Source: Streptomyces sp. NBC_00457
Lineage (GTDB): Bacteria > Actinomycetota > Actinomycetes > Streptomycetales > Streptomycetaceae
Assembly (NCBI RefSeq): GCF_036014015.1
Contig: NZ_CP107905.1
Location: forward strand, 4,650,001-4,714,000
Direction: 5' to 3'
Length of the DNA stretch: 64,000 bases
How positions within the stretch are numbered: position 1 is the first letter of the stretch; every line of letters begins with the position of its first letter. Shown here in pieces: positions 1-64,000 of this stretch. A program made the translations under genes and the position numbers. Below the pieces are notes generated by a model. The model worked only from the letters and a program-made list of their open reading frames with translations. It had not been told where the DNA came from and made no database searches.

Positions 1-23
1 CGACTGACGGTTCCTTCCGGCCT

Positions 24-53
24 GGGGCACATACCGATGTCGGTATGTGCCCC
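24..53. terminator. Hairpin terminator at left edge
   Basis: A perfect 14-bp inverted repeat (arms 24-37 and 40-53, beginning GGGGCACATACC) is followed on the + strand by a T-containing stretch (attcgtttg). It probably ends a + strand gene lying left of the window, just before the deaminase gene. Its role is inferred from structure alone. Confidence 0.6.
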
Positions 54-128
54 ATTCGTTTGTGCGAGCAAGACCACTAACGGGGAAAGCGCTACCGGGA
101 GGGCGGGAACGTACGGCAGGATCCTGGG

Positions 129-1160
129 ATGGAGCGTGTACGTGATGTCTCTGAGCTGCCGAAAGCCCATCTGCACCTGCACTTCACCGGCTCGATGCGG
201 CCCACCACCCTGCTGGAGCTGGCCGACAAGTACGGCGTGCGGCTGCCCGAGGCGCTGACCGATGCGCTGACGAGCGGGGAGCCGCCGAGACTGCGGGCTA
301 CGGACGAGCGGGGCTGGTTCCGCTTCCAGCGGCTGTACGACTCGGCGCGCTCGTGTCTGCGGGAGCCCGAAGACATCCAGCGGCTGGTGCGGGAGGCCGC
401 GGAGGAGGACATCAAGGACGGCTCGGGGTGGCTGGAGATCCAGGTCGACCCGACGTCGTACGCCCCTCGGCTGGGCGGTCTGATCCCGGCGCTGGAGGTC
501 ATCCTGGACGCGGTGGACTCGGCGATGCGGGAGACCGGGCTCGGGATGCGGGTGCTGGTCGCCGCGAACCGGATGAAGCATCCGCTGGACGCCCGCACGC
601 TGGCCCGGCTGGCGGTGCGGTACGCGGACCGGGGTGTGGTCGGCTTCGGGTTGTCGAACGACGAACGGCGGGGCATGGCGCGGGACTTCGACCGCGCGTT
701 CCACATCGCGCGCGAGGGCGGCCTGCTGTCGGCTCCGCACGGCGGTGAGCTGACCGGCCCGGCGTCGGTGCGGGACTGCCTGGACGACCTGCACGCGAAC
801 CGGATCGGGCACGGTGTGCGGGCGGCGGAGGACCCGCGGCTGCTGAAGCGGCTGGCCGACCGGGGGATCACCTGCGAGGTGTGCCCGGCGTCGAATGTGG
901 CCCTCGGCGTCTACGAGGAACCGGAGGACATCCCGCTGCGGACGCTGTTCGAGGCGGGCGTCCCGATGGCGCTGGGCGCCGACGACCCGCTGCTCTTCGG
1001 CTCCCGGCTGGCCGCCCAGTACGAGCTGGCCCGCCGCCACCACGCCTTCACGGACGCCGAGTTGGCGGAGCTGGCCCGCCAGTCGGTACGGGCGTCCGCG
1101 GCGCCGGAGGATGTGCGGCGCAAGCTGCTGTCGGGCATCGACGACTGGCTGACGGCGTAG
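129..1160 (+). CDS. add: Adenosine deaminase family protein (adenosine or aminodeoxyfutalosine deaminase)
   Basis: Zinc-dependent purine deaminase of the amidohydrolase superfamily, 343 aa, the usual length for adenosine deaminases. The metal and catalytic residues are intact: H16 and H18 in a HLHLHFTGS motif, H204 and E207 in PHGGE, H228 in RIGHG, and D285-D286 in GADDP. It should hydrolyse the 6-amino group of an adenine-containing nucleoside in the cytoplasm. Streptomyces make menaquinone by the futalosine route, which needs a deaminase of this family for 6-aminodeoxyfutalosine, so the substrate could be that compound instead of adenosine; the motifs seen here do not decide. The ATG at 129 lies directly before the conserved N-terminal strand. 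Its ribosome-binding site is weak (ggat about 10 nt upstream). Confidence 0.88.
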   Translation: MERVRDVSELPKAHLHLHFTGSMRPTTLLELADKYGVRLPEALTDALTSGEPPRLRATDERGWFRFQRLYDSARSCLREPEDIQRLVREAAEEDIKDGSGWLEIQVDPTSYAPRLGGLIPALEVILDAVDSAMRETGLGMRVLVAANRMKHPLDARTLARLAVRYADRGVVGFGLSNDERRGMARDFDRAFHIAREGGLLSAPHGGELTGPASVRDCLDDLHANRIGHGVRAAEDPRLLKRLADRGITCEVCPASNVALGVYEEPEDIPLRTLFEAGVPMALGADDPLLFGSRLAAQYELARRHHAFTDAELAELARQSVRASAAPEDVRRKLLSGIDDWLTA

Positions 1161-1175
1161 CTCAGGCGGTGCGCC

Positions 1176-1802
1176 TCATGCGGTGACGCCGGCCAGGAGC
1201 GTGCGGGCGAGCCGCCGGGCGAAGGTGTCCAGGGGCGGCCGTACGCCTTCCGGTGTCGCGTCGTAGGCGAACGCGCGCTGGGCGCAGGCGCCGAGGAGCA
1301 GGGACGCGGCCGCGAAGGTGTCGGCGTCGGCGCGGATGCGGCCCGCGTCCCGCTCCGCGCGAAGGTAGGCGTCCAGGCCCTCGATGGGCTTGTGCGGCCC
1401 CATGCCCATCTGCCGCATCGCGTCGTCGTGCCGTCGCTTCAGCTGGGTCTCGGCATACAGCGAGGCGGCGATCGGGAAGCTCTGCTCGTAGAACAGGGCG
1501 GCCTGGCGGGCGATCTCGGTGAGGTTCTCCTCCAGCGTGTGCCGGCCCGGTTCGGCGGCGAGGCTGGTCAGGAGGGGGCCGAGGCGAGGCAGGCGCTCGG
1601 CGAGGACGCGGATGAACAGGTCCTCCTTGCTCGCGAAGTGCTTGTAGAGCGCGGCCTCCGAGCAGCCGGCCGCCTTGGCGATCTCCTTGGTGGTGGCGCG
1701 GGCCAGGCCGAGGGTGAGCATCAGCTCGTGGGCGGCGTCGAGGATGCGGACGCGGGCGGGTTCGCGGGCGGGTTCGCGGGCGGGTTTCTGCACGGATTCC
1801 AC
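1176..1802 (-). CDS. TetR family transcriptional regulator
   Basis: 208 aa from a GTG start. Residues about 18-64 form a TetR helix-turn-helix, with the recognition part reading ATTKEIAKAAGCSEAALYKH, followed by an all-helical ligand-binding domain. The N-terminus holds a repeated PARE tetrapeptide encoded by three 12-nt tandem units (1752-1787), so its length may vary between strains. A second in-frame GTG three codons later is possible. It is divergent from the NAD(P)-binding oxidoreductase at 1941, and two near-identical palindromes lie in the 138-bp gap. It therefore probably represses itself and that gene in response to a ligand that cannot be predicted here. Confidence 0.9.
   Translation of the reverse strand: MESVQKPAREPAREPARVRILDAAHELMLTLGLARATTKEIAKAAGCSEAALYKHFASKEDLFIRVLAERLPRLGPLLTSLAAEPGRHTLEENLTEIARQAALFYEQSFPIAASLYAETQLKRRHDDAMRQMGMGPHKPIEGLDAYLRAERDAGRIRADADTFAAASLLLGACAQRAFAYDATPEGVRPPLDTFARRLARTLLAGVTA
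1752..1787. repeat. Three 12-nt tandem repeats inside the TetR gene
   Basis: GCGGGCGGGTTC occurs at 1752-1763 and 1764-1775, with a one-base variant at 1776-1787. On the minus strand the units encode the repeated PARE segment at the N-terminus of the TetR regulator. Unit number changes would stay in frame. Confidence 0.85.
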
Positions 1803-1829
1803 GAGGGCGGACCTTACCGGGGTTGACGG

Positions 1830-1849
1830 GTGGGTGAGTACTTACCCAC
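1830..1849. promoter_or_regulatory. Probable TetR operator 1
   Basis: The 20-bp imperfect palindrome GTGGGTGAGTACTTACCCAC has one mismatched pair. It lies in the divergent TetR/oxidoreductase gap and just downstream of a TTGACG hexamer (1823-1828), so it could block transcription towards 1941. Confidence 0.7.
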
Positions 1850-1863
1850 TCTGGAGTCAGGCA

Positions 1864-1883
1864 GGGTGAGTGAACACTCACCC
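1864..1883. promoter_or_regulatory. Probable TetR operator 2
   Basis: The palindrome GGGTGAGTGAACACTCACCC has 8-bp perfect outer arms and the same GGGTGAGT half-site as operator 1. Centre-to-centre distance from operator 1 is 34 bp, about three helical turns, which suits cooperative binding on one face of the DNA. Confidence 0.7.
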
Positions 1884-1940
1884 ACCCCGTCGTGGAGACC
1901 AGATCGCGGAGACGAGATTGCGGAGACGGGAGAACCACTC

Positions 1941-2573
1941 ATGAACCTCACGGTTTTCGGTGCCACCGGCGGCATCGGGCAGGAGATCGTCCGGCAGGCG
2001 CTGACCGCCGGGCACCAGGTGACGGCGGTCGTACGGGATCCCGCGCGGCTTGCGGTGACGGGCGCGGGCCTGGAGGTGTTCCGGGCGGACATGACCGACC
2101 CGGAAGCGCTGCGCCCCGCGGTGTCCGGCCGGGACGCGGTCCTTTCGGGACTCGGCGCGCGCAGCCGTAAGGACGCCGGTGTCGCCGCCCGTCTCACGCG
2201 CACGGTGCTGCGGGCCATGGAGGCGGAGGGCACGCGGCGGCTGCTGGTGGTGAGCGCGGCTCCGCTCGGGCCCGCGCCGGAGGGGGACGGCCCCCTCGAT
2301 CGCGCCGCGCGCGGTCTGGTCTCCGCGATCCTCAAGGACGTCTACGACGACCTCAGGGAGATGGAGGCGGAGCTCACCCGCAGCGCGGTCGACTGGACCT
2401 CGGTGCGACCGCCCCGGCTCCAGGACAAACCGCTCACCGGCAGGTACCGCACGGTCGTCGGCGGGACTCCGGCCAAGGGCCGCTTCATCGGCCGCGCGGA
2501 CGTGGCCCACGCGATGCTGGCAATGACGGACGAGGCGGGGACGGTGAAGCAGGGGGTGGGTGTCGCCTACTGA
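1941..2573 (+). CDS. NAD(P)-binding (atypical SDR) oxidoreductase
   Basis: 210 aa from the ATG at 1941, chosen because the Rossmann strand MNLTVFGATGGIG begins there and a GGGAG stretch precedes it; a longer in-frame extension to 1830 would run through the operators. GATGGIG at residues 7-13 is the dinucleotide-binding loop of NmrA/BVR-B-like atypical short-chain dehydrogenases. The substrate is unknown. It is the likely target of the divergent TetR regulator, a common arrangement for small-molecule or quinone detoxification reductases. It converges on murB, with a hairpin overlapping both gene ends. Confidence 0.82.
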   Translation: MNLTVFGATGGIGQEIVRQALTAGHQVTAVVRDPARLAVTGAGLEVFRADMTDPEALRPAVSGRDAVLSGLGARSRKDAGVAARLTRTVLRAMEAEGTRRLLVVSAAPLGPAPEGDGPLDRAARGLVSAILKDVYDDLREMEAELTRSAVDWTSVRPPRLQDKPLTGRYRTVVGGTPAKGRFIGRADVAHAMLAMTDEAGTVKQGVGVAY

Positions 2574-2574
2574 T

Positions 2575-2603
2575 CCTTGAAGGGCGGGGTGGCCCTTACA
2601 AGG
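2575..2603. terminator. Bidirectional terminator between converging genes
   Basis: A two-part stem (CCTTG/CAAGG outside, AGGGC/GCCCT inside) covers the end of the oxidoreductase gene and the stop codon of murB. It probably serves both converging transcripts. Confidence 0.6.
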
Positions 2604-3651
2604 TCACGCCCACGGTCACCGGTTCGTTGACCAGCGTGATCCCGAAGGCCTCGCGGACACCGGTGACGACCTCACGGGCGAGCGCCAGCAGGTCCTCGGT
2701 GTTCGCCTCGCCGCGGTTGGTGAGGGCGAGGGTGTGCTTGGTGGAGATGCGGGCCGGGCCGGTGCCGTAGCCCTTGGTGAAGCCGGCCTTGTCGATCAGC
2801 CAGGCGGCGGAGGTCTTGGTGTGGCCGTCGCCCGCGGGATAGGCGGGCGGCTCCACGCCGTCGCCGAGCCGGGCGTGCACGCGCGCGTGGAACTCGGCGA
2901 ACTCCGCGTCGGTGAGGATCGGGTTGGTGAAGAAGGAGCCGGCGGACCAGGTGTCGTGGTCCTCGGGGTCCAGGACCATGCCCTTGCCGGTGCGGAGCTT
3001 GAGCACGGTCTCACGGGCGGCGGTGAGGGGCACGCGGTCGCCGGGGTCGACGCCGAGCGCGCGGGCCGTCTCGGCGTACTTGACGGGCGCGGAGAGGCCG
3101 TCGGCGTCCTCCAGTTGGAGGCGGACGCGCAGGACGACGTAGCGCTCGGGGTCGGCCTTGAAGCGGCTGTGACGGTACGAGAAGGCGCAGTCGGTGTTGT
3201 GGAGGGTGACCGTCTCGCGGGTCGTTCGGTCGTAGGCGACGACCTCGGTGATCGTCGAGGAGACCTCCTGGCCGTACGCGCCGACGTTCTGGATCGGGGT
3301 CGCGCCTGCCGAGCCGGGGATGCCGGCCAGGCACTCGATGCCGGCGAGTCCGGCCTCTACGGTGCGGGCGACTGCGTCCGTCCATACCTCGCCGGCGGCC
3401 AGTTCGAGCGTGGTGCCGGTGAGTTCGAAGCCTTGGGTGGCGATGCGCAGGGCCGTGCCGTCGAAGCCCTTGTCGCCGATGACCAGGTTCGAGCCGCCGC
3501 CGATGAGCAGCAGGGGCGTTCCGTTGTCGTCGGCTTCCCGTACGACGGCGACCACCTCGGCGTCGGTCGTCGCGGTGACCAGGCGGGTGGCGGGGCCGCC
3601 CAGCCGGAAGGTGGTCAGGGGGGCGAGGGGGGCGTCGTGGAGTTCCTGCAC
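2596..3651 (-). CDS. murB: UDP-N-acetylenolpyruvoylglucosamine reductase MurB
   Basis: 351 aa flavoenzyme that uses NADPH to reduce UDP-GlcNAc-enolpyruvate to UDP-MurNAc, the second committed step of peptidoglycan precursor synthesis in the cytoplasm. The FAD-binding region has GGGSNL at 51-56 and IPGSAGATPIQNVGAYGQE at 111-129. YRHSRF at 159-164 supplies the substrate-binding arginine, S239 in SAGSFFTNP is the proton-donating serine, and a glutamate in the C-terminal NEPV motif completes the site. This is the type I MurB pattern. The start is GTG at 3651 with a poor ribosome-binding site. The gene stands alone, separated from the dehydratase pair by an 18-bp palindrome. Confidence 0.97.
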   Translation of the reverse strand: MQELHDAPLAPLTTFRLGGPATRLVTATTDAEVVAVVREADDNGTPLLLIGGGSNLVIGDKGFDGTALRIATQGFELTGTTLELAAGEVWTDAVARTVEAGLAGIECLAGIPGSAGATPIQNVGAYGQEVSSTITEVVAYDRTTRETVTLHNTDCAFSYRHSRFKADPERYVVLRVRLQLEDADGLSAPVKYAETARALGVDPGDRVPLTAARETVLKLRTGKGMVLDPEDHDTWSAGSFFTNPILTDAEFAEFHARVHARLGDGVEPPAYPAGDGHTKTSAAWLIDKAGFTKGYGTGPARISTKHTLALTNRGEANTEDLLALAREVVTGVREAFGITLVNEPVTVGVTL

Positions 3652-3748
3652 GGGCTCAAGAGTACGAGACGGTGGGTGGGGGCTTCGGTGCGATGCCTCC
3701 CGGCGGGGGGCGCGGGTGGGTGGGGGTGCGCGTAGCGCCTTCGGTGTG

Positions 3749-3784
3749 GGTAAGGGGCGCCCGCCATGGCGGGCGCCCCTTACC
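3749..3784 (-). terminator. Perfect 36-bp palindrome, terminator of the dehydratase transcript
   Basis: A perfect palindrome with 18-bp arms centred on CCATGG lies between the end of the MaoC gene (3796) and the start of murB (3651). There is no U-tract, as is common for Streptomyces terminators. Confidence 0.75.
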
Positions 3785-3795
3785 GAAGACCATGC

Positions 3796-4224
3796 TCAGG
3801 CCAGCCGGACGACCGCCCGTGACATCCCCAGCACCTTCTGCCCCGCGCTCGTGACGGTCAGGTCGACGCGGACCGTGTCGTCGTCGAGCTTGGCCGCGAC
3901 CTTGCCGGCGACCTCGATCGTGGCGCCCTGGTCGTCGTTCGGGACGACGACGGGGCGGGTGAAGCGGACGCCGTACTCGACGACCGCGGCCGGGTCGCCG
4001 GTCCAGTCGGTGACCACGCGGATCGCCTCGGCCATGGTGAACATGCCGTGCGCGATGACGTCCGGCAGCCCGACCTCCTTGGCGAACTTCTCGTTCCAGT
4101 GGATCGGGTTGAAGTCCCCGGAGGCGCCCGCGTACCGAACGAGGGTGGCGCGGGTCACGGGAAAGGACTGGGCCGGCAGCTCGGTGCCGACCTCCACGTC
4201 CTCGTACGAGATCTTCGCGGTCAC
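3796..4224 (-). CDS. MaoC-type (R)-hydratase, HadB-like subunit
   Basis: 142 aa single hotdog-fold protein with the hydratase-2 signature: D37 and H42 in GDFNPIH, then AHGM at 58-61. These residues hydrate or dehydrate (R)-3-hydroxyacyl thioesters. The start is GTG at 4224, two nucleotides after the stop of the upstream partner, so the two genes are translationally coupled. The pairing of a catalytic MaoC chain with a non-catalytic N-terminal-type chain matches the HadAB dehydratase of mycobacterial FAS-II. In Streptomyces the acyl substrate is not established from sequence, so the fatty acid role is inferred. Confidence 0.85.
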   Translation of the reverse strand: MTAKISYEDVEVGTELPAQSFPVTRATLVRYAGASGDFNPIHWNEKFAKEVGLPDVIAHGMFTMAEAIRVVTDWTGDPAAVVEYGVRFTRPVVVPNDDQGATIEVAGKVAAKLDDDTVRVDLTVTSAGQKVLGMSRAVVRLA

Positions 4225-4226
4225 TC

Positions 4227-4679
4227 TCAGTCCCCCTCTGCGGCGCGCGCCACGAGCTTGGTCCAGGCGGTGACGACGTGCTCGCCCGCCTCGTCGTGGA
4301 CCTCGCCGCGGATGTCCAGGATGTCGTTGCCCGCCATGGACTTGATCGCCTCGATGGTGGACGTGACCGTGAGCCGGTCGCCGGCGCGCACCGGGCGGAC
4401 GTAGGAGAACTTCTGGTCGCCGTGCACCACCCGGCTGTAGTCCAGGCCCAGTTGGGGGTCGGCGGTGACCTGTCCCGCGGCCTTGAAGGTGATCGAGAAG
4501 ACGAAGGTCGGCGGGGCGATCACATCGGCGTGACCCAGCGCCTTGGCGGCCTCCGGGTCCGTGTACGCCGGGTTGGTGTCCCCCACGGCCTCCGCGAACT
4601 CGCGGATCTTCTCCCGGCCCACCTCATAGGGATCGGTGGGCGGATAGGTCCGCCCCACGAAGGACTGGTCGAGCGCCAT
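4227..4679 (-). CDS. MaoC N-terminal (FAS1-type dehydratase) protein, HadA-like subunit
   Basis: 150 aa hotdog-fold protein of the UPF0336 / FAS1-type dehydratase N-terminal family. It lacks the D-x4-H catalytic pair found in the adjacent MaoC chain, having instead EAVGDTNPAYTDPEAA, as expected for the substrate-tunnel subunit of a HadA-HadB type heterodimer. The ATG at 4679 has a good AGGAGGT site 9 nt upstream. First gene of the two-gene dehydratase operon, 150 bp downstream of the rpmG terminator. Confidence 0.85.
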   Translation of the reverse strand: MALDQSFVGRTYPPTDPYEVGREKIREFAEAVGDTNPAYTDPEAAKALGHADVIAPPTFVFSITFKAAGQVTADPQLGLDYSRVVHGDQKFSYVRPVRAGDRLTVTSTIEAIKSMAGNDILDIRGEVHDEAGEHVVTAWTKLVARAAEGD

Positions 4680-4830
4680 GGGCTCGGCACCTCCTGATAG
4701 TTCAGCTGGTCCTGCTGGCCTGCTGGTCCTGCTGTTGCCGTTGTCGCCGTTGCTGCCGTCCGAGCGGTTGCCGGCTGGTGCAGTTACCGGTCCGCGCGGT
4801 TACCGGTCGGTTCCGGTCGGTGGAACGACG

Positions 4831-4861
4831 CGAGGCCGCCCCCGATGTGGGGACGGCCTCG
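4831..4861 (-). terminator. Terminator after rpmG
   Basis: Stem of 8 bp plus 4 bp with one mismatch (arms beginning CGAGGCCG), loop of five bases, 15 bp past the rpmG stop codon on the minus strand. Confidence 0.75.
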
Positions 4862-4876
4862 TCGTACGAGCCTGAT

Positions 4877-5041
4877 TTATCGCGTTTCGCGGTGCGCGGT
4901 GTGCGCGTTGCAACGCGGGCAGTGCTTCTTCATCTCCAGTCGGTCCGGGTTGTTACGCCGGTTCTTCTTGGTGATGTAGTTCCGCTCCTTGCACTCCACG
5001 CAGGCCAGCGTGATCTTCGGGCGGACGTCGGTGGCAGCCAC
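4877..5041 (-). CDS. rpmG: 50S ribosomal protein L33
   Basis: 54 aa from GTG at 5041 with AAGGAG 8 nt upstream; an in-frame extension further upstream would run into the tRNA spacer and is rejected. The sequence [19 protein letters not shown] is typical of L33. It keeps both zinc-binding pairs, CVEC near residue 14 and CPRC near residue 44, so it is the zinc-containing (C+) form; Streptomyces also carry a zinc-free paralogue, switched on when zinc is scarce, elsewhere in the genome. It lies downstream of tRNA-Thr and tRNA-Met on the same strand and is probably cotranscribed with them. Confidence 0.97.
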
Positions 5042-5129
5042 AGGAGTGCTCCTTGACGAACGGATGGGACGATTAACGCATAAAAGAGTAGCCGATCGAA
5101 GGACCGACCCCACAATCGGCTACTGTCAG

Positions 5130-5202
5130 TAGCGGTGACCGGACTTGAACCGGTGACACAGCGATTATGAGCCGCTTGCTCTACCGACTGAGCTACACCG
5201 CT
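5130..5202 (-). tRNA. tRNA-Met (CAT anticodon, elongator type)
   Basis: 73-nt cloverleaf without encoded CCA; the anticodon is at 5167-5169. The acceptor stem AGCGGTG/CACCGCT is fully paired and the anticodon stem lacks three consecutive G-C pairs, so it is not the initiator. An isoleucine tRNA with a modified CAT anticodon cannot be fully excluded, but the loop sequence fits elongator methionine. Confidence 0.93.
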
Positions 5203-5248
5203 GTGATGTGATCGGTTCCCGCCTCGCGGCGAGAACCTCCCACACCGG

Positions 5249-5321
5249 AGCCCCAATACGGAATCGAACCGTAGACCTTCTCCTTACCATGGAGACGCTC
5301 TACCGACTGAGCTATTGGGGC
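5249..5321 (-). tRNA. tRNA-Thr (GGT anticodon)
   Basis: 73-nt cloverleaf with acceptor GCCCCAA/TTGGGGC, anticodon stem TCTCC/GGAGA and anticodon GGT (5286-5288 on the + strand). No CCA is encoded. First gene of the tRNA-Thr, tRNA-Met, rpmG transcript. Confidence 0.96.
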
Positions 5322-5332
5322 GAGCGATGAAG

Positions 5333-5362
5333 ACATTACACGCTCGGCCGCCGTTCACCCAA
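5333..5362 (-). promoter_or_regulatory. Promoter of the tRNA-Thr/tRNA-Met/rpmG operon
   Basis: Read on the minus strand: TTGGGT (5357-5362), an 18-bp spacer, then TAATGT (5333-5338). The start would fall a few bases before the tRNA-Thr 5' end. The -10 element is good and the -35 is partial. Confidence 0.55.
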
Positions 5363-5565
5363 ATCCGTTTCGCGGCACCCTGTCCCGTCCCGAACGCAGG
5401 TCCGCCACGCGCGCGTGAAGCGTCCCCGCGCGCCTCTCCCGTTCGGCGGACCACGCCGGTACGACTAATGCGCTCCTGCGCGTCGCGCGCGGATCGCCGC
5501 CCTAGGCTCGACTCACTCTGTGTGATCTTGCGTCCTCCGCGCAGTCCCCGAGCCACTGGAGCGCG

Positions 5566-6870
5566 ATGCCCGACAGCCAGCCGCAGCCGCCCCCTTCGTC
5601 GCCGTCCGCTTCGGGCTCGTCGTCAGCTTCGGGCTCGTGGGGTTCAACGGGCCCATCCGGGCAGACCGAATCAGCGTCCCTGCTGCTGTGCGGTGCGCGC
5701 CTCACCGACGGCCGGACGGTGGACGTACGGCTGGGCGGCGAGCGAATCGAGGCGGTCGGTACCGCCGGGAGCCTGACGGCGGAGGGTGCGCCCGGCCCGG
5801 GCGCGCGGGTGGATCTCGGCGGCTATCTGCTGCTGCCCGCCCCGGCCGAGCCGCACGCCCACGCCGACACCGCGCTGTCGGCGGACGAGGGCGGTCCGGT
5901 CTCGTACGACCCCCAGGACGTCCAGCGCCGGGCGACCGAGGCCGCGCTGCTGCAGCTCGGACACGGGGCGACCGCGCTGCGCGCGCACGTGCGCGTGGGT
6001 GACGTGCAGGGGCTGGGCGCGCTGGGCGCCGTACTGCAGGCTCGGCGATCGCTGCGCGGGCTCACCGAGCTGATGACGGTGGCCATGCCCCGTGTGCTGA
6101 CCGGCCGCGCCGGGGCGGACGGACTCGCGATACTGCGGGACGCGGCGAAGATGGGCGCCTCCGTGGTGGGCGGCTGCCCGGATCTGGACCCCGATCCGAC
6201 GGGCTACGTCGAGGCTGTCCTGGAGGTCGCCACCGAGCACGGCTGCCCCGTCGACCTGCACACGGACGCCACCGACCCGGCTCGTCTCGCCCGCCTCGCG
6301 ACCATGGCCGGCGGGCTGCGCCCCGGGGTCACGCTCGGCCCGTGCGGGGGCCTCGGCCGACTGCCCTCCGAGGTGGCCGCCCGTACCGCCGACCAGCTCG
6401 CCGCGGCCGGAGTGACGGTGGCGTGCCTGCCCCAGGGCGGCTGCGGGGGCGTGGACCGCCGGGGCACCGCTCCGGTACGGCTGCTGCGCTCGGCCGGCGT
6501 ACGGGTGGCCGCGGGCAGCGGGTCGCTCCGTGACGTCTCCAACCCGGTCGGCCGCGGCGACCCGCTGGAGGCCGCGTATCTGCTCGCCTCGCGCTACGGG
6601 CTGCGCCCCGAGGAGGCCTACGACGCGGTGAGCACCACCGCTCGTGCGGTGCTCGGCCTGCCCGAGGTCCGTGTGGAGGCGGGATTCCCGGCCGAACTGC
6701 TCGCTGTGCGGGGCGACGGGCTGGCGAGCGCGCTGTCGCTGGCGTACAGCCGGATCGTGGTGCACCGGGGGCGCGTGGTGGCACGGACGAGCGCGGTGCG
6801 GGAGTACTGCAACTCGACGGTGGCGGTGGAGCTGGGGTTGCCTCGGCAGGGGCGCGGGGAGTTGTCGTGA
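5566..6870 (+). CDS. Amidohydrolase-fold protein, probable catalytically inactive cytosine deaminase relative
   Basis: 434 aa. After a low-complexity Pro/Ser/Gly N-terminus (residues 1-36) it follows the cytosine deaminase-type amidohydrolase barrel. The first metal motif is kept (PHAHAD, H97 and H99). Later key residues are changed: the histidine-x-x-glutamate of CodA (HCDE) is HTDA at 232-235, so the catalytic glutamate is missing; the next metal histidine position reads TLGPC (256-260); and the metal-binding aspartate motif before the NPxG segment reads GSGS (317-320). The barrel frame, including NPVGRGDPLEAA, is otherwise well conserved. I infer a pseudoenzyme or an enzyme with a changed mechanism. 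ATG at 5566 with GGAG close upstream. It stands alone, downstream of the divergent tRNA operon. Confidence 0.75.
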   Translation: MPDSQPQPPPSSPSASGSSSASGSWGSTGPSGQTESASLLLCGARLTDGRTVDVRLGGERIEAVGTAGSLTAEGAPGPGARVDLGGYLLLPAPAEPHAHADTALSADEGGPVSYDPQDVQRRATEAALLQLGHGATALRAHVRVGDVQGLGALGAVLQARRSLRGLTELMTVAMPRVLTGRAGADGLAILRDAAKMGASVVGGCPDLDPDPTGYVEAVLEVATEHGCPVDLHTDATDPARLARLATMAGGLRPGVTLGPCGGLGRLPSEVAARTADQLAAAGVTVACLPQGGCGGVDRRGTAPVRLLRSAGVRVAAGSGSLRDVSNPVGRGDPLEAAYLLASRYGLRPEEAYDAVSTTARAVLGLPEVRVEAGFPAELLAVRGDGLASALSLAYSRIVVHRGRVVARTSAVREYCNSTVAVELGLPRQGRGELS

Positions 6871-7114
6871 GGGTGGGGGTGGTGAGGGTGCACGCGGGCC
6901 GGGTCGGGATCGGAATTGAGGTCGGGATTGAGGTCGGGGCGTGCGCGGGTGCTGTGTGCGCCCTGATGTGGGGCGCGTGACCGTGGTGCGGGCGCTGCGG
7001 ATGCGGAGCGTGGGGCATTGATAGGCGCCCGGCGCACGATCCGGGGAGTGCGCGCCGTGGGGCGTGGCTGAAGTCGTGCGGCATGGGCGGCCGTCCGGGC
7101 GTACGGTCGGAAGC
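6871..7114. other. Intergenic region with short direct repeats
   Basis: 244 bp between the amidohydrolase-fold gene and the next oxidoreductase. It contains two adjacent copies of ATTGAGGTCGGG at about 6917-6940 and is rich in G on the + strand. I see no convincing gene or terminator. It must hold the promoter of the gene at 7115. Confidence 0.5.
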
Positions 7115-7771
7115 ATGCGCATTGTCATCGCTGGGGGTCATGGTCAGATCGCGCTGCGGCTGGAGCGACTGCTCGCCGCGCGCGGAGACGAGGCGGCAGG
7201 GATCATCCGCCACGCCGAACAGGGCGACGATCTGAGAGAAGCCGGCGCCGAACCGATCCTGCTGGACCTGGAGTCGGCCTCGGTCGAGGAGGCCGCGGCC
7301 CATCTGCAGGGCGCGGACGCGGCGGTCTTCGCGGCCGGCGCGGGCCCCGGCAGCGGGGCGGCCCGCAAGGACACGGTCGACCGGGACGCGGCGATCCTGT
7401 TCGCGGACGCGGCGGTCCGGGCGGGCGTACGACGTCACGTGGTCGTGTCGTCGATGGGCGCGAACCCGGCACATGAAGGAAGCGAGGTCTTCGACGTGTA
7501 TCTGCGCGCCAAGGGCGAGGCCGACGCGCACGTACAGAGCCTCGACGCCCTCGACTGGACGATCCTGCGCCCCGGCATGCTCACGAACGACGCCGGTACC
7601 GGTCTCGTACGCCTGGAGGCCCACACGGGCCGCGGCGCGATCCCGCGCGACGATGTGGCCGCCGTACTGGCGGAACTCGTGGACACTCCGGCGACGGCAG
7701 GCCTGACCCTGGAGCTGGTCAGCGGGTCGGCACCGGTGGCGGTCGCGGTGAAGTCGGTGGCGGGCAACTGA
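7115..7771 (+). CDS. NAD(P)-binding atypical SDR (NmrA-like) protein
   Basis: 218 aa from the ATG at 7115, where MRIVIAGGHGQIA opens the Rossmann fold; a 17-residue in-frame extension upstream has no family support. The glycine-rich loop GGHGQIA and the later VSSMGAN and WTILRPGML segments are typical of the SDR_a5 / NmrA-like group, which includes NAD(P)-dependent epimerase-like and redox-sensor proteins. There is no Tyr-x3-Lys catalytic pair in a classical setting, so a binding or epimerase-like role is as likely as dehydrogenase activity. It converges on the small cysteine protein gene, with a shared terminator. Confidence 0.8.
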   Translation: MRIVIAGGHGQIALRLERLLAARGDEAAGIIRHAEQGDDLREAGAEPILLDLESASVEEAAAHLQGADAAVFAAGAGPGSGAARKDTVDRDAAILFADAAVRAGVRRHVVVSSMGANPAHEGSEVFDVYLRAKGEADAHVQSLDALDWTILRPGMLTNDAGTGLVRLEAHTGRGAIPRDDVAAVLAELVDTPATAGLTLELVSGSAPVAVAVKSVAGN

Positions 7772-7810
7772 GGGGCGGCTGCGGGGTCGGAGCAGCCCCG
7801 CGCCCCTCAG
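7768..7810. terminator. Bidirectional terminator
   Basis: Outer 10-bp stem CTGAGGGGCG/CGCCCCTCAG (7768-7777 and 7801-7810) with an inner GCTGC/GCAGC stem. It overlaps the stop codons of both convergent genes. Confidence 0.75.
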
Positions 7811-8019
7811 AAGAGCGGCAGCTGCCCGGGAAACTCGGGGACGACGTACCCGTCCAACGACGGCTGGGTCGCCCCGAGTTCCGCGAATCTGCGTGAACCG
7901 GAGCAGGACACCAGCTCCCCACTCTCCCGCGCCCCCGGCGGATCGTGCCGCGCGAACCTCCCCGCAACGACGGCGATCTCACGCCGGCATTCGGGACACC
8001 GTCTGCGAGGAGTGGACAT
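7807..8019 (-). CDS. Small conserved hypothetical protein with CxxC motif
   Basis: 70 aa, ATG at 8019. The N-terminus STPRRRCPECRREIAVV has one CxxC and is arginine-rich; a further cysteine lies near residue 39. This could be half of a zinc ribbon, but I see no second clear CxxC. The C-terminus is hydrophobic and aromatic (VVPEFPGQLPLF). I do not recognise a function. It ends at the hairpin shared with the oxidoreductase gene and starts about 90 bp past the end of the tRNA-Tyr gene, on the same strand. Confidence 0.6.
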   Translation of the reverse strand: MSTPRRRCPECRREIAVVAGRFARHDPPGARESGELVSCSGSRRFAELGATQPSLDGYVVPEFPGQLPLF

Positions 8020-8057
8020 GGGGCCAGTGTGCCCCGGCAGAGCACCCTGCCAACGAA

Positions 8058-8100
8058 GAGACCCCCTCCGTCTGCGTTTCCGCAGTTCGGAGAGGGTCTC
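8058..8100 (-). terminator. Terminator of tRNA-Tyr
   Basis: Long hairpin with outer stem GAGACCC/GGGTCTC extending through CTCCG/CGGAG and an inner CTGCG/CGCAG stem. It lies 10 bp past the 3' end of tRNA-Tyr on the minus strand. Confidence 0.75.
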
Positions 8101-8110
8101 GTTTTCACTG

Positions 8111-8192
8111 TGGCGGCGCCAGGATTCGAACCTGGGAAGGCTGAGCCGGCAGATTTACAGTCTGCTCCCTTTGGCCGCTCGGGCACACCGCC
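8111..8192 (-). tRNA. tRNA-Tyr (GTA anticodon)
   Basis: 82-nt class II tRNA with a long variable arm, as expected for bacterial tyrosine tRNA. Acceptor GGCGGTG/CGCCGCC with A73; the anticodon is at 8156-8158. No CCA is encoded. Confidence 0.96.
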
Positions 8193-8412
8193 GGGGTTGC
8201 TGCCGTTCGAACCGCTTTTCGGCGGTGCTCGCTGGCAACGACGTAAACAATACCCGATGGACAGGGGTGCTTCGCCACCCGATTGATCGGCGCTCGGGGG
8301 ACGGTGGGTGGCTAGGCTTATGCGGATGCGGCCCGGGACGACGCCGGGCTCGGCGGCCCCACGTACGCCGATACGCACCCGATACGCACCCCGATACAAG
8401 GAGCCACAGGAC

Positions 8413-8901
8413 ATGGCCGACTCCAGTTTCGACATCGTCTCGAAGGTCGAGCGGCAGGAGGTCGACAACGCCCTCAACCAGGCCGCCAAGGAGATCTCGC
8501 AGCGCTACGACTTCAAGGGCGTGGGTGCCTCGATCTCGTGGTCCGGTGACAAGATCCTGATGGAGGCGAACTCCGAGGACCGGGTGAAGGCTGTCCTCGA
8601 CGTCTTCCAGTCCAAGCTGATCAAGCGTGGGATCTCGCTGAAGGCCCTGGACGCGGGCGAGCCCCAGCTGTCCGGCAAGGAGTACAAGATCTTCGCGTCG
8701 ATCGAGGAGGGCATCTCCCAGGAGAACGCGAAGAAGGTGGCGAAGATCATTCGCGACGAGGGTCCGAAGGGCGTGAAGGCCCAGGTTCAGGGCGAGGAGC
8801 TGCGGGTCAGCTCGAAGAGCCGTGATGACCTGCAGGCCGTCATCGCTCTGCTGAAGGGCAAGGACTTCGACTTCGCGCTGCAGTTCGTGAACTACCGGTA
8901 A
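8413..8901 (+). CDS. yajQ: YajQ family nucleotide-binding protein
   Basis: 162 aa, the normal length for the family. It opens [20 protein letters not shown] and carries the conserved RYDFKG segment near residue 31. YajQ proteins have two ferredoxin-like halves; relatives bind RNA or nucleotides, and the Xanthomonas relative binds cyclic di-GMP and acts with a transcription factor. The role in Streptomyces is not known to me. ATG at 8413, chosen by family alignment, although the upstream GGAGCC is about 10 nt away and a longer in-frame reading exists. Single gene followed by a strong terminator. Confidence 0.95.
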
Positions 8902-8925
8902 GTCGCGCCTGTGACGCCGTACGCG

Positions 8926-8957
8926 GAAGGGTGGGCACCGAGTGGTGCCCACCCTTC
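8926..8957 (+). terminator. Terminator after yajQ
   Basis: Perfect 14-bp stem (8926-8939 with 8944-8957, containing AGGGTGGGCACC) and a four-base loop. It starts 25 bp past the yajQ stop and precedes the end of the convergent glsB-like gene. Confidence 0.85.
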
Positions 8958-8987
8958 TCGCCTGCTGGCTGCGGTCGGGAGAAGCGC

Positions 8988-9254
8988 TCAGTCGCGCGAG
9001 TTGCCGAACAGGAGGCGGTAGGCGACCAGCAGGACCAGGGAGCCGCCGATCGCCGCGGCCCAGGTCGTGGTGTCGTAGAAGTCCTTGGTGATCGGGTGGT
9101 CCAGCCAACGGGCCGATATCCAGCCGCCGATGAACGCGCCCGCGATGCCGATCACGGTCGTACCGATGAAGCCGCCCGGGTCACGGCCCGGCAGCAGGAA
9201 CTTGGCGATGGCTCCGGCCAACAGTCCCAGGATGATCCAGCCAACGATGATCAT
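8988..9254 (-). CDS. GlsB/YeaQ/YmgE family stress-response membrane protein
   Basis: 88 aa from the ATG at 9254, where MIIVGWIILGLLAGAIAKFLLPG matches the family start; upstream in-frame sequence is not membrane-like and is rejected. Three hydrophobic segments (about residues 2-20, 27-45 and 63-82) with the glycine-rich family pattern LPGRDPGGFIGTTVIGIAGAFIGG around 22-45. Proteins of this family sit in the cell membrane and are often stress-induced, with unknown biochemistry. The insertion between segments 2 and 3 (DHPITKDFYDTTTW) is longer than in the enteric proteins. Confidence 0.88.
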   Translation of the reverse strand: MIIVGWIILGLLAGAIAKFLLPGRDPGGFIGTTVIGIAGAFIGGWISARWLDHPITKDFYDTTTWAAAIGGSLVLLVAYRLLFGNSRD

Positions 9255-9415
9255 GCCGTGAACCTGCCCCTTCGTGCTGTGCCCGCACTGTCCCTGCGCT
9301 GTGATGTGGGTCCCGTCGGGCCGGTTGTACTGGTCGCGCGCGTGTTCGTGCCTTGTTGACGGAGAGGACGTCACCGGTGCACCCGGCGGTTGCACTGATC
9401 AGTAGGGTGCGGTGC

Positions 9416-10663
9416 GTGACGACTTCCAGCTCTGAACTACGGCGCACCCTGGGTGTGGGGGACGCCGTGCTCATCGGCCTGGGTTCGATGGTCGGAGCCG
9501 GGATCTTCGCCGCCCTGGCGCCCGCCGCACACGCCGCCGGGTCCGGGCTGCTGCTCGGGCTGGGCATCGCCGCCGTGGTCGCCTACTGCAACGCCACGTC
9601 GTCGGCGCGGCTGGCCGCGCTGTATCCGGCCTCGGGCGGCACGTATGTGTACGGGCGCGAGCGGCTCGGGGAGTTCTGGGGTTATCTCGCCGGCTGGTCG
9701 TTCGTGGTCGGCAAGACGGCGTCCTGTGCGGCGATGGCGCTCACCGTGGGCGCGTACGTCTGGCCGGAGCAGGCGCACGCCGTGGCGGTCGCGGCCGTGG
9801 TGGCGCTGACCGCGGTGAACTATGGCGGGGTCCAGAAGTCGGCCTGGCTGACCCGGGTGATCGTGGCTGTCGTGCTGGCTGTCCTCGCTTCCGTGGTGGT
9901 CGTGTGCCTGGGGTCCGGGGACTCCGACGCCGGGCGGCTGGACATCGGGGCCTCCGGGGGGCTGGGCGGGGTGCTTCAGGCGGCGGGTCTGCTGTTCTTC
10001 GCGTTCGCCGGGTACGCGCGGATCGCGACCCTCGGTGAGGAGGTACGGGATCCCGCGCGCACCATCCCCCGTGCCATCCCGCTGGCTCTGGGCATCGCAC
10101 TGGTGGTGTACGCGTGTGTGGCGGTGGCTGTCCTTTCCGTGCTGGGAGCGGGCGCTCTGGGCGACGCGGCCGCGCCACTGGCCGACGCGGTGCGGGCGGC
10201 GGGGGTTCCGGGGCTGGTGCCGGTGGTGCGGGTGGGTGCTGCCGTGGCCGCGCTGGGTTCGCTGCTCGCCCTGATCCTCGGTGTCTCGCGTACGACGCTC
10301 GCGATGGCGCGGGACCGGCATCTGCCCGGCGCGCTGGCGGCCGTCCATCCGCGCTTCCAGGTGCCGCACCGGGCGGAGCTGGCCGTGGGCGCGGTGGTCG
10401 CGGTCCTGGCCGCCACGGTGGATGTACGCGGCGCGATCGGGTTCTCCTCCTTCGGTGTGCTGGTCTACTACGCGGTGGCCAACGCGTCGGCCTGGACGCT
10501 CCGATCGGCACCCTTGACCCGGGTGGTGCCGGCGGTCGGGCTGCTCGGGTGTGCGGTGCTGGCGTTCGCGTTGCCGGTGGTCTCAGTGGTCGTGGGTGCG
10601 GGCGTGCTGACCTTGGGCGTGGCGGCGTATGGCGTACGGCGACGGTGGGTTGCCGGGCGGTAG
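9416..10663 (+). CDS. APC family amino acid permease
   Basis: 415 aa polytopic membrane protein. The first helix has GLGSMVGAGIFAAL, the unwound substrate-binding motif of amino acid/polyamine/organocation transporters; the pattern of about twelve hydrophobic segments fits the family. The probable function is proton-coupled uptake or exchange of an amino acid or amine, substrate unknown. I prefer GTG at 9416 because VTTSSSELRRTLGVGDAVL fits the family start; an upstream ATG at 9353 would overlap the promoter region. A TAGGGT hexamer ends 7 nt before this GTG, so the message may be leaderless. Confidence 0.88.
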   Translation: MTTSSSELRRTLGVGDAVLIGLGSMVGAGIFAALAPAAHAAGSGLLLGLGIAAVVAYCNATSSARLAALYPASGGTYVYGRERLGEFWGYLAGWSFVVGKTASCAAMALTVGAYVWPEQAHAVAVAAVVALTAVNYGGVQKSAWLTRVIVAVVLAVLASVVVVCLGSGDSDAGRLDIGASGGLGGVLQAAGLLFFAFAGYARIATLGEEVRDPARTIPRAIPLALGIALVVYACVAVAVLSVLGAGALGDAAAPLADAVRAAGVPGLVPVVRVGAAVAALGSLLALILGVSRTTLAMARDRHLPGALAAVHPRFQVPHRAELAVGAVVAVLAATVDVRGAIGFSSFGVLVYYAVANASAWTLRSAPLTRVVPAVGLLGCAVLAFALPVVSVVVGAGVLTLGVAAYGVRRRWVAGR

Positions 10664-10723
10664 GTGCGCGGTCTGGGTGGCCCGGCGGTAGTGCGCAGTG
10701 GGCCCGTGGCCCTGCGAGGCGGG

Positions 10724-10855
10724 TTACGGCATCGACGCCGTGCGTATGCGGAAGTCGGCCCAAGGGGCCAGCTCCAGCTCTTCGTTCATCTCGGCGTGCC
10801 AAGCCGTGCGTGCCTTGGCCGCCACCCGTGTCAGCAACTGCTCGATCTCGGTCAT
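10724..10855 (-). CDS. Possible 43-residue small protein
   Basis: An ATG-to-TAA reading frame of 43 codons encodes MTEIEQLLTRVAAKARTAWH followed by an acidic and tryptophan-containing tail ending in TASMP. About nine in ten codons end in G or C, which matches real Streptomyces genes on this strand. There is no clear ribosome-binding site. It lies between the permease (convergent) and the yccF gene (same strand). No function can be assigned; it may instead be the remnant of a longer gene. Confidence 0.4.
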   Translation of the reverse strand: MTEIEQLLTRVAAKARTAWHAEMNEELELAPWADFRIRTASMP

Positions 10856-10895
10856 GAGTTCATGATGCAAGCCGCCACTGACAATCGGGCGAGGC

Positions 10896-10922
10896 TGTGG
10901 ACAACCGTCGGGCTGTGGATAA
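10896..10922. promoter_or_regulatory. Two DnaA-box-like 9-mers
   Basis: TGTGGACAA (10896-10904) and TGTGGATAA (10914-10922) are the reverse complements of TTGTCCACA and TTATCCACA, the preferred Streptomyces and E. coli DnaA boxes. They are in the same orientation with starts 18 bp apart, in non-coding DNA between the small ORF and yccF. Confidence 0.55.
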
Positions 10923-10984
10923 CTGGCGGTCGGAGGCGGCGCGATTGTCGCCTCTGCCCTACCGGACCGGTTGCCGCCTCTGCC

Positions 10985-11380
10985 CTACCAACGCGACGAG
11001 AACGGCTGGTCCGTCGACACGATTTCGCGGCCCAGCGGGAGCAGCGACACCGGGATGAGCTTGAAATTGGCGATGCCGAACGGGATGCCGATGATCGTGA
11101 CGCACAGGGCGATGCCGGTGACGATGTGGGCCAGGGCGAGCCACCAGCCCGCGAGGACCAGCCACAGGACGTTGCCGACGCAGGAGGGGGCGCCGGCGTC
11201 GCGGCGCTCGACCGTCGTGTACCCGAAGGGCCAGAGGGCGTAGACGCCGATACGAAACGCGGCGACACCGAACGGGATGCCGATGATGGTGATGCACAGC
11301 AGCAGGCCCGCGAGCAGGTAGCCGAGGAACAGCCAGAAGCCGCTCAGGACGAGCCAGATGACGTTGAGGATTGTCTTCAC
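10985..11380 (-). CDS. yccF: YccF domain membrane protein
   Basis: 131 aa with two tandem YccF units (about residues 4-56 and 68-120), each with a hydrophobic segment ending in the conserved IIGIPFG motif followed by a loop and a second hydrophobic segment. The function of YccF proteins is unknown; they are inner-membrane proteins. The start is GTG at 11380, overlapping the htpX stop in a GTGA, so the two genes are translationally coupled. This suggests a shared role in membrane protein quality control or envelope stress, which is inference from the operon only. Confidence 0.9.
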
Positions 11381-12240
11381 TGGGGGCGACCTGCCATCTT
11401 CTCGAGCCGGGCGATGCGTTCGGCCATCGGCGGATGTGTCGAGAACATCTTGGAGAATCCCTGACCGGGCCGGAAGGGGTTCGCGATCATCATGTGGCTC
11501 GCCGTCTCGATGCGGGGTTCGGGCGGCAGCGGGAGCTGCTTGGTGCCCGTCTCGAGCTTGCGCAGGGCGCTGGCGAGGGCCAGGGGATCGCCGGTGAGCT
11601 GGGCGCCGGATGCGTCCGCCTCGTACTCCCTGGAGCGGCTGATGGCCAGTTGGATGAGGGTGGCGGCGAGCGGGCCCAGGATCATGATCAGCAGCATGCC
11701 GAGGAGGCCGGGTCCGTCGTCGTCATCGGAGCGGCCGATCGGGATCAGCCAGGCGAAGTTGACGAGGAACATGATCACCGAGGCGAGCGCGCCGGCGACC
11801 GACGAGATCAGGATGTCGCGGTTGTAGACGTGGCTGAGTTCGTGGCCGATGACGCCGCGCAGTTCGCGCTCGTCGAGGATGCGCAGGATGCCTTCGGTGC
11901 AGCACACGGCCGCGTTGCGCGGGTTGCGGCCGGTCGCGAAGGCGTTCGGCGCCTCCGTCGGGGAGATGTACAGGCGGGGCATGGGCTGGCGGGCCTGGGT
12001 GGAGAGGTCACGGACCATGCGGTACAGGGCCGGGGCCTCGAATTCGCTCACCGGGCGGGCGCGCATCGCGCGTAGCGCGAGCTTGTCGCTGTTCCAGTAC
12101 GCGTACGCGTTGGTCCCGAGGGCGATCACGACCGCGACGATGAGCCCCATACGGCCGAAGAGGCTACCGATGACGATGATGAGTGCGGACAGTCCCCCGA
12201 GGAGTACTGCGGTCCTGAGCCCGTTGTGCCGGCGGTGCAC
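11377..12240 (-). CDS. htpX: HtpX family membrane zinc metalloprotease
   Basis: 287 aa, M48 family. Two N-terminal membrane helices (about 10-28 and 31-49), the zinc and catalytic motif HELSH at 133-137, two more helices near 145-167 and 178-200, and the third zinc ligand E205 in EYEAD. HtpX cleaves damaged or misassembled membrane proteins at the cytoplasmic face. GTG start at 12240 with GGAGG 7 nt upstream. First gene of the htpX-yccF pair, and downstream of nuoN2 on the same strand with a 177-bp gap. Confidence 0.96.
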
Positions 12241-12417
12241 GGTACGCCCTCCAAGTGGTGCGGCAGGGGAACCCTTTGCTTGTCGATGTCCGAAGCCACT
12301 GGTGCCGTGGTGTCACGTCCAGTGGACCCTCCCGTACTGGTCAACGCCAGGCGAGGATGACTAGTTCCCTTGTGCGTGCGGCGGCGGGCGTGGGCCGTCC
12401 GGGTGAGGTCCGTGTGC

Positions 12418-13941
12418 TCAGAAGAGGCCGGTGTCGGCGAAGCGCAGGACCACCTGGGGCGCTCCGGAGAGAGCGATGCCGAGTGCGGCGGTGATGGTGA
12501 TCGCCGCGGTGACGGGTGCGGGCACCCGGTGCTCGACGGGCTCGCCCTCCGGGGCGCGGAAGAGCAGGGCCGTCCACTGGAGGTAGTAGAACAGCGCGAT
12601 GACTACGTTGACGGCCATCACCACGGCGAGCCAGCCGAGGCCCGCGTCGACGGCCGCGGAGAAGACGGTGACCTTGGCGAAGAGGCCGATGATGCCCGGG
12701 GGCAGTCCGGCGAGGCAGAGCAGGAAGAAGGCCAGGAGGAGGGCGGAGAGGGGGTTCTTCGCGTACAGGCCGCGGTAGTCGGTGATGCGGTTGAGGGGTC
12801 TTGTACGGCCCACCAGTGCGGCCACCGCGAAGGCGCCGAGGTTCACGGCGGCGTACATGAGCGCGTAGGCGACGGTGGAGCCGATGGACTTCTCGGCGTC
12901 GTCGGAGTACGCGGCGGCGGCGATCGGCACGAGCAGATAGCCGGCCTGGCCGACGGACGACCAGGCGAGCAGTCGTACGGCGCTGTACGCGCGCGTGGCC
13001 TGCTGGCGCAGGGCGCCGACGTTACCGACGGTCATGGTCAGGGCGGCCAGCGCGGCGAGTGCCGGGCCCCAGACGTCGGCGTACGACGGCAGCGCGATGA
13101 CCGTGACGAGGATCAGGCCGGAGAAGCCGACCGCCTTGCCGACGACCGACAGATAGGCGGCGACCGGCAGCGGCGCTCCGATGTAGGTGTCGGGAACCCA
13201 GAAGTGGAAGGGCACGGCGGCCGTCTTGAAGGCGAAGCCGACGAGGGTGAGGACGACGCCGGTCTGGGTGAGGGTGACGAGCTGTCCGTCGACATCCTGG
13301 ATCCGGTCGGCGATCTGGGTGAGGTAGAGGGTGCCGGTGGAGGCGTACACGAAGCTGATGCCCATGAGGCTGACCGCGGTCGCGGTCACCGAGGACAGGA
13401 AGAACTTCAGCGCCGCCTCGGAGGACTTCCGGTCGCCGTGGCGGAGGCCGACGAGGGCGAAGGCAGGCAGGGAGGCTACTTCCAGGGCGACGATGAGGGT
13501 CGCCAGGTCGCGGGAGGCGGGCAGGAGGGCGGCGCCGGCCGCGGAGGACAGGAGCAGGAACCAGAACTCCCCTTCGGGGAGTCCCTTGTTGGCGTCCTTC
13601 AGGGCCGTCACCGACAGCAGGGCGGCCAGGAGGGCGCCGCCGAGGACCAGGAACTGGATGACGAGGGTGAAGCGGTCGGCCGTATAGCTGCAGATGTCCG
13701 GGGCGCCAGTCAGGCAGAAGGTGCTCCGGTCGCCGTCCAGGAGGGGCAGCAACAGGGCGGCGGAGGCGGCGAGGCCCGCGACCGACACCCAGCCGAGCAG
13801 TGTCTTCCGGGTCTCGGCGAGGAACAGGTCGGCCACGAGGACGACGAGTCCGACGACTGCCGTGACGGTGGGCGGCGCGATGGCGAGCCAGTCGACGGAC
13901 TGGACGAGGGACTCGGCCAGTGGCTGGGCCAGGGCGCTCAT
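12418..13941 (-). CDS. nuoN2: NADH-quinone oxidoreductase subunit N, second copy
   Basis: 507 aa antiporter-like membrane subunit of complex I with about 14 helices. The conserved Mrp-type core is present, including the charged positions in LVGFAFKTAAVPFHFWVPD and the lysine/glutamate segments of proton-channel subunits. ATG at 13941 overlaps the nuoM2 stop in an ATGA. Last gene of the ten-gene nuo2 operon. It is shorter than the nuoN of the other cluster at the right edge (549 aa) and clearly divergent from it. A much longer reading frame through this region is an artefact of the neighbouring gene. Confidence 0.95.
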   Translation of the reverse strand: MSALAQPLAESLVQSVDWLAIAPPTVTAVVGLVVLVADLFLAETRKTLLGWVSVAGLAASAALLLPLLDGDRSTFCLTGAPDICSYTADRFTLVIQFLVLGGALLAALLSVTALKDANKGLPEGEFWFLLLSSAAGAALLPASRDLATLIVALEVASLPAFALVGLRHGDRKSSEAALKFFLSSVTATAVSLMGISFVYASTGTLYLTQIADRIQDVDGQLVTLTQTGVVLTLVGFAFKTAAVPFHFWVPDTYIGAPLPVAAYLSVVGKAVGFSGLILVTVIALPSYADVWGPALAALAALTMTVGNVGALRQQATRAYSAVRLLAWSSVGQAGYLLVPIAAAAYSDDAEKSIGSTVAYALMYAAVNLGAFAVAALVGRTRPLNRITDYRGLYAKNPLSALLLAFFLLCLAGLPPGIIGLFAKVTVFSAAVDAGLGWLAVVMAVNVVIALFYYLQWTALLFRAPEGEPVEHRVPAPVTAAITITAALGIALSGAPQVVLRFADTGLF

Positions 13942-15512
13942 CGGGTGCCTCCTGCGAGGAGCTGCTGCACGGCCGGGTCGGTCAGACCGAGGAGGGCCTT
14001 CGGCCACAGCCCGGCGATGACGGTGAGGGCGACGAGCGGGGTCCAGGCCGCGAACTCGTAGCTCTGGACGTCGGCGAGCTTCGGTGCCTCGTGCGGGACG
14101 ACGCCCATGCAGACGCGGCGGACCACGACGAGCAGGTACGCGGCCGTCAGCAGGGTGCCGAACGCGGCGATCGACATGAAGGTCAGGAACGCCGGGCGGC
14201 TGAGTTCGTCGGCGGGGTCGAACGCGCCGAACAGCGCCAGCATCTCGCCCCAGAATCCGGCGAGGCCCGGCAGCCCGAGCGAGGCGACCGCGGCGAAGGC
14301 GAGCAGACCGCCGAGGCGGGGTGTCTTGGCGTAGAGCGCGGCGCCGGTCTTGTCGGCGAGGGTGTCGAGGTCGGTCGTGCCCGTGCGGTCCTTCAGCGCG
14401 CCGACCAGGAAGAAGAGGAGGCCGGTGATGAGGCCGTGGGCGATGTTGGCGAACAGTGCGCCGTTCACGCCGGTCGGGGTCATCGTAGCGATGCCGAGCA
14501 GGACGAAGCCCATGTGGCCGACGGAGGAGTAGGCGATGAGGCGCTTCAGATCGCCTTTCGCGCCCTGCTTGGCGAGGGCGAGGCAGGCCAGCGATCCGTA
14601 GATGATCCCGACGACGGCGAACGCGGCGAGATACGGCGCGAAGGTGCGGAAGCCGTCGGGCGTGATGGGCAGCAGAATTCGGACGAACCCGTACGTACCC
14701 ATCTTCAGCAGGACGCCTGCCAGCAGGACCGAACCCACGGTCGGCGCTGCGGTGTGGGCGTCCGGCAGCCAGCTGTGCAGCGGCCACATCGGCGTCTTGA
14801 CCGCGAGCCCGATACCGATCGACAAAACGGCGATGACCTGCACGGATGTGGTCAGCGACCGGCCGTTGTCAGTGGCGAGTGCCACCATGTCGAATGTGCC
14901 CGCGTTGATTCCGATCAGCAGCAGGCCGAGCAGCATGACCACGGATCCGAGCAGCGTGTAGAGGATGAACCGCCAGGCCGCCTGGGTCCGGCCCTCGCCG
15001 CCCCAGCGGGCGATGAGGAAGTACATCGGGATGAGCACCATCTCGAACGCGAGGAAGAACAGCAGCAGATCGAGGACGGCGAAGGTCGCGAGGGTGCCGG
15101 ACTCGAGGACGAGCAGCAGTGCGACGAAGGCCTTCGGGGTCGGGCCCGCAGGCATCTTGAAGTAGGAGTAGAGCGCGCAGAGGAAGGTCAGCAGCGCGGT
15201 CAGGACCAGAAGGGGGAGGGAAATGCCGTCGATGCCGAGGTGGATCCGTACGTCGAGTGCGGGGATCCAGCTGATGTCCGTGCTGGCCTGCATCTTCGAC
15301 GGCTGGTCGTGGTCGAAGCCCAGCGTGAGGACGATCGCGGCGATGAGGACCGCGCCGGTCACGGTGACGCCGTGCCGCAGCACGGCCTGCTCGGGTGACT
15401 TCCCCTTCAGCCCGGGCGGAGCCGGCAGGAGAGCGGCGGCCGCGCCGAGGAGCGGGCCGACGACGACGAATGCCAGAAGGAACTGCATCACGGACTCGTT
15501 GATATCGATCAC
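13938..15512 (-). CDS. nuoM2: NADH-quinone oxidoreductase subunit M, second copy
   Basis: 524 aa membrane subunit of complex I, antiporter-like proton channel. The essential glutamate region (LAFEMVLIPMYFLIARWGG), the lysine motif AVKTPMWPLHSWLPDAHTAAP and the RLIAYSSVGHMGF helix are all present, so it looks functional for proton translocation. ATG at 15512, 6 bp after the nuoL2 stop. No tail extension. Confidence 0.96.
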   Translation of the reverse strand: MIDINESVMQFLLAFVVVGPLLGAAAALLPAPPGLKGKSPEQAVLRHGVTVTGAVLIAAIVLTLGFDHDQPSKMQASTDISWIPALDVRIHLGIDGISLPLLVLTALLTFLCALYSYFKMPAGPTPKAFVALLLVLESGTLATFAVLDLLLFFLAFEMVLIPMYFLIARWGGEGRTQAAWRFILYTLLGSVVMLLGLLLIGINAGTFDMVALATDNGRSLTTSVQVIAVLSIGIGLAVKTPMWPLHSWLPDAHTAAPTVGSVLLAGVLLKMGTYGFVRILLPITPDGFRTFAPYLAAFAVVGIIYGSLACLALAKQGAKGDLKRLIAYSSVGHMGFVLLGIATMTPTGVNGALFANIAHGLITGLLFFLVGALKDRTGTTDLDTLADKTGAALYAKTPRLGGLLAFAAVASLGLPGLAGFWGEMLALFGAFDPADELSRPAFLTFMSIAAFGTLLTAAYLLVVVRRVCMGVVPHEAPKLADVQSYEFAAWTPLVALTVIAGLWPKALLGLTDPAVQQLLAGGTR

Positions 15513-15518
15513 GCCTGC

Positions 15519-17513
15519 TCACGCTCCGGTGGCGACGAGGACGGCGGCGACCGCGAGGACGACGGTGCCGGCGAGCAGCGCGCTCACATAGGTCTGCACA
15601 TTGCCGGTCTGTGCGCGTCGTACGGCGGCACCGAGCCAGCGCGGCAGGGTGCCCGCGCCGCGTACGTAGGTCTCGACGACCTCGCGGTCCAGGAACCGGA
15701 CGAGGGTGGCTCCGGCCCGGACCGGGCGGACGAAGAGTGCCGAGTACACGGCGTCGAGGTGGAAGCCGACAGCCGCGTGCCGGTGGAGCGGGCCGAGCAG
15801 GAGGCGGCCCGGGTCGGCCGGGTCGGGCGCGTAGGCCACATCTCCGTAGGCAGGCGCGTGGCTTGCGATGGCCTCGGCCTCGACCAGTCCGGCGTCGCCT
15901 TCGGGGTGGGCCGCGACCGCGCCGATCGGTGTGCGGGCCGCCAGTGCGGTGGTGCGCTGCCAGGCCCCGTAGGTGACGAGTCCGCCGACCACGGCGAGGC
16001 CCGTGCCGAGGATGGACGTGGCGAGGGTCGGGGTCAGATCGTCGCCGTCGAACCAGCCGGGCAGCGACTGGTAGGCCAGCCCGCCGATGGCGAGTGACGG
16101 CGCGGCGAGCACCCAGAGCACCACGGTCATGGTGAGGGGCTGCCTGCCGTGGTCCGGGGCCTCGGCTCCCCGGCCGCGGAAGGCGAGCAGCCACAGGCGC
16201 ATCGCGTAGGCGGCGGTGAGCAGGGCTGTGAGCAGGCCGGCGACGAGGATGATCCAGCCCGCGGCGAGGGGGACGCCTTCGGCGTGGCCGGTGGTGATGT
16301 GCTCAGCGGCGCCGAGGACGGACTCCTTGGAGAAGAAGCCGCTGAAGGGCGGGATCGCGGCGAGCGCGAGGAGGGCCACGGTCATCGTCCAGTAGGCGTC
16401 CGGGACGCGGTCGCGCAGGTCGCGCATCCGGGACATGGCGGCCAGCGAGTTGGTGCCGGCAGCGTGGATGATCACGCCGGCCGCGAGGAACAGCAGCGCC
16501 TTGAAGGCGCCGTGCGTGAGGAGGTGAAAGACGGCGGCTCCGCGGTCGCCGACAGCGAGGGCGCCGGTCATGTAGCCGAGCTGGCCGATCGTCGAGTAGG
16601 CGAGGACGCGCTTGATGTCGTCCTGGGCGAGCGCGGCCAGCGCCGAGCCGGCCATCGTGACGGCGGCCATGACGGCGAGGACGACCATCGCGGCCTGCGA
16701 GGCCTCGAAGACAGGGAGGAGACGGGCGATGAAGTAGACACCGGCGGCGACCATCGTCGCGGCGTGGATCAGCGCGGAGACGGGCGTCGGGCCGGCCATC
16801 GCGTCGGGGAGCCAGGTGTGCAGCGGGAACTGCGCCGACTTGCCCGCCACGCCGGCGAGGAGCAGCAGGGCGATCAGGGTCGGATGGTCGAGCGCGCCGG
16901 TCGACACGGCACCGAGGATCTTGGTGATCCGGAAGGACCCGGCGTCGGTGGCCAGCGCGAACAGGCCGATCAGGAAGGGGACGTCACCGAGCTTGGTCAC
17001 CAGGAATGCCTTGAGGGAGGCGGCGCGGGCCTCCGGGGTCTCCCAGTAGTGACCGACCAGGAAGTAGGAGCAGATGCCCATGATCTCCCAGCCGACCAGC
17101 AGCACCATCAGGTCGCCGGAGTAGACGACGAGGAGCATCGCGGAGGTGAAGAGGGAGACGAGGGCGGCGTACGAGGGGTAGCGCGGGTCGTCGCGCAGGT
17201 AGCCCATCGAGTAGATCTGCACGCAGGAGGCGACGAAGGCGACCAGTACGGCGACGAGGGCGGCGAAGCCGTCGATGTGCAGGGCGAGTTCGATCGGGAT
17301 CGAGCCCGTGGGGGTCAGTTCGGTGGCCGCGGTCACGGCCTCGTCACCGCCCTGGCGCACGGCGACCAGCACAGCCACAACGAGGGAGGTGAGGACGGGC
17401 AGGACGGCGAGCGGGCGGACGAAGCCGGGAGCGCTACGGCCCAGGAGCAGGCCGGCGGCCGCGCCCAGGAACGGGAGGAGGGGGACGAGGACGGCGAGGG
17501 TGGTCGTGGTCAC
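15519..17513 (-). CDS. nuoL2: NADH-quinone oxidoreductase subunit L, second copy
   Basis: 664 aa, the full length expected for NuoL, including the long C-terminal amphipathic helix region and final helix. Core motifs are present: [51 protein letters not shown] and [14 protein letters not shown]. It is the distal proton-pumping subunit. The start is GTG at 17513, overlapping the nuoK2 stop (GTGA). Confidence 0.96.
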
Positions 17514-17899
17514 GCGGTGGCCTCAGCCTTCTCGGCCGCGCCGGCTGCCGGGCCGTCGGTCTCGGGGCTCTCGGGCTCGTGGCCCTCGGCGGTGTCGCGG
17601 AGCTTGTCGATGTCCGCGGTGCCGCGGTTGCGGTGGACGGCGAGGACGATCGCCAGGCCGATGCCGATCTCGGCGGCGGCGATGGCGATGGTGAACAGGG
17701 TCAGCGCCTGGCCGGAGTGCAGGGTCTCCTCGGCGGTCCTGCTGAGCCAGACGTCGAAGGCGACGAGGTTGAGGTTGACGGCGTTGAGCATCAGCTCGAC
17801 GGACATCAGAACCAGGATCGCGTTGCGCCGGGCGAGGACGCCGTAGAGGCCGGTGCAGAAGAGGAGGGCGGAGAGTACGCCGGGATAGGCGAGGTGCAT
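17510..17899 (-). CDS. nuoK2: NADH-quinone oxidoreductase subunit K, second copy
   Basis: 129 aa. Residues 1-99 are the normal three-helix NuoK with its buried glutamates ([16 protein letters not shown] and [14 protein letters not shown]). Residues 100-129 form an added acidic, Pro/Glu/Ala-rich tail not found in ordinary NuoK (usually about 99-102 aa). ATG at 17899 overlaps the nuoJ2 stop by one base (TGATG). Confidence 0.95.
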
Positions 17900-18642
17900 C
17901 AGCGGACACCTTCCTCGTCGGAGCCGTCTGCGCGGCCGGCTCCCGTGCCGCTGCGGGCTCCCGTGCCGTTGTCGGACCCCTTGCCTGGGTCGGCTCCCTT
18001 GGCTCGGTCGCCCTTGGCTCGGTCGGTTCCCTTGCCGCTCGGGGTGTTCGGGCCGGTGGCCGCGTCCGCCTTTGTCTTGCGGGAGAGGACGATCGCGCCG
18101 ACCAGGGCGGCGAGGAGGAGGACGGAGAGGGCCTCGAAGGGGAGGACCCAGTTCTGGAAGAGGCTCGCTCCGGTGGCCTCGGTGGAGCCGGCGGCCGGGC
18201 CGTCCAGCTCGATCCAGGTCGTGCGGAAGGCGTCGACGACGACCCAGACCAGGGCGGCGGCCGCGGCGACGGCGACGGTGAGGGCGGCCCAGCGGTTGCC
18301 GGAGTCGGCGTCCGGGGAGCGGCCGATGGGGGCCCTGGTGAGCATCAGACCGAACAGAAGGAGGACGACGACGGAACCGACGTAGATGAGGACCTGGACC
18401 CAGGCGATGAACTCGGCGGTGAGCAGGAGGTATTCCACGGCGAGGCCGCCGAGGGTCACCACCAGCCACAGGGCGGCGTGCACCAGCTGCCGGGTGGTGA
18501 CGGTGACCAGGGCGGCGCCGAAGGTGACCAGGCCGACGAGGAGGAAGGCGATCTCGACGCCGGTCGGGGAGAGAAAGCCGTGCGTGTCGGCGGCGACGGT
18601 GGTCGTGGTGTGCGCCGACGCGGCGGCCGAGGCGAGGATCAC
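17899..18642 (-). CDS. nuoJ2: NADH-quinone oxidoreductase subunit J, second copy
   Basis: 247 aa. Five membrane helices occupy residues about 28-187, with the mobile pi-bulge helix segment [21 protein letters not shown]. Residues 188-247 form an extra charged Gly/Lys/Asp-rich tail with repeated RAKG and GKG units. The N-terminus has an alanine/threonine-rich lead of about 20 residues. GTG at 18642 overlaps the nuoI2 stop (GTGA). Confidence 0.95.
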
Positions 18643-19394
18643 GACTCGCCTCCCTGCGGGTCGGAGGGCTTGGCCTGGGAATCGGAGGGCTTGGCCTGCG
18701 GATCGGACGGCTTCGCCTGTGGGGTGGTGCCGGGCCCGCTCTCGGGTGTGGGGGTCGATGTGGGCCCGGACGGTTGGGCGGTGCCGGGCTGGCCCTCAGG
18801 CTTGGGGGGCAGTGTGGGCCCGGATGGCGCGGTGCCGGGCTGGCCCTCGGGCGGAGGGGGTGGTTCGGCCTGTGCGGCTGCCAGTTTGTCGGCGGTTTTG
18901 CGGGCTGCGGCGATTTCCTTGGGTTCTTCCGCGGCGGGGTCGAGGGCGGGTGGGGCGGGGACCGTCCACATCCACTCGCGGAGCTTGTCGCGTTCGTGGG
19001 TGAGTTCGCGGATGTCGGTCTCGGCGTACTCGAACTCCGGGGACCAGAACAGGGCGTCGAAAGGACAGACCTCGATGCAGATACCGCAGTACATGCACAG
19101 GGCGAAGTCGATGGCGAAGCGGTCCAGGACGTTGCGGCTGCGTTCGCGACCGCCGGGGGCCGCGGGCGGGACCGTCTCCTTGTGGGAGTCGATGTAGATG
19201 CACCAGTCCGGGCACTCGCGGGCGCACAGCATGCAGACCGTGCAGTTCTCCTCGAACAGGCCGATGACACCGCGGGTGCGGGGCGGCAGGTCGGGCTGGG
19301 CGTCCGGGTACTGGTCGGTGACGGACTTCCTGGTCATCGTGCGGAGGGTGACGGCCAGGCCCTTGGCGAGGCCGGACCCGGGAATGGGGGCCAT
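18639..19394 (-). CDS. nuoI2: NADH-quinone oxidoreductase subunit I, second copy (two 4Fe-4S clusters)
   Basis: 251 aa. Residues 1-170 are a complete 8Fe-8S ferredoxin-type NuoI with both cluster motifs, C51-C54-C57-C61 and C100-C103-C106-C110, which carry electrons to the terminal cluster N2 in NuoB. Residues 176-251 are a low-complexity Pro/Gly/Gln/Lys tail containing two copies of an EGQPGTA-type unit and three QAKPSD units; the DNA coding for the latter is a 21-nt tandem repeat near 18658-18720. ATG at 19394, two bases after the nuoH2 stop. Confidence 0.95.
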
Positions 19395-19396
19395 GG

Positions 19397-20365
19397 TTAC
19401 TGGATCACCACCTTCACGATGCCGGTGAGGGCGATCTGGGCGAGGGAGAGGGGGACGAGGAGGGTCCAGGCGAGCTTCTGGAGCTGGTCCTCGCGCAGGC
19501 GGGGGTAGGTCACGCGGAGCCAGATCACGATGAAGGCGAGGACGGCCGTCTTCAGCAGGGTCCAGACCCAGCCGAGGCCGTCGGCGCCCCAGGGGCCGTG
19601 CCAGCCGCCCAGGAAGAGGACGGTGGTGAGGCCGCACAGGACGACGATTCCGGCGTACTCGGCGAGGAGGAACAGGGCGAAGCGGAGGCCGGTGTACTCG
19701 GTGTAGGCGCCGAAGATGATCTCCGAGTCGGCAACCGGCATGTCGAACGGGGGACGCTGCAGTTCGGCCAGCCCCGCCACGAAGAAGACGATCGCGCCGA
19801 CGATCTGCCAGGGCAGCCACCACCACTCGAAGGCGTCGAGGATGCCGGGGAGGGAGACCGTGCCGGCTGCCATCGCCACGGAGGCGGCGGTGAGCAGCAT
19901 CGGGAGTTCGTAGGCGAGGAGTTGGGCGGCGGTGCGCAGGCCGCCGAGGAGGGAGAACTTGTTGGCGGATGCCCAGCCGGCCATGAGCGAGCCGAGGACG
20001 CCTACGCCCATCACCGCGAGGACGAAGAAGATGCCCGCGTCGATGACCTCGCCGACCGCGCCCTCGCCCGGGCCGATGGGGATGGCGAGGAGGACCAGGA
20101 GGTACGGGAGGAGCGCTACGGCAGGGGCGAGCTGGAAGACACGGCGGTCCGCGTCCGCCGGGACCACATCTTCCTTCTGCGCGAACTTCACGCCGTCCGC
20201 GACGAGTTGGGCCCAGCCGTGGAAGCCACCGGCGTACATGGGGCCGAGGCGGCCCTGCATATGGGCCATGACCTTGTGCTCCGTCTGACCGATGATCAGA
20301 GGGAAGGTGAGGAAGACGACGAAGACGATCAGGAGTCGCAGGGTGACGTCGAGCACGTCGTTCAC
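19397..20365 (-). CDS. nuoH2: NADH-quinone oxidoreductase subunit H, second copy
   Basis: 322 aa, eight-helix membrane subunit that lines the quinone chamber. The conserved motifs are present: [50 protein letters not shown] and the [13 protein letters not shown] end. Its quinone-facing loops normally contact NuoD, which this operon lacks. GTG at 20365 overlaps the nuoC2 stop, so nuoH2 directly follows nuoC2 where nuoD-E-F-G would normally lie. Confidence 0.95.
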
Positions 20366-21495
20366 TGCGGGCCTCCTGCGGGGTCTTCGGGGGTCGGGGA
20401 CTCGGAAGTTGAGGGTTCGGGGCGCGGGGTTTCCGGGGTGGCGTCCGCGTTCTCGTCCTCGGACTTCGGGGCGGTCTTCCCGGGCGGCTCGGCCCCCTCC
20501 GGCTCGGGTTCGTTGAACGCGGGGCGGGCGTGGTGCCAGGGGGCGTCCGCGCTCCGGGGCGCCTCGGGCGGCGTGCCGGTGGCGGAGGCGGAGTCCGACG
20601 CGTCCTCTGGCGCCGCACCCTCCGGCGTCGCTGCCTCCGTCCGCTGCGAGGCCGAACCCTCGCCCACGCTCCGCGCGCGACGCGGCCGGGCCGGGGCAGC
20701 CGAAGTAGCCGACGGAGCCGAAGGCGCTCCCTCCCCCGAGCCTGTGCCGCTGTCCGGCGTCGCCGTCTGACTCGCCGAGCCCTCCGACGCCGTACGGCTA
20801 CGACGTACCGGACGGTCGCCCGCGCCCGCGCTCCCACCCGCACCCGCACGTGCTGCCCGTGCAGGACGTTCGCCCGTGCCGCGTGCTGCCGCGCCGCGTG
20901 CGGGGCGGGCCGGGGCGGGCGGGAGTTGGCCCTTCTGGGGGCCCCATTCGTTGGGGTCGGGGACGCCCGGGGGGAGCATCTGGCGGCGCTTGGGGCCGCC
21001 GTGCTCGGACTCGCCCGGTTCCTTCGCGCCCGGCCATGCCTTGACCACGCGGGAGGCGAGGACGAAGTCCTTGCGGAGGGGGTGGCCCTCGAAGGTCTCG
21101 GGCAGGAGGAGGTGGTCCAGCGCCGGGTGGCCCTCGAAGTGGACGCCGAACATTTCGTGGGTCTCGCGTTCGTGCCAGGCCGCGCCCGCGTACACGTCGA
21201 TGGCGGTGGGCAGGGCAGGGGCCTCGTGCGGGACCGTCGTACGGAGCAGCAGGCGTCGTACCGGCGAGAGGGCGGCGACATGGGCCGCGATGCGAAAGCC
21301 CGTGCCGGGTTCGTCGACCGCGCTGAGCCAGTCGAAGTAGGTGCAGCCCAGTTCGTCGCGGGCGGTCCGGAGTGCCGTGGTCCAGGCCGACGCCGGTACG
21401 TCGACCGTCAGGACCTCGTACGACTCCTCGGCCGTGGCCTCCGCGCCGAAGAGTTCCTCCGCGGGGGCGGGCAGCCAGCCGACGGCACCGGTCAT
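20362..21495 (-). CDS. nuoC2: NADH-quinone oxidoreductase subunit C, second copy, with long disordered tail
   Basis: 377 aa. Residues 1 to about 187 are the 30-kDa NuoC domain, ending with its signature [16 protein letters not shown] and [11 protein letters not shown]. The remaining 190 residues are an Ala/Pro/Ser/Glu-rich low-complexity extension with repeated GEGSASQ-type and TPE-type units; ordinary NuoC stops near residue 200. It is not a NuoC-NuoD fusion, because no 49-kDa domain follows. ATG at 21495 overlaps the nuoB2 stop. Confidence 0.92.
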
Positions 21496-22184
21496 CGGGC
21501 CTCCCCCGTATCGCCGTCCTTCGCGGTACCGCTGTCCGTCCCGCTACCGCTCTCGGCCCCGCTACCGCTGTCCGCCCCGCTACCGCCACCCGTCGCCGAC
21601 ACCGCCGGCGGCTGCACCAATCCGCTCTGCAGCGCCGCCGCGGACGGACGCCCCGCAGGAGTTCCGTACCGCTCCCCCAGCGACTCCCGAGAGATCTTCT
21701 CCTGGAGCTTGATGATCCCCTGGAGCAGCGCCTCGGGCCTGGGCGGGCAGCCCGGCACGTACACATCCACGGGGATGATCTGGTCGACGCCCTTGGTGAC
21801 GGAGTACGAGTCCCAGTACGGGCCGCCGCAGTTGCTGCACGCGCCGAAGGAGATGACGTACTTGGGCTCGGGCATCTGCTCGTACAGGCGCTTCACGGCG
21901 GGGGCCATCTTGTCGGTGACCGTGCCGGAGACGACCATCAGGTCGGCCTGGCGCGGACCGGGTGCGAACGGGATGACACCCAGCCGGATGAAGTCATGTC
22001 GGGCCATCGACGCGGCGATGAACTCGATCGCGCAGCAGGCGAGGCCGAAGTTGAAGACCCAGAGCGAGTAGCGGCGGCCCCAGTTCAGGACGACCTTCAT
22101 CGGCTCGGGGGCGAGACGGGCGAGCGCGCCCAGCCGTTTCGGCTCCGGCAGCAGAACAGGCTCGGAAGAAGGAGTCACGTCCAT
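21492..22184 (-). CDS. nuoB2: NADH-quinone oxidoreductase subunit B, second copy (N2 cluster)
   Basis: 230 aa. The four ligands of cluster N2 are all present: the tandem pair C50-C51, C116 in GACSNCGG and C146 in PGCPP. The electron-transfer function to quinone is therefore kept. Residues about 172-230 are an added Gly/Ser/Asp/Thr-rich tail encoded by roughly 18-nt repeats (about 21530-21600). ATG at 22184 overlaps the end of nuoA2 by 10 bp. Confidence 0.95.
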
Positions 22185-22582
22185 GCCAGGACTCCCTTCT
22201 TGTAGGCGTACAGCAGGCCCACGGCCAGGAAGCCGAGGAAGAGGAACATCTCCACCAGCGTCGCCGCGCCGTAGCCGGGCGCGGCGAAGACCGTCGCCCA
22301 CGGGAACAGGAAGATCGAGTCGACGGCGAAGATGACGTACAGGAAGGCGTAGACGTAGTAGCGGACCTGGGTGTGGGCCCAGCCCTCGCCGACGGGGTCG
22401 ACGCCGCACTCGTACGTCAGAAGCTTCTCGGGGGTGGGGACCACGGGCCGCAGCAGGCGGCCGGCGCCGAAGGCGACCGCGACGAACAGCACGCCGATGA
22501 CGGCGAGCAGCCCCACGACCGAGTACGACTGGAAGTAGTCCGCCGCGACGACGACGGTCGAATCGCGCACGTCCGTCTTCAC
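22175..22582 (-). CDS. nuoA2: NADH-quinone oxidoreductase subunit A, second copy
   Basis: About 135 aa, three membrane helices. The conserved loop [39 protein letters not shown] is intact. The start is uncertain: GTG at 22582 has GAGG with 6-nt spacing and is my choice; GTG at 22594 has its GGGAG touching the codon, and an ATG at 22645 would lengthen the N-terminus beyond the family norm. First gene of the nuo2 operon, about 65 bp from a good promoter. Confidence 0.93.
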
Positions 22583-22648
22583 GTCCGTCCTCACTCCCTG
22601 ACCTCGTGACCCACGTGAACCCTGCGTTCGACGATCTGTACGCACGGG

Positions 22649-22676
22649 AGTCTAGGCCCTGATAAAGCGACGGTAA
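22649..22676 (-). promoter_or_regulatory. Promoter of the nuo2 operon
   Basis: On the minus strand: TTACCG (22671-22676), a 16-bp spacer, TAGACT (22649-22654). The start would be near 22642, giving a leader of about 60 nt before nuoA2. The -10 matches the Streptomyces housekeeping pattern TAnnnT. Confidence 0.5.
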
Positions 22677-22778
22677 GCAGGCCTTCACGCCTTGGTCCAC
22701 AGGGGTGGGGTTTTCCCCCGTGTATCCCGGCGGCCGACCTCATGGCGCGTCGGCCGTCCGCGCGGCACGCTAGCCCAT

Positions 22779-23999
22779 ATGACCGCACGCATCCCCACCC
22801 CCGGCACGTCTCGATACGACGTCACCGCCACCGACGCCGACCGTCTGCCGCCGGCCCGTTTCGCCTACGACCGGCAGACCTGGAAGGAGATCGCGCACCT
22901 GCTGGCGAACCTTCCGATCGCGCTGTTCGGGTTCGTGTACGTCGTGACGGTGCTGGCCACCGGCGCGTGGCTGACCGTCACGGTGATCGGCTTCCCGCTG
23001 CTCGCGGCCGGGCTGATGGGCGCGCGACAGTTGGGCAAGCTGGAACGGAAGCGGGCCAGGGCGCTGCTCGGGGTGCGGATCGATGAGCCGAGCCCACTGC
23101 CGTTGCGCAGCCGCAACAACGGCGTCTTCGCGCAGCTGTGGATGTCGCTGAAGGACCCGGTGGGCTGGCGCACGGTTCTGTACGACTTCATCCGGCTGCC
23201 CTGGGGCATCCTCACCTTCACCATCACGCTGGTCTCGCTGTTCGTGCTGTGGCCGGTGCTGCCGTTCATCGCGCGGGGGCTGACCAACGCGGACCGGGCG
23301 ATGGTGCGGGGGCTGCTGTCGCCCTCGGACGAGCTGGAGCGCCGTATCGCCGAGCTGGAGTCGGACCGGGGGGTCGTGGTCGACACGGCCGCCGCCGACC
23401 TGAGGCGCATCGAACGCGACCTGCATGACGGGGCGCAGGCGCGGCTGGTCAATCTGGCCATGGGGCTGGGCCTGGCCAAGGAGAAGCTGCTGGAGGACCC
23501 GGACTACGCCGCGTCGATGATCGCGGAGGCGCACGGCGAGGTGAAGCTGGCGCTGCAGGAGCTGCGGGACCTCGCGCGCGGGATCCACCCCGCGGTCCTC
23601 ACCGACCGTGGCCTGGACGCGGCGCTCTCCTCCGTCGCCTCGCGCTGCACCGTGCCCGTGAAGGTGATGGCCGACCTGGACGCCAGGCCGGCCGCGGCGA
23701 TCGAGGGCATCGCCTACTTCACCGTCTCCGAGCTGCTGCAGAACATCAGCAAGCACAGCGGGGCGCGGACCGCGTCGGTCGATGTGTGGCGGGTGGAGAA
23801 CCGGTTGCTGATCCAGGTGTGGGACGACGGGCGCGGCGGTGCGCAGCTCGACGGCGGGACCGGCATGAGCGGCCTCGCCGAGCGGCTGGACGCCGTCGAC
23901 GGCCTGTTCGTCGTCGACTCGCCGGCCGGCGGCCCTACGACGGTGACGGCCGAGCTGCCGTGGCGGGACCGCGCGCCTGACGCGGGCGCCCAGAGGTAG
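22779..23999 (+). CDS. Sensor histidine kinase, NarL type (paralogue 1)
   Basis: 406 aa from ATG at 22779; a 29-codon in-frame extension upstream is rejected because it runs through the divergent nuoA2 promoter region. Layout: a membrane sensor domain with two helix hairpins (about residues 38-82 and 130-168, the 'putative sensor' domain type), a dimerisation helix with phospho-acceptor H216 in RIERDLHDGAQARL, and a HATPase domain with the N box in LLQNISKHS and the DDGRGG G1 motif. It autophosphorylates and passes phosphate to a LuxR-type regulator, presumably the one at 25974. Duplicated with the following kinase gene. Confidence 0.92.
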   Translation: MTARIPTPGTSRYDVTATDADRLPPARFAYDRQTWKEIAHLLANLPIALFGFVYVVTVLATGAWLTVTVIGFPLLAAGLMGARQLGKLERKRARALLGVRIDEPSPLPLRSRNNGVFAQLWMSLKDPVGWRTVLYDFIRLPWGILTFTITLVSLFVLWPVLPFIARGLTNADRAMVRGLLSPSDELERRIAELESDRGVVVDTAAADLRRIERDLHDGAQARLVNLAMGLGLAKEKLLEDPDYAASMIAEAHGEVKLALQELRDLARGIHPAVLTDRGLDAALSSVASRCTVPVKVMADLDARPAAAIEGIAYFTVSELLQNISKHSGARTASVDVWRVENRLLIQVWDDGRGGAQLDGGTGMSGLAERLDAVDGLFVVDSPAGGPTTVTAELPWRDRAPDAGAQR

Positions 24000-24129
24000 G
24001 GAAAACCCCCCGTTCAAGAGGCCGACGGACTCCATGGTCCGCGGAACCGCGGCAGAGCAGTGTGTGGGGTACGACGGCACAGCCGCGGTACGACCAGGAC
24101 GAGCAGGCCGAGTAGAACGGACGACGCCG

Positions 24130-25521
24130 ATGGCCACGGAGTACGGACAGGGCTACGCCCAGCGCGACAGCGGGCTCGGACACCCCACCGGACACCCCAC
24201 GGAGTACGCCACGTACGCCACCGAGACCAGGCGGCACCGGCTGCCGGCGGGGCTGCGGGCGCCGTTCGAGGCGCGCAGCTGGCGCGAGTTCACGTATGTG
24301 CTGCTGAGCCTGCCGATCAGCATCCTGCTCTACACCTACGCCGTGACGATGGTGTCGCTGGGCGCGGGCCTGCTGGTCACCTTCCTCGGGATTCCGGTGC
24401 TGGCCGCGGGGCTCGCCGGGTGCCGGCTGTTCGGGTCGCTGGAGCGGGCGCGGGCGCGGGGGCTGCTGGGGCTCGAGGTGGCGGCGCCCGAGCCGCTGCG
24501 GATGCGGAAGCCCGGCGCGATGGCCTGGATGGGGGCCGTACTCAAGAGCGGCTCGTCGTGGCGGGCACTGCTGTACGCGGTGCTGCACCTGCCCTGGGCG
24601 GTGTTCTCCTTCGTCGTCTCCGTGACCGCCTGGTCGATCGGCTGGTCGCTGCTGACGTATCCGCTGTGGTTCTGGCTCTTCCCGGTGTACGGCGGTCAGG
24701 ACGGCCTGCAGTTGTACGGCGACGAGACCCACCACGTCTACCTCGACAACCCCTTCGAGATCACCGTCACGGCGCTGGTGGGGCTGTTGTTCACGCTGGC
24801 CACGCCGTGGATCGTGCGGGCGTTGACCACGGTGGACCGGATGCTGGTGCACGGGCTGCTCGGGCCGTCGCGGCTGGCCACGCGGGTCGTGGAGCTGGAG
24901 TCGGACCGGGGGGTCGTGGTCGACACCGCGGCGGCCGACCTGCGGCGGATCGAGCGGGATCTGCACGACGGGGCGCAGGCGCGGCTGGTGGCGTTGGCGA
25001 TGGATCTGGGGCTGGCGAAGGAGAAGCTGACGGAGGATCCTCAGGCCGCGGCGCGGATGGTGGACGAGGCGCACGGTGAGGTGAAGACGGCGCTGCAGGA
25101 GCTGCGGGATCTGGCGCGGGGGATTCATCCGGCGGTGCTGACGGACCGGGGGCTGGATGCGGCGCTGTCGTCGGTGGCGTCGCGGTGCACGGTGCCGGTG
25201 CAGGTGGAGGTCGATCTGGTGGAGCGGCCGGCGCCGGCGATCGAGGGGATCGCGTACTTCACGGTGTCGGAGCTGCTGCAGAACATCAGCAAGCATTCGC
25301 GGGCCACGTGGGCGGCGGTGGATGTGTGGCGGGTGGATCACCGGCTGATGCTGCAGGTCGTGGACAACGGGGTGGGGGGCGCGGACACCTCCGGTGGGTC
25401 GGGGCTGGCGGGGCTGGCCGAGCGGTTGGACGCGGTGGACGGGATTCTGGTGGTGGATTCGCCGGTGGGGGGGCCTACGCGGGTGACGGCGGAGTTGCCG
25501 TGGCGGAGTGAGCGGGTGTGA
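24130..25521 (+). CDS. Sensor histidine kinase, NarL type (paralogue 2)
   Basis: 463 aa from ATG at 24130. Same architecture as the preceding kinase: a Gly/His/Thr-rich N-terminus, a four-helix membrane sensor (about 55-97 and 146-232, with an extra inserted loop at 185-207), H279 in the same ERDLHDGAQARL motif, N box LLQNISKHS and G box DNGVGG. The kinase cores of the two proteins are nearly identical, and 35 nt are identical at DNA level (23352-23386 and 24892-24926), so they arose by tandem duplication while the sensor domains diverged. It probably shares the response regulator downstream. The last 400 bp are unusually G-rich on the coding strand. Confidence 0.92.
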   Translation: MATEYGQGYAQRDSGLGHPTGHPTEYATYATETRRHRLPAGLRAPFEARSWREFTYVLLSLPISILLYTYAVTMVSLGAGLLVTFLGIPVLAAGLAGCRLFGSLERARARGLLGLEVAAPEPLRMRKPGAMAWMGAVLKSGSSWRALLYAVLHLPWAVFSFVVSVTAWSIGWSLLTYPLWFWLFPVYGGQDGLQLYGDETHHVYLDNPFEITVTALVGLLFTLATPWIVRALTTVDRMLVHGLLGPSRLATRVVELESDRGVVVDTAAADLRRIERDLHDGAQARLVALAMDLGLAKEKLTEDPQAAARMVDEAHGEVKTALQELRDLARGIHPAVLTDRGLDAALSSVASRCTVPVQVEVDLVERPAPAIEGIAYFTVSELLQNISKHSRATWAAVDVWRVDHRLMLQVVDNGVGGADTSGGSGLAGLAERLDAVDGILVVDSPVGGPTRVTAELPWRSERV

Positions 25522-25973
25522 GCGGGTGACGTGGGCCGGGGCTGAGCTGGGGCAGGGCTGAGCTGGGCTGGGGCTGGGCAAAGGTGGGTGCGCAGCCGCC
25601 GCGCCGTCGTGGCCGGGGTGGGGTGGGTCGCGCAGCCCGGCGCTGGCGGGGTGCCGCCTGCGCCCACCCGTGCCGCCCCAGGCGGCACGCATGCCCGCAG
25701 CTGGGGCGGGACAGCAGCCCGCAGCTGAGCGGGACGGGGTCCGCAGCTTGGCGCGACGGCGGCCCGCCGCCTCCGCCGCGCGACAACCGGATACGTGCAA
25801 CTACGGGCAGTCCGCAGCCGCGGGCGGCCGAAACTCTGCCCCCTCCCCCCACCACCCCGCCATTCCCGTCCCCATTTCCGCAGCCCTGGCGCAGTCCGGA
25901 CCGAATGCTGGAATGCTGGGGGTCTTGGTGGGCGCTGTTGGGCTGTGGGGGGCCGAAGATCGTGGAGGACAGG
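25522..25973. other. Intergenic region with GC-rich repeats
   Basis: 452 bp between the second kinase and the response regulator. The first 60 bp contain several GGGCTGAGCTGGG-like units, and further on CGCAGCT recurs at least three times (about 25695-25755). No believable coding sequence is seen: the open frames here have poor codon bias and run on from the regulator frame. It probably holds the promoter of the response regulator and repetitive intergenic elements. Confidence 0.55.
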
Positions 25974-26633
25974 GTGCGTGTGGTCATCGCCGAGGATTCG
26001 GTGCTGCTCCGGGAGGGGCTGACTCGGCTGTTGACCGACCGGGGTCATGACGTCGTGGCCGGGGTGGGTGACGGGGACGCGCTGATCAAGACCATCGGTG
26101 AGCTGGACGCGGCCGGATCGCTGCCCGACGTGGTCGTGGCCGACGTACGGATGCCGCCGACGCACACCGACGAAGGCGTTCGCGCGGCCGTGCAGCTGCG
26201 CAAGGCGCATCCCGGACTGGGCGTGCTCGTGTTGTCACAGTATGTGGAGGAGCGGTACGCCACCGAACTGCTGGCAGGTTCCAGCCACGGGGTCGGGTAT
26301 CTGCTCAAGGACCGGGTAGCCGAGGTGCGTGAGTTCGTGGACGCGGTGGTCCGGGTGGCCGAGGGCGGCACCGCCCTGGACCCGGAGGTCGTCGCGCAGC
26401 TGCTCGGCCGCTCCCGTAAGCAGGATGTGCTCGCGCGACTCACCCCACGGGAGCGGGAGGTCCTGGGCCTGATGGCCGAGGGGCGGACCAACTCCGCGAT
26501 CGCCCGGCAGCTCGTGGTGAGCGACGGCGCCGTCGAGAAGCACGTCAGCAATATCTTCCTGAAGCTCGGCCTGTCCCAGAGCGACGGGGACCATCGGCGG
26601 GTACTCGCTGTTTTGACCTACTTGAACTCCTGA
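25974..26633 (+). CDS. Response regulator, NarL/LuxR family
   Basis: 219 aa from GTG at 25974, with GGAGG 5 nt upstream; longer in-frame readings would extend into the repeat-rich spacer. Receiver domain at 1-125 with acidic pocket E7-D8 and phospho-accepting D57 (VVVADVRMPP). LuxR-type helix-turn-helix at about 150-196 (LTPREREVLGLMAEGRTNSAIA). It should bind DNA as a phosphorylated dimer. It is the only regulator near the two sensor kinases, so both probably signal to it. Confidence 0.93.
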   Translation: MRVVIAEDSVLLREGLTRLLTDRGHDVVAGVGDGDALIKTIGELDAAGSLPDVVVADVRMPPTHTDEGVRAAVQLRKAHPGLGVLVLSQYVEERYATELLAGSSHGVGYLLKDRVAEVREFVDAVVRVAEGGTALDPEVVAQLLGRSRKQDVLARLTPREREVLGLMAEGRTNSAIARQLVVSDGAVEKHVSNIFLKLGLSQSDGDHRRVLAVLTYLNS

Positions 26634-26886
26634 GGACCTGACACCGTGTCAGTCAATCGGGGGGCGAGGAAATTGAGGCCAGAACCGAAACCCGCACGGG
26701 AAGCGTCTTTGAGGGAAGCGCCGGGGGTCGGGAAATCATGACAAGTCAGGGCGGCGAACCGTCTCAAAGCGGCGTCCATCATGCGAATGGCCGCGGGAGG
26801 GCGCCCCTTACGGACGTAGGGTTGATCCTGGGAGGGCCTGCGGGAAGGCCGTTCCCGGACAGCCGCCTCGAGGGAGGTCCAGTTCA

Positions 26887-28815
26887 GTGACCAGCCAGGT
26901 CAGCAGCCCAGCGGAGCAGGCCGACGAAGCCGTCGTGGGAGAGCAGCGCAAACCGGCAGGAGAGAAGGACGTCCGCCGGCTGGACAGAGTGATCATTCGG
27001 TTCGCGGGGGACTCGGGTGACGGTATGCAGCTCACCGGAGATCGCTTCACCTCGGAGACGGCGTCCTTCGGCAACGATCTGTCGACGCTGCCGAACTTCC
27101 CCGCCGAGATCCGCGCGCCCGCAGGAACCCTGCCGGGCGTTTCGTCTTTCCAGCTCCATTTCGCCGACCACGACATCCTGACCCCGGGCGACGCGCCGAA
27201 CGTGCTGGTCGCGATGAACCCGGCCGCCCTGAAGGCCAACATCGCCGATGTGCCGCGCGGCGCGGAGATCATCGTCAACACGGACGAGTTCACCAAACGG
27301 GCGATGCAGAAGGTCGGCTATGCGGCGAGCCCGCTGGAGGACGGTTCGCTCGACGGCTACAACCTTCATCCGGTGCCGCTGACGACGCTGACGGTCGAGG
27401 CGCTCAAGGAGTTCGACCTCACCCGCAAGGAGGCCGAGCGCAGCAAGAACATGTTCGCGCTTGGCCTGCTGAGCTGGATGTACCACCGGCCCACCGAGGG
27501 CACCGAGAAGTTCCTCACCGCCAAATTCGCCAAGAAGCCCGATATCGCGGCCGCGAACATCGCCGCGTTCCGGGCGGGCTGGAACTTCGGCGAGACGACG
27601 GAGGACTTCGCCGTCTCCTACGAGGTGGCCCCGGCCGCGAAGGCCTTCCCGGTCGGCACCTACCGCAACATCTCCGGGAACCTGGCCCTGTCCTACGGAC
27701 TGGTCGCCGCGTCCCGCCAGGCGGACCTGCCGCTGTTCCTGGGCTCGTACCCGATCACCCCGGCCTCGGACATCCTGCACGAGCTGAGCAAGCACAAGAA
27801 CTTCGGTGTACGGACCTTCCAGGCCGAGGACGAGATCGCCGGCATCGGCGCCGCCCTGGGCGCGGCCTTCGGCGGCTCGCTGGCCGTCACCACCACGTCC
27901 GGTCCCGGTGTGGCGCTGAAGTCGGAGACCATCGGGCTCGCGGTCTCCCTGGAGCTGCCGCTGCTGGTGATCGACATCCAGCGCGGCGGGCCGTCCACCG
28001 GCCTGCCCACCAAGACCGAGCAGGCGGACCTCCTCCAGGCCATGTTCGGCCGCAACGGCGAGGCCCCGGTCCCGATCATCGCCCCGCAGACGCCGGCCGA
28101 CTGCTTCGACGCCGCGCTGGAGGCGGCGCGTATCGCGCTGACGTACCGCACGCCGGTGATGCTGCTGTCCGACGGCTACCTGGCCAACGGCTCGGAGCCA
28201 TGGCGCATCCCCGACATCGACGACCTCCCGGACCTGGGGGTGCAGTTCGCGCAGGGCCCGAACCACACCCTGGAGGACGGCAGCGAGGTCTTCTGGCCGT
28301 ACAAACGCGACCCGCAGACCCTCGCCCGCCCCTGGGCGATCCCGGGCACGCCGGGCCTCGAACACCGCATCGGCGGCATCGAGAAGCAGGACGGCTCCGG
28401 CAACATCTCCTACGATCCCGCCAACCACGACTTCATGGTCCGCACCCGGCAGGCGAAGATCGACGGCATCGACGTGCCGGAGCTGGAGGTCGACGACCCG
28501 GACGGCGCGCGGACGCTGGTCCTGGGCTGGGGCTCGACGTACGGGCCGATCACGGCGGCGGTACGGCGGCTGCGCCGGGCCGGGGAGTCCATCGCACAGG
28601 CCCATCTGCGGCACCTCAACCCCTTCCCGCGGAATCTCGGCGCGGTGCTGGAGCGTTACGAGAAGGTGGTAGTGCCCGAGATGAACCTCGGTCAGCTCGC
28701 CACGCTGATCCGGGCGAAGTACCTGGTCGACGCGCACAGCTACAACCAGGTCAACGGCATGCCGTTCAAGGCCGAACAGCTCGCCACGGCTCTCAAGGAG
28801 GCCCTCGATGGCTGA
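26887..28815 (+). CDS. korA: 2-oxoacid:ferredoxin oxidoreductase, fused gamma-alpha subunit
   Basis: 642 aa. The N-terminal gamma domain starts VRRLDRVIIRFAGDSGDGMQLTG (motif at residues 41-50), followed by the alpha domain with GSYPITPASDILHELSKHK and the TTTSGPGVALKSETIG segment. With KorB it makes a thiamine-diphosphate enzyme that oxidises a 2-oxoacid, probably 2-oxoglutarate, to the acyl-CoA and reduces ferredoxin. GTG start at 26887 with GGAGG 11 nt upstream. Translationally coupled to korB by an 8-bp overlap. In mycobacteria and Streptomyces, KorAB supplies the oxidative TCA step as an alternative to the dehydrogenase complex; substrate assignment is from the family. Confidence 0.95.
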   Translation: MTSQVSSPAEQADEAVVGEQRKPAGEKDVRRLDRVIIRFAGDSGDGMQLTGDRFTSETASFGNDLSTLPNFPAEIRAPAGTLPGVSSFQLHFADHDILTPGDAPNVLVAMNPAALKANIADVPRGAEIIVNTDEFTKRAMQKVGYAASPLEDGSLDGYNLHPVPLTTLTVEALKEFDLTRKEAERSKNMFALGLLSWMYHRPTEGTEKFLTAKFAKKPDIAAANIAAFRAGWNFGETTEDFAVSYEVAPAAKAFPVGTYRNISGNLALSYGLVAASRQADLPLFLGSYPITPASDILHELSKHKNFGVRTFQAEDEIAGIGAALGAAFGGSLAVTTTSGPGVALKSETIGLAVSLELPLLVIDIQRGGPSTGLPTKTEQADLLQAMFGRNGEAPVPIIAPQTPADCFDAALEAARIALTYRTPVMLLSDGYLANGSEPWRIPDIDDLPDLGVQFAQGPNHTLEDGSEVFWPYKRDPQTLARPWAIPGTPGLEHRIGGIEKQDGSGNISYDPANHDFMVRTRQAKIDGIDVPELEVDDPDGARTLVLGWGSTYGPITAAVRRLRRAGESIAQAHLRHLNPFPRNLGAVLERYEKVVVPEMNLGQLATLIRAKYLVDAHSYNQVNGMPFKAEQLATALKEALDG

Positions 28816-29887
28816 GACGTCCACGGAAGGCACGGGCACGATCGAGTCGCTTTCGCTCGTCCCCAAGGCCGAGGCCCGCCAGTCCATGAAGGACTTCAAG
28901 TCCGACCAGGAAGTGCGCTGGTGCCCCGGCTGCGGTGACTACGCGATCCTCGCGGCCGTGCAGGGCTTCATGCCGGAGCTGGGCCTGGCCAAGGAGAACA
29001 TCGTCTTCGTCTCGGGCATCGGCTGCTCGTCCCGCTTCCCGTACTACATGAACACGTACGGCATGCACTCCATCCACGGCCGCGCCCCCGCCATCGCGAC
29101 CGGCCTGGCAGCCTCCCGCCGCGACCTGAGCGTGTGGGTCGTCACCGGCGACGGCGACGCGCTGTCCATCGGCGGCAACCACCTCATCCACGCCCTGCGC
29201 CGCAATGTGAACCTGAAGATCCTGCTCTTCAACAACCGGATCTACGGCCTCACGAAGGGCCAGTACAGCCCGACGTCGGAAGTCGGCAAGATCACCAAGT
29301 CGACGCCGATGGGCTCCTTGGACGCGCCCTTCAACCCGGTCTCGCTGGCGATCGGCGCCGAGGCGTCCTTCGTGGCCCGGACGGTGGACTCCGACCGCAA
29401 GCACCTGACCGAGGTGCTGCGCCAGGCCGCCGCCCACCCGGGCACGGCACTGATCGAGATCTACCAGAACTGCAACATCTTCAACGACGGCGCCTTCGAC
29501 GCGATCAAGGACAAGCAGCAGGCGGAGGAGGCGGTGATCCGGCTGGAGCACGGGCAGCCGATCCGCTTCGGTGCCGACGGCTCGAAGGGTGTCGTACGCG
29601 ACGAGTACACCGGCGACCTCAAGGTCGTGACCATCACGCCGGAGAACGAGGCGCAGATCCTGGTCCACGACGCCCACGCGACCTCACCGACCACGGCGTT
29701 CGCCCTGTCCCGCCTCGCCGACCCGGACACCCTGCACCACACCCCCATCGGCGTCCTGCGCTCCGTCGACCGACCCGTCTACGACACGCAGATGGCCGAC
29801 CAGCTCGACACGGCGATCGAACAGAACGGCAAGGGCGACCTGGCGGCACTGCTGGCCGGCGGCGACACCTGGACCGTAGTCGGCTGA
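28808..29887 (+). CDS. korB: 2-oxoacid:ferredoxin oxidoreductase, beta subunit
   Basis: 359 aa. Carries the thiamine diphosphate and one 4Fe-4S cluster: C39 and C42 in WCPGCGDY, C73 in GIGCSSR and C222 in EIYQNC are the likely cluster ligands, and VVTGDGDALSIGGNHLIHALRRN (GDGD at 114-117) is the diphosphate/magnesium motif. Reduced ferredoxin is the product, so the pair links the TCA cycle to ferredoxin-using reactions. ATG at 28808 overlaps the end of korA. Followed by a perfect hairpin. Only about 4 kb separates korAB from the nuo2 promoter. Confidence 0.96.
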   Translation: MAETSTEGTGTIESLSLVPKAEARQSMKDFKSDQEVRWCPGCGDYAILAAVQGFMPELGLAKENIVFVSGIGCSSRFPYYMNTYGMHSIHGRAPAIATGLAASRRDLSVWVVTGDGDALSIGGNHLIHALRRNVNLKILLFNNRIYGLTKGQYSPTSEVGKITKSTPMGSLDAPFNPVSLAIGAEASFVARTVDSDRKHLTEVLRQAAAHPGTALIEIYQNCNIFNDGAFDAIKDKQQAEEAVIRLEHGQPIRFGADGSKGVVRDEYTGDLKVVTITPENEAQILVHDAHATSPTTAFALSRLADPDTLHHTPIGVLRSVDRPVYDTQMADQLDTAIEQNGKGDLAALLAGGDTWTVVG

Positions 29888-29903
29888 CAGCTGTACGGCA
29901 TAC

Positions 29904-29935
29904 AGGGCCCGGGTGCGACACAGCACCCGGGCCCT
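29904..29935 (+). terminator. Terminator after korAB
   Basis: Perfect 13-bp stem (29904-29916 with 29923-29935, AGGGCCCGGGTGC arm) and six-base loop, 17 bp past the korB stop. Confidence 0.88.
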
Positions 29936-29995
29936 CGGCGTTCGGCGCACGACCGCAAGTCCGCGCGGGAGGCGTACAGGGGGCGCACGGGTGCA

Positions 29996-30253
29996 CTACT
30001 CGTCCGGGATGTCTTTCTTGGCGCGGATCAGGGTGTCCCGGTCGATCACGACGATGCGCTCGTAGTCGGCTCGGGCAGCGTCCGGGGGAAGGTGCGGGTC
30101 GAGATCGGCGGTGGCCTCCGTGCCGATCACCGCGAAGTTGCCGTCACTCAGTTCGAAGACGTCCGGACAGGTTTCGTTGGTGTGGCTTCCCCTGGCGCGA
30201 GGGGAGTCTCCGAGGCGACGGACGACGGTTACGACACGGGTTTCGCTGAACAC
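29996..30253 (-). CDS. Small Streptomyces-type hypothetical protein
   Basis: 85 aa, GTG at 30253 with AGAGG upstream. The C-terminal half, FELSDGNFAVIGTEATADLDPHLPPDAARADYERIVVIDRDTLIRAKKDIPDE, resembles small proteins that in Streptomyces often stand beside DUF6879/DUF397 and helix-turn-helix genes. I recognise the family pattern but not a function. It is predicted soluble, with no cysteine pair and no membrane segment. It has its own strong promoter just upstream. The neighbouring DUF6082 gene is on the same strand. Confidence 0.75.
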   Translation of the reverse strand: MFSETRVVTVVRRLGDSPRARGSHTNETCPDVFELSDGNFAVIGTEATADLDPHLPPDAARADYERIVVIDRDTLIRAKKDIPDE

Positions 30254-30295
30254 TCGGAGGCCTCTTCATGATCCGGACAAAGGGAAGTCCGGCTA

Positions 30296-30324
30296 ATTAA
30301 ATGCAGTTCGACCGGGCCAGGCAA
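30296..30324 (-). promoter_or_regulatory. Strong sigma-70-like promoter of the 85-residue gene
   Basis: On the minus strand: TTGCCT (30319-30324), exactly 17 bp, then TTTAAT (30296-30301). This is among the best matches to the housekeeping consensus in the window and sits in an AT-rich island. Transcription would start near 30289, with a 36-nt leader. Confidence 0.65.
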
Positions 30325-30408
30325 CTCGCTGCATTCACACTTTCACCCTCACGGGCTACATTTCACACCTGCGAGCGAGACTAGAGGATCGCCGGTACAG
30401 AAACCCTG

Positions 30409-30972
30409 TCACTCAGGTGCCGCATCGACCGACCCGACAACCCACCACCGGTCCGGATCATCGGCCAGCTCCTCCAGCATGCCGTCGATCACCTTGCCCA
30501 GCCGCCGCTCCAGGGAGTCGCCGGGCAGGCTGCGCCGATGCTCGGCGGTTCGATCCCAGTACTCGGCGAAGATGTCGTTGCGGCACAGAATCCTCAGGTG
30601 GCCCAGGAGTTCGGTCCACTCGAACGTTCCGACGCGATAGGCCAGCAGGAGCGACGCGTACTGCCCGTTGGCGAAGATCATCTGCCGGCGTTTGGCCTCG
30701 GAGACCCCGGCCAGCGTGGAGCGGGCGTCGGCCAGGGAGGGATCGTCGATGGTCCGGTTCATCTGCTCCATGGTGATGCGGTGTTCCTGGATCAGGTTCG
30801 CCCGATGAACCTCCTCGGTCATCAACGCGAGCTGCCGGAGCAAGTCCAGCAGGATTTCCTCCTGGCGTCGGCGGCGGGTCCCACGGGTGAGCGATTCCCG
30901 TAAGAGGCCGAACCCCGCAGCTACTGCAGAACCGATACTTCGCCCTATCGCGACCGGTATCTGTGTGGCCAT
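30409..30972 (-). CDS. DUF6082 family protein with a TTA codon
   Basis: 187 aa from ATG at 30972 with AGAGGGA upstream; a 20-codon extension to 31032 is possible but unsupported. The central segment RANLIQEHRITMEQMNRTIDDPSLA is characteristic of DUF6082 proteins, which are common in Streptomyces and of unknown function. Helical, with one weak hydrophobic segment near residues 7-22 that could anchor it to the membrane. Codon 24 (leucine, + strand 30901-30903) is TTA, read only by the developmentally controlled bldA tRNA in Streptomyces, so translation may be delayed until aerial growth. Confidence 0.82.
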   Translation of the reverse strand: MATQIPVAIGRSIGSAVAAGFGLLRESLTRGTRRRRQEEILLDLLRQLALMTEEVHRANLIQEHRITMEQMNRTIDDPSLADARSTLAGVSEAKRRQMIFANGQYASLLLAYRVGTFEWTELLGHLRILCRNDIFAEYWDRTAEHRRSLPGDSLERRLGKVIDGMLEELADDPDRWWVVGSVDAAPE

Positions 30973-31210
30973 GTCAAGACATCCCTCTGGATCTGGTGTC
31001 CGTGCACCGACGGGTGGGGCGCGGGTCGGCACACAGTGGGCGTGACACCCCTTCCCAGCGTGCCCGGCGGCACAAGCAAGCGCGGGAGGCGGAGAGGGGG
31101 CGCATCGAAGGACGTGTCTCGCATGTCGACCAACGCCCCGACATATGTGTGCCCTTCGAGCGCCGCCCGCATGCGCGTCAGCCGGCCGGGACCGTATGCA
31201 TCATCCCTGC

Positions 31211-31597
31211 TCAGGCCTGCCTTTTCGCCGCGTCGTACGCATCCCGCGCCTCCTGCACCGCGCCCATCCGCTTCTGTGTCCACAGCGCGAGGTCGCGCAC
31301 CTGTTCCGCGGCCTCGCGGCCGAGGTCGGTGAGGGAGTAGTCGACGCGTGGGGGGATCACCGGGTGGGCCTCGCGGTGGACCATGCCGTCGCGCTCCAGG
31401 GTCTGGAGGGTCTGCGTGAGCATTTTCTCGCTGACCTGGCGGACCTGGCTGATCGCGCGGCGCAGTTCGCTGAAGCGGTGCGGGCCGTCGAGGAGCTGGA
31501 TGAGGATCATGACGCCCCACTTGCTGGTGACGTGCTCAAGGACCAGGCGGTACGGGCACATCGTCGCACCGTCGGGGTGCCATTCGGTTACTGCCAT
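31211..31597 (-). CDS. HxlR family transcriptional regulator
   Basis: 128 aa winged-helix regulator. C14 in TMCPYRLVLEHVTSKW is the usual HxlR cysteine, and the wing is in VHREAHPVIPPRVDYSLT. HxlR proteins respond to oxidants, aldehydes or quinones in several bacteria, often through this cysteine. Divergent from the NAD(P)H oxidoreductase at 31688, with an inverted repeat starting 4 bp in front of its start codon, so it probably controls both genes. ATG at 31597. Confidence 0.92.
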   Translation of the reverse strand: MAVTEWHPDGATMCPYRLVLEHVTSKWGVMILIQLLDGPHRFSELRRAISQVRQVSEKMLTQTLQTLERDGMVHREAHPVIPPRVDYSLTDLGREAAEQVRDLALWTQKRMGAVQEARDAYDAAKRQA

Positions 31598-31600
31598 GCC

Positions 31601-31625
31601 AGTACCTTACTTCAAAGTGGGTACT
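31601..31625. promoter_or_regulatory. Probable HxlR operator
   Basis: Outer half-sites AGTACC (31601-31606) and GGTACT (31620-31625) flank inner ACTT/AAGT half-sites. It lies between the divergent HxlR and oxidoreductase genes. Further towards 31688, GTTAGTGC is repeated at 31634-31641 and 31652-31659. Confidence 0.6.
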
Positions 31626-31687
31626 TTCGATGAGTTAGTGCATGCCCTAGGGTTAGTGCCAACGCACCCCACAAGGAGTTCCTCATC

Positions 31688-32542
31688 ATGAGCATCGTTG
31701 TCACCGGAGCCACCGGACACCTCGGCCGCCTCGTCGTCGAGCAGCTGCTGGACAAGGTCCCGGCCGATCAGATCACCGCCGTCGTCCGCACCCCGGAGAA
31801 GGCCGCCGACTTCGCGGCCCGCGGCGTGAAGATCGCGGTCGCCGACTACAACGCTCCGGAGACCTTCGACGGCCTGTTCGCGGCCGGCGACAAGGTGCTG
31901 CTCATCTCGGGCAACGAGTTCGACAAGGGCCGCGTCGCCCAGCACCAGGTCGTCATCGACGCCGCCAAGGCCGCCGGTGTCGCGCTCCTCGCCTACACCA
32001 GCGCCCCCGGCAGCCTGACCGCCGCGCTCGGCGACGACCACCGCGCCACCGAGGACGTACTCCTCGCCTCGGGCCTGCCCTACACGCTGCTGCGCAACGG
32101 CTGGTACCACGAGAACTACACCGAGAACCTCGCCCCGGTGCTGGAGCACAACGCGGTCGTCGCCGCCGCCGGCGAGGGCAAGGTCGCCTCCGCCGCGCGC
32201 GCCGACTACGCGGCCGCCGCCGTCGGAGTGCTGACCGGCGAGGGGCACGAGAACAAGACGTACGAGCTGAGCGGCGACGCGGCCTGGAGCTTCGCGGAGT
32301 ACGCGGCCGAGCTGAGCGCGCAGACCGGCAAGGAGATCGCGTACAGCCCCGTCCCCGCCGACGCTCTCATCGGGATCCTGACCGGCGCCGGGCTGCCCGA
32401 GCCGCTCGCCGCGATCCTGGCCGGCGTGGACCAGTCCATCGAGAAGGGCGAGCTGGCCTTCGTCAACGGCGAGCTGTCCCGCCTGGCCGGCCGCCCGACC
32501 GCCCCGCTGTCCGAGGCGATCACCGCCGCGCTCAAGGGCTGA
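31688..32542 (+). CDS. NAD(P)H:quinone oxidoreductase-like atypical SDR (QorB/YtfG type)
   Basis: 284 aa. VTGATGHLGRLV at residues 4-15 is the NADPH-binding loop; the LRNGWYHENYTENL segment and overall length match the E. coli QOR2 (YtfG) type quinone reductase and related NmrA-like reductases. It probably reduces quinones or related electrophiles with NADPH in the cytoplasm. ATG at 31688 with AAGGAGTTCCTCATC in front gives a good ribosome-binding site. Divergent from an HxlR regulator, a frequent pairing in which the regulator senses the reductase's substrates. Ends before a very long hairpin. Confidence 0.87.
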   Translation: MSIVVTGATGHLGRLVVEQLLDKVPADQITAVVRTPEKAADFAARGVKIAVADYNAPETFDGLFAAGDKVLLISGNEFDKGRVAQHQVVIDAAKAAGVALLAYTSAPGSLTAALGDDHRATEDVLLASGLPYTLLRNGWYHENYTENLAPVLEHNAVVAAAGEGKVASAARADYAAAAVGVLTGEGHENKTYELSGDAAWSFAEYAAELSAQTGKEIAYSPVPADALIGILTGAGLPEPLAAILAGVDQSIEKGELAFVNGELSRLAGRPTAPLSEAITAALKG

Positions 32543-32552
32543 GTCTCTGACG

Positions 32553-32606
32553 ACGCCCCCGCGTGTCATGACCGTATAGCGATACGGGCATGACACGCGG
32601 GGGCGT
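32553..32606. terminator. Very long hairpin terminator
   Basis: An 18-bp outer stem (starting ACGCCCCCGCG), one mismatch, a 6-bp inner stem CCGTAT/ATACGG and a four-base loop. It lies 10 bp past the oxidoreductase stop and ends about 46 bp before the RarD start, so it must be read through or avoided by the RarD promoter. Confidence 0.85.
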
Positions 32607-32652
32607 TCGGCGCTACCTTCATGCGGGCGAGCGACGCATGAAGGAGGAGCCG

Positions 32653-33654
32653 GTGACCGGGGAGCCGAAGAGTGAGCGGCGCATAGGACTGCTGAACGGC
32701 TTTGCGGCCTACGGGATGTGGGGGCTGTTTCCCCTCTACTTCCCCCTGCTCAAGCCGGCCGGTCCGTCCGAGGTCCTCGCCCATCGGATGGCGTGGTCCT
32801 TCGTCGTCGTCGCCGCGGTGCTTCTCGTCGTACGACGCTGGAAGTGGGCCGGAGAGCTGCTGCGGCAGCCGCGGCGGCTCGCACTCGTCTCGGTCGCCGC
32901 GGCCGTCATCGCCGTCAACTGGGGCGTCTACATCTGGGCCGTGAACAACGACCGGGTCGTCGAGGCCTCCCTCGGATACTTCATCAACCCGCTGGTCACC
33001 ATCGCGATGGGCGTGCTGCTCCTGAAAGAACGGCTGCGGCCCGTGCAGTGGGCGGCGGTCGGCATCGGATTCGCCGCCGTCCTCGTCCTGACCGTCGGAT
33101 ACGGGCAGCCGCCGTGGATCTCCCTGATCCTCGCCTTCTCCTTCGCCACCTACGGCCTGGTGAAGAAGAAGGTCAACCTCAGCGGCCTGGAGTCGCTGAC
33201 CGCGGAGACCGCGATCCAGTTCCTGCCCGCCCTCGGCTATCTGCTGTGGCTGAGCGCGCAGGGCGACTCGACGTTCACCGCCGAGGGTGCGGGGCACGCG
33301 GTACTGCTCGCCGCAACCGGCGTGGTCACCGCGCTGCCGCTGGTCTGCTTCGGCGCGGCGGCGATCCGCGTGCCCCTGTCGACGCTGGGCCTGCTGCAGT
33401 ACCTGGCCCCCGTCTTCCAGTTCCTGCTCGGCGTCGCCTACTTCCGTGAGGCCATGCCGCCCGAGCGCTGGGCCGGGTTCGCGCTGGTCTGGCTCGCGCT
33501 GACGCTGCTCACCGCCGACGCCTGGCGGTCGGCGCGCAGGGTCAGGGCCGAGATCGACAGGCCCAGCACCACCATCACGACGGGCACCCAGAGCGCCGTA
33601 CGGAACGCGGACAGCGTGGCCTCAGGACCCGACCCGGTCGACGCCAAGCCGTAG
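32653..33654 (+). CDS. rarD: EamA family transporter, RarD type
   Basis: 333 aa from GTG at 32653, preceded by AAGGAGG with 5-nt spacing; an ATG 15 bp upstream would place that site inside the gene. Ten membrane segments in two EamA repeats; NGFAAYGMWGLFPLYFPLLK and NWGVYIWAVNN are typical RarD motifs. Substrate unknown (RarD proteins are linked to chloramphenicol sensitivity and metabolite export). The last conserved helix ends near 33540. The remaining 37 residues are a polar tail encoded opposite the last helix of the convergent MFS gene, a 217-bp overlap. Confidence 0.9.
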   Translation: MTGEPKSERRIGLLNGFAAYGMWGLFPLYFPLLKPAGPSEVLAHRMAWSFVVVAAVLLVVRRWKWAGELLRQPRRLALVSVAAAVIAVNWGVYIWAVNNDRVVEASLGYFINPLVTIAMGVLLLKERLRPVQWAAVGIGFAAVLVLTVGYGQPPWISLILAFSFATYGLVKKKVNLSGLESLTAETAIQFLPALGYLLWLSAQGDSTFTAEGAGHAVLLAATGVVTALPLVCFGAAAIRVPLSTLGLLQYLAPVFQFLLGVAYFREAMPPERWAGFALVWLALTLLTADAWRSARRVRAEIDRPSTTITTGTQSAVRNADSVASGPDPVDAKP

Positions 33655-34949
33655 ACCGCGGTCACCGCCGAGATCCCGATCGCCGAGCCGAACTGCGTGG
33701 CGGTGTTCAGCAGCCCGCCCGCCAGCCCCTGCTCCTCCTCGGCGACCCCGTCCGTCGCCGCGATGGTCAAGGGCCCGTACGCCAGCGCGAACGCCGTGCC
33801 CGAGATGATCAGCGTCGGGAACATCGCGGCGTACGACCAGTCCATGCCGACCGGCAGGAACAGCCCGTACGCGACGACCGCGAGCGCGAATCCGGCGACG
33901 ATCACGCGGGCGTTGCCGTAGCGGGCGACCAGCTTCGGGGTGAGCGTCGGCGCCAGCACCATGTCACATCCCATGATCACCAGGGCGATCGCGGTCTGCA
34001 GCGACGACCACCCCCGCAGCTCCTGCAAGTACAGCGTCACCACGAACTGGAAGCCGAAGAAGGCGCCGACGAACAACAGCGCCCCCAGGTCGGCCCGGAC
34101 GAGCGCCCCGCTGCGCAGGATGCCGAGCCGCACCAGCGGATCCGGACTACGCCGTTCGACGGCGACGAAAGCAGCGGCCAGCAGCAGCGCGGCGGCACCG
34201 GACACGGCGGTCAGCGGCCAGCCGTGCGGACCGTGCTCCAGTCGTACGACGGTATAGGCGGCCAGCAGCATCGCGCCGGCGGCGGTGAGCGCGCCGGGTA
34301 GGTCGAACCCGCGGCGGGTCTTCGACGGCGGGGCTTGCTGAGCCGTTTCCTGACGCGATGCGCCCTGCTCCACCGTCTCCTGCTGAGGCGTCTCCTGCCG
34401 CGGAATCAGCCGTACCGCCGGGACCAGCAGCGCCCCCGCCAGCAGCACCGGCGCGAAGAACACCCAGCGCCAGCCGAGCTGGGTGAGCAGGCCGCCGATG
34501 ACGAGGCCGAGCGAGAAGCCGCCGGCGGCCGTGCCGGCGAAGACCAGCAGGGCCTTGTTGCGCTGCGGGCCCTCCGCGTACGACGTCGTGATCAGCGACA
34601 GCGCCGCCGGGGTCATGAACGCGGCCGACACACCGGTGACGAACCGGGCGACGACCAGCATCCAGCCCTCGGTCGCGAACCCGCCGAGGCCGGAGAAGAC
34701 CAGGAAGACGGTCAGCCAGAGCAGGAACATCCGGCGCCGCCCGAGCAGGTCGGCGGCCCGTCCGCCGAGCAGGGTGAAGCCCGCGTAACCGAGCACATAG
34801 CCGCTCATCACCCAGGCCGCGGTGCCTGTGGACAGACCGAGATCGGATCGGATCGACGGGATCGCGACGGCCATCATGGCGACGTCGATGCCCTCCAGGA
34901 AGATCGTTCCGCAGAGGACGAAGAGCAGGGCCCAGGCACGGGTGCCCAT
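33438..34949 (-). CDS. MFS transporter, 14-helix drug/H+ antiporter type
   Basis: 503 aa from ATG at 34949, which has GAGGAG 6 nt upstream; an upstream GTG at 34976 lacks a site. MFS motif A-like segment GGRAADLLGRRRMF and the DHA2-type motif C region point to a multidrug-type exporter. A Gln/Glu/Thr-rich loop at about 190-215 joins the halves. The last 31 residues are a polar tail encoded antisense to the last RarD helix. Divergent from an HxlR regulator, which is its likely controller, with inverted repeats in the shared promoter region. Confidence 0.88.
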   Translation of the reverse strand: MGTRAWALLFVLCGTIFLEGIDVAMMAVAIPSIRSDLGLSTGTAAWVMSGYVLGYAGFTLLGGRAADLLGRRRMFLLWLTVFLVFSGLGGFATEGWMLVVARFVTGVSAAFMTPAALSLITTSYAEGPQRNKALLVFAGTAAGGFSLGLVIGGLLTQLGWRWVFFAPVLLAGALLVPAVRLIPRQETPQQETVEQGASRQETAQQAPPSKTRRGFDLPGALTAAGAMLLAAYTVVRLEHGPHGWPLTAVSGAAALLLAAAFVAVERRSPDPLVRLGILRSGALVRADLGALLFVGAFFGFQFVVTLYLQELRGWSSLQTAIALVIMGCDMVLAPTLTPKLVARYGNARVIVAGFALAVVAYGLFLPVGMDWSYAAMFPTLIISGTAFALAYGPLTIAATDGVAEEEQGLAGGLLNTATQFGSAIGISAVTAVYGLASTGSGPEATLSAFRTALWVPVVMVVLGLSISALTLRADRQASAVSSVSASQTSANPAQRSGGMASRK

Positions 34950-34982
34950 GGGGACTCCTCGGGTAGGCGAAGGCACGTGTTC

Positions 34983-35081
34983 CGGTTACTCGGTTGAGGG
35001 TCAGTTCCCTCTTGTAACCGCCTCCAGCCTGCGGCAGCATCACAAGACATGGAAGAAGGCACTTCAAAGTCACCGAGTAAC
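34983..35081. promoter_or_regulatory. Inverted repeats in the MFS/HxlR promoter region
   Basis: GTTACTCGGT at 34985-34994 recurs inverted as ACCGAGTAAC at 35072-35081, a 10-bp exact match. CGGTTAC (34983-34989) is also inverted as GTAACCG at 35014-35020. The shared GTTAC core suggests binding sites of the HxlR regulator. Confidence 0.5.
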
Positions 35082-35093
35082 TGCGAGAGCACC

Positions 35094-35495
35094 ATGGACT
35101 ACGGCGACGCCGACCCCTTCCAGTGGGACACCCGGGAGGGCTGCGAGGTTCGGCAGATCCTCGACCGCGTCGCCGACAAGTGGTCGCTGCTCGTCATCGC
35201 CCTGCTGGAGAACCGGCGGCTGCGCTTCACCGAGCTGCGCCGCGAGATCGACGGCGTCAGCCAGCGCATGCTGACCGTGACCCTGCGCCAGCTGGAGCGG
35301 GACGGGCTGGTGAAGCGGACGGTGCATCCGGTCGTCCCGCCACGGGTGGAGTACGAACTCACTCCGCTGGGCGGAACGCTGCACGCCACCATCCGGTCGC
35401 TGGTGGCGTGGACGGAACAGCATCAACAGGAGATCGCGGCGGCGCGGGCGGCGTACGACCGGCGCGAGGCCGCGGCCGTTCAGGACAGCCGCTGA
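35094..35495 (+). CDS. HxlR family transcriptional regulator
   Basis: 133 aa from ATG at 35094 (GAGAG upstream); an in-frame ATG at 35049 would add 15 residues and cover one of the inverted repeats. Winged helix with GCEVRQILDRVADKWSLLVI at the start of helix 1, the cysteine preceding valine-arginine as in other HxlR proteins, and the wing VKRTVHPVVPPRVEYELT. Its likely target is the divergent MFS exporter gene. It is 26 bp upstream of the VOC protein gene on the same strand. Confidence 0.9.
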   Translation: MDYGDADPFQWDTREGCEVRQILDRVADKWSLLVIALLENRRLRFTELRREIDGVSQRMLTVTLRQLERDGLVKRTVHPVVPPRVEYELTPLGGTLHATIRSLVAWTEQHQQEIAAARAAYDRREAAAVQDSR

Positions 35496-35521
35496 CCGGA
35501 AGCGCGGCTATAAGTGGACTC

Positions 35522-35989
35522 ATGACTGAGAGCACTCCCACACCCGTCCACTGGAAGCTCGTCATCGACTGCGCCAACCCGCAGTCCCAGGCCGACTTCT
35601 GGGCCGCCGCGCTCCACTACAAGGTCGAGGACAACAACGCCTTCATCGAACGCCTCCTCGAACTCGGCGTCCTGCCGCGCGAGGCGACCGTCGAGTTCCA
35701 CGCCCGGCTCGCCTTCCGGGACCTGGTCGGCGTACGGCATCCGGACGATCCGTACGACGAGGACAACGGCGCCGGACTGGGGCGCCGGCTGCTGTTCCAG
35801 CGCGTACCCGAGGCCAAGTCCGTCAAGAACCGGCTCCACCTCGATCTGCACCCCGGCAAGGGGCGGCGCGCGGAGGAGGTCGAGCGGCTGCGGGAGCTGG
35901 GCGCGAGCGTGCAGCGGGAGGTGAAGGAGCCCGGCGGGGAGTGGGCCGTGATGACCGATCCCGAGGGGAACGAGTTCTGCGTGCAGTGA
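35522..35989 (+). CDS. VOC superfamily (glyoxalase-like) protein
   Basis: 155 aa from ATG at 35522, where VHWKLVIDCANPQSQADFWAAAL starts a vicinal-oxygen-chelate beta-alpha-beta fold; an in-frame extension upstream belongs to the HxlR gene's other frame. LHLDLHPGKGRRAEEVERLRELGA and the end VMTDPEGNEFCVQ are typical of the glyoxalase-like domain found in many actinobacterial stress or antibiotic-resistance-like proteins. H and E metal-binding candidates are present in DLHP and in NEFC. Reaction unknown. Possibly cotranscribed with the HxlR gene. Confidence 0.85.
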   Translation: MTESTPTPVHWKLVIDCANPQSQADFWAAALHYKVEDNNAFIERLLELGVLPREATVEFHARLAFRDLVGVRHPDDPYDEDNGAGLGRRLLFQRVPEAKSVKNRLHLDLHPGKGRRAEEVERLRELGASVQREVKEPGGEWAVMTDPEGNEFCVQ

Positions 35990-37125
<1,136 letters not shown>

Positions 37126-37132
37126 GCTCCGG

Positions 37133-38605
37133 TCAGGAGTTCAGGGTCCGGGCGCGCTCGGCCAGACGGTCCATCCGCGCCCGGGCCGACTCGAGTTGCT
37201 CGATGTCCTCGGCTGCGGGACCGTCCTCCGCCGTGAGCTCGCTCCACAGGCCGATCAGGTCCCGGCCCAGCAGCAGGCCCTGCTCCGGGTCGCGTACCGC
37301 CCGCCAGGCGGTCGCCGCGCTCTGCACATTGCCGTACGCGGCCTCCGCGTCGTGGGCCCGGCTGCGGATCCTGGCCAGGTCGAGGGAGAGGCCGAAGGCA
37401 TGAACCGGGTCGCCCGCCAAGTAGGCGACGTAGGCAGTGAGTTCACGCAGCCGCAGCACTTCCGGGTGCTCCGGCCCCAGCGTCCCCGACGCCTCCGCCA
37501 CCGTCTCCGCCGCCAACTCCGCGGCCGACTCGATCCGCCCCTCCCTGACCGCCTCCCCGATCCGCCCGACCGGCTCCGCGAGTTGAGCCCCCTCGTCCCC
37601 ATGCGCCCCGGCCAGCGGGTCGTCCCCCAGCACCGCCTCGGCCACCGCGTCGAACCCGCGGGGCGGGGTCGGCTTGGCCTCAGGGTCGAGGTCGAGGGCG
37701 GAGGTGTAGGGCGAGGGCGCGTCGACGGGTGGCTGCGGTTTGTGGTGGTGGGGCGGGAGAGGTTGGGAGGTCGGGGAAGGGAGGGGCGTGGGGTCCTTGA
37801 GGGCTGGGGGCGGGAGGGGCTGGGCGTCTTGGGACGGGAGGGGCTGGGCGTCCGGGGTTGAGGGCCAGGGCGAGGGCGCGTCCATCGCCGGCGGCGGGCC
37901 GAATTCGCCCATCGGTGGTGCGACCGTGCCGGGCGGAGTGTCCTGCACCGACTCCGGCAGGGTGCGCAGGCGGAAGGTGGGGGCCGCGTCGCGGGGCGCC
38001 TGCGGCTGCGGCTGCGATTCCGGTACGGCGCGCAGCACGTGCGTGGACCTGTCGCGGGGCGGCGCGGGCGGACCGGGAGGGGGAGGCGGCGGTACGGCGT
38101 CTCGTACAGCATCCGCTGCGGGCACGTCCCCTGCGGATACGCCTCCAGGGGATACGACCCCCTGCGCCGACCCTCGCGCGGCGTCCCCGGTGGATACGCC
38201 CTCCCGCATCGGCTGCGACTCCCCCACCGTCCCCGAACCCACTGCCGTCCCCGTCCCCGAACTCGAACCCGTCACCGCCCCCACTCCCACCCGCACCGGC
38301 TCCCCCCTGAACTGCGTGGAGCCGTCGCCGTTCATCTGGAGCGGGACGACGTAGCCGATGCGCTCGTCGTGGATGGTGGCGTGGACGGGGTGGCCGGTGG
38401 CGAGGGCGATGCGGTGGAGGTGGTTGAGGACGGTGTGCTGGAGTTCCTCGCCGGGAGCGGGGACGACGGGGACACCGCCGACCGATGCGGTGCCCGCGCC
38501 CGGCCCCGCCACGGGGACGTGGACGTCGATGGGGGCCACCGCGGGGCCCGCCGGCTGAGCGGCGTGCTTCTGTTCCCGCTTCTTGTCGCGGCTGAGTCGA
38601 GACAT
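37133..38605 (-). CDS. Proline-rich hypothetical protein with C-terminal helical repeats
   Basis: 490 aa, ATG at 38605. Residues 1-20 are lysine/arginine-rich. Residues about 50-105 form a small globular segment (LQHTVLNHLHRIALATGHPVHATIHDERIGYVVPLQMNGDG). Residues about 110-330 are a Pro/Gly/Ser/Ala-rich disordered linker with several DAQPLP-type units. Residues about 335-490 are helical and resemble tetratricopeptide-like repeats (GPEHPEVLRLRELTAYVAYLAGDP). I do not recognise a named family. It is divergent from the DUF6668 gene, a pairing that may mark a shared regulatory or scaffold role; that is inference. Confidence 0.78.
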   Translation of the reverse strand: MSRLSRDKKREQKHAAQPAGPAVAPIDVHVPVAGPGAGTASVGGVPVVPAPGEELQHTVLNHLHRIALATGHPVHATIHDERIGYVVPLQMNGDGSTQFRGEPVRVGVGAVTGSSSGTGTAVGSGTVGESQPMREGVSTGDAARGSAQGVVSPGGVSAGDVPAADAVRDAVPPPPPPGPPAPPRDRSTHVLRAVPESQPQPQAPRDAAPTFRLRTLPESVQDTPPGTVAPPMGEFGPPPAMDAPSPWPSTPDAQPLPSQDAQPLPPPALKDPTPLPSPTSQPLPPHHHKPQPPVDAPSPYTSALDLDPEAKPTPPRGFDAVAEAVLGDDPLAGAHGDEGAQLAEPVGRIGEAVREGRIESAAELAAETVAEASGTLGPEHPEVLRLRELTAYVAYLAGDPVHAFGLSLDLARIRSRAHDAEAAYGNVQSAATAWRAVRDPEQGLLLGRDLIGLWSELTAEDGPAAEDIEQLESARARMDRLAERARTLNS

Positions 38606-38869
38606 CGTTCCCTCACTCGGATGTGTCGGGTCGTCCGCGGACGGGGCGTTCGGCTACGGGTTCGGTTTCCATGGTGCCCCCCGCCCCGCGGTCTCCGCTT
38701 CCGTGCCCCCCGACAGCAAGATCCGGTCGTACACGTACTGTTGAGTAGTCTCTCCGCTCGCCTCCGGTTCCCACGTCACCAGGGCGTCACAGCCTCGTCC
38801 CAGAGCTCACGCCCGTCGTGGAGCCGGCGCAGGCGGGGTGATCGGCGGATCGGGAGGACGGAGTGGGGC

Positions 38870-39373
38870 ATGCGGACGGATGTGCAGCTGGGGCCGGAGA
38901 TCTGGCTCCGCGGCCCGGTGGCCGTGACGGAGCCGGAGGGTCCCGCGCATCCCGGTGCCACGGCCCGGCGTTTCTCCTGGGTCGGCACGCACGGCGGGGC
39001 GGGCGTCACCACGCTGGCCGGCGTCTACGGCGGCCAGGACTGCGGACGTGACTGGCCCGGCCCCGATGATCCGCGGTCGGTGCTGCTCGTCGCCCGCACC
39101 CACGCGACCGGCCTGACGTCCGCCCTGCACGCCGTGGAGGTCTTCCGGCGCGGGGAGGCCCCGCAGGGACTCGACCTCGACGCCGTCGTCCTCGTCGCGG
39201 ACGCCCCCGGCCGGCTGCCGCGCCCGCTCGCCCGGCAGGTCAAGGTGATCGAGTCGGTGATCGACGTGTACCGCGTGCCGTGGGTGCAGAGCTGGCGCCT
39301 GGGCGACCTGAGCGGGACGCCGCCGCGCGAGACCGCGGCCCTGGCGAGGCTCACGGAGGTACGGACTCGCTGA
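38870..39373 (+). CDS. DUF6668 family protein
   Basis: 167 aa from ATG at 38870 (GGAG with spacing 9). It contains RFSWVGTHGGAGVTTLAGVYGGQDCG, which looks like a degenerate P-loop of the MinD/ParA type (GAGVTT without the lysine), followed by VLLVARTHATGLTSALHAVEVFRRGE and VVLVADAPGRLPRPLARQV, matching the DUF6668 pattern in Streptomyces. Such proteins often accompany conjugation-type or large-complex genes, but none are here. It overlaps the amidase gene start in a CTGA, so the two are coupled. Confidence 0.75.
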   Translation: MRTDVQLGPEIWLRGPVAVTEPEGPAHPGATARRFSWVGTHGGAGVTTLAGVYGGQDCGRDWPGPDDPRSVLLVARTHATGLTSALHAVEVFRRGEAPQGLDLDAVVLVADAPGRLPRPLARQVKVIESVIDVYRVPWVQSWRLGDLSGTPPRETAALARLTEVRTR

Positions 39374-40503
39374 CCGCCACCGAGATCGCCGCCGCCGTAC
39401 GGTCGGGGACGCTGCGCGCCGTCGATGTCGTAGCGGAGTCGCTGGAGCGGATCCGGCAGGCCGAGCCCGAGCTGTGCGCCTTCGTCGAGGTGTGGGGCGA
39501 GGAGGCGCTGCGGCGGGCGGGCGAGGTGGACGTACGGGTCGCCGCGGGCGAGCGGCTGCCGCTGGCCGGGGTGCCGATCGGCGTGAAGGGGCGGCGGCAC
39601 GGGCTGCGTACGGCGGCTCCGCTGGTCGAGGCCGGGTGCGTCCCCGTGGGTGCCACGTCCGTTCCCGGGCCCGGAACTCCCTGGCAGACCTGGGGACTTG
39701 GCGCATACGGCCGTACCGTCAATCCCTGGCGCTCCGACCGCACCCCCGGTGGTTCCTCGGCCGGTTCCGCCGCCGCGGTGGCCGCGGGTCTGGTGCCGCT
39801 GGCGACCGGCAGCGACGGGGCGGGGTCGGTGCGTATCCCCGCCGCCTGGTGCGGGATCGTCGGCCTGAAGACGACGAACACCGACCGTACGGGGCTCACG
39901 GCAGCCGGGGTGCTGGCGCGGTGTGCGGAGGATGCGGCGGCGTACTGGCGGATCATGGCCGGGGAACAACAACCATCGGACTCCGAAGCACCCGCGCCGA
40001 CCGCCGTCTGGTCCCCCGACCTCGGCTTCGCGGCCCCCGATCCGGACCTCGTCGCGATCGCCCGCACGGCGGCGCGGCACCTCGCCGACACCGGAGTCGT
40101 ACGACCCGTCCGAGCCACCCTCCGTCTCGAAGACCCCGCCCCCGCCTGGCTCGCCCTCCGCACCCCCGGCGCCGACCCCGCCGCCGCCCACCGCCTCCGC
40201 GCGGAGAACGACCGCCGCCTCGACGCCCTCTTCGCGGACGCGGACGTCTTGCTGACCCCGACCACCCCGAACCCGCCGCACGGCCACGAAGGCCCGGGCG
40301 ACCGCTACTCCACGGCGCTCACCTGGGCGTTCAACCTCAGCGGCCATCCGGCGCTCAGTCTCCCGGCCGGTTTCGGCGCCGACGGCTGTCCGGTCGGGCT
40401 TCAGCTGGTGGCAGGGCGCGGCCGGGAGGCGTTGCTGCTGGGGGTGGCGCGGGAGGCGGAGGGGCGAGCCGGATTGCGGGCGCGGCCGGCACCGTACAAG
40501 TGA
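39370..40503 (+). CDS. Amidase signature family protein, probable CTG start
   Basis: 377 aa if started at CTG 39370, the base before the DUF6668 stop (CTGA). No ATG, GTG or TTG lies near; the next in-frame choice is GTG at 39280, which would overlap the DUF6668 gene by 94 bp and add 30 residues unlike the family. The Ser-cisSer-Lys triad is complete: K73 in VPIGVKG, the cis serine in GGSSAGS (128-133) and nucleophile S153 in GSDGAGSVRIPA. It should hydrolyse an amide bond; the substrate is unknown. Shorter than most amidases (450-500 aa), lacking part of the C-terminal region. Confidence 0.8.
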   Translation: MTATEIAAAVRSGTLRAVDVVAESLERIRQAEPELCAFVEVWGEEALRRAGEVDVRVAAGERLPLAGVPIGVKGRRHGLRTAAPLVEAGCVPVGATSVPGPGTPWQTWGLGAYGRTVNPWRSDRTPGGSSAGSAAAVAAGLVPLATGSDGAGSVRIPAAWCGIVGLKTTNTDRTGLTAAGVLARCAEDAAAYWRIMAGEQQPSDSEAPAPTAVWSPDLGFAAPDPDLVAIARTAARHLADTGVVRPVRATLRLEDPAPAWLALRTPGADPAAAHRLRAENDRRLDALFADADVLLTPTTPNPPHGHEGPGDRYSTALTWAFNLSGHPALSLPAGFGADGCPVGLQLVAGRGREALLLGVAREAEGRAGLRARPAPYK

Positions 40504-40523
40504 CACATGGACCCATGGCCCCA

Positions 40524-40560
40524 TGGACATTTAGATGTGTGCGCATATACTGCGTACGCA
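40524..40560 (+). promoter_or_regulatory. Promoter with overlapping palindrome before the flavodoxin-fold reductase
   Basis: TGGACA (40524-40529), a 16-bp spacer and TATACT (40546-40551) form a good promoter. The perfect palindrome TGCGTACGCA (40551-40560) covers the expected start site, so a repressor bound there would block transcription. ATG of the gene is at 40596. Confidence 0.6.
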
Positions 40561-40595
40561 AGTAGCCGTCGTACGCCGACCAAGTGGGGGATGTC

Positions 40596-41177
40596 ATGAG
40601 CCGCCGTTTCCTGTTCCTGCTGGGCAGCAGCCGCAGCGAGGGCAACACCGAACTGCTGGCCCGCAAGGCCGCCGAGCAGTTGCCCGCGGACGTCGAGCAG
40701 GAGTGGATCGACCTCGCCGCCCGTCCGCTGCCCGACTACGAGGATCTGCGGCACGACAGCGACCATGTCCGCCCCACGGAGGGCAACACGGGGTTCCTGC
40801 TGGACGCGACGCTTTCGGCGACGGACATCGTGATCGCCTCGCCGCTGTACTGGTACTCGGTGTCCGCCCCCACCAAGCGCTACCTCGACTACTGGGCGGG
40901 CTGGCTGCGCACCCCCGGCCTCGACTTCAAGGCGACGCTGGCCGGGCGCACCCTCTGGGGCGTCACCGCGCTCGCGCACGAAGAGCGGGAGGTCGCCGAC
41001 CCGCTGATCGGCACCCTCAACAACTCGGCCGCCTACATGGGGATGCGCTTCGGCGGCGTCCTGCTCGGCAACGGCAGCAAGCCCGGTGACGTCCTCAAGG
41101 ACACCGAGGCACTCGCCCACGCCAAGACGTTCTTCGCGCGGGAGGCGCCGCTCGCGCGCTTCCCGTACGACAGCTGA
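40596..41177 (+). CDS. NAD(P)H-dependent FMN reductase-like (flavodoxin fold) oxidoreductase
   Basis: 193 aa from ATG at 40596 with GGGG about 7 nt upstream. LLGSSRSEGNTELLARKA at about 6-23 is the FMN phosphate-binding loop of NADPH-dependent FMN reductases; ASPLYWYSVSAPTKRYLDYW (about 80-99) contains the usual SPxYW flavin-binding turn. It probably reduces quinones, azo or nitro compounds or flavins with NAD(P)H. Its own promoter carries an operator-like palindrome, so it is likely induced by a small molecule, but no regulator gene is adjacent. Confidence 0.88.
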   Translation: MSRRFLFLLGSSRSEGNTELLARKAAEQLPADVEQEWIDLAARPLPDYEDLRHDSDHVRPTEGNTGFLLDATLSATDIVIASPLYWYSVSAPTKRYLDYWAGWLRTPGLDFKATLAGRTLWGVTALAHEEREVADPLIGTLNNSAAYMGMRFGGVLLGNGSKPGDVLKDTEALAHAKTFFAREAPLARFPYDS

Positions 41178-41193
41178 CTTCTACAGCCGACTT

Positions 41194-42093
41194 CTACGCA
41201 GTGACGTCCTTCGTCGTGAACCGCGCCCAGGCGGCCGCCCCGAACACCGCGGCGTAGAGGCCTTGCAGGCCGAGGTTCTTCACCAGGTCGTCCCAGTAGA
41301 TCGGGTCGCGCATGAGGTCGGCGAAGGACAGCCAGTAGTGGGAGAAGAAGTACGGCTGGAGTGCGTGCAGTTGCGGTATCTGGTCGAGGATCTGGACGGT
41401 GATCAGCAGACCGACCGTCGTCGCCATCGCCGCGATGCCGCTGTTGGTGAGCGTGGAGACGAACAGGCCGAGGGCCGCCACGCCCGTCAGTGACGCGGCG
41501 ACGACCAGGGCGATCAGCAGGGCTCGGCCCAGGCCCTCGGTGAAGCCGATCTGGGTTCCCGAGATCGTCGTGAGGTCCCCCAGCGGGAAGAGCAGCGCGC
41601 CGACCGTGAGCGCCGAGACCGCGACGACCAGTGTGGCCACCAGGCAGAAAGCCATTGTGGTCGCGTACTTGGTGAGCAGCAGGCGGGTGCGGCCGGCCGG
41701 GGCGACGAGCAGATAGCGCAGCGTTCCCGCGTTGGCCTCGCCGGCGATCGCGTCGCCCGCGATGACGCCGATGGCCATCGGCAGGAAGAAGGGGAGCGTC
41801 GCGGCCAGCGCGGTGAAGACCAGGAAGAGGCCGTTGTTGGTGATCTGCGAGATGAAGGCCGGCCCCTCTCCACCGCCGCCTCCTCCGCCGACCCCGGAGC
41901 CGTCGCTCGTCTCGATCTTGACGGCGATCCCGACCAGGACGGGTACGGCGGCCAGGACACCGAGAAGCGCGAGCGTGCGCCAGCGCCGGAACGTCGTCAC
42001 CAGCTCGCTGCGGAGGAGACCGAAGGTCCAGAGCGGGCTCTGTTTCCGGGGAACTCGGACCTCGCTCGACCCGGCCAACTCAGCCCGCGACAT
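41194..42093 (-). CDS. ABC transporter permease (ABC-2 type)
   Basis: 299 aa, ATG at 42093, overlapping the ATPase gene by 14 bp. Six or so membrane helices: the first about 41-57, then a glycine-rich extracellular loop (GSGVGGGGGGGEG) and the remaining five from about 88 on. The pattern with VIAGDAIAGEANAGTLRYLLVAPAGRTRLLLTKY is the typical cytoplasmic coupling helix of ABC-2 exporters. Partner of the ATPase at 42080-43054; together an exporter whose substrate is unknown. The next upstream gene encodes a LolA-fold protein on the same strand. Confidence 0.9.
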   Translation of the reverse strand: MSRAELAGSSEVRVPRKQSPLWTFGLLRSELVTTFRRWRTLALLGVLAAVPVLVGIAVKIETSDGSGVGGGGGGGEGPAFISQITNNGLFLVFTALAATLPFFLPMAIGVIAGDAIAGEANAGTLRYLLVAPAGRTRLLLTKYATTMAFCLVATLVVAVSALTVGALLFPLGDLTTISGTQIGFTEGLGRALLIALVVAASLTGVAALGLFVSTLTNSGIAAMATTVGLLITVQILDQIPQLHALQPYFFSHYWLSFADLMRDPIYWDDLVKNLGLQGLYAAVFGAAAWARFTTKDVTA

Positions 42094-43054
42094 CGAAGCC
42101 CTCCCCCGTCAGCGCCACGAACGCGTCCTCCAGGGAAGCCCGTTCGACCCCGAACCCGCGGACCCGGACCCCCGCCGTCACCAACGCGGCGTTCACCTCG
42201 GCGAGGTCACGCTCGGGCGGTTCCGCGGTGACCCGGTCGTCCTCGACGGTGACGTCCGAGGCGCCCTGTTCCTTGAGTACCCGGGCCGCGTCGCCCGCGT
42301 CCGGGGTGGTGACGACGAGCCGGCCCCGTATCCCGGCCGCCAGGTCCGCCACCGCGCCCTGTGTGATCAGCCGCCCCTGCGCCATCACGGCGGCATGGCT
42401 GCAGACCTGCTCGATCTCGTCCAGCAGATGGGAGGAGAGGAAGACGGTCGTGCCGTCGGAGGCCAACTCCCTGATCAGGGAACGAATCTCACGCATGCCT
42501 TGCGGGTCGAGCCCGTTCGTCGGCTCGTCGAGGACGAGGAGACGGCGGGGCTGGAGCAGGGCGGCGGCGAGACCCAGCCGCTGCTTCATGCCGAGCGAGT
42601 ACGCCTTCGCCTTCTTGCTCCCTGCCGCTGTCAGGCCCACCCGGTCGAGCGCCGCCGCAACGCGTGCACGCCGGGTGCGCGGGTCGGCGGTCGGGTCGGC
42701 GGCGTCGTACCGGATGAGGTTGTCGCGGCCGGAGAGGAAGCCGTACAGCGCGGGCCCCTCGATCAGGGCGCCGACGTGCGGCAGTACGGCGCGCGTGCCC
42801 CGGGGCATGGGCTGCCCGAGCACGCGTGCCGTGCCGGAGGTCGGCTCGATGAGGCCCATCAGCATGCGGATGGTGGTGGTCTTGCCGGAGCCGTTGGGAC
42901 CGAGGAAGCCGAAGACGCTGCCCGCCGGGACGGTCAGATCCAGGCCGTCGACGGCGAGCTGCCCTCCACGGAAGCGCTTGGTGAGCGCACGGGTCCGGAT
43001 GACCTCGTCACCCACACCCTCCGTGTCCGGCTCCGTCGCGGGCGGCTCGTCCAT
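42080..43054 (-). CDS. ABC transporter ATP-binding protein
   Basis: 324 aa. Walker A GPNGSGKTT (about 53-61), signature YSLGMKQRL, Walker B RLLVLDEPTNGLD and the H-loop SSHLLDE are all present, so it should hydrolyse ATP. The C-terminal 100 residues (VVTTPDAGDAARVLKEQG onward) are the DrrA/NodI-type regulatory domain (DUF4162-like). First gene of the two-gene exporter operon; 62 bp separate it from the end of the LolA-like gene, so the three may be one transcript. Confidence 0.94.
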   Translation of the reverse strand: MDEPPATEPDTEGVGDEVIRTRALTKRFRGGQLAVDGLDLTVPAGSVFGFLGPNGSGKTTTIRMLMGLIEPTSGTARVLGQPMPRGTRAVLPHVGALIEGPALYGFLSGRDNLIRYDAADPTADPRTRRARVAAALDRVGLTAAGSKKAKAYSLGMKQRLGLAAALLQPRRLLVLDEPTNGLDPQGMREIRSLIRELASDGTTVFLSSHLLDEIEQVCSHAAVMAQGRLITQGAVADLAAGIRGRLVVTTPDAGDAARVLKEQGASDVTVEDDRVTAEPPERDLAEVNAALVTAGVRVRGFGVERASLEDAFVALTGEGFDVAG

Positions 43055-43116
43055 CGGCTCCCTCGATTCGTCGTACGCGTACGGTACGTCGCGTACGAGG
43101 GTTCTGTGTACGGCTG

Positions 43117-44346
43117 TTACTTGCCCGCGTCGGCCGCCTTCACCAGGGCGTCCTTCGTGACCGCGCCGACGTAGATCTTGCCGTCGTCCGTCATCAGGGC
43201 GTTGACCAGGCGGGTCTTGAAGACCGTGCCCTCGCCGAACTTGCCGGTCACCTTGTCGCCGAGGGAGTCGAGGAAGCCCCCGAACTCGCCGCCGACCTCG
43301 GAGCCGGAGGGCATGCCCTCGCCGCCGGTCTCGATGACGGCGATGGAGTTCCAGCCCTCGCCTATGATCTTCGGCTCGCCCTCGGGCGCCACCTTCTCGT
43401 CCGGAGCCTTGAAGTCCTCCGGGGCCCCGAAGTTGCCCGGAGCCCGGCCGTGCTCCCCGGCCGCGACGTCGCCCTCCTCCGTGACCTTCGCACCCTTGGG
43501 CGGGGTGAAGTCGAAGGTCGAGGCGGCCGGCTTGGCGAAGGTGACCTGGGTGAAGCCCGCGTCCACCACGGCGGAGCCGCCGCTCGCCGGGGTCAGCGTG
43601 AACTTCAGCGGCAGACCGGTCTTGGCGTCCACGCCTACGGTGATCGCACCGACCGTGGAGCCGGAGTCCTTCGGCTTGATGAGCAGCCGGTAGGCGTCCC
43701 GGCCCGCGATCTGCGCGGTGCCGTCGACGGTCACGGACGTCGTGTCGTCGACCGACTTCAGGGCCTCCTCGGCGAGCTCCTGGGGCGTGGCCGGGACGTC
43801 TTCCTTCGACTTCCCGTCCGCGCTTTCGGAGGCGGTGCCGTGGTAGACCTCGTTGGACGCGCTGTCGTAGCCCCAGACGTCCTTGCCGTTGTGGATCAGG
43901 CTGTACTCGGCGGCGTTCTGCAGCAGCGAGATTTTGTGCTTGTCCTCGCCGTCGGCGGCGACGCGCACGGTGTGCGTGCCGGACGCCAGCTCCATGAGCT
44001 TGGAGCTCGGGTCGGCGGACGAGCCCTCGCCCGACTGCGTCGCCCCGGACATCAGGCTGCTCTCCAGGCCGCCGAGGTCCGGCAGCCCCAGGTCCGTGCT
44101 GATCTTCACCGTGCCGGACAGCTGCTCCACGTCCGATGCGGCGATCTTCTCGATGAGTTGCTGCGCGCTGATCTTGGGCAGGTCGGGGTCGCCGGAGTCG
44201 GCGATCGCCGGGACGAGCCCGATGGTCGCCGCCGCCACGCCCACCACCGCGACGGGAACGACGTACCGCGCGGCCTTGCGGCGTCCGGCGCGAAGGTCGT
44301 CGACCTCGCCGGCGGTCGTGCTGTCGTCGGATTCGTACGGTGCCAT
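43117..44346 (-). CDS. Membrane-anchored LolA/RseB-fold lipoprotein carrier-like protein
   Basis: 408 aa from ATG at 44346 with AAGG 7 nt upstream; an 18-codon extension is rejected. A short cytoplasmic lead, then a single membrane helix at about 29-50 (VVPVAVVGVAAATIGLVPAIA), then an extracytoplasmic domain whose first part (SAQQLIEKIAASDVEQLSGTVKIS) and following beta-strand region match LolA/LppX/RseB folds that hold lipid or lipoprotein acyl chains. The C-terminal 100 residues have a Gly/Glu-rich loop and a repeat of the domain (FKTRLVNALMTDDGKIYVGAVTKD). Sits upstream of an ABC exporter on the same strand. Confidence 0.8.
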   Translation of the reverse strand: MAPYESDDSTTAGEVDDLRAGRRKAARYVVPVAVVGVAAATIGLVPAIADSGDPDLPKISAQQLIEKIAASDVEQLSGTVKISTDLGLPDLGGLESSLMSGATQSGEGSSADPSSKLMELASGTHTVRVAADGEDKHKISLLQNAAEYSLIHNGKDVWGYDSASNEVYHGTASESADGKSKEDVPATPQELAEEALKSVDDTTSVTVDGTAQIAGRDAYRLLIKPKDSGSTVGAITVGVDAKTGLPLKFTLTPASGGSAVVDAGFTQVTFAKPAASTFDFTPPKGAKVTEEGDVAAGEHGRAPGNFGAPEDFKAPDEKVAPEGEPKIIGEGWNSIAVIETGGEGMPSGSEVGGEFGGFLDSLGDKVTGKFGEGTVFKTRLVNALMTDDGKIYVGAVTKDALVKAADAGK

Positions 44347-44530
44347 GTGTGCCTTACCTCCGTCGTAGCGGCGGCTGTCGCTTGATCGCACTCGTCCCAC
44401 CCTGAGCCGCCATTCTCACCCGAATCGGTGAGGAGTGGTGTTTTCCGTGGTCTCCAGTTGACCAAATCCGCCCGAGGTATACGTCAACCTGCGGAGCCAA
44501 CTCCGCGTACTGCTGCGGTATGACGCGGAA

Positions 44531-44580
44531 GGGCGGCGCCTCCCCCGACCCGTAGGGGTCGTGCGGGGAAGACGCCGCCC
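44531..44580 (-). terminator. Terminator after the CHRD gene
   Basis: Outer 8-bp stem GGGCGGCG/CGCCGCCC (44531-44538, 44573-44580) with internal paired C/G blocks, 27 bp past the CHRD gene stop on the minus strand. Confidence 0.65.
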
Positions 44581-44606
44581 GTCGGAGTGGATCAGCGCCA
44601 CGTGGG

Positions 44607-45614
44607 TCAGCGCTGAATGAACACGTAGTCCGCCTGGTAGGGCACGCCCACGATGGCACCCGGCTCGCAGGAGCCGGCCGGGGCGACGCCGCCGACGGTG
44701 TTCAGCCGCAGGATCTCCGCGGTGTCGGCGAGGAGCCCGCGGTGCTTGCCGGACTGGGTGGCCTTGAGGTCCAGCTCCGGGATGTTCTTGTCGCCGTTGG
44801 GCGTCCTGCTGATGACCGATCCGGTGACGGCGCTGCGGTCGGGCGCGATCCACTGCGGCGTACCGGAGTTGGGCTCGACGAAGGAGTGCGCGATCGGTCC
44901 GGCCAGGAGGGCGCTGACGTCCCGTTGGGCGAAGGCGTACCCGCCGCCCTCGGCCGGCTTGCACTCGTAGATCTGCTTGCCCTTGAGGACGGATGCCTGG
45001 AAGTTGTCGAGCGCGTCGCGGAAATCGAACGCCGTGGTCACCTTGTGCAGCTGGCCGCGGACGGCTCCGCCCGGGAACTCGGCCGTGTGCAGGTTGGCGT
45101 AGAACGAACCCGGGTCGGACTTCAGCGAGTTGAGCAGGGCGGCGTCGTCGACCTTGACGGTGCCGGTGACGGTCTTGCCCTTGGCGCCCGCGAGCAGCTT
45201 GGTGAAGTCGACCTTGACGCCGCCGTTCGTGCCCTTGGCGCCCTGGTGGATGTGGAGCAGGGTCGGCTTGTCGGTGCCGCGCCACTTCACGGCGACGGAC
45301 ACCTTGTCGCCCTTCACCTTCACGAACTGGAGCGCGGCGCCGTCCTTGTCCCCGACGGCCGGACCGCCCGCCACGGGCACCTCGTTGGCGCCCCGCAGAC
45401 TGGCGGCGAGGATGGTCCCGCCCTTGCCGCCCGCCACGGTGCCGCTCTGGCTCACGATGCCTGCGCCTCCGGTGTGCCCCGCGTGGTCGGCGCGGTTGCC
45501 TCCGGCGGCGAAGGCAGGAATCACCGCGGCGGCGACACCACCGGCGGCGGCCACCGCGACAGCGGTGACGATCAGGCTCTTACGGCGCAGTGAGAACGTC
45601 GCATTCATGCCCAT
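44607..45614 (-). CDS. Secreted CHRD domain protein with DUF3455-like C-terminus
   Basis: 335 aa. Signal peptide about 1-37 (LRRKSLIVTAVAVAAAGGVAAAVIPAFA). A CHRD domain at about 68-195 (ANEVPVAG..., LLHIHQGAKGTNGGVKVDF, NLHTAEFPGGAVRGQL), then a DUF3455-like domain to the end (DFQASVLKGKQIYECK type start, EILRLNTVGGVAPAGSCEPG). CHRD domains occur in secreted proteins of many bacteria with unknown biochemical role. ATG at 45614; a second ATG two codons later is equally usable. A 9-bp inverted repeat lies 25 bp upstream in the leader. Single gene with its own terminator. Confidence 0.87.
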   Translation of the reverse strand: MGMNATFSLRRKSLIVTAVAVAAAGGVAAAVIPAFAAGGNRADHAGHTGGAGIVSQSGTVAGGKGGTILAASLRGANEVPVAGGPAVGDKDGAALQFVKVKGDKVSVAVKWRGTDKPTLLHIHQGAKGTNGGVKVDFTKLLAGAKGKTVTGTVKVDDAALLNSLKSDPGSFYANLHTAEFPGGAVRGQLHKVTTAFDFRDALDNFQASVLKGKQIYECKPAEGGGYAFAQRDVSALLAGPIAHSFVEPNSGTPQWIAPDRSAVTGSVISRTPNGDKNIPELDLKATQSGKHRGLLADTAEILRLNTVGGVAPAGSCEPGAIVGVPYQADYVFIQR

Positions 45615-45638
45615 GATTCTTTTGTCTCCCCGTATTGC

Positions 45639-45661
45639 AGCTGACGCCCCCTGCGTCAGCT
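45639..45661. promoter_or_regulatory. Inverted repeat in the CHRD gene leader
   Basis: Perfect arms AGCTGACGC and GCGTCAGCT separated by five bases. It could be an operator or a leader hairpin for the CHRD gene (start 45614) or act at the end of nearby transcripts. The upstream gene is convergent to neither side, so an operator or leader role seems more likely. Confidence 0.5.
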
Positions 45662-45754
45662 TCTGGGCATGAATACGGAAGCGATCTCAGTCTGGACTCA
45701 GTCCAGCAGTGTGACCTGCGTCACGCCGCAAGTCCCCGCTGCTCAGCGCCGGAA

Positions 45755-46765
45755 TCAACCCGCCCGATGCACCACGGCGTCGCACAACTCCAGCAGCGCC
45801 GCCTTCGCATCGCACTCCGGCAACGGAGCCAGCGCGGCCCGCGCGTCCTCCGCATACCGCACCGTGTCCCGCCGCGCCTGCTCCAGCGCGGGATGCCCGC
45901 GCAGGCCCGCGAGCGCCTCTGCGAGCCGCGCGTCGTCACTCAGGTCGGAGTCCAGCAGCTCGCACAGCGCGACGTCGTCGGCCAGCCCCAGGCGGGCCGC
46001 CCGCTCCCGCAGCCTCAGCACCGGAAGTGTCGGAATCCCCTCGCGCAGATCGGTCCCCGGCGTCTTCCCGGACTCGTGCGAGTCGGAGGCGATGTCCAGT
46101 ACGTCGTCGGCGAGCTGGAAGGCGACCCCGAGCCGCTCCCCGTACTGCGTCAGCACGTCGATCATCGTCTCGTCGGCGCCCGACATCATCGCCCCGAACC
46201 GGCACGACACCGCGACCAGCGACCCGGTCTTCCCGCTCAGCACATCCAAGTAGTGCTCGACCGGATCCCGGCCGTCCGTCGGGCCGGCCGTCTCCAGGAT
46301 CTGTCCGGTCACCAGCCGCTCGAACGCCTCCGCCTGCACCCGCACCGCCTCCGGACCGAGATCGGCGAGGGTGTGCGAGGCGCGCGCGAAGAGGAAGTCA
46401 CCGGTGAGCACGGCGACCGAGTTGCCCCAGCGGACGTTCGCGCTGGGCACCCCTCGTCGTACGGCCGCCTCGTCCATCACGTCGTCGTGGTACAGCGTCG
46501 CGAGGTGCGTCAGCTCGACGACCACGGCGGACGGCACGACCCCCGGTGCGTACGGGTCCCCGAACTGCGCGGAGAGCATCACGAGCAGTGGCCGGAAGCG
46601 CTTGCCGCCGGCCCGCACCAGATGCTGCGCGGCCTCGGTGATGAACGGGACCTCACTCTTGGTGGCTTCGAGCAACCCTTCCTCGACAGCCGCCAATCCG
46701 GCCTGGACATCGGCTTCCAGAGCCTGGTCCCGCACGCTCAGCCCGAACGGCCCGACGACGGTCAC
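45755..46765 (-). CDS. Long-chain polyprenyl diphosphate synthase
   Basis: 336 aa trans-prenyltransferase. First aspartate motif DDVMD at 94-98 and second DDVLD at 220-224; the residue four and five positions before the first motif are small/aromatic (ATLYH), which suits long products. It condenses isopentenyl diphosphate units onto an allylic starter to make the isoprenoid side chain, most likely for menaquinone, the respiratory quinone of Streptomyces. Its position between two complex I clusters agrees with that role. ATG or GTG at 46765 (sequence reads GTG-ACC). Chain length cannot be fixed from sequence. Confidence 0.92.
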   Translation of the reverse strand: MTVVGPFGLSVRDQALEADVQAGLAAVEEGLLEATKSEVPFITEAAQHLVRAGGKRFRPLLVMLSAQFGDPYAPGVVPSAVVVELTHLATLYHDDVMDEAAVRRGVPSANVRWGNSVAVLTGDFLFARASHTLADLGPEAVRVQAEAFERLVTGQILETAGPTDGRDPVEHYLDVLSGKTGSLVAVSCRFGAMMSGADETMIDVLTQYGERLGVAFQLADDVLDIASDSHESGKTPGTDLREGIPTLPVLRLRERAARLGLADDVALCELLDSDLSDDARLAEALAGLRGHPALEQARRDTVRYAEDARAALAPLPECDAKAALLELCDAVVHRAG

Positions 46766-46855
46766 GAGGGGTCTCCTGTCTGCTGGTGTCCACTGGCGTT
46801 TACACGGTTTGTCGATAGGTCGCTGCCATCACTCAAGTCAGCGTATCCGGTCACC

Positions 46856-46927
46856 TTTCGATCACCGATGCCCACCCACCCGTGCACCACGGGCGGTATC
46901 GGATCACGACCGGTATGTTTTCGATCA
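46856..46927. promoter_or_regulatory. Repeated 9-mer in the polyprenyl synthase/CocE divergent promoter region
   Basis: TTTCGATCA occurs at 46856-46864 and again at 46919-46927, 63 bp apart (six helical turns). The region 46912-46965 is unusually AT-rich for this genome and should contain the promoter for the hydrolase gene, with a GATATCTATC -10-like element near 46941. Confidence 0.45.
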
Positions 46928-46979
46928 TCTGAAAAGAATGGATATCTATCGACTTACCCGGAAGTAGGGAGGTGTGTCC

Positions 46980-48968
46980 ATGAACATCCGCACGTCCTTC
47001 CCCTACGAGACGACTCACGAGGACCTCCGTATCCCTCTGTCGGACGGGACCCTGCTCTACGCGCGCGTGTGGCGCCCGCTCACCGACGAGCCCGTGCCGG
47101 CGCTCCTCGAATACCTCCCGTACCGCCTGACCGACTGGACCGCCCCGCGCGACTTCCAGCGCCACCCCTGGTACGCGGGCCACGGCTACGCCTCCGTCCG
47201 GGTCGACGTGCGCGGGCACGGCAACAGTGAAGGCGTGCCGGGCGACGAGTACGCGGTGACGGAGCTGGCAGATGGCGTGGAGGTGGTCAACTGGCTGGCG
47301 GCGCAGCCCTGGTGCGACGGCAAGGTGGGCATGTTCGGCATCTCCTGGGGCGGCTCCAACTCCCTCCAGATCGCGGCCCTCGCGCCCGAGCCGCTCAAGG
47401 CGATCGTGACCGTCTGCGCGACGGACGATCGCTATGACAACGACGTGCACTACGTGGGAGGTTCCGTCCTCGCAGTGGACATGCACGCCCGGGCCGCCAC
47501 CCTGCTCGCCTTCGCCTCTCGGCCGCCCGATCCGCGGTACGCCGGCGAGGCCTGGCGCGAGATGTGGGTCGAGCGCCTGGAGGCTGTCCAGCCGCTCATC
47601 CACACCTGGCTCACCCACCAGACCCGAGACCGGTACTGGCGCCACGGCAGCGTCTGCGAGGACTACGGCGCGATCAAGGCGGCCGTCCTCGCGGTGGGCG
47701 GCTGGCACGACCCGTACCGCGACACCGTGCTGCGGCTCGTCGAGCACCTCCCGCCCGATCGCGTACGAGGACTGATCGGCCCCTGGTCGCACCAGTACCC
47801 CGATCGCGGCCTGCCACCCGGCCCGGCGATCGGCTTCCTCCAGGAGACGCTGCACTGGTGGGACCACTGGCTCAAGGGCAAGGGGGAACTCCCCGAGCCC
47901 CTGCTGCGCGCCTACGTCACCGACTCCCACCACCCCGCCACGGTGTACGGCACCCTGCCCGGCCGCTGGGTCGGCGAGCCCGCGTGGCCCTCCCCTAACG
48001 TGACGACAGTGACGTACGCCTGTCAGGGCGCCCCCGTCCTCGTACGGTCGCCGATGCACACCGGGGTCGACGCCGGCCGCTTCCTTCCCATCGGCAACGA
48101 CGCCGACCTGCCGCCGGACCAGCGGGAGGAGGACGCGCGGTCGGTGTGCTTCGAGTTTCCGGTGGCCGAGGAGACGTGGGTGCTGGGGCGGGCGCGGGTG
48201 GGGCTGCGGGTGACTGCTCAGGCGCCGCGGGGGCAGATCGTGGCGAGGGTGTGTGACGTAGCGCCGGACGGCTCGTCGACCCTGGTCACGCGTGGAGCGC
48301 TGAACCTCTCGGCACGAGCGGGCCGCGACCGGACCGTGTCGTGGACGCCGGGCACCACCGAAGAGGTGACCTTCGAGCTGAATGCCATCGGCCATGTCTT
48401 CCCGCCCGGCCACCGCATCCGGCTCGCCGTCTCCTCCGCGTACTGGCCGTGGATCTGGCCGCAGCCCGAGTCCGCGGCGGGCTTCACCCTGGACCCGGCG
48501 GGCTGCTTCCTCGAACTGCCCGTACGGAAGCGCGAATTCGACTGGAATATCCGTTTCGAGGAGCCCGAGCAGGCCGAGCCGCTGGGCGTCAACTTCCCCG
48601 CCACGCTCGACGAGCCGCGCCCCGAGCGCCTGGTGGTGCGGGACGTCACGAGCGGCGTGTGGCGCCTTGAGGTCGACCCGAGGTACGGCGGCACGCGCGT
48701 CCACCCCGACGGGCTGGAGTGCACCGAGGACGCGCTGGAGACGTACGCGATCGACGAGGCGGATCCGCTGTCGGCCCGCACCCGCTCGGACTGGTCGATC
48801 CGGCTGCACCGCCCGGAACAGGGCTGGGACACCACGGTCCGCACCCGATCGGAGATCAGCTGCGACGGGGACCACTTCACCACCTCCGACGAGGTGATCT
48901 GCACGGAGGGCGGCCAGGTGGTCTTCCATCGGACCTGGGAGAAGCGCATCCCGCGAACGGCCGGTTAA
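46980..48968 (+). CDS. CocE/NonD family serine hydrolase (X-Pro dipeptidyl-peptidase S15 type)
   Basis: 662 aa from ATG at 46980 with GGAGG 7 nt upstream; an in-frame GTG six bases earlier lies too close to that site. Alpha/beta hydrolase domain with nucleophile S122 in GISWGG; a catalytic aspartate and histidine are expected in WHDPYRD and IGPWSHQYPDR. The C-terminal jelly-roll domain (from about residue 340 to 540) is typical of cocaine esterase and X-Pro peptidases. It has no signal peptide, so it acts in the cytoplasm. It hydrolyses an ester or peptide of unknown identity. Extra 110-residue C-terminal domain beyond CocE length. Confidence 0.88.
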   Translation: MNIRTSFPYETTHEDLRIPLSDGTLLYARVWRPLTDEPVPALLEYLPYRLTDWTAPRDFQRHPWYAGHGYASVRVDVRGHGNSEGVPGDEYAVTELADGVEVVNWLAAQPWCDGKVGMFGISWGGSNSLQIAALAPEPLKAIVTVCATDDRYDNDVHYVGGSVLAVDMHARAATLLAFASRPPDPRYAGEAWREMWVERLEAVQPLIHTWLTHQTRDRYWRHGSVCEDYGAIKAAVLAVGGWHDPYRDTVLRLVEHLPPDRVRGLIGPWSHQYPDRGLPPGPAIGFLQETLHWWDHWLKGKGELPEPLLRAYVTDSHHPATVYGTLPGRWVGEPAWPSPNVTTVTYACQGAPVLVRSPMHTGVDAGRFLPIGNDADLPPDQREEDARSVCFEFPVAEETWVLGRARVGLRVTAQAPRGQIVARVCDVAPDGSSTLVTRGALNLSARAGRDRTVSWTPGTTEEVTFELNAIGHVFPPGHRIRLAVSSAYWPWIWPQPESAAGFTLDPAGCFLELPVRKREFDWNIRFEEPEQAEPLGVNFPATLDEPRPERLVVRDVTSGVWRLEVDPRYGGTRVHPDGLECTEDALETYAIDEADPLSARTRSDWSIRLHRPEQGWDTTVRTRSEISCDGDHFTTSDEVICTEGGQVVFHRTWEKRIPRTAG

Positions 48969-49017
48969 TAAAGCCCTCTTGAGCTGATTGCCCGTTTTGC
49001 CGCGCTTGCGATCACGC

Positions 49018-49031
49018 GTGATGTGACTCAC
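49018..49031. promoter_or_regulatory. Crp-like site upstream of the riboswitch
   Basis: GTGATGTGACTCAC has GTG and CAC arms at the spacing of the Streptomyces Crp motif (GTG, six bases, G, any base, CAC) with one mismatch at the G. It partly overlaps the palindrome ATCACGCGTGAT (49011-49022). Cell-wall hydrolase genes controlled by c-di-AMP riboswitches in Streptomyces are also Crp targets, which supports but does not prove the call. Confidence 0.4.
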
Positions 49032-49216
49032 GTCCCGGCCTGCACAGAAAACACACAGGCACCCGTCGATCCGCCTTCCGTCATGGCGAGTTGGGCTTGG
49101 CGAGTGCAAAGGATCAAGCGGCACATTCGCCGCACACCAAGGTCAATAGGTGCGATGTGTGAATCCGGTACTTGTTTCGGACATGTGCTCTCGCATACGT
49201 TCCCGGCCTGTCGGGC

Positions 49217-49404
49217 GGACGCCGAATCCTGCCACCGCCCGAACGACCCATTGACCGACTCACCGCACGGCAGGAGCGGGGGACCCAGGTAAGCCGCCGG
49301 ACCGGACACCGCACCGGGACGGCTCGGGGTGAAGCCATGCCCAGCACGAGGGTGTGGCCGGGCACCTCCCAGCCCGAACCCGACAGCTCACCTCGCAGGC
49401 GCCG
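49217..49404 (+). ncRNA. c-di-AMP riboswitch (ydaO-yuaA class)
   Basis: The leader of the lytic transglycosylase gene contains the conserved blocks of this class in order and at normal spacing: CCGAATCCTGCC (49222-49233), AGCGGGGGACCCA (49275-49287), GGGGTGAA (49326-49333) and CCGACAGCTCACCTCGCAGG (49379-49399, block begins CCGAACCCGACAG). In Streptomyces these elements lie upstream of resuscitation-promoting factor and other cell-wall lytic genes and lower expression when cyclic di-AMP is high. The start codon at 49420 follows about 15 nt after the last block. Confidence 0.9.
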
Positions 49405-49419
49405 GAGAGGAACTTCGCC

Positions 49420-49902
49420 ATGGCTGCAGCCGGTAAGCACCGCCGAACCAGAACCGCTCGCATCACCCGCGCCATCGCCGTCGCCGGCACCGGCGTCGCC
49501 GTCCTCGCGCTGCCGGTCATCGGCGCGACCAGCGCCTCGGCGGCCACCCCGACCGTGGCCACCGCCACCTCGCTGGGCTACTCAGACACCCTCGACGGCT
49601 GGATCCGGGCGTCCCTCCAGGTGATGGCGCAGAACGGCATCCCCGGGTCGTACGACGGCATCTACCGCAACATCATGCGGGAGTCCTCGGGCAACCCGGC
49701 CGCCATCAACAACTGGGACTCCAACGCCGCCGCGGGCACCCCGTCGAAGGGCCTCCTCCAGGTCATCGACCCGACCTTCCAGGCGTACCACGTGGCCGGC
49801 ACCAAGTTCGACCCGTACGACCCGGTCGCGAACATCACCGCCGCCTGCAACTACGCGTTCCAGCGGTACGGCTCGATCGACAACGTCTTCGGCGCGTACT
49901 GA
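49420..49902 (+). CDS. Secreted lytic transglycosylase (SLT domain)
   Basis: 160 aa from ATG at 49420, with GGAGAGG 10 nt upstream. Signal peptide about 1-41 ending ATSASA. The mature part is a minimal SLT goose-lysozyme-like domain with catalytic E88 in NIMRESSGNPAAINNWDSNAAAGTPSKGLLQVI, of the type grouped with resuscitation-promoting and cell-wall lytic proteins in Streptomyces. It cleaves peptidoglycan glycan strands, probably during germination or growth restart. Controlled by the c-di-AMP riboswitch in front of it. Confidence 0.93.
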   Translation: MAAAGKHRRTRTARITRAIAVAGTGVAVLALPVIGATSASAATPTVATATSLGYSDTLDGWIRASLQVMAQNGIPGSYDGIYRNIMRESSGNPAAINNWDSNAAAGTPSKGLLQVIDPTFQAYHVAGTKFDPYDPVANITAACNYAFQRYGSIDNVFGAY

Positions 49903-49905
49903 GAA

Positions 49906-50733
49906 CTACCCCGTCGGGAAGAGACGTTCCGGGAAGAGACGTTCGAGGACGACGGCGATGCCGTCGTCCTCGTTCGACAAGGTGATCTCGTCGGCCACCG
50001 CCTTGAGTTCGGGATGGGCGTTGGCCATGGCGACGCCGTGCGCCGCCCAGTCGAACATGGGGATGTCGTTGGGCATGTCCCCGAAGGCGATGGTCTGCCC
50101 CGGTCCCAGCCCCAGATGCTCGGCGGCCAGCGCGAGACCGGTCGCCTTGGTCACTCCGATTGGCTGGAGTTCGACGGTCCCGGGTCCCGACATGGTGACC
50201 GTCGCGAGGGAACCCACCACCGCGCGCGCCGTCGCCGCCAACTCGTCGTCGGACAGGGCGGGATGACGCAGCAGCACCTTGCTGATGGGCGCGCACCACA
50301 GGTCGTCGCGGCGCCCCACGCGTACGGCGGGCAAGGTCGGGTGCGGCATCAGATACCCCGGTTCGATGAGCGTGAGCCCGTCGACGCCGTCCTGGTCGAC
50401 GGCGGCGTACACCTGCCCGATCTCCGCCTCGATCTTGCCGAGCGCTGTCTCGGCCAGCTCCCGGTCCAGCGTGACGGACCACAGCAGACGGTCCGCGCCG
50501 GCGTCGTACACCTGCGCGCCCTGTCCGCACACCGCGAGCCCCCCGCTGCCGAGGATGTCGAGCAACGGCCGCACCCTCGGGGCCGGCCGCCCCGTCACCA
50601 CCAGGTGCCGGGCGCCGAACGCCGTCACCTGCGCAAGCGCGGCGAGCGACCGGTCGGAGAGCGTGTCGTCGCCCCGGAGCAGGGTGCCGTCCAGGTCAGT
50701 GGCGATGAGTGAATATGCGATGGGTGCGGCCAT
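49906..50733 (-). CDS. HAD superfamily hydrolase (Cof type)
   Basis: 275 aa. Catalytic motif D13-L-D15-G-T17, then a Cof-type (class IIB) cap domain in the middle and the late motif FGDMPNDIPMF carrying the metal aspartates. It dephosphorylates small phosphorylated metabolites such as flavin mononucleotide or sugar phosphates; the exact substrate is unknown. The C-terminus carries a 15-nt tandem duplication (49915-49944) coding for two copies of a five-residue unit ERLFP. A 13-bp inverted repeat lies inside the coding region at 49944-49972. A TATTCT element ends 6 nt before the ATG, so the message may be leaderless. Confidence 0.9.
   Translation of the reverse strand: MAAPIAYSLIATDLDGTLLRGDDTLSDRSLAALAQVTAFGARHLVVTGRPAPRVRPLLDILGSGGLAVCGQGAQVYDAGADRLLWSVTLDRELAETALGKIEAEIGQVYAAVDQDGVDGLTLIEPGYLMPHPTLPAVRVGRRDDLWCAPISKVLLRHPALSDDELAATARAVVGSLATVTMSGPGTVELQPIGVTKATGLALAAEHLGLGPGQTIAFGDMPNDIPMFDWAAHGVAMANAHPELKAVADEITLSNEDDGIAVVLERLFPERLFPTG
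49915..49944. repeat. 15-bp tandem duplication in the HAD gene 3' end
   Basis: CGGGAAGAGACGTTC occurs at 49915-49929 and 49930-49944. In frame it repeats five residues at the C-terminus. One copy may be a recent duplication. Confidence 0.85.
49944..49972. repeat. 13-bp inverted repeat inside the HAD coding region
   Basis: CGAGGACGACGGC (49944-49956) and GCCGTCGTCCTCG (49960-49972) are perfectly paired around GAT. It overlaps the second tandem unit and lies about 40 bp before the gene end on the coding strand, where a terminator-like hairpin could act. Confidence 0.7.
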
Positions 50734-51031
50734 GATCAGAGAATACGGACAGAAAGCCCGACCGACTCGACGCGAACAGGACGCCTCCTACGGCGACTTG
50801 GGCCGCAGAGCCCCCGTTTCACTCCCTCGGGACACCCACGGACCGGCTGACACCGTGACGCCGTGACGTCTCGTTCCCACAGGCTCCTCCCGGAGGCCCC
50901 CACCGCCGTCCGGATCGGCTTCGGTGACGTCGCTGACCTGCGGCTGCCGCACCAGGCCTCGCCCCCGTAACGTGTGCCGCGACCACATGACACACCTGGC
51001 ATACGGACCGCACGAGAGCGAGGCAGCACCC

Positions 51032-52252
51032 ATGCCCCCCTTCGATGTCCCCGAGGGCGACCCCTTCGGCCCGCACAACCTTCCGTACGGTGTCTTCTCC
51101 CCCGCCGGTACCACGGAGCGGAGGGTCGGGGTCCGGCTCGGCGACCACGTCCTCGACGCGGGCGCGGCGGCGCACGCGCTCGGCTCGCCGTACGCCCCCC
51201 TGCTCGCCCGGCCGACCCTCAACCCGCTGCTGGCCGCGGGCCGCACCACCTGGTCGGACGTACGGCGCGCGCTGACGGCGTGGCTGACGGTGCCGTCCCA
51301 CCGGGAGACCGTCGCGCCGCTGTTCCACCCCCTGTCCTCGGTGACCCTGCACCTCCCCTTCGAGGTCGCGGACTACGTCGACTTCTACGCCTCCGAGAAC
51401 CACGCCCGGAACGTCGGCCGCATCTTCCGCCCCGACGCCCCCGACTCCCTGACCCCCAACTGGAAGCATCTGCCGATCGGTTACCACGGCCGCTCCGGCA
51501 CGGTGGTCGTGTCGGGCACGGATGTCGTACGACCGTCAGGGCAGCGCAAGTCCCCCGCCGACCCGGCGCCCGTCTTCGGCCCCTCCGTCCGCCTGGACAT
51601 CGAGGCGGAGGTCGGCTTCGTGGTGGGCACGCCGTCGCCGATGGGCCGGCCGGTGGGGCTCGGCGACTTCCGGGACCACGTCTTCGGCCTCTGCCTCCTC
51701 AACGACTGGTCCGCACGCGACATCCAGGCCTGGGAGTACGTCCCCCTCGGCCCGTTCCTCGGCAAGTCCTTCGCCACGTCGGTGTCGGCGTGGATCACGC
51801 CGCTGGACGCGCTGGAGGGGGCGCGGGTGGCGCCGCCGGAGCGGACGCATGCGTTGCTCCCCTATCTGGACGACACCGCTTCCGACGTGGAGCCCGGCGG
51901 TTACGACCTGCGCATCTCGGTCGCGATCAACGGCCATGTGGTCTCGGAGCCGCCCTTCTCCACCATGTACTGGACCGCCGCCCAGCAACTGGCCCACATG
52001 ACCGTCAACGGCGCCTCCCTGCGCACCGGCGACCTCTACGGCTCCGGCACGGTCAGCGGCCCGGCCGAACACGAACGCGGCTCCCTCCTGGAGCTGACCT
52101 GGAACGGCCGCGACACCCTGGAACTCCCCGACGGCAAGCGGACGTTCCTGGAGGACGGGGACGTGGTGACGCTGTCGGCCTGGGCGCCGGGGGCGGACGG
52201 GGTGCGGGTCGGGGTGGGGGAGGTTGTGGGGCGGGTCGTGGCGGGGAACTGA
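51032..52252 (+). CDS. fahA: Fumarylacetoacetase
   Basis: 406 aa from ATG at 51032 (GAGG 8 nt upstream); a longer in-frame reading to 50924 has no family support. Last enzyme of tyrosine and homogentisate breakdown, splitting 4-fumarylacetoacetate into fumarate and acetoacetate. Typical residues are present in DYVDFYASENHARNVGRIFR, LPIGYHGRSGTVVVSG, the metal-binding glutamates of LDIEAEVGFVVG, and NDWSARDIQAWEYVPLGPFLGKSF. Full family length. It stands alone and is divergent from the HAD gene; the rest of the tyrosine pathway is not in the window. Confidence 0.95.
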   Translation: MPPFDVPEGDPFGPHNLPYGVFSPAGTTERRVGVRLGDHVLDAGAAAHALGSPYAPLLARPTLNPLLAAGRTTWSDVRRALTAWLTVPSHRETVAPLFHPLSSVTLHLPFEVADYVDFYASENHARNVGRIFRPDAPDSLTPNWKHLPIGYHGRSGTVVVSGTDVVRPSGQRKSPADPAPVFGPSVRLDIEAEVGFVVGTPSPMGRPVGLGDFRDHVFGLCLLNDWSARDIQAWEYVPLGPFLGKSFATSVSAWITPLDALEGARVAPPERTHALLPYLDDTASDVEPGGYDLRISVAINGHVVSEPPFSTMYWTAAQQLAHMTVNGASLRTGDLYGSGTVSGPAEHERGSLLELTWNGRDTLELPDGKRTFLEDGDVVTLSAWAPGADGVRVGVGEVVGRVVAGN

Positions 52253-52433
52253 GGGGGTGGGCTGAGGGGGAGGGCTGACGCGGGGGCCGGGAGGGGGCGG
52301 GTGCGGGGATCGGGTCGTGCTTGTCCCATGACTCGGGCGGCCATCGCCGTCATACTTACGGCGGGCGGGATGCCCCGTAGCCGCACCTCCTCCCGAAGCG
52401 CAGCCTTCCCGACCAGGATCCGGAGACCCTGGC

Positions 52434-53375
52434 ATGACCGTCTGCCTGCTCCTGCTGAGCGTCGTCGCCCTCACGGCCGCCGTGCCGGTCCCGCGTGCGC
52501 TGACCCGGGCGGTGTGGCCGGAGCGGGAACCCGTGGTCGGGCTGTGGGTGTGGCAGTGCCTGGTCGCCACGGTACTGCTGTGCTGTCTGACGGCGCTCGT
52601 GCTGGGCACGGCCGCCGTCTTCCACACCGTCCGTGACCGGGTCTTCGCCCCGGCGCCGCCGTCGGTGACCGCCGCGTACGACCTGTCCACGGCCCCGGCC
52701 TGGGCCGCCGCCCTCACCCTGCTGCTGGCCTGCGGGGCCGCCTGGACGACGGCGATGCTCGCCCGTGAGCTGGTGGAGGCGCGCAGGCGCCGCGGCCAGA
52801 CCCGAGCGCATCTGCTCGAACGCGCCCCCGAGCTGCCGGCCGGGCTGGGTGCCGCCGCGCGCGGTCCGCTCCTGGTCCTCGAGGACGAGTACCCCGACGC
52901 CTGGTGGATGCCCGGCAACCCGCCCCAACTGGTCGTCACCACCGGCGCCCTGCACCGGCTGACCGACCACCAGCTCGATGCCGTACTCACCCACGAACGC
53001 GACCACGCCCGCGCCCACCACGACTGGCTGCTGCACCTGTCCACCGCCCTCGCCACCGGTTTCCCCCGCATCCCGCTCTTCGCCCACTTCTGCGACCAGA
53101 CCCACCGCCTGGTCGAACTCGCCGCCGACGACACGGCGTCCCGCCGGTGCGGCCACCTGACCACCGCACTGGCGTTGATCGAGCTCAACCAGCACCGGGG
53201 CGTCCTCTCCTGCGCGTCCAGCCACCGCCTGCTCGGCGAGCGCGTGGACCGGCTCCTTGAGCCCCGCCCGCGGCTGGGCCGCCGCCGCAGGATCATCGCT
53301 ACGACGACGGCCGCGCTGGTGCCGTTGCTGCCCCTGCTGATCCTTTTCGGGCCGGGGTTGACGGCGTTGGCGTAA
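52434..53375 (+). CDS. M56 family (BlaR1-type) membrane metallopeptidase
   Basis: 313 aa, ATG at 52434. Membrane helices at about 2-20, 36-58, 88-108 and 287-309; the zinc motif HERDH is at 187-191 in the soluble loop, with a candidate third ligand in ELAADDTASRR. This is the minimal peptidase core of BlaR1 or MecR1 without their C-terminal sensor domain. In many bacteria such genes are paired with a BlaI-type repressor immediately upstream; none is present here. The substrate is unknown. Confidence 0.88.
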   Translation: MTVCLLLLSVVALTAAVPVPRALTRAVWPEREPVVGLWVWQCLVATVLLCCLTALVLGTAAVFHTVRDRVFAPAPPSVTAAYDLSTAPAWAAALTLLLACGAAWTTAMLARELVEARRRRGQTRAHLLERAPELPAGLGAAARGPLLVLEDEYPDAWWMPGNPPQLVVTTGALHRLTDHQLDAVLTHERDHARAHHDWLLHLSTALATGFPRIPLFAHFCDQTHRLVELAADDTASRRCGHLTTALALIELNQHRGVLSCASSHRLLGERVDRLLEPRPRLGRRRRIIATTTAALVPLLPLLILFGPGLTALA

Positions 53376-53397
53376 GGGGGCCGGAGGGGACAGCCTC

Positions 53398-53439
53398 GCT
53401 ACTTCGGGTCAGCTGCTTCGCGTCAGCTACTTCGGGTCG
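53398..53439. repeat. Three 14-bp tandem repeats at the end of the permease gene
   Basis: GCTACTTCGGGTCA (53398), GCTGCTTCGCGTCA (53412) and GCTACTTCGGGTCG (53426). The third unit contains the stop codon and last residues of the minus-strand permease; the others lie in the spacer towards the M56 gene. Confidence 0.85.
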
Positions 53440-54218
53440 CGGTTGAAAACCGACTTGGACCAGACGTATCCGAGTGCGGTGAGGGCGAGGCACCAGGCGA
53501 CCGCGAGCCATCCGTTGTGGCCTATCTCGCTGCCCAGCAGCAGACCGCGCAGGGTCTCGATGGCCGGGGTGAACGGCTGGTACTCGGCGATCGGCTGGAA
53601 CCAGCCCGGCATCGCGTCGAGCGGGACGAAGGCGCTGGAGATGAGCGGGAGGAAGACCAGCGGCAGGGCGTTGTTGCTGGCCGCCTCGGCGTTCGGGCTG
53701 ACCAGGCCCATGCCGACCGCGAGCCAGGTGAGCGCCAGGGTGAACAGCGTGAGCAGGGCGAATGCCGCCAGCCACTCCAGGGCCGTGGCGTCCGTGGAGC
53801 GGAAGCCGATGGCCACGCCGATGGCGCCGACGAAGAGCACGCTCATGATCGCCTGGAGCACGCTGCCGAGAACGTGCCCGATGAGCACCGAGCCGCGGTG
53901 GATCGCCAGGGTGCGGAAGCGGGCGATGATGCCCTCGTTCATGTCCATGGCGACGGACACGGCGGTGCCGACCGCGGTGGAACCGGTGGTCATCATCAGA
54001 ACGCCGGGCACGAGATAGGCGATGTACTCGGACCTGTCCGCCCCGCCGCCCCCGATCCCCGCGCTCATCGTGTCGCCGAAGATGTAGACGAACAGCAGCA
54101 GGAGCATCACCGGCGTGAGCAGCAGATTCAGGGTGAGCGACGGGTAGCGGCGGGCGTGGAGGAGATTGCGCCGCAGCATCGTGGAGGAGTCGCGCACGGC
54201 GAGGGAGAGGTTGCTCAT
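53427..54218 (-). CDS. ABC transporter permease (DrrB type)
   Basis: 263 aa with about six membrane helices (first near 28-51); the ABC-2 pattern TRPLVSPNAEAASNNALPLVFLPLISSAFVP-like region at about 165-200 and the terminal helix are typical of daunorubicin-type DrrB exporters. ATG at 54218 overlaps the ATPase stop in an ATGA. Function: export of a lipophilic compound, substrate unknown. Confidence 0.9.
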   Translation of the reverse strand: MSNLSLAVRDSSTMLRRNLLHARRYPSLTLNLLLTPVMLLLLFVYIFGDTMSAGIGGGGADRSEYIAYLVPGVLMMTTGSTAVGTAVSVAMDMNEGIIARFRTLAIHRGSVLIGHVLGSVLQAIMSVLFVGAIGVAIGFRSTDATALEWLAAFALLTLFTLALTWLAVGMGLVSPNAEAASNNALPLVFLPLISSAFVPLDAMPGWFQPIAEYQPFTPAIETLRGLLLGSEIGHNGWLAVAWCLALTALGYVWSKSVFNRDPK

Positions 54219-55222
54219 CGGACGTTCTCCTTGGGCTGGTTGGGGACGTCGGTGCCGCTGCCGGTGAGGGCGAAGAAGACGTCGTCGAGGTCAGGGGTGT
54301 GGACGGTCAGCTCGTCCGCCTCGATGCCGGCGGAGTCCAGCCAGTCGAGGAGGGAGCGCAGCTCGCGCTGGCTGCCGTCGCTGGGGATGTGCAGGGCGAG
54401 GGATTCGTTGTCCCGGGTGACTTCGCGGAGCGTGGCGGCGGCGGACTGGTAGGCGGCCGGGTCGGTGAAGCGGAGGCGGACGTGTCCGCCGGGGATGAGC
54501 CGCTTGAGCTCGTCGGCGGTGCCTTCAGCGGCGATCTTGCCGTCGTTGAGAACGGCGATGCGGTCGGCGAGTTCGTCGGCCTCTTCCAGGTACTGGGTGG
54601 TGAGGAAGACCGTGACGCCGTCGGAGACGAGTTCGCGGATGATGCCCCACATGTTGTGGCGGGAGCGGGGGTCGAGTCCGGTGGTCGGCTCGTCGAGAAA
54701 GATGATCCGCGGACTGCCGACCAGCGTCATGGCGATGTCGAGCCGCCGCTTCATGCCGCCGGAGTAGCTCTGCGCGGGCTTCTTGGCCGCCTCCACCAGG
54801 TCGAAGCGTTCGAGCAGTTCGGCGGCGACCCGCCGCCCCTCGGACCTGGACAGGTGGTGCAGGTCCGCCATGAGGAGCATGTTCTCCTCACCCGTGATCA
54901 GCCCGTCCACGGCCGAGAACTGCCCGGTGACACCGATCGCCTCGCGCACGGCCTGCGGATCGGCGGCGATGTCGTGGCCCGCCACCTGGGCCTGCCCGCC
55001 GTCGGCGGTGATGAGCGTGGAAAGGATCTTCACGGCGGTGGTCTTCCCGGCGCCGTTCGGCCCGAGCAGCGCGAACACGGAACCGGCCGGGATGCGCAGG
55101 TCCATGCCGTCGAGGACGGTCTTGTCGCCGTAGGACTTGCGCAGACCGACAGTGGAGACGGCGGCGGGCGACTGCGGACCGTCGCCGCCACGCCTGGACG
55201 TGGGCATGACAGATGAAGGCAT
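54215..55222 (-). CDS. ABC transporter ATP-binding protein (DrrA type)
   Basis: 335 aa. Walker A GPNGAGKTT, signature YSGGMKRRL and Walker B IIFLDEPTTGLDPRSR are intact; the C-terminal domain (VRLRFTDPAAYQSAAATLREVTRD onwards) is the DrrA-type regulatory region. Together with DrrB it forms a drug-type exporter. ATG at 55222 or at the second M five codons later. Third gene of an operon that starts with the RHH regulator at 56737. Confidence 0.93.
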   Translation of the reverse strand: MPSSVMPTSRRGGDGPQSPAAVSTVGLRKSYGDKTVLDGMDLRIPAGSVFALLGPNGAGKTTAVKILSTLITADGGQAQVAGHDIAADPQAVREAIGVTGQFSAVDGLITGEENMLLMADLHHLSRSEGRRVAAELLERFDLVEAAKKPAQSYSGGMKRRLDIAMTLVGSPRIIFLDEPTTGLDPRSRHNMWGIIRELVSDGVTVFLTTQYLEEADELADRIAVLNDGKIAAEGTADELKRLIPGGHVRLRFTDPAAYQSAAATLREVTRDNESLALHIPSDGSQRELRSLLDWLDSAGIEADELTVHTPDLDDVFFALTGSGTDVPNQPKENVR

Positions 55223-55285
55223 GGAGCCCTCCCTTTTGAAGGCTGAAGTGGGGCGGGGATAAGGCGCATTGCGGATGGGTCGCGC

Positions 55286-56134
55286 TCAGGACTTGGCGCG
55301 GCGGATGTCGATGTTGCCCCAGTTGGTCCGTGCGCGAACCTTGACGGTGTCCTCGGTGTGCTCCGGGGCCTCGGACGCAGTGAGCGTGTTGCGTACCCGC
55401 CCGCGGTTGGAGCGGACGTCGAGCCAGGCGGCGGTGCCCTCGCGGATGCCGACCTCGATGGAACCGTTGGACGTCTCCAACTGGACGTCGCCGCAGGCGA
55501 CTTCGGCGACACGCAGAGAGCCGTGGGTCGAGGTGCCGGTGACCGAGGCCTCGACGCGAGCGATGTCGATGGCGCCGTGGGCGCCGCTCACCCGCAACTC
55601 GCCGGTCACGGCGCCGACGATCGTGGTGCCGTGCGAGTTCTTCAGAACGGCGGGGCCGTCGACGAGACCAACGCGCACATTGCCGGTGTTGCTGGTGATC
55701 TCGGCCATGCCCTCGACCCGGTCCACGGTGACAGGGCCGTGCGACACGGCCAGCTGGAGCGGGCCGGTCTCGTCGAAGCGGGCGTCGCCGGCCGAAATCT
55801 TCACACGGACCTCGCCGAGCCGACCCTCGCCCAGCACCTGTGCCCAGGCGCCGGTCAGGTCGATGTGCGAGCCCGAGGGCAGTTCGACCGTCACATCGAC
55901 GGCGCCGGTCCGGCCGAGGCCGAACAGAATGGCCTTGGGGGTCGTGACGGTCAGTACGCCGCTCGCGTACGTGACCTCGGTCTGCTCGGCCGCCCGTACG
56001 TCCAGGTCCCTCTTCGGATCACGGGGCCGCGCTTCGACGACGGTGTCGCGGCGGTCACCCGCGGTGAACTGGATGGAACCGGCCTCCACCTTCGCGGTGA
56101 CCGAGATCGGTTCGGGAGTGTCGAAAGAAGGCAT
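55286..56134 (-). CDS. DUF4097 family beta-strand repeat protein
   Basis: 282 aa, ATG at 56134. Many short beta-strand repeats with the spacing of DUF4097 (SNTGNVRVGLVDGPAVLKNSHGTTIVGAVTGELRVSGAHGAIDIARVEASVTGTSTHGSL region), which fold into a right-handed beta-helix or barrel-like adhesin-type structure. No signal peptide or membrane segment, so it may stay in the cytoplasm or be exported by the neighbouring ABC transporter; that is inference. Function unknown. Confidence 0.88.
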   Translation of the reverse strand: MPSFDTPEPISVTAKVEAGSIQFTAGDRRDTVVEARPRDPKRDLDVRAAEQTEVTYASGVLTVTTPKAILFGLGRTGAVDVTVELPSGSHIDLTGAWAQVLGEGRLGEVRVKISAGDARFDETGPLQLAVSHGPVTVDRVEGMAEITSNTGNVRVGLVDGPAVLKNSHGTTIVGAVTGELRVSGAHGAIDIARVEASVTGTSTHGSLRVAEVACGDVQLETSNGSIEVGIREGTAAWLDVRSNRGRVRNTLTASEAPEHTEDTVKVRARTNWGNIDIRRAKS

Positions 56135-56218
56135 GGCTGTCCCGTCCTCTTGGGTCTTCAGGACGTCCCCGCTGGTGGGACGTGGTGTGGATGAAGTGAA
56201 GCGGGGCGGAGGCGCGGG

Positions 56219-56737
56219 CTAGCGCACCCAGCCCGTGAAGCTCTGTCCGACGGTCCGGGTCTTCTCCGCCGGACGCGGCCGGGCGCCACCGTCGACCGCG
56301 GCCGACACGGCCCGCACCAGCCACGCGTTGACCGACAGCCCCTCACGGCTCGCGGCCTCCTCGGCACGCGCCTTGAGGTGCGTCGGCAGCCGCAGATTGA
56401 CGCGAGCGGTGCCGCCCTCGTCACCGTCGACGGGAGCCGGGGCCCTGAGGTGTTCGACGGGCGCGACAGGCTCCGCTGGGATGCCGTCCTCGGTCGGCGG
56501 CAGTGTCACCACGAAGTCGGGGTCGAGCCCACGCAGCCGTACGTCGACCGAGCCGGGGGCGAGTTCACGGGTGATCTCGTCCATCGCGGCGGAGAGCACA
56601 TTGAGCAGGGTCAGACGAGTCGCCGACTCCAGCGGAGCCGTGAGCCGTTCGGCCAGCTCGCGGGCTTCGTCCCCGCCGGCTTCGGCGGCCACCGCGAGTT
56701 CACGGCGGAGGGTGTCGACATACGGCGTGAGGTCCAT
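56219..56737 (-). CDS. Ribbon-helix-helix (HicB-type) transcriptional regulator
   Basis: 172 aa, ATG at 56737. Residues about 1-100 are a helical and linker region (DEARELAERLTAPLES, LNVLSAAMDEITREL). The C-terminal part RVNLRLPTHLKARAEEAASREGLSVNAWLVRAV at about 112-145 is a ribbon-helix-helix DNA-binding domain of the HicB/CopG type. No toxin gene neighbours it, so it is more likely a regulator of the downstream DUF4097 and ABC genes than an antitoxin. Three tandem 8-bp half-sites overlap its start codon and more lie upstream, consistent with autoregulation. Confidence 0.85.
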   Translation of the reverse strand: MDLTPYVDTLRRELAVAAEAGGDEARELAERLTAPLESATRLTLLNVLSAAMDEITRELAPGSVDVRLRGLDPDFVVTLPPTEDGIPAEPVAPVEHLRAPAPVDGDEGGTARVNLRLPTHLKARAEEAASREGLSVNAWLVRAVSAAVDGGARPRPAEKTRTVGQSFTGWVR

Positions 56738-56766
56738 GACGCCATGATGGCACCACTATGGCGCCA
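56737..56766. promoter_or_regulatory. RHH operator array 1 (three direct repeats)
   Basis: TGACGCCA (56737), TGGCACCA (56748) and TGGCGCCA (56759) recur at exactly 11-bp intervals, one helical turn apart, overlapping the RHH gene's start. Direct repeats at this spacing are typical of ribbon-helix-helix operators. Confidence 0.7.
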
Positions 56767-56836
56767 CACGCAAGCGGTCAGGCGGCATCCCAGGCATGAC
56801 GCCCCGCTGACCCCACCCTGACCTGCGAGAACACAT

Positions 56837-56916
56837 TGGCGCCCACACGGGAGATTGCGGCACCACGCAGCACCGGATGACACCACCTGGTGCCATGTGA
56901 CGCCATTACGGCATCA
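56837..56916. promoter_or_regulatory. RHH operator array 2
   Basis: Half-sites at 56837 (TGGCGCCC) and 56858 (CGGCACCA), then a close array TGACACCA (56878), TGGTGCCA (56888), TGACGCCA (56898) and CGGCATCA (56909), spaced 10-11 bp. It lies between the RHH gene start and the 3' end of recQ. Confidence 0.65.
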
Positions 56917-56926
56917 CCGGAACCGC

Positions 56927-58915
56927 CTACCCCCAGTCGTCCGGCTCCGCGTCCGCATCCATCTCAGGCCAGTGATCGTCATCGCCCGTCGCACCGGCGA
57001 TCGCGGGAGCGGGAGCGGCCCCGGGCGCCCCGCCCTCCAGCGAGGCCAGCACTCCGATGACGCCCTCCCCGTACGTCGCGAGCTTCTTCTCACCCACCCC
57101 ACTGACACCGCCGAGCTCTCGCACCGACGTCGGCCACACCGTGACGATCTCCCGGAGGGTGGCGTCATGGAAGATCACATACGCCGGGACACCTTGCTCA
57201 CGGGCCTGCTCGGCACGCCAAGCGCGCAGCGCCTCGAAGGCGGGCTGCAGTTCCTCGGGCAGTTCGGCCACCGCCGCCTTGGGCTTGCGGTCGCCCCGGC
57301 CGGACGAGGAGGACGTCGTACGCGCCGACGCCGGCTTCTTCGGTTCCTTGCGCAGTGGCACCTCCCGCTCCCGCCGCAGCACCTCCCCGCTCGCCTCGGT
57401 CAGCACCAGCGTGCCGTACTCCCCTTCGACCGCAAGCAGCCCCTGTGCCAGCAACTGCCGTACGACGCCCCGCCATTCGCCCTCGGACAGCTCCTCGCCG
57501 ATGCCGAACACGGACAGCTGGTCGTGGTCGAACTGGATCACCTTGCCGGTGCGCTTGCCGAGCAGGATGTCGACGATCTGCACCGCGCCGAACTTCTGCC
57601 CGCGCTCCCGCTGCAGCCGCACCACCGTCGACAGCACCTTCTGCGCGGCGACGGTGCCGTCCCACGTCTCCGGCGGGGTCAGACAGGTGTCGCAGTTGCC
57701 GCAGCCCGCCGGATCGGGATCCTGACCGAAGTAGGCGAGAAGCTGACCCCGGCGGCACTGCGCCGTCTCGCACAGCGCCAGCATCGAGTCCAGGTGGGCA
57801 GCGGCCCGTCGCCGGAACGCCTCGTCCCCCTCGCCGGACTGGATCAGCTTGCGCTGCTGTATGACGTCGTTGAGCCCGTACGCCATCCAGGCCGTGGACG
57901 GCAGCCCGTCCCGCCCCGCACGCCCTGTCTCCTGGTAGTAGCCCTCCACCGACTTCGGCAGATCCAGATGCGCGACGAACCGTACGTCCGGCTTGTCGAT
58001 GCCCATCCCGAAGGCGATGGTCGCCACCACGACCAGACCGTCCTCCCGCAGGAACCGGGACTGGTGCGCCGCGCGCGTGCCCGCGTCCAGACCGGCGTGG
58101 TAGGGCACCGCCTCGATGCCGTTGCGGCTCAGGAACTCGGCCGTCGAGTCCACCGACTTGCGGGACAGGCAGTACACGATGCCCGCGTCGCCCGCGTGCT
58201 CCTCGCGCAGGAAGCTCAGCAGCTGCTTCTTGGGGTCCGCCTTCGGCACGATTCGGTACTGGATGTTGGGCCGGTCGAAGCTCGCCACGAAATGGCGGGC
58301 CGCCGGCATGTTCAGCCGCTGGGTGATCTCCTGGTGCGTCGCGTGGGTGGCTGTCGCCGTGAGGGCGATCCGCGGGACGTCCGGCCAGCGCTCCCCGAGC
58401 AGCGAGAGGGCCAGATAGTCGGGGCGGAAGTCGTGCCCCCACTGGGACACGCAGTGCGCCTCGTCGATCGCGAAGACGGCGATCTTGCCGCGCGAGAGCA
58501 GATCGAGGGTGGCCTCCAGCCGCAGGCGCTCCGGCGCCAGATACAGCAGGTCCAGCTCGCCCGCCAGGAACTCGGCCTCCACCACCCGGCGCTCGTCGAA
58601 GTCCTGCGTGGAGTTCATGAACCCGGCTCGCACGCCGAGCGCCCGCAGCGCGTCCACCTGGTCCTGCATCAGCGCGATGAGCGGTGAGACGACCACGCCC
58701 GTACCGGGTCTGACCAGGGACGGGATCTGGTAGCACAGTGACTTGCCGCCCCCGGTCGGCATGAGCACGACGGCGTCCTCGCCGGCCACGACATGCTCGA
58801 TGACGGCTTCCTGCTCGCCGCGGAAACTGTCGTACCCGAAAACTCTGTGGAGCGTGGCTAGCGCCTCGCTCCCGACTACCGCTGTCATCCCGCCGATCCC
58901 GCCCGTCCCACCCAT
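56927..58915 (-). CDS. recQ: ATP-dependent DNA helicase RecQ
   Basis: 662 aa from ATG at 58915; an ATG nine codons later is also possible and a 42-codon upstream extension is unsupported. Walker A MPTGGGKS at 52-59, DEAH box at 151-154 ([18 protein letters not shown]), helicase motif [12 protein letters not shown], the zinc-binding cysteines around [16 protein letters not shown] and CGNCDTC, an RQC region, and an HRDC domain near 560-630 ([21 protein letters not shown]). It unwinds DNA during recombinational repair and restart of replication. A DnaA-box-like 9-mer lies 70 bp upstream. It follows the nuo operon terminator. Confidence 0.95.
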
Positions 58916-58985
58916 CGCTGTGCCCCCGTACGCCGTACCTCGACCACTGCCTCCACGATAGGGGCCAGCTCTGACACCGTCGGAG

Positions 58986-58994
58986 TTATCCACA
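58986..58994. promoter_or_regulatory. DnaA-box-like 9-mer upstream of recQ
   Basis: TTATCCACA, an exact match to the E. coli DnaA box, 70 bp from the recQ start codon. Confidence 0.35.
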
Positions 58995-59039
58995 GGCTTC
59001 ACCCGCCCCGGGACCCACGGAACAGCAGCCCTTTCACGC

Positions 59040-59082
59040 ACGGCCGCCCGGCACCCCAGAGCGTGGGGTGCCGGGCGGCCGT
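59040..59082 (-). terminator. Terminator of the nuo (cluster 1) operon
   Basis: Perfect 19-bp stem (59040-59058 with 59064-59082, arms starting ACGGCCGCCCGGC) and five-base loop, 17 bp past the nuoN stop on the minus strand. The strongest hairpin in the window. Confidence 0.9.
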
Positions 59083-59098
59083 ATGCGTCCGGATCGGT

Positions 59099-60748
59099 TC
59101 AGCGCACGAACACTCCCGCCTGGCTCGCCAGGTCCAGGAAGTACTGCGGCGCCACACCGAGCACCAGCGTGACCGCCACGCCCACGCCGATCGCCGTCGT
59201 CGTGAGCGCCGACGGCACGGCGACCGTCGGGCCCTCGGGCGCCGGCTCGCTGAAGAACATCAGCACGATGACGCGGATGTAGAAGAACGCGGCGATCGCC
59301 GACGAGATCACACCGACCACGACCAGCGGGCCCGCACCGCCCTCCGCCGCCGCCTTGAACACGGCGAACTTCCCGGCGAAGCCGGAGGTCAGCGGAATGC
59401 CCGCGAAGGCCAGCAGGAACACCGCGAACACGGCCGCAACCAGCGGCGAACGACGCCCGAGACCCGCCCACTTGGACAGGTGCGTCGCCTCGCCACCGGC
59501 GTCCCGTACCAGCGTGACCACCGCGAACGCGCCGATCGTCACGAACGAGTAAGCGCCCAGATAGAAGAGCACGGACGACACCCCGTCCGGCGTGGTCGCG
59601 ATGACACCCGCGAGGATGAAGCCCGCGTGCGCGATCGACGAGTACGCCAGCAGCCGCTTGATGTCGGTCTGCGTGATCGCGACGATCGCACCGCCGAGCA
59701 TGGTGACGATCGCGACGGCCCACATGACCGGCCGCCAGTCCCAGCGCAGGCCGGGCAGCACGACGTACAGAATCCTGAGCAGCGCGCCGAACGCGGCCAC
59801 CTTGGTCGCCGCCGCCATGAATCCGGTGACCGGGGTCGGTGCGCCCTGGTAGACGTCCGGCGTCCACATGTGGAACGGGACGGCGCCGACCTTGAACAGC
59901 AGGCCCATCACGAGCATCGCGGCGCCGATGAGCAGCAGCGCGTCGTTGCCCATGGTGTCCGCGAGCGCCGGGGTGACGTTCGTGACCGTGCCGTCGACGA
60001 CCTGCGCGATCGTCGCGTACGACACCGAGCCCGCGTAGCCGTACAGCAGCGCGATGCCGAACAGCGTGAACGCGGAGGCGAACGCGCCGAGCAGGAAGTA
60101 CTTGACCGCGGCCTCCTGCGACATCAGCCGCTTGCGGCGGGCGATCGCGCACAGCAGGTACAGCGGAAGGGAGAAGACTTCCAGGGCGATGAACAGCGTC
60201 AGCAGGTCGTTGGCAGCCGGGAAGATCAGCATGCCCGCGATCGCGAACAGCAGCAGCGGGAACACCTCGGTGGTGGTGAACCCCGCCTTGACCGCGGCCT
60301 TTTCACTGTCGCTGCCCGGCACAGAGGCGGCCTGCGCGGCGAACGAGTCGACGCGGTTTCCGTGCGCCGCCGGGTCCAGCCGCCGTTCGGCGAAGGTGAA
60401 CAGGCCCACCAGACCGGCGAGCAGGATCGTGCCCTGCAGGAACAGGGCCGGCCCGTCGACGGCGATGGCGCCCATCGCCGCGATGCCCGCACGGGTCGTG
60501 CCGTATCCGTCCGCCGCGAGCGCGACGACCGCCGCGAAGGCGGCGACCAGCGCCACGACGGAGACGAAGACCTGCACGTAGTAGCGGGCCTTGCGCGGCA
60601 CCAGCGCCTCGACCAGTACCCCGACCACCGCCGCCCCGACGACGATCAAGGTCGGCGACAATTGTCCGTATTCGATCTTCGGCGACTCGATCTTCGAGAT
60701 CGGATCGGCCGCGGTTGTCCACAGGCTGTGGACGACTGCTGTACTCAC
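59099..60748 (-). CDS. nuoN: NADH-quinone oxidoreductase subunit N (main cluster)
   Basis: 549 aa, last gene of the second nuo cluster. Conserved core as in other NuoN proteins, including GLLFKVGAVPFHMWTPDVYQGAPTPVTGFMAAATKVAAF and RLLAYSSIAHAGFI. GTG at 60748 overlaps the nuoM stop. It is longer than NuoN2 by 42 residues, mainly in the N-terminal half (residues 60-160 with an SDSEKAAVKAG loop). No tail extension of the kind seen in the nuo2 subunits. Confidence 0.96.
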   Translation of the reverse strand: MSTAVVHSLWTTAADPISKIESPKIEYGQLSPTLIVVGAAVVGVLVEALVPRKARYYVQVFVSVVALVAAFAAVVALAADGYGTTRAGIAAMGAIAVDGPALFLQGTILLAGLVGLFTFAERRLDPAAHGNRVDSFAAQAASVPGSDSEKAAVKAGFTTTEVFPLLLFAIAGMLIFPAANDLLTLFIALEVFSLPLYLLCAIARRKRLMSQEAAVKYFLLGAFASAFTLFGIALLYGYAGSVSYATIAQVVDGTVTNVTPALADTMGNDALLLIGAAMLVMGLLFKVGAVPFHMWTPDVYQGAPTPVTGFMAAATKVAAFGALLRILYVVLPGLRWDWRPVMWAVAIVTMLGGAIVAITQTDIKRLLAYSSIAHAGFILAGVIATTPDGVSSVLFYLGAYSFVTIGAFAVVTLVRDAGGEATHLSKWAGLGRRSPLVAAVFAVFLLAFAGIPLTSGFAGKFAVFKAAAEGGAGPLVVVGVISSAIAAFFYIRVIVLMFFSEPAPEGPTVAVPSALTTTAIGVGVAVTLVLGVAPQYFLDLASQAGVFVR

Positions 60749-62316
60749 TTGGCCGCCTCCACCTCGGGCTGAGGATCCTTCTGCTCTACGTCGGACATGG
60801 TCTGCTTGACCGCCGGGTTCACGATGTCCGTGACGGGCTTCGGGTAGACGCCCAGGAAGATCAGCAGCGCGACCAGCGGGGCCACGACCACCAGTTCACG
60901 CACCCGGAGATCCGGCATCGCCGCGACCTCCGCCTTCACCGGGCCCGTCATCGTCCTCTGGTAGAGGACCAGGGTGTAGAGCGCGGCAAGCACGATGCCG
61001 AACGTGGCGATGATCCCGATGACGGGATAGCGCGCGAACGTGCCGACCAGGACCAGGAATTCACTGACAAAGGGGGCGAGTCCGGGCAGCGACAGGGTCG
61101 CCAGGCTACCGATCAGGAACGTGCCCGCGAGCACCGGAGCGACCTTCTGCACCCCTCCGTAGTCCGCGATGAGCCGCGAGCCGCGCCGCGAGATCAGGAA
61201 GCCGGCCACCAGCATCAACGCGGCCGTCGAGATCCCGTGGTTGACCATGTACAGCGTCGCGCCCGACTGGCCCTGGCTGGTCATCGCGAAGATGCCCATG
61301 ATGATGAACCCGAAGTGCGAGATCGACGCGTACGCCACCAGCCGCTTGATGTCCCGCTGCCCGACGGCGAGCAGCGCCCCGTAGATGATGCTGATCAGCG
61401 CCAGTACGAGGATGACGGGCGTCGCCCACTTCGATGCCTCCGGGAACAGCTGGAGGCAGAAGCGGAGCATCGCGAAGGTGCCCACCTTGTCGACGACCGC
61501 CGTGATGAGGACGGCGACCGGAGCGGTGGCCTCCCCCATCGCGTTGGGCAGCCAGGTGTGCAGCGGCCACAGCGGCGCCTTCACCGCGAAGGCGAAGAAG
61601 AAGCCCAGGAACAGCCAGCGTTCGGTGTTGGTCGCCATGTCGAGCGAGCCGTTGGCCCGCGCCTCGGCGATCTCCTGGAGCGAGAAGTTCCCGGCGACCA
61701 CATACAGGCCGATCACGGCGGCCAGCATGATCAGACCGCCGACCAGGTTGTAGAGCAGGAACTTCACGGCCGCGTACGACCGTTGCGTCGACGCCACCTT
61801 CTCGCCGTGCTGGTGGGCGCGGTCCCCGAAGCCGCCGATGAGGAAGTACATCGGGATCAGCATGGCTTCGAAGAAGATGTAGAAGAGGAAGACGTCGGTG
61901 GCCTCGAAGGAGAGGATCACCATCGCCTCGACGGCCAGGATCAGGGCGAAGAAGCCCTGCGTCGGCCGCCAGCGCCTGCTTCCGGTCTCCAGCGGATCGG
62001 CGTCGTGCCAGCCCGCGAGGATGATGAACGGGATCAGCAGGGCGGTCAGCGCGATCAGCGCCACCGCGATGCCGTCCACACCCAGCTCGTACCGGACCCC
62101 GAACTCCGCGATCCAGGGGTGGGATTCGGTCAGCTGGTAGCGGTCACCGTCGGGATCGAAGCGCACCAGGGTGGTGATGGCCAGCCCGAGGGTGGCCAGC
62201 GAGACCAGCAGCGCCAGCCACTTGGCGGCGGTGCGCTGGGCGGCCGGTACGGCGGCCGTGGCGATCGCCCCGATCGCGGGGAGCGCCGCCGTCGCTGTCA
62301 GCAGTGGAAAGGACAT
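60745..62316 (-). CDS. nuoM: NADH-quinone oxidoreductase subunit M (main cluster)
   Basis: 523 aa antiporter-like proton channel. ATG at 62316, 5 bp after the nuoL stop. The key glutamate and lysine motifs are present (IFFEAMLIPMYFLIGGFG, FAVKAPLWPLHTWLPNAMGEATAP). The short acidic tail DVEQKDPQPEVEAAK at the C-terminus is minor. A reading frame running further upstream belongs to the antisense or nuoL region and is not used. Confidence 0.96.
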   Translation of the reverse strand: MSFPLLTATAALPAIGAIATAAVPAAQRTAAKWLALLVSLATLGLAITTLVRFDPDGDRYQLTESHPWIAEFGVRYELGVDGIAVALIALTALLIPFIILAGWHDADPLETGSRRWRPTQGFFALILAVEAMVILSFEATDVFLFYIFFEAMLIPMYFLIGGFGDRAHQHGEKVASTQRSYAAVKFLLYNLVGGLIMLAAVIGLYVVAGNFSLQEIAEARANGSLDMATNTERWLFLGFFFAFAVKAPLWPLHTWLPNAMGEATAPVAVLITAVVDKVGTFAMLRFCLQLFPEASKWATPVILVLALISIIYGALLAVGQRDIKRLVAYASISHFGFIIMGIFAMTSQGQSGATLYMVNHGISTAALMLVAGFLISRRGSRLIADYGGVQKVAPVLAGTFLIGSLATLSLPGLAPFVSEFLVLVGTFARYPVIGIIATFGIVLAALYTLVLYQRTMTGPVKAEVAAMPDLRVRELVVVAPLVALLIFLGVYPKPVTDIVNPAVKQTMSDVEQKDPQPEVEAAK

Positions 62317-62321
62317 CGGTA

Positions 62322-64000
62322 TCAGACCGCCCTCATCAGCAGGGTCGCGGCGACGAGGATCGCCGCGCCGCCGAACATCGAGACCGCGTACGACCGCGCG
62401 AAGCCGTTCTGCAGCCTGCGCATCCGTCCGGAGAGGCCGCCGACCGAGGCCGCCGTGCCGTTGACGACTCCGTCGACCAGGGTGTGGTCGACGTACACCA
62501 GGGACCGCGTCAGGTGCTCGCCGCCGCGGACCAGGACGACGTGGTTGAAGTCGTCCTGGAGCAGATCGCGCCGGGCGGCCCGGGTGAGCAGCGATCCGCG
62601 CGGGGCGGCGACCGGGACCGGGCGGCGGCCGTACTGCGCGTAGGCGAGGGCGACACCGATGACCATGCACGCCACGGTCGCTCCCGTGACCGCTCCCGCG
62701 CTGAGCGGTGAGTCGCCGTGGTCGTGCCCGGTGATGGGCTCCAGCCAGTGCAGGAAGCGGTCGCCGATGCTGAAGAACCCGCCGGCGAAAACCGATCCGA
62801 AGGCCAACACGATCATCGGGATCGTCATGGACCTCGGCGACTCGTGCGGATGCGGTTCCGCGTGCTCGCCGTGAGTCTCGGCGGCGGGCTCCGCACTCGG
62901 CTCGGCGGGGGAAGCCGTCTTGGCGTGCCGCCAGCGTTCTTCTCCGAAGAACGTCATCAGCATCACGCGCGTCATGTAGAACGCCGTGATGGCCGCGCCG
63001 AGCAGGGCCGCGCCGCCGAGGATCCAGCCCTCGGTGCCGCCCTTGGCGAACGCCGCCTCGATGATCTTGTCCTTGGAGAAGAAGCCGGACAGGCCCGGGA
63101 AGCCGATGATGGCGAGGTAGCCGAGGCCGAAGGTGACGAAGGTGACCGGCATGTACTTCCTCAGACCGCCGTACTTCCTCATGTCGACCTCGTCGTTCAT
63201 GCCGTGCATGACCGAACCGGCGCCGAGGAACAGCCCGGCCTTGAAGAAGCCGTGCGTCACCAGGTGCATGATCGCGAAGACGTAGCCGATGGGGCCGAGG
63301 CCGGCGGCGAGGATCATGTAGCCGATCTGCGACATGGTCGAGCCGGCCAGCGCCTTCTTGATGTCGTCCTTCGCGCAACCGACGATCGCACCGAACAGGA
63401 GCGTGACGGCGCCGACCACGGTGACCGCCAACTGCGCGTCCGGCGCGGCGTTGAAGATCGCTCCGGAGCGGACGATCAGATAGACGCCCGCGGTGACCAT
63501 CGTCGCGGCGTGGATGAGGGCCGAGACCGGGGTCGGGCCCTCCATCGCGTCCCCGAGCCAGGACTGCAGCGGCACCTGGGCGGACTTGCCGCAGGCGGCC
63601 AGGAGCAGCATCAGCCCGATGCCGGTGAGGGTGGCCTCGCTGGTACCGCCGACGAGGCCCTCCTCTTCGTGGCTGCCGAGCACCGGCCCGAAGGCGAAGG
63701 TCCCGAACGTCGTGAACATGATCATGATCGCGATCGACAGGCCCATGTCGCCGACCCGGTTGACCAGGAAGGCCTTCTTCGCGGCGGTCGCCGCGCTGGG
63801 CTTGTGCTGCCAGAAACCGATCAGCAGGTACGACGCCAGACCGACGCCTTCCCAGCCGACGTACAGCAGCAGGTAGTTGTCGGCGAGGACGAGCAGCAGC
63901 ATCGCCGCGAGGAACAGGTTCAGATAACCGAAGAAGCGGCGGCGCCGCTCGTCGTGCTCCATGTACCCGATCGAGTACACGTGGATCAGCGAGCCGACGC
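62322..64000 (-). CDS. nuoL: NADH-quinone oxidoreductase subunit L (main cluster), 5' part outside window
   Basis: At least 559 residues, cut by the right edge: the in-frame sequence [26 protein letters not shown] at the edge is internal to NuoL, so the true start lies beyond 64000. All NuoL core motifs present here are intact ([64 protein letters not shown]). A histidine/glutamate-rich insert ([11 protein letters not shown]) lies around residue 375 of this fragment. nuoA to nuoK of this cluster must lie to the right. Confidence 0.96.

Follow-up and report, generated by a model that had tools for sequence, protein, structure and literature searches.

The F420H2 dehydrogenase of methanogens, Fpo, has an 11-subunit complex I core without NuoE, NuoF and NuoG. 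A complex I lacking these three subunits is also described for Desulfitobacterium hafniense, with ferredoxin among the candidate donors (PMC11238625). In Streptomyces, a second nuo operon (nuo2) has been described in passing in two papers on non-coding RNA (PMC3765725, and PMC8388888 for S. ambofaciens), and the separate location of Streptomyces nuoD2 was already stated by Moody et al. in 2013 (PMC3765725). At the quinone site of complex I, a tyrosine of NuoD belongs to a Tyr-His-Asp triad that has been termed strictly conserved, and this tyrosine is discussed as a prime candidate proton giver in quinone reduction (PMC9503403). Moreover, work on human cells has shown that NDUFAF7 methylates Arg85 of NDUFS2, and mammals, Pichia, and Paracoccus carry the modified residue (PMC3829151, PMC3750175); in E. 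coli the NuoD arginine is kept but unmethylated (PMC3750175). The function of prokaryotic MidA has so far been inferred in silico only (PMC12455994).

The present analysis concerns a nuo2 operon in a 64,000-nucleotide stretch of DNA (the window), together with genes located elsewhere in the same genome and related loci of the phylum. The data are probably best explained by an 11-subunit complex I without N-module that has a dedicated NuoD methyltransferase, an altered quinone site and, probably, ferredoxin feeding. The split of the gene set, the linkage to the methyltransferase, the arginine, and the tryptophan are read from sequence, and methylation, donor, and activity are predicted. As originally predicted, ten nuo2 genes are found on the minus strand in the order A2-B2-C2-H2-I2-J2-K2-L2-M2-N2 (22582-12418), which is borne out by Pfam:

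22175..22582, minus strand: nuoA2 (Pfam PF00507 Oxidored_q4, E 2.2e-30; the start codon is one among several GTG)
21492..22178, minus strand: nuoB2 (Pfam PF01058 Oxidored_q6; NCBIfam NuoB; motif comparison)
20362..21495, minus strand: nuoC2 (Pfam PF00329 Complex1_30kDa, residues 31-149 of 377)
20362..20365, minus strand: C2/H2 stop-start overlap, the site of nuoD2 in deeper actinobacterial operons
19397..20365, minus strand: nuoH2 (Pfam PF00146 NADHdh, E 2.2e-100)
18639..19394, minus strand: nuoI2 (Pfam Fer4 domains; NCBIfam NuoI below its cut-off)
17899..18642, minus strand: nuoJ2 (Pfam PF00499 Oxidored_q3)
17510..17899, minus strand: nuoK2 (Pfam PF00420 Oxidored_q2)
15519..17513, minus strand: nuoL2 (Pfam PF00361 Proton_antipo_M and PF00662; TIGR01974 over its cut-off)
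13938..15491, minus strand: nuoM2 (start at 15491, 15488 or 15512; Pfam PF00361 Proton_antipo_M; TIGR01972 over its cut-off)
12418..13941, minus strand: nuoN2 (Pfam PF00361 Proton_antipo_M; TIGR01770 below its cut-off)

Start-stop overlaps are present at seven of the nine junctions, and their predicted occurrence throughout the operon was worded slightly too strongly, as H2 and I2 are separated by a gap of 2 nt and L2 and M2 by a short gap of 6 to 30 nt, depending on the chosen start. Because the stop of nuoC2 and the start of nuoH2 share bases 20362-20365, there is no room for a nuoD, nuoE, nuoF, or nuoG gene between them, and this overlap together with the Pfam assignments confirms that these four genes are missing from the operon. 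The possibility of a NuoD hidden in the long NuoC2, the C-terminal half of which is low-complexity, was rejected, since Complex1_30kDa is the sole Pfam domain there. For nuoD, however, the absence holds for the operon only: the genome search located an orphan nuoD2 at C1:4910885-4912036 (minus strand), outside the window and approximately 240 kb from the operon, so that all 11 subunits (A, B, C, D, and H to N) are encoded, ten in the window and NuoD2 elsewhere on the chromosome. Occurrence of nuoD to nuoG at a paired second locus had been named beforehand as a finding that would speak against the original prediction; such a counterpart was found for D, and not for E, F, and G, of which NuoF was searched genome-wide. 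Clustering of the open frames flanking nuo2 yielded mostly antisense noise, with an M48 peptidase as the sole informative family.

NuoB2 and NuoI2 both retain their cysteine motifs, in agreement with the prediction for their Fe-S ligands. NuoB2 contains the N2 ligand cysteines as well as a type-2 motif, GxC[A/S]NCGGPYW, that includes an additional Cys; of the 43 rows assigned to NuoB2, 7 did not show this motif, because the frame was wrong, the row was not read, or it was not type-2. NuoI2 contains two 4Fe-4S motifs separated by a loop that is longer than in NuoI1. The claim of intact channel motifs in L2, M2, and N2 stood in so far as most of the membrane Lys and Glu residues shared with type 1 are kept, as judged by eye. 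Within the genus, dN/dS values ranged from 0.03 to 0.38 for nuoH2 (0.03-0.14), nuoI2, nuoJ2, nuoC2, nuoD2, and midA, with MidA (0.27-0.38) evolving faster than NuoD2 (0.10-0.15); purifying selection is thereby supported for the four operon genes that were checked (H2, I2, J2, C2), out of the ten for which selection had been claimed, and for nuoD2 and midA.

As predicted, NADH is probably not the electron donor. The N-module genes are absent from the operon, and two genomes of one genus (G100 and G120; 94 and 96% complete) carry an 11-gene nuo2 with a single NuoD match, which is type-2, and without any NuoF match at E 0.001. A candidate source of reduced ferredoxin, KorAB, is encoded 4.3 kb from the operon:

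26887..28815, plus strand: korA, 2-oxoacid:ferredoxin oxidoreductase alpha subunit (Pfam PF01855, PF01558, PF17147)
28808..29887, plus strand: korB, 2-oxoacid:ferredoxin oxidoreductase beta subunit (Pfam PF02775)

In all four sampled genomes of the genus, including the one analysed here, korA lies 9-10 kb from nuoL2. A role of KorAB as phylum-wide nuo2 neighbour was rejected, because no match was found in 60 stretches and proximity to nuoL2 by coordinates was confined to the genus. Of the 55 nuoD2 genomes, 6 have no KorA match, G100 and G120 among them, and six genomes of the class (G038, G049, G071, G093, G133, G143) have KorA without a listed nuoD2 match. The co-occurrence table comprises 62 strong KorA matches; five weak ones with E values of approximately 1e-73 to 1e-77, family f18, without nuoD2, were excluded. 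Entry of F420H2 via an FpoF/FrhB-like subunit was rejected on basis of 0 PF04432 matches in the own genome at E 0.001. No Rex operator was detected near nuoA1 or nuoA2 (L004 and the window; consensus with at most 3 mismatches), a result that is uninformative.

It is unlikely that NuoE, NuoF, and NuoG of the main cluster dock on NuoI2/NuoC2 to form a second NADH dehydrogenase. Such sharing would be in line with the many nuo2 operons read that run together with the nuo1 cluster, and with the intact NuoF1 encoded in the own genome (next to two further NuoF-like genes resembling formate dehydrogenase and a ferredoxin fusion), but G100 and G120 combine a complete nuo2 with the lack of both a NuoF match and a second NuoD match, and NuoI1 and NuoI2, at 33% identity, have different residues and loops of different length.

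In deeper actinobacteria nuoD2 is located exactly in the C2-H2 gap, and in the NuoD tree the own nuoD2 groups with nuoD2 genes located inside nuo2 operons; in the preferred explanation, the ancestral position was between C2 and H2, and the gene departed from it at least twice in actinobacterial history. (From the NuoD set, frame L054 was dropped as it had no NuoD match, L166 from G133 contained no NuoD, and L121 and L122 were left out of the type-2 counts because they fall outside the NuoD2 clade.) The orphan nuoD2 adjoins a gene for a MidA/NDUFAF7-type methyltransferase, which is the sole PF02636 match of the genome (61.4 bits, against a curated cut-off of 23.3) and which, according to a fold check, shares the fold of solved MidA/NDUFAF7. 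By sequence alone, the comparison with 5ztz reached an E value of 0.0017 at best, and NCBIfam gave no match for MidA at 1e-5. The SAM-binding glycine motif and the NE..D motif are present, with G74, G76, G78, N131, E132, and D135 invariant or nearly so in 12 rows.

Of the 80 named loci, 74 have MidA within 6 kb of nuoD2, with the two genes convergent in 43, codirectional in 26, and divergent in 5. When 58 further genomes of the class were read starting from MidA, nuoD2 lay at most 7.5 kb away in 55, the arginine not being read by pattern in one of these 55. In some deeper lineages MidA is located downstream of nuoN2, an order seen in nine stretches. The methyltransferase is not always present, since a search for PF02636 gave nothing in 16 of the 55 nuoD2 genomes, each of which keeps nuoD2 inside the operon. 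Both genes occur in 39 genomes of the phylum, on different contigs in 14 of these, in counts that take no account of shared ancestry. In the R/T table, 48 of the 149 genomes have no class, either for lack of a NuoD match or because NuoD was not read (not all matches are listed), and a class is given for each of the 45 MidA-positive genomes. In G089, MidA is accompanied by NuoD of the Thr type only. That the methyltransferase targets something else, its adjacency to nuoD2 being an inherited accident, is quite unlikely: a neighbourhood can be inherited within one genus, MidA activity is a prediction, and the 16 genomes mentioned above do without a match, but the pair is kept in three relative arrangements, the pairing is seen after nuoD2 had independently left the operon at least twice, and MidA also occurs downstream of nuoN2. 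A nuoD2-MidA neighbourhood was not found in the published literature searched.

The arginine that is dimethylated by human NDUFAF7 is present in all 55 NuoD2 sequences of the phylum sample (Arg58 in the own NuoD2, at the position of Thermus Thr64 and human Arg85), whereas NuoD1 has threonine at this position in 26 of 26 cases. At the position of Thermus Tyr87, tryptophan is found in every NuoD2 of both the phylum sample (55 of 55) and the named loci (80 of 80), compared to tyrosine in each of the 75 other NuoD rows compared; Thermus numbering is based on alignment to 2fug chain 4, which is ungapped over this stretch. The best 120 of 8000 protein-search matches were all Trp-type NuoD. Within the canonical Tyr-His-Asp triad, NuoD2 keeps the histidine (Thermus His38 position, 55/55), and both Tyr and Asp are replaced. 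At the Asp139 position Glu (45/55) or Gln (10/55) is present, a replacement that is not specific to NuoD2, since 21 of 26 type-1 NuoD also have Glu there.

Mixed complexes, in which the main complex would at times take up nuo2 subunits such as L2, M2, or D2, are very improbable. Swapping of L2 and M2 was suggested by Moody et al. in analogy with cyanobacterial NDH-1 (PMC3765725), and a conserved antisense RNA opposite nuoM2-L2 could fit such a role, but many genomes of the phylum, G100 and G120 among them, retain the complete set of 11 core subunits, and near the N2/quinone site type-2 NuoB and NuoD show clade-specific changes that match each other. Finally, the view of the original prediction that NuoD1 is borrowed from the main cluster, to which the ten-gene operon without nuoD had given rise, is practically untenable and was rejected, because a dedicated nuoD2 exists, is under purifying selection, and differs from NuoD1 at two N2/quinone-site positions.

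In the preferred explanation of a separate complex without N-module, the operon would supply ten subunits and the distant orphan gene the eleventh, NuoD2; where nuoD2 left the operon, MidA is nearly always found alongside. MidA may symmetrically dimethylate Arg58 while NuoD2 joins NuoB2, and this modification could stabilise cluster N2. Reduced ferredoxin, supplied for instance by KorAB, would be the most likely source of the electrons, which may pass via NuoI2 and NuoB2 to menaquinone with proton pumping, the quinone presumably being reduced at the site with tryptophan in place of the usual tyrosine. More tentatively, and just short of an even call, the type-2 complexes may represent a distinct actinobacterial complex I lineage, characterized by Trp in place of the quinone-binding Tyr that is the putative proton donor, an extra NuoB Cys after one N2 ligand, and NDUFAF7-type NuoD methylation, that acts as a ferredoxin-driven pump reducing menaquinone (or another acceptor) without canonical tyrosine chemistry. 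A natural Trp lineage under purifying selection makes it possible to ask if coupled proton pumping depends on the tyrosine, and a cell that contains both complexes, with methylation predicted for just one of them, provides a bacterial system for NDUFAF7-type methylation. In addition, ferredoxin would be indicated as a source of electrons for energy conservation in aerobic bacteria that produce antibiotics.

Fpo resembles the complex proposed here in its 11-subunit core and differs in its FpoF/FrhB-type input subunit, which was not found in the own genome. The Desulfitobacterium hafniense complex consists of the same 11 subunits (PMC11238625), but in the genome analysed here nuoD is detached and linked to a predicted NuoD methyltransferase, and its product has tryptophan for the quinone tyrosine. 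The Streptomyces nuo2 described previously is the same operon with the same detached nuoD2; the gene lists in both papers omit nuoC2, and their available text mentions neither the methyltransferase neighbour, nor the Arg/Thr difference, nor the tryptophan (PMC3765725, PMC8388888). With NDUFAF7/MidA methylation of NDUFS2 Arg85, the system has the methyltransferase family, the fold, and the HRGxE target motif in NuoD in common (PMC3829151, PMC3750175), whereas in the Actinobacteria studied here the gene is linked to a second complex I.

The second complex I operon (nuo2) lies in a stretch (C1:4650001-4714000) of a 10.8-Mb genome contained on one contig, C1, and its ten genes encode the expected domains. 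Judged by NuoD2, the nearest relatives of the genome in the database belong to Streptomyces. The relevant features are given below in window positions or, where marked C1, in contig positions.

12418-22582, minus strand: nuo2 operon, nuoA2-B2-C2-H2-I2-J2-K2-L2-M2-N2, read from 22582 to 12418
20362-21495, minus strand: nuoC2, product with a low-complexity tail of roughly 200 residues, the Pfam domain being limited to residues 31-149
11377-12240, minus strand: M48 (HtpX-like) peptidase gene downstream of nuoN2
22692-26633, plus strand: genes for two histidine kinases (sensor domain PF13796) and one LuxR-type response regulator, between nuoA2 and korAB (2-oxoacid:ferredoxin oxidoreductase genes)
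C1:4722087: nuoD of the main cluster (nuo1)
C1:4910885-4912036: orphan nuoD2, product of 383 aa counted from the ATG

The original prediction placed start-stop overlaps throughout the operon, which held for seven of the nine junctions, including that at which nuoC2 overlaps nuoH2 directly, but not for H2/I2 and L2/M2, which are separated by 2 nt and by a short gap, respectively. All ten subunits share 33-46% identity with their type-1 counterparts in this genome, and nuo2 is therefore an old paralogue set rather than a recent copy. Selection on the nuo genes, also predicted, was borne out for H2, I2, J2, and C2: dN/dS ranged from 0.03 to 0.38 against three genomes of the same genus for these four genes, nuoD2, and midA (encoding a MidA/NDUFAF7-type methyltransferase, PF02636), and from 0.31 to 0.74 against one more distant genome for H2, I2, J2, D2, and MidA. 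Homologues of the M48 peptidase (46-51% identity) were observed in five nuo2-operon stretches of other families (L078, L095, L100, L104, and L118).

The suggestion that NuoD may be supplied by the full cluster was not sustained, as a genome-wide PF00346 search detected two NuoD genes, one in the main cluster and the separate orphan nuoD2, the product of which is almost certainly part of the nuo2 complex. Moody et al. 2013 (PMC3765725) describe a second nuo cluster with a separate nuoD2, as well as a conserved antisense RNA opposite nuoM2-L2, and the description of the cluster is restated in a paper on S. ambofaciens (PMC8388888). A NuoD match was present in 131 of the 149 phylum-sample genomes, among the matches listed, and neighbourhoods of 20 kb (shorter near contig ends) were read around 60 NuoD places. 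NuoD2, a single clade in the maximum-likelihood tree, occurred in 55 genomes, including the one studied here. Its gene lies apart in 16/55 and inside the operon in 39/55, where the order is A2-B2-C2-D2-H2-I2-J2-K2-L2-M2-N2 wherever the stretch covers the whole operon, often directly after the nuo1 cluster. The operons of 14 other genomes join C2 to H2 without D2, with nuoD2 elsewhere in 13; it was not found in G022, which has this arrangement and is 90% complete. The detached state corresponds to three changes on the tree, at least two of which are forced by well supported branches. In G021, nuoC2 and nuoD2 are both outside the operon, together and adjoining midA (loci L120 and L181), and G060 retains nuoD2 and midA with only two short fragments of nuoH2 (C1:453938-454225).

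Linkage of nuoD2 to midA was assessed in 80 named loci, the best 80 of 587 confirmed, from Streptomyces, Actinacidiphila, Kitasatospora, Actinomadura, and one further actinobacterium. MidA was encoded at most 6 kb from nuoD2 in 74 of these best 80 (convergent and downstream in 43, codirectional and upstream in 26, divergent in 5), and a contig end cut the flank in three of the other six. In the phylum sample, MidA was found in 39/55 NuoD2 genomes versus 6/94 others (counts uncorrected for common descent); the two genes were at most 25 kb apart in 25 of these 39 and on different contigs in 14. MidA was close by in 15 of the 16 detached-nuoD2 genomes, and downstream of nuoN2 in nine stretches. 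A reverse search starting from MidA detected PF02636 in 64 of the 197 class-sample genomes. Uncorrected for common descent, NuoD2 was encoded within 7.5 kb of MidA in 55 of the 58 newly fetched genomes, the exceptions being G188, G198, and G154 (a weak, partial PF02636 match on a 3.3-kb contig), and the remaining six, read earlier, all contained the pair. The counts for the named loci are likewise uncorrected for common descent, but the pair has persisted in three different local layouts and through at least two independent departures from the operon. Among the top literature matches no title on this pair or on a natural tryptophan at the quinone site was found, which is weak evidence because most subscription journals were outside the search coverage.

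According to PMC3829151, PMC3750175, and PMC8042128, NDUFAF7 symmetrically dimethylates Arg85 of NDUFS2, in an HRGxE motif adjoining Fe-S cluster N2. The corresponding residue, Arg58 of NuoD2 (Thermus Thr64; the alignment is ungapped here), is arginine in 55/55 NuoD2 of the phylum sample and threonine in 26/26 type-1 NuoD, the latter by definition, since this residue was among the criteria used to sort the groups, although each also scores as NuoD1. Ten NuoD in neither group have Arg, and an additional 39 comprise 21 with Arg and 18 with Thr. MidA was present in 44/83 genomes with an Arg-type NuoD versus 1/18 with the Thr type only (G089). Many genomes with an Arg-type NuoD have no MidA, and in E. 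coli the arginine is unmethylated (PMC3750175), so arginine does not require methylation. MidA likely methylates Arg58 of NuoD2.

With respect to the electron source, NuoE, F, and G (the NADH module) are absent from the nuo2 operon. In genomes G100 and G120, nuo2 comprises 11 genes, the only NuoD match is of type 2, and NuoF gave no match; the complex can therefore exist without the NADH module, in agreement with the predicted use of another donor. An FpoF-type (F420H2 input) subunit was not found in the genome studied. Ferredoxin is, we infer, the leading and slightly favoured candidate. The korAB genes are divergent from nuo2 at about 4.3 kb, and lie 9-10 kb from nuoL2 in all four sampled genomes of the genus; they were not found near nuo2 in sampled genomes outside it. 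Strong KorA matches occurred in 49/55 NuoD2 genomes versus 13/94 others of the phylum sample, and KorA is absent from G100 and G120.

Elsewhere in this genome, L015 (C1:7164750-7165859) encodes a NuoF-like protein whose C-terminal stretch resembles ferredoxin by eye; it adjoins a membrane protein and is distant from both nuo clusters. At L013 (C1:2219354), NuoE and NuoF are fused, and the next frame resembles NuoG or formate dehydrogenase by eye; this is probably an NAD-linked formate dehydrogenase. Two loci picked up through NuoB-family matches (L011 and L012) look [NiFe]-hydrogenase-like by eye.

The type-2 subunits also differ around the quinone site. Among 43 rows assigned to NuoB2, 36 contain a clade-specific sequence, GxC[A/S]N[C]GGP[Y/F]W, with the extra Cys in 35 of the 36, and four type-1 NuoB (own included) read GxCAS[S/T], without Cys at that position. 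In NuoD2, position 81 corresponds to Thermus Tyr87 (Yarrowia Tyr144, mammalian Tyr108), which binds the quinone headgroup within a triad described as strictly conserved in PMC9503403. This residue is Trp in 55/55 NuoD2 of the phylum sample, 80/80 named loci (best 80 of 587), 120/120 database homologues among the matches listed, and 55/55 NuoD2 of the class sample; the 75 remaining NuoD rows (26 + 10 + 39) all carry Tyr. The Thermus His38 equivalent is retained in 55/55 NuoD2, and Glu or Gln occupies the Asp139 position, Glu being found in NuoD1 too. Trp81 may tentatively be associated with altered quinone chemistry; it need not abolish quinone reduction, because Yarrowia Y144F/W/H mutants have considerable Q1/Q2 activity, as cited in PMC9120487.
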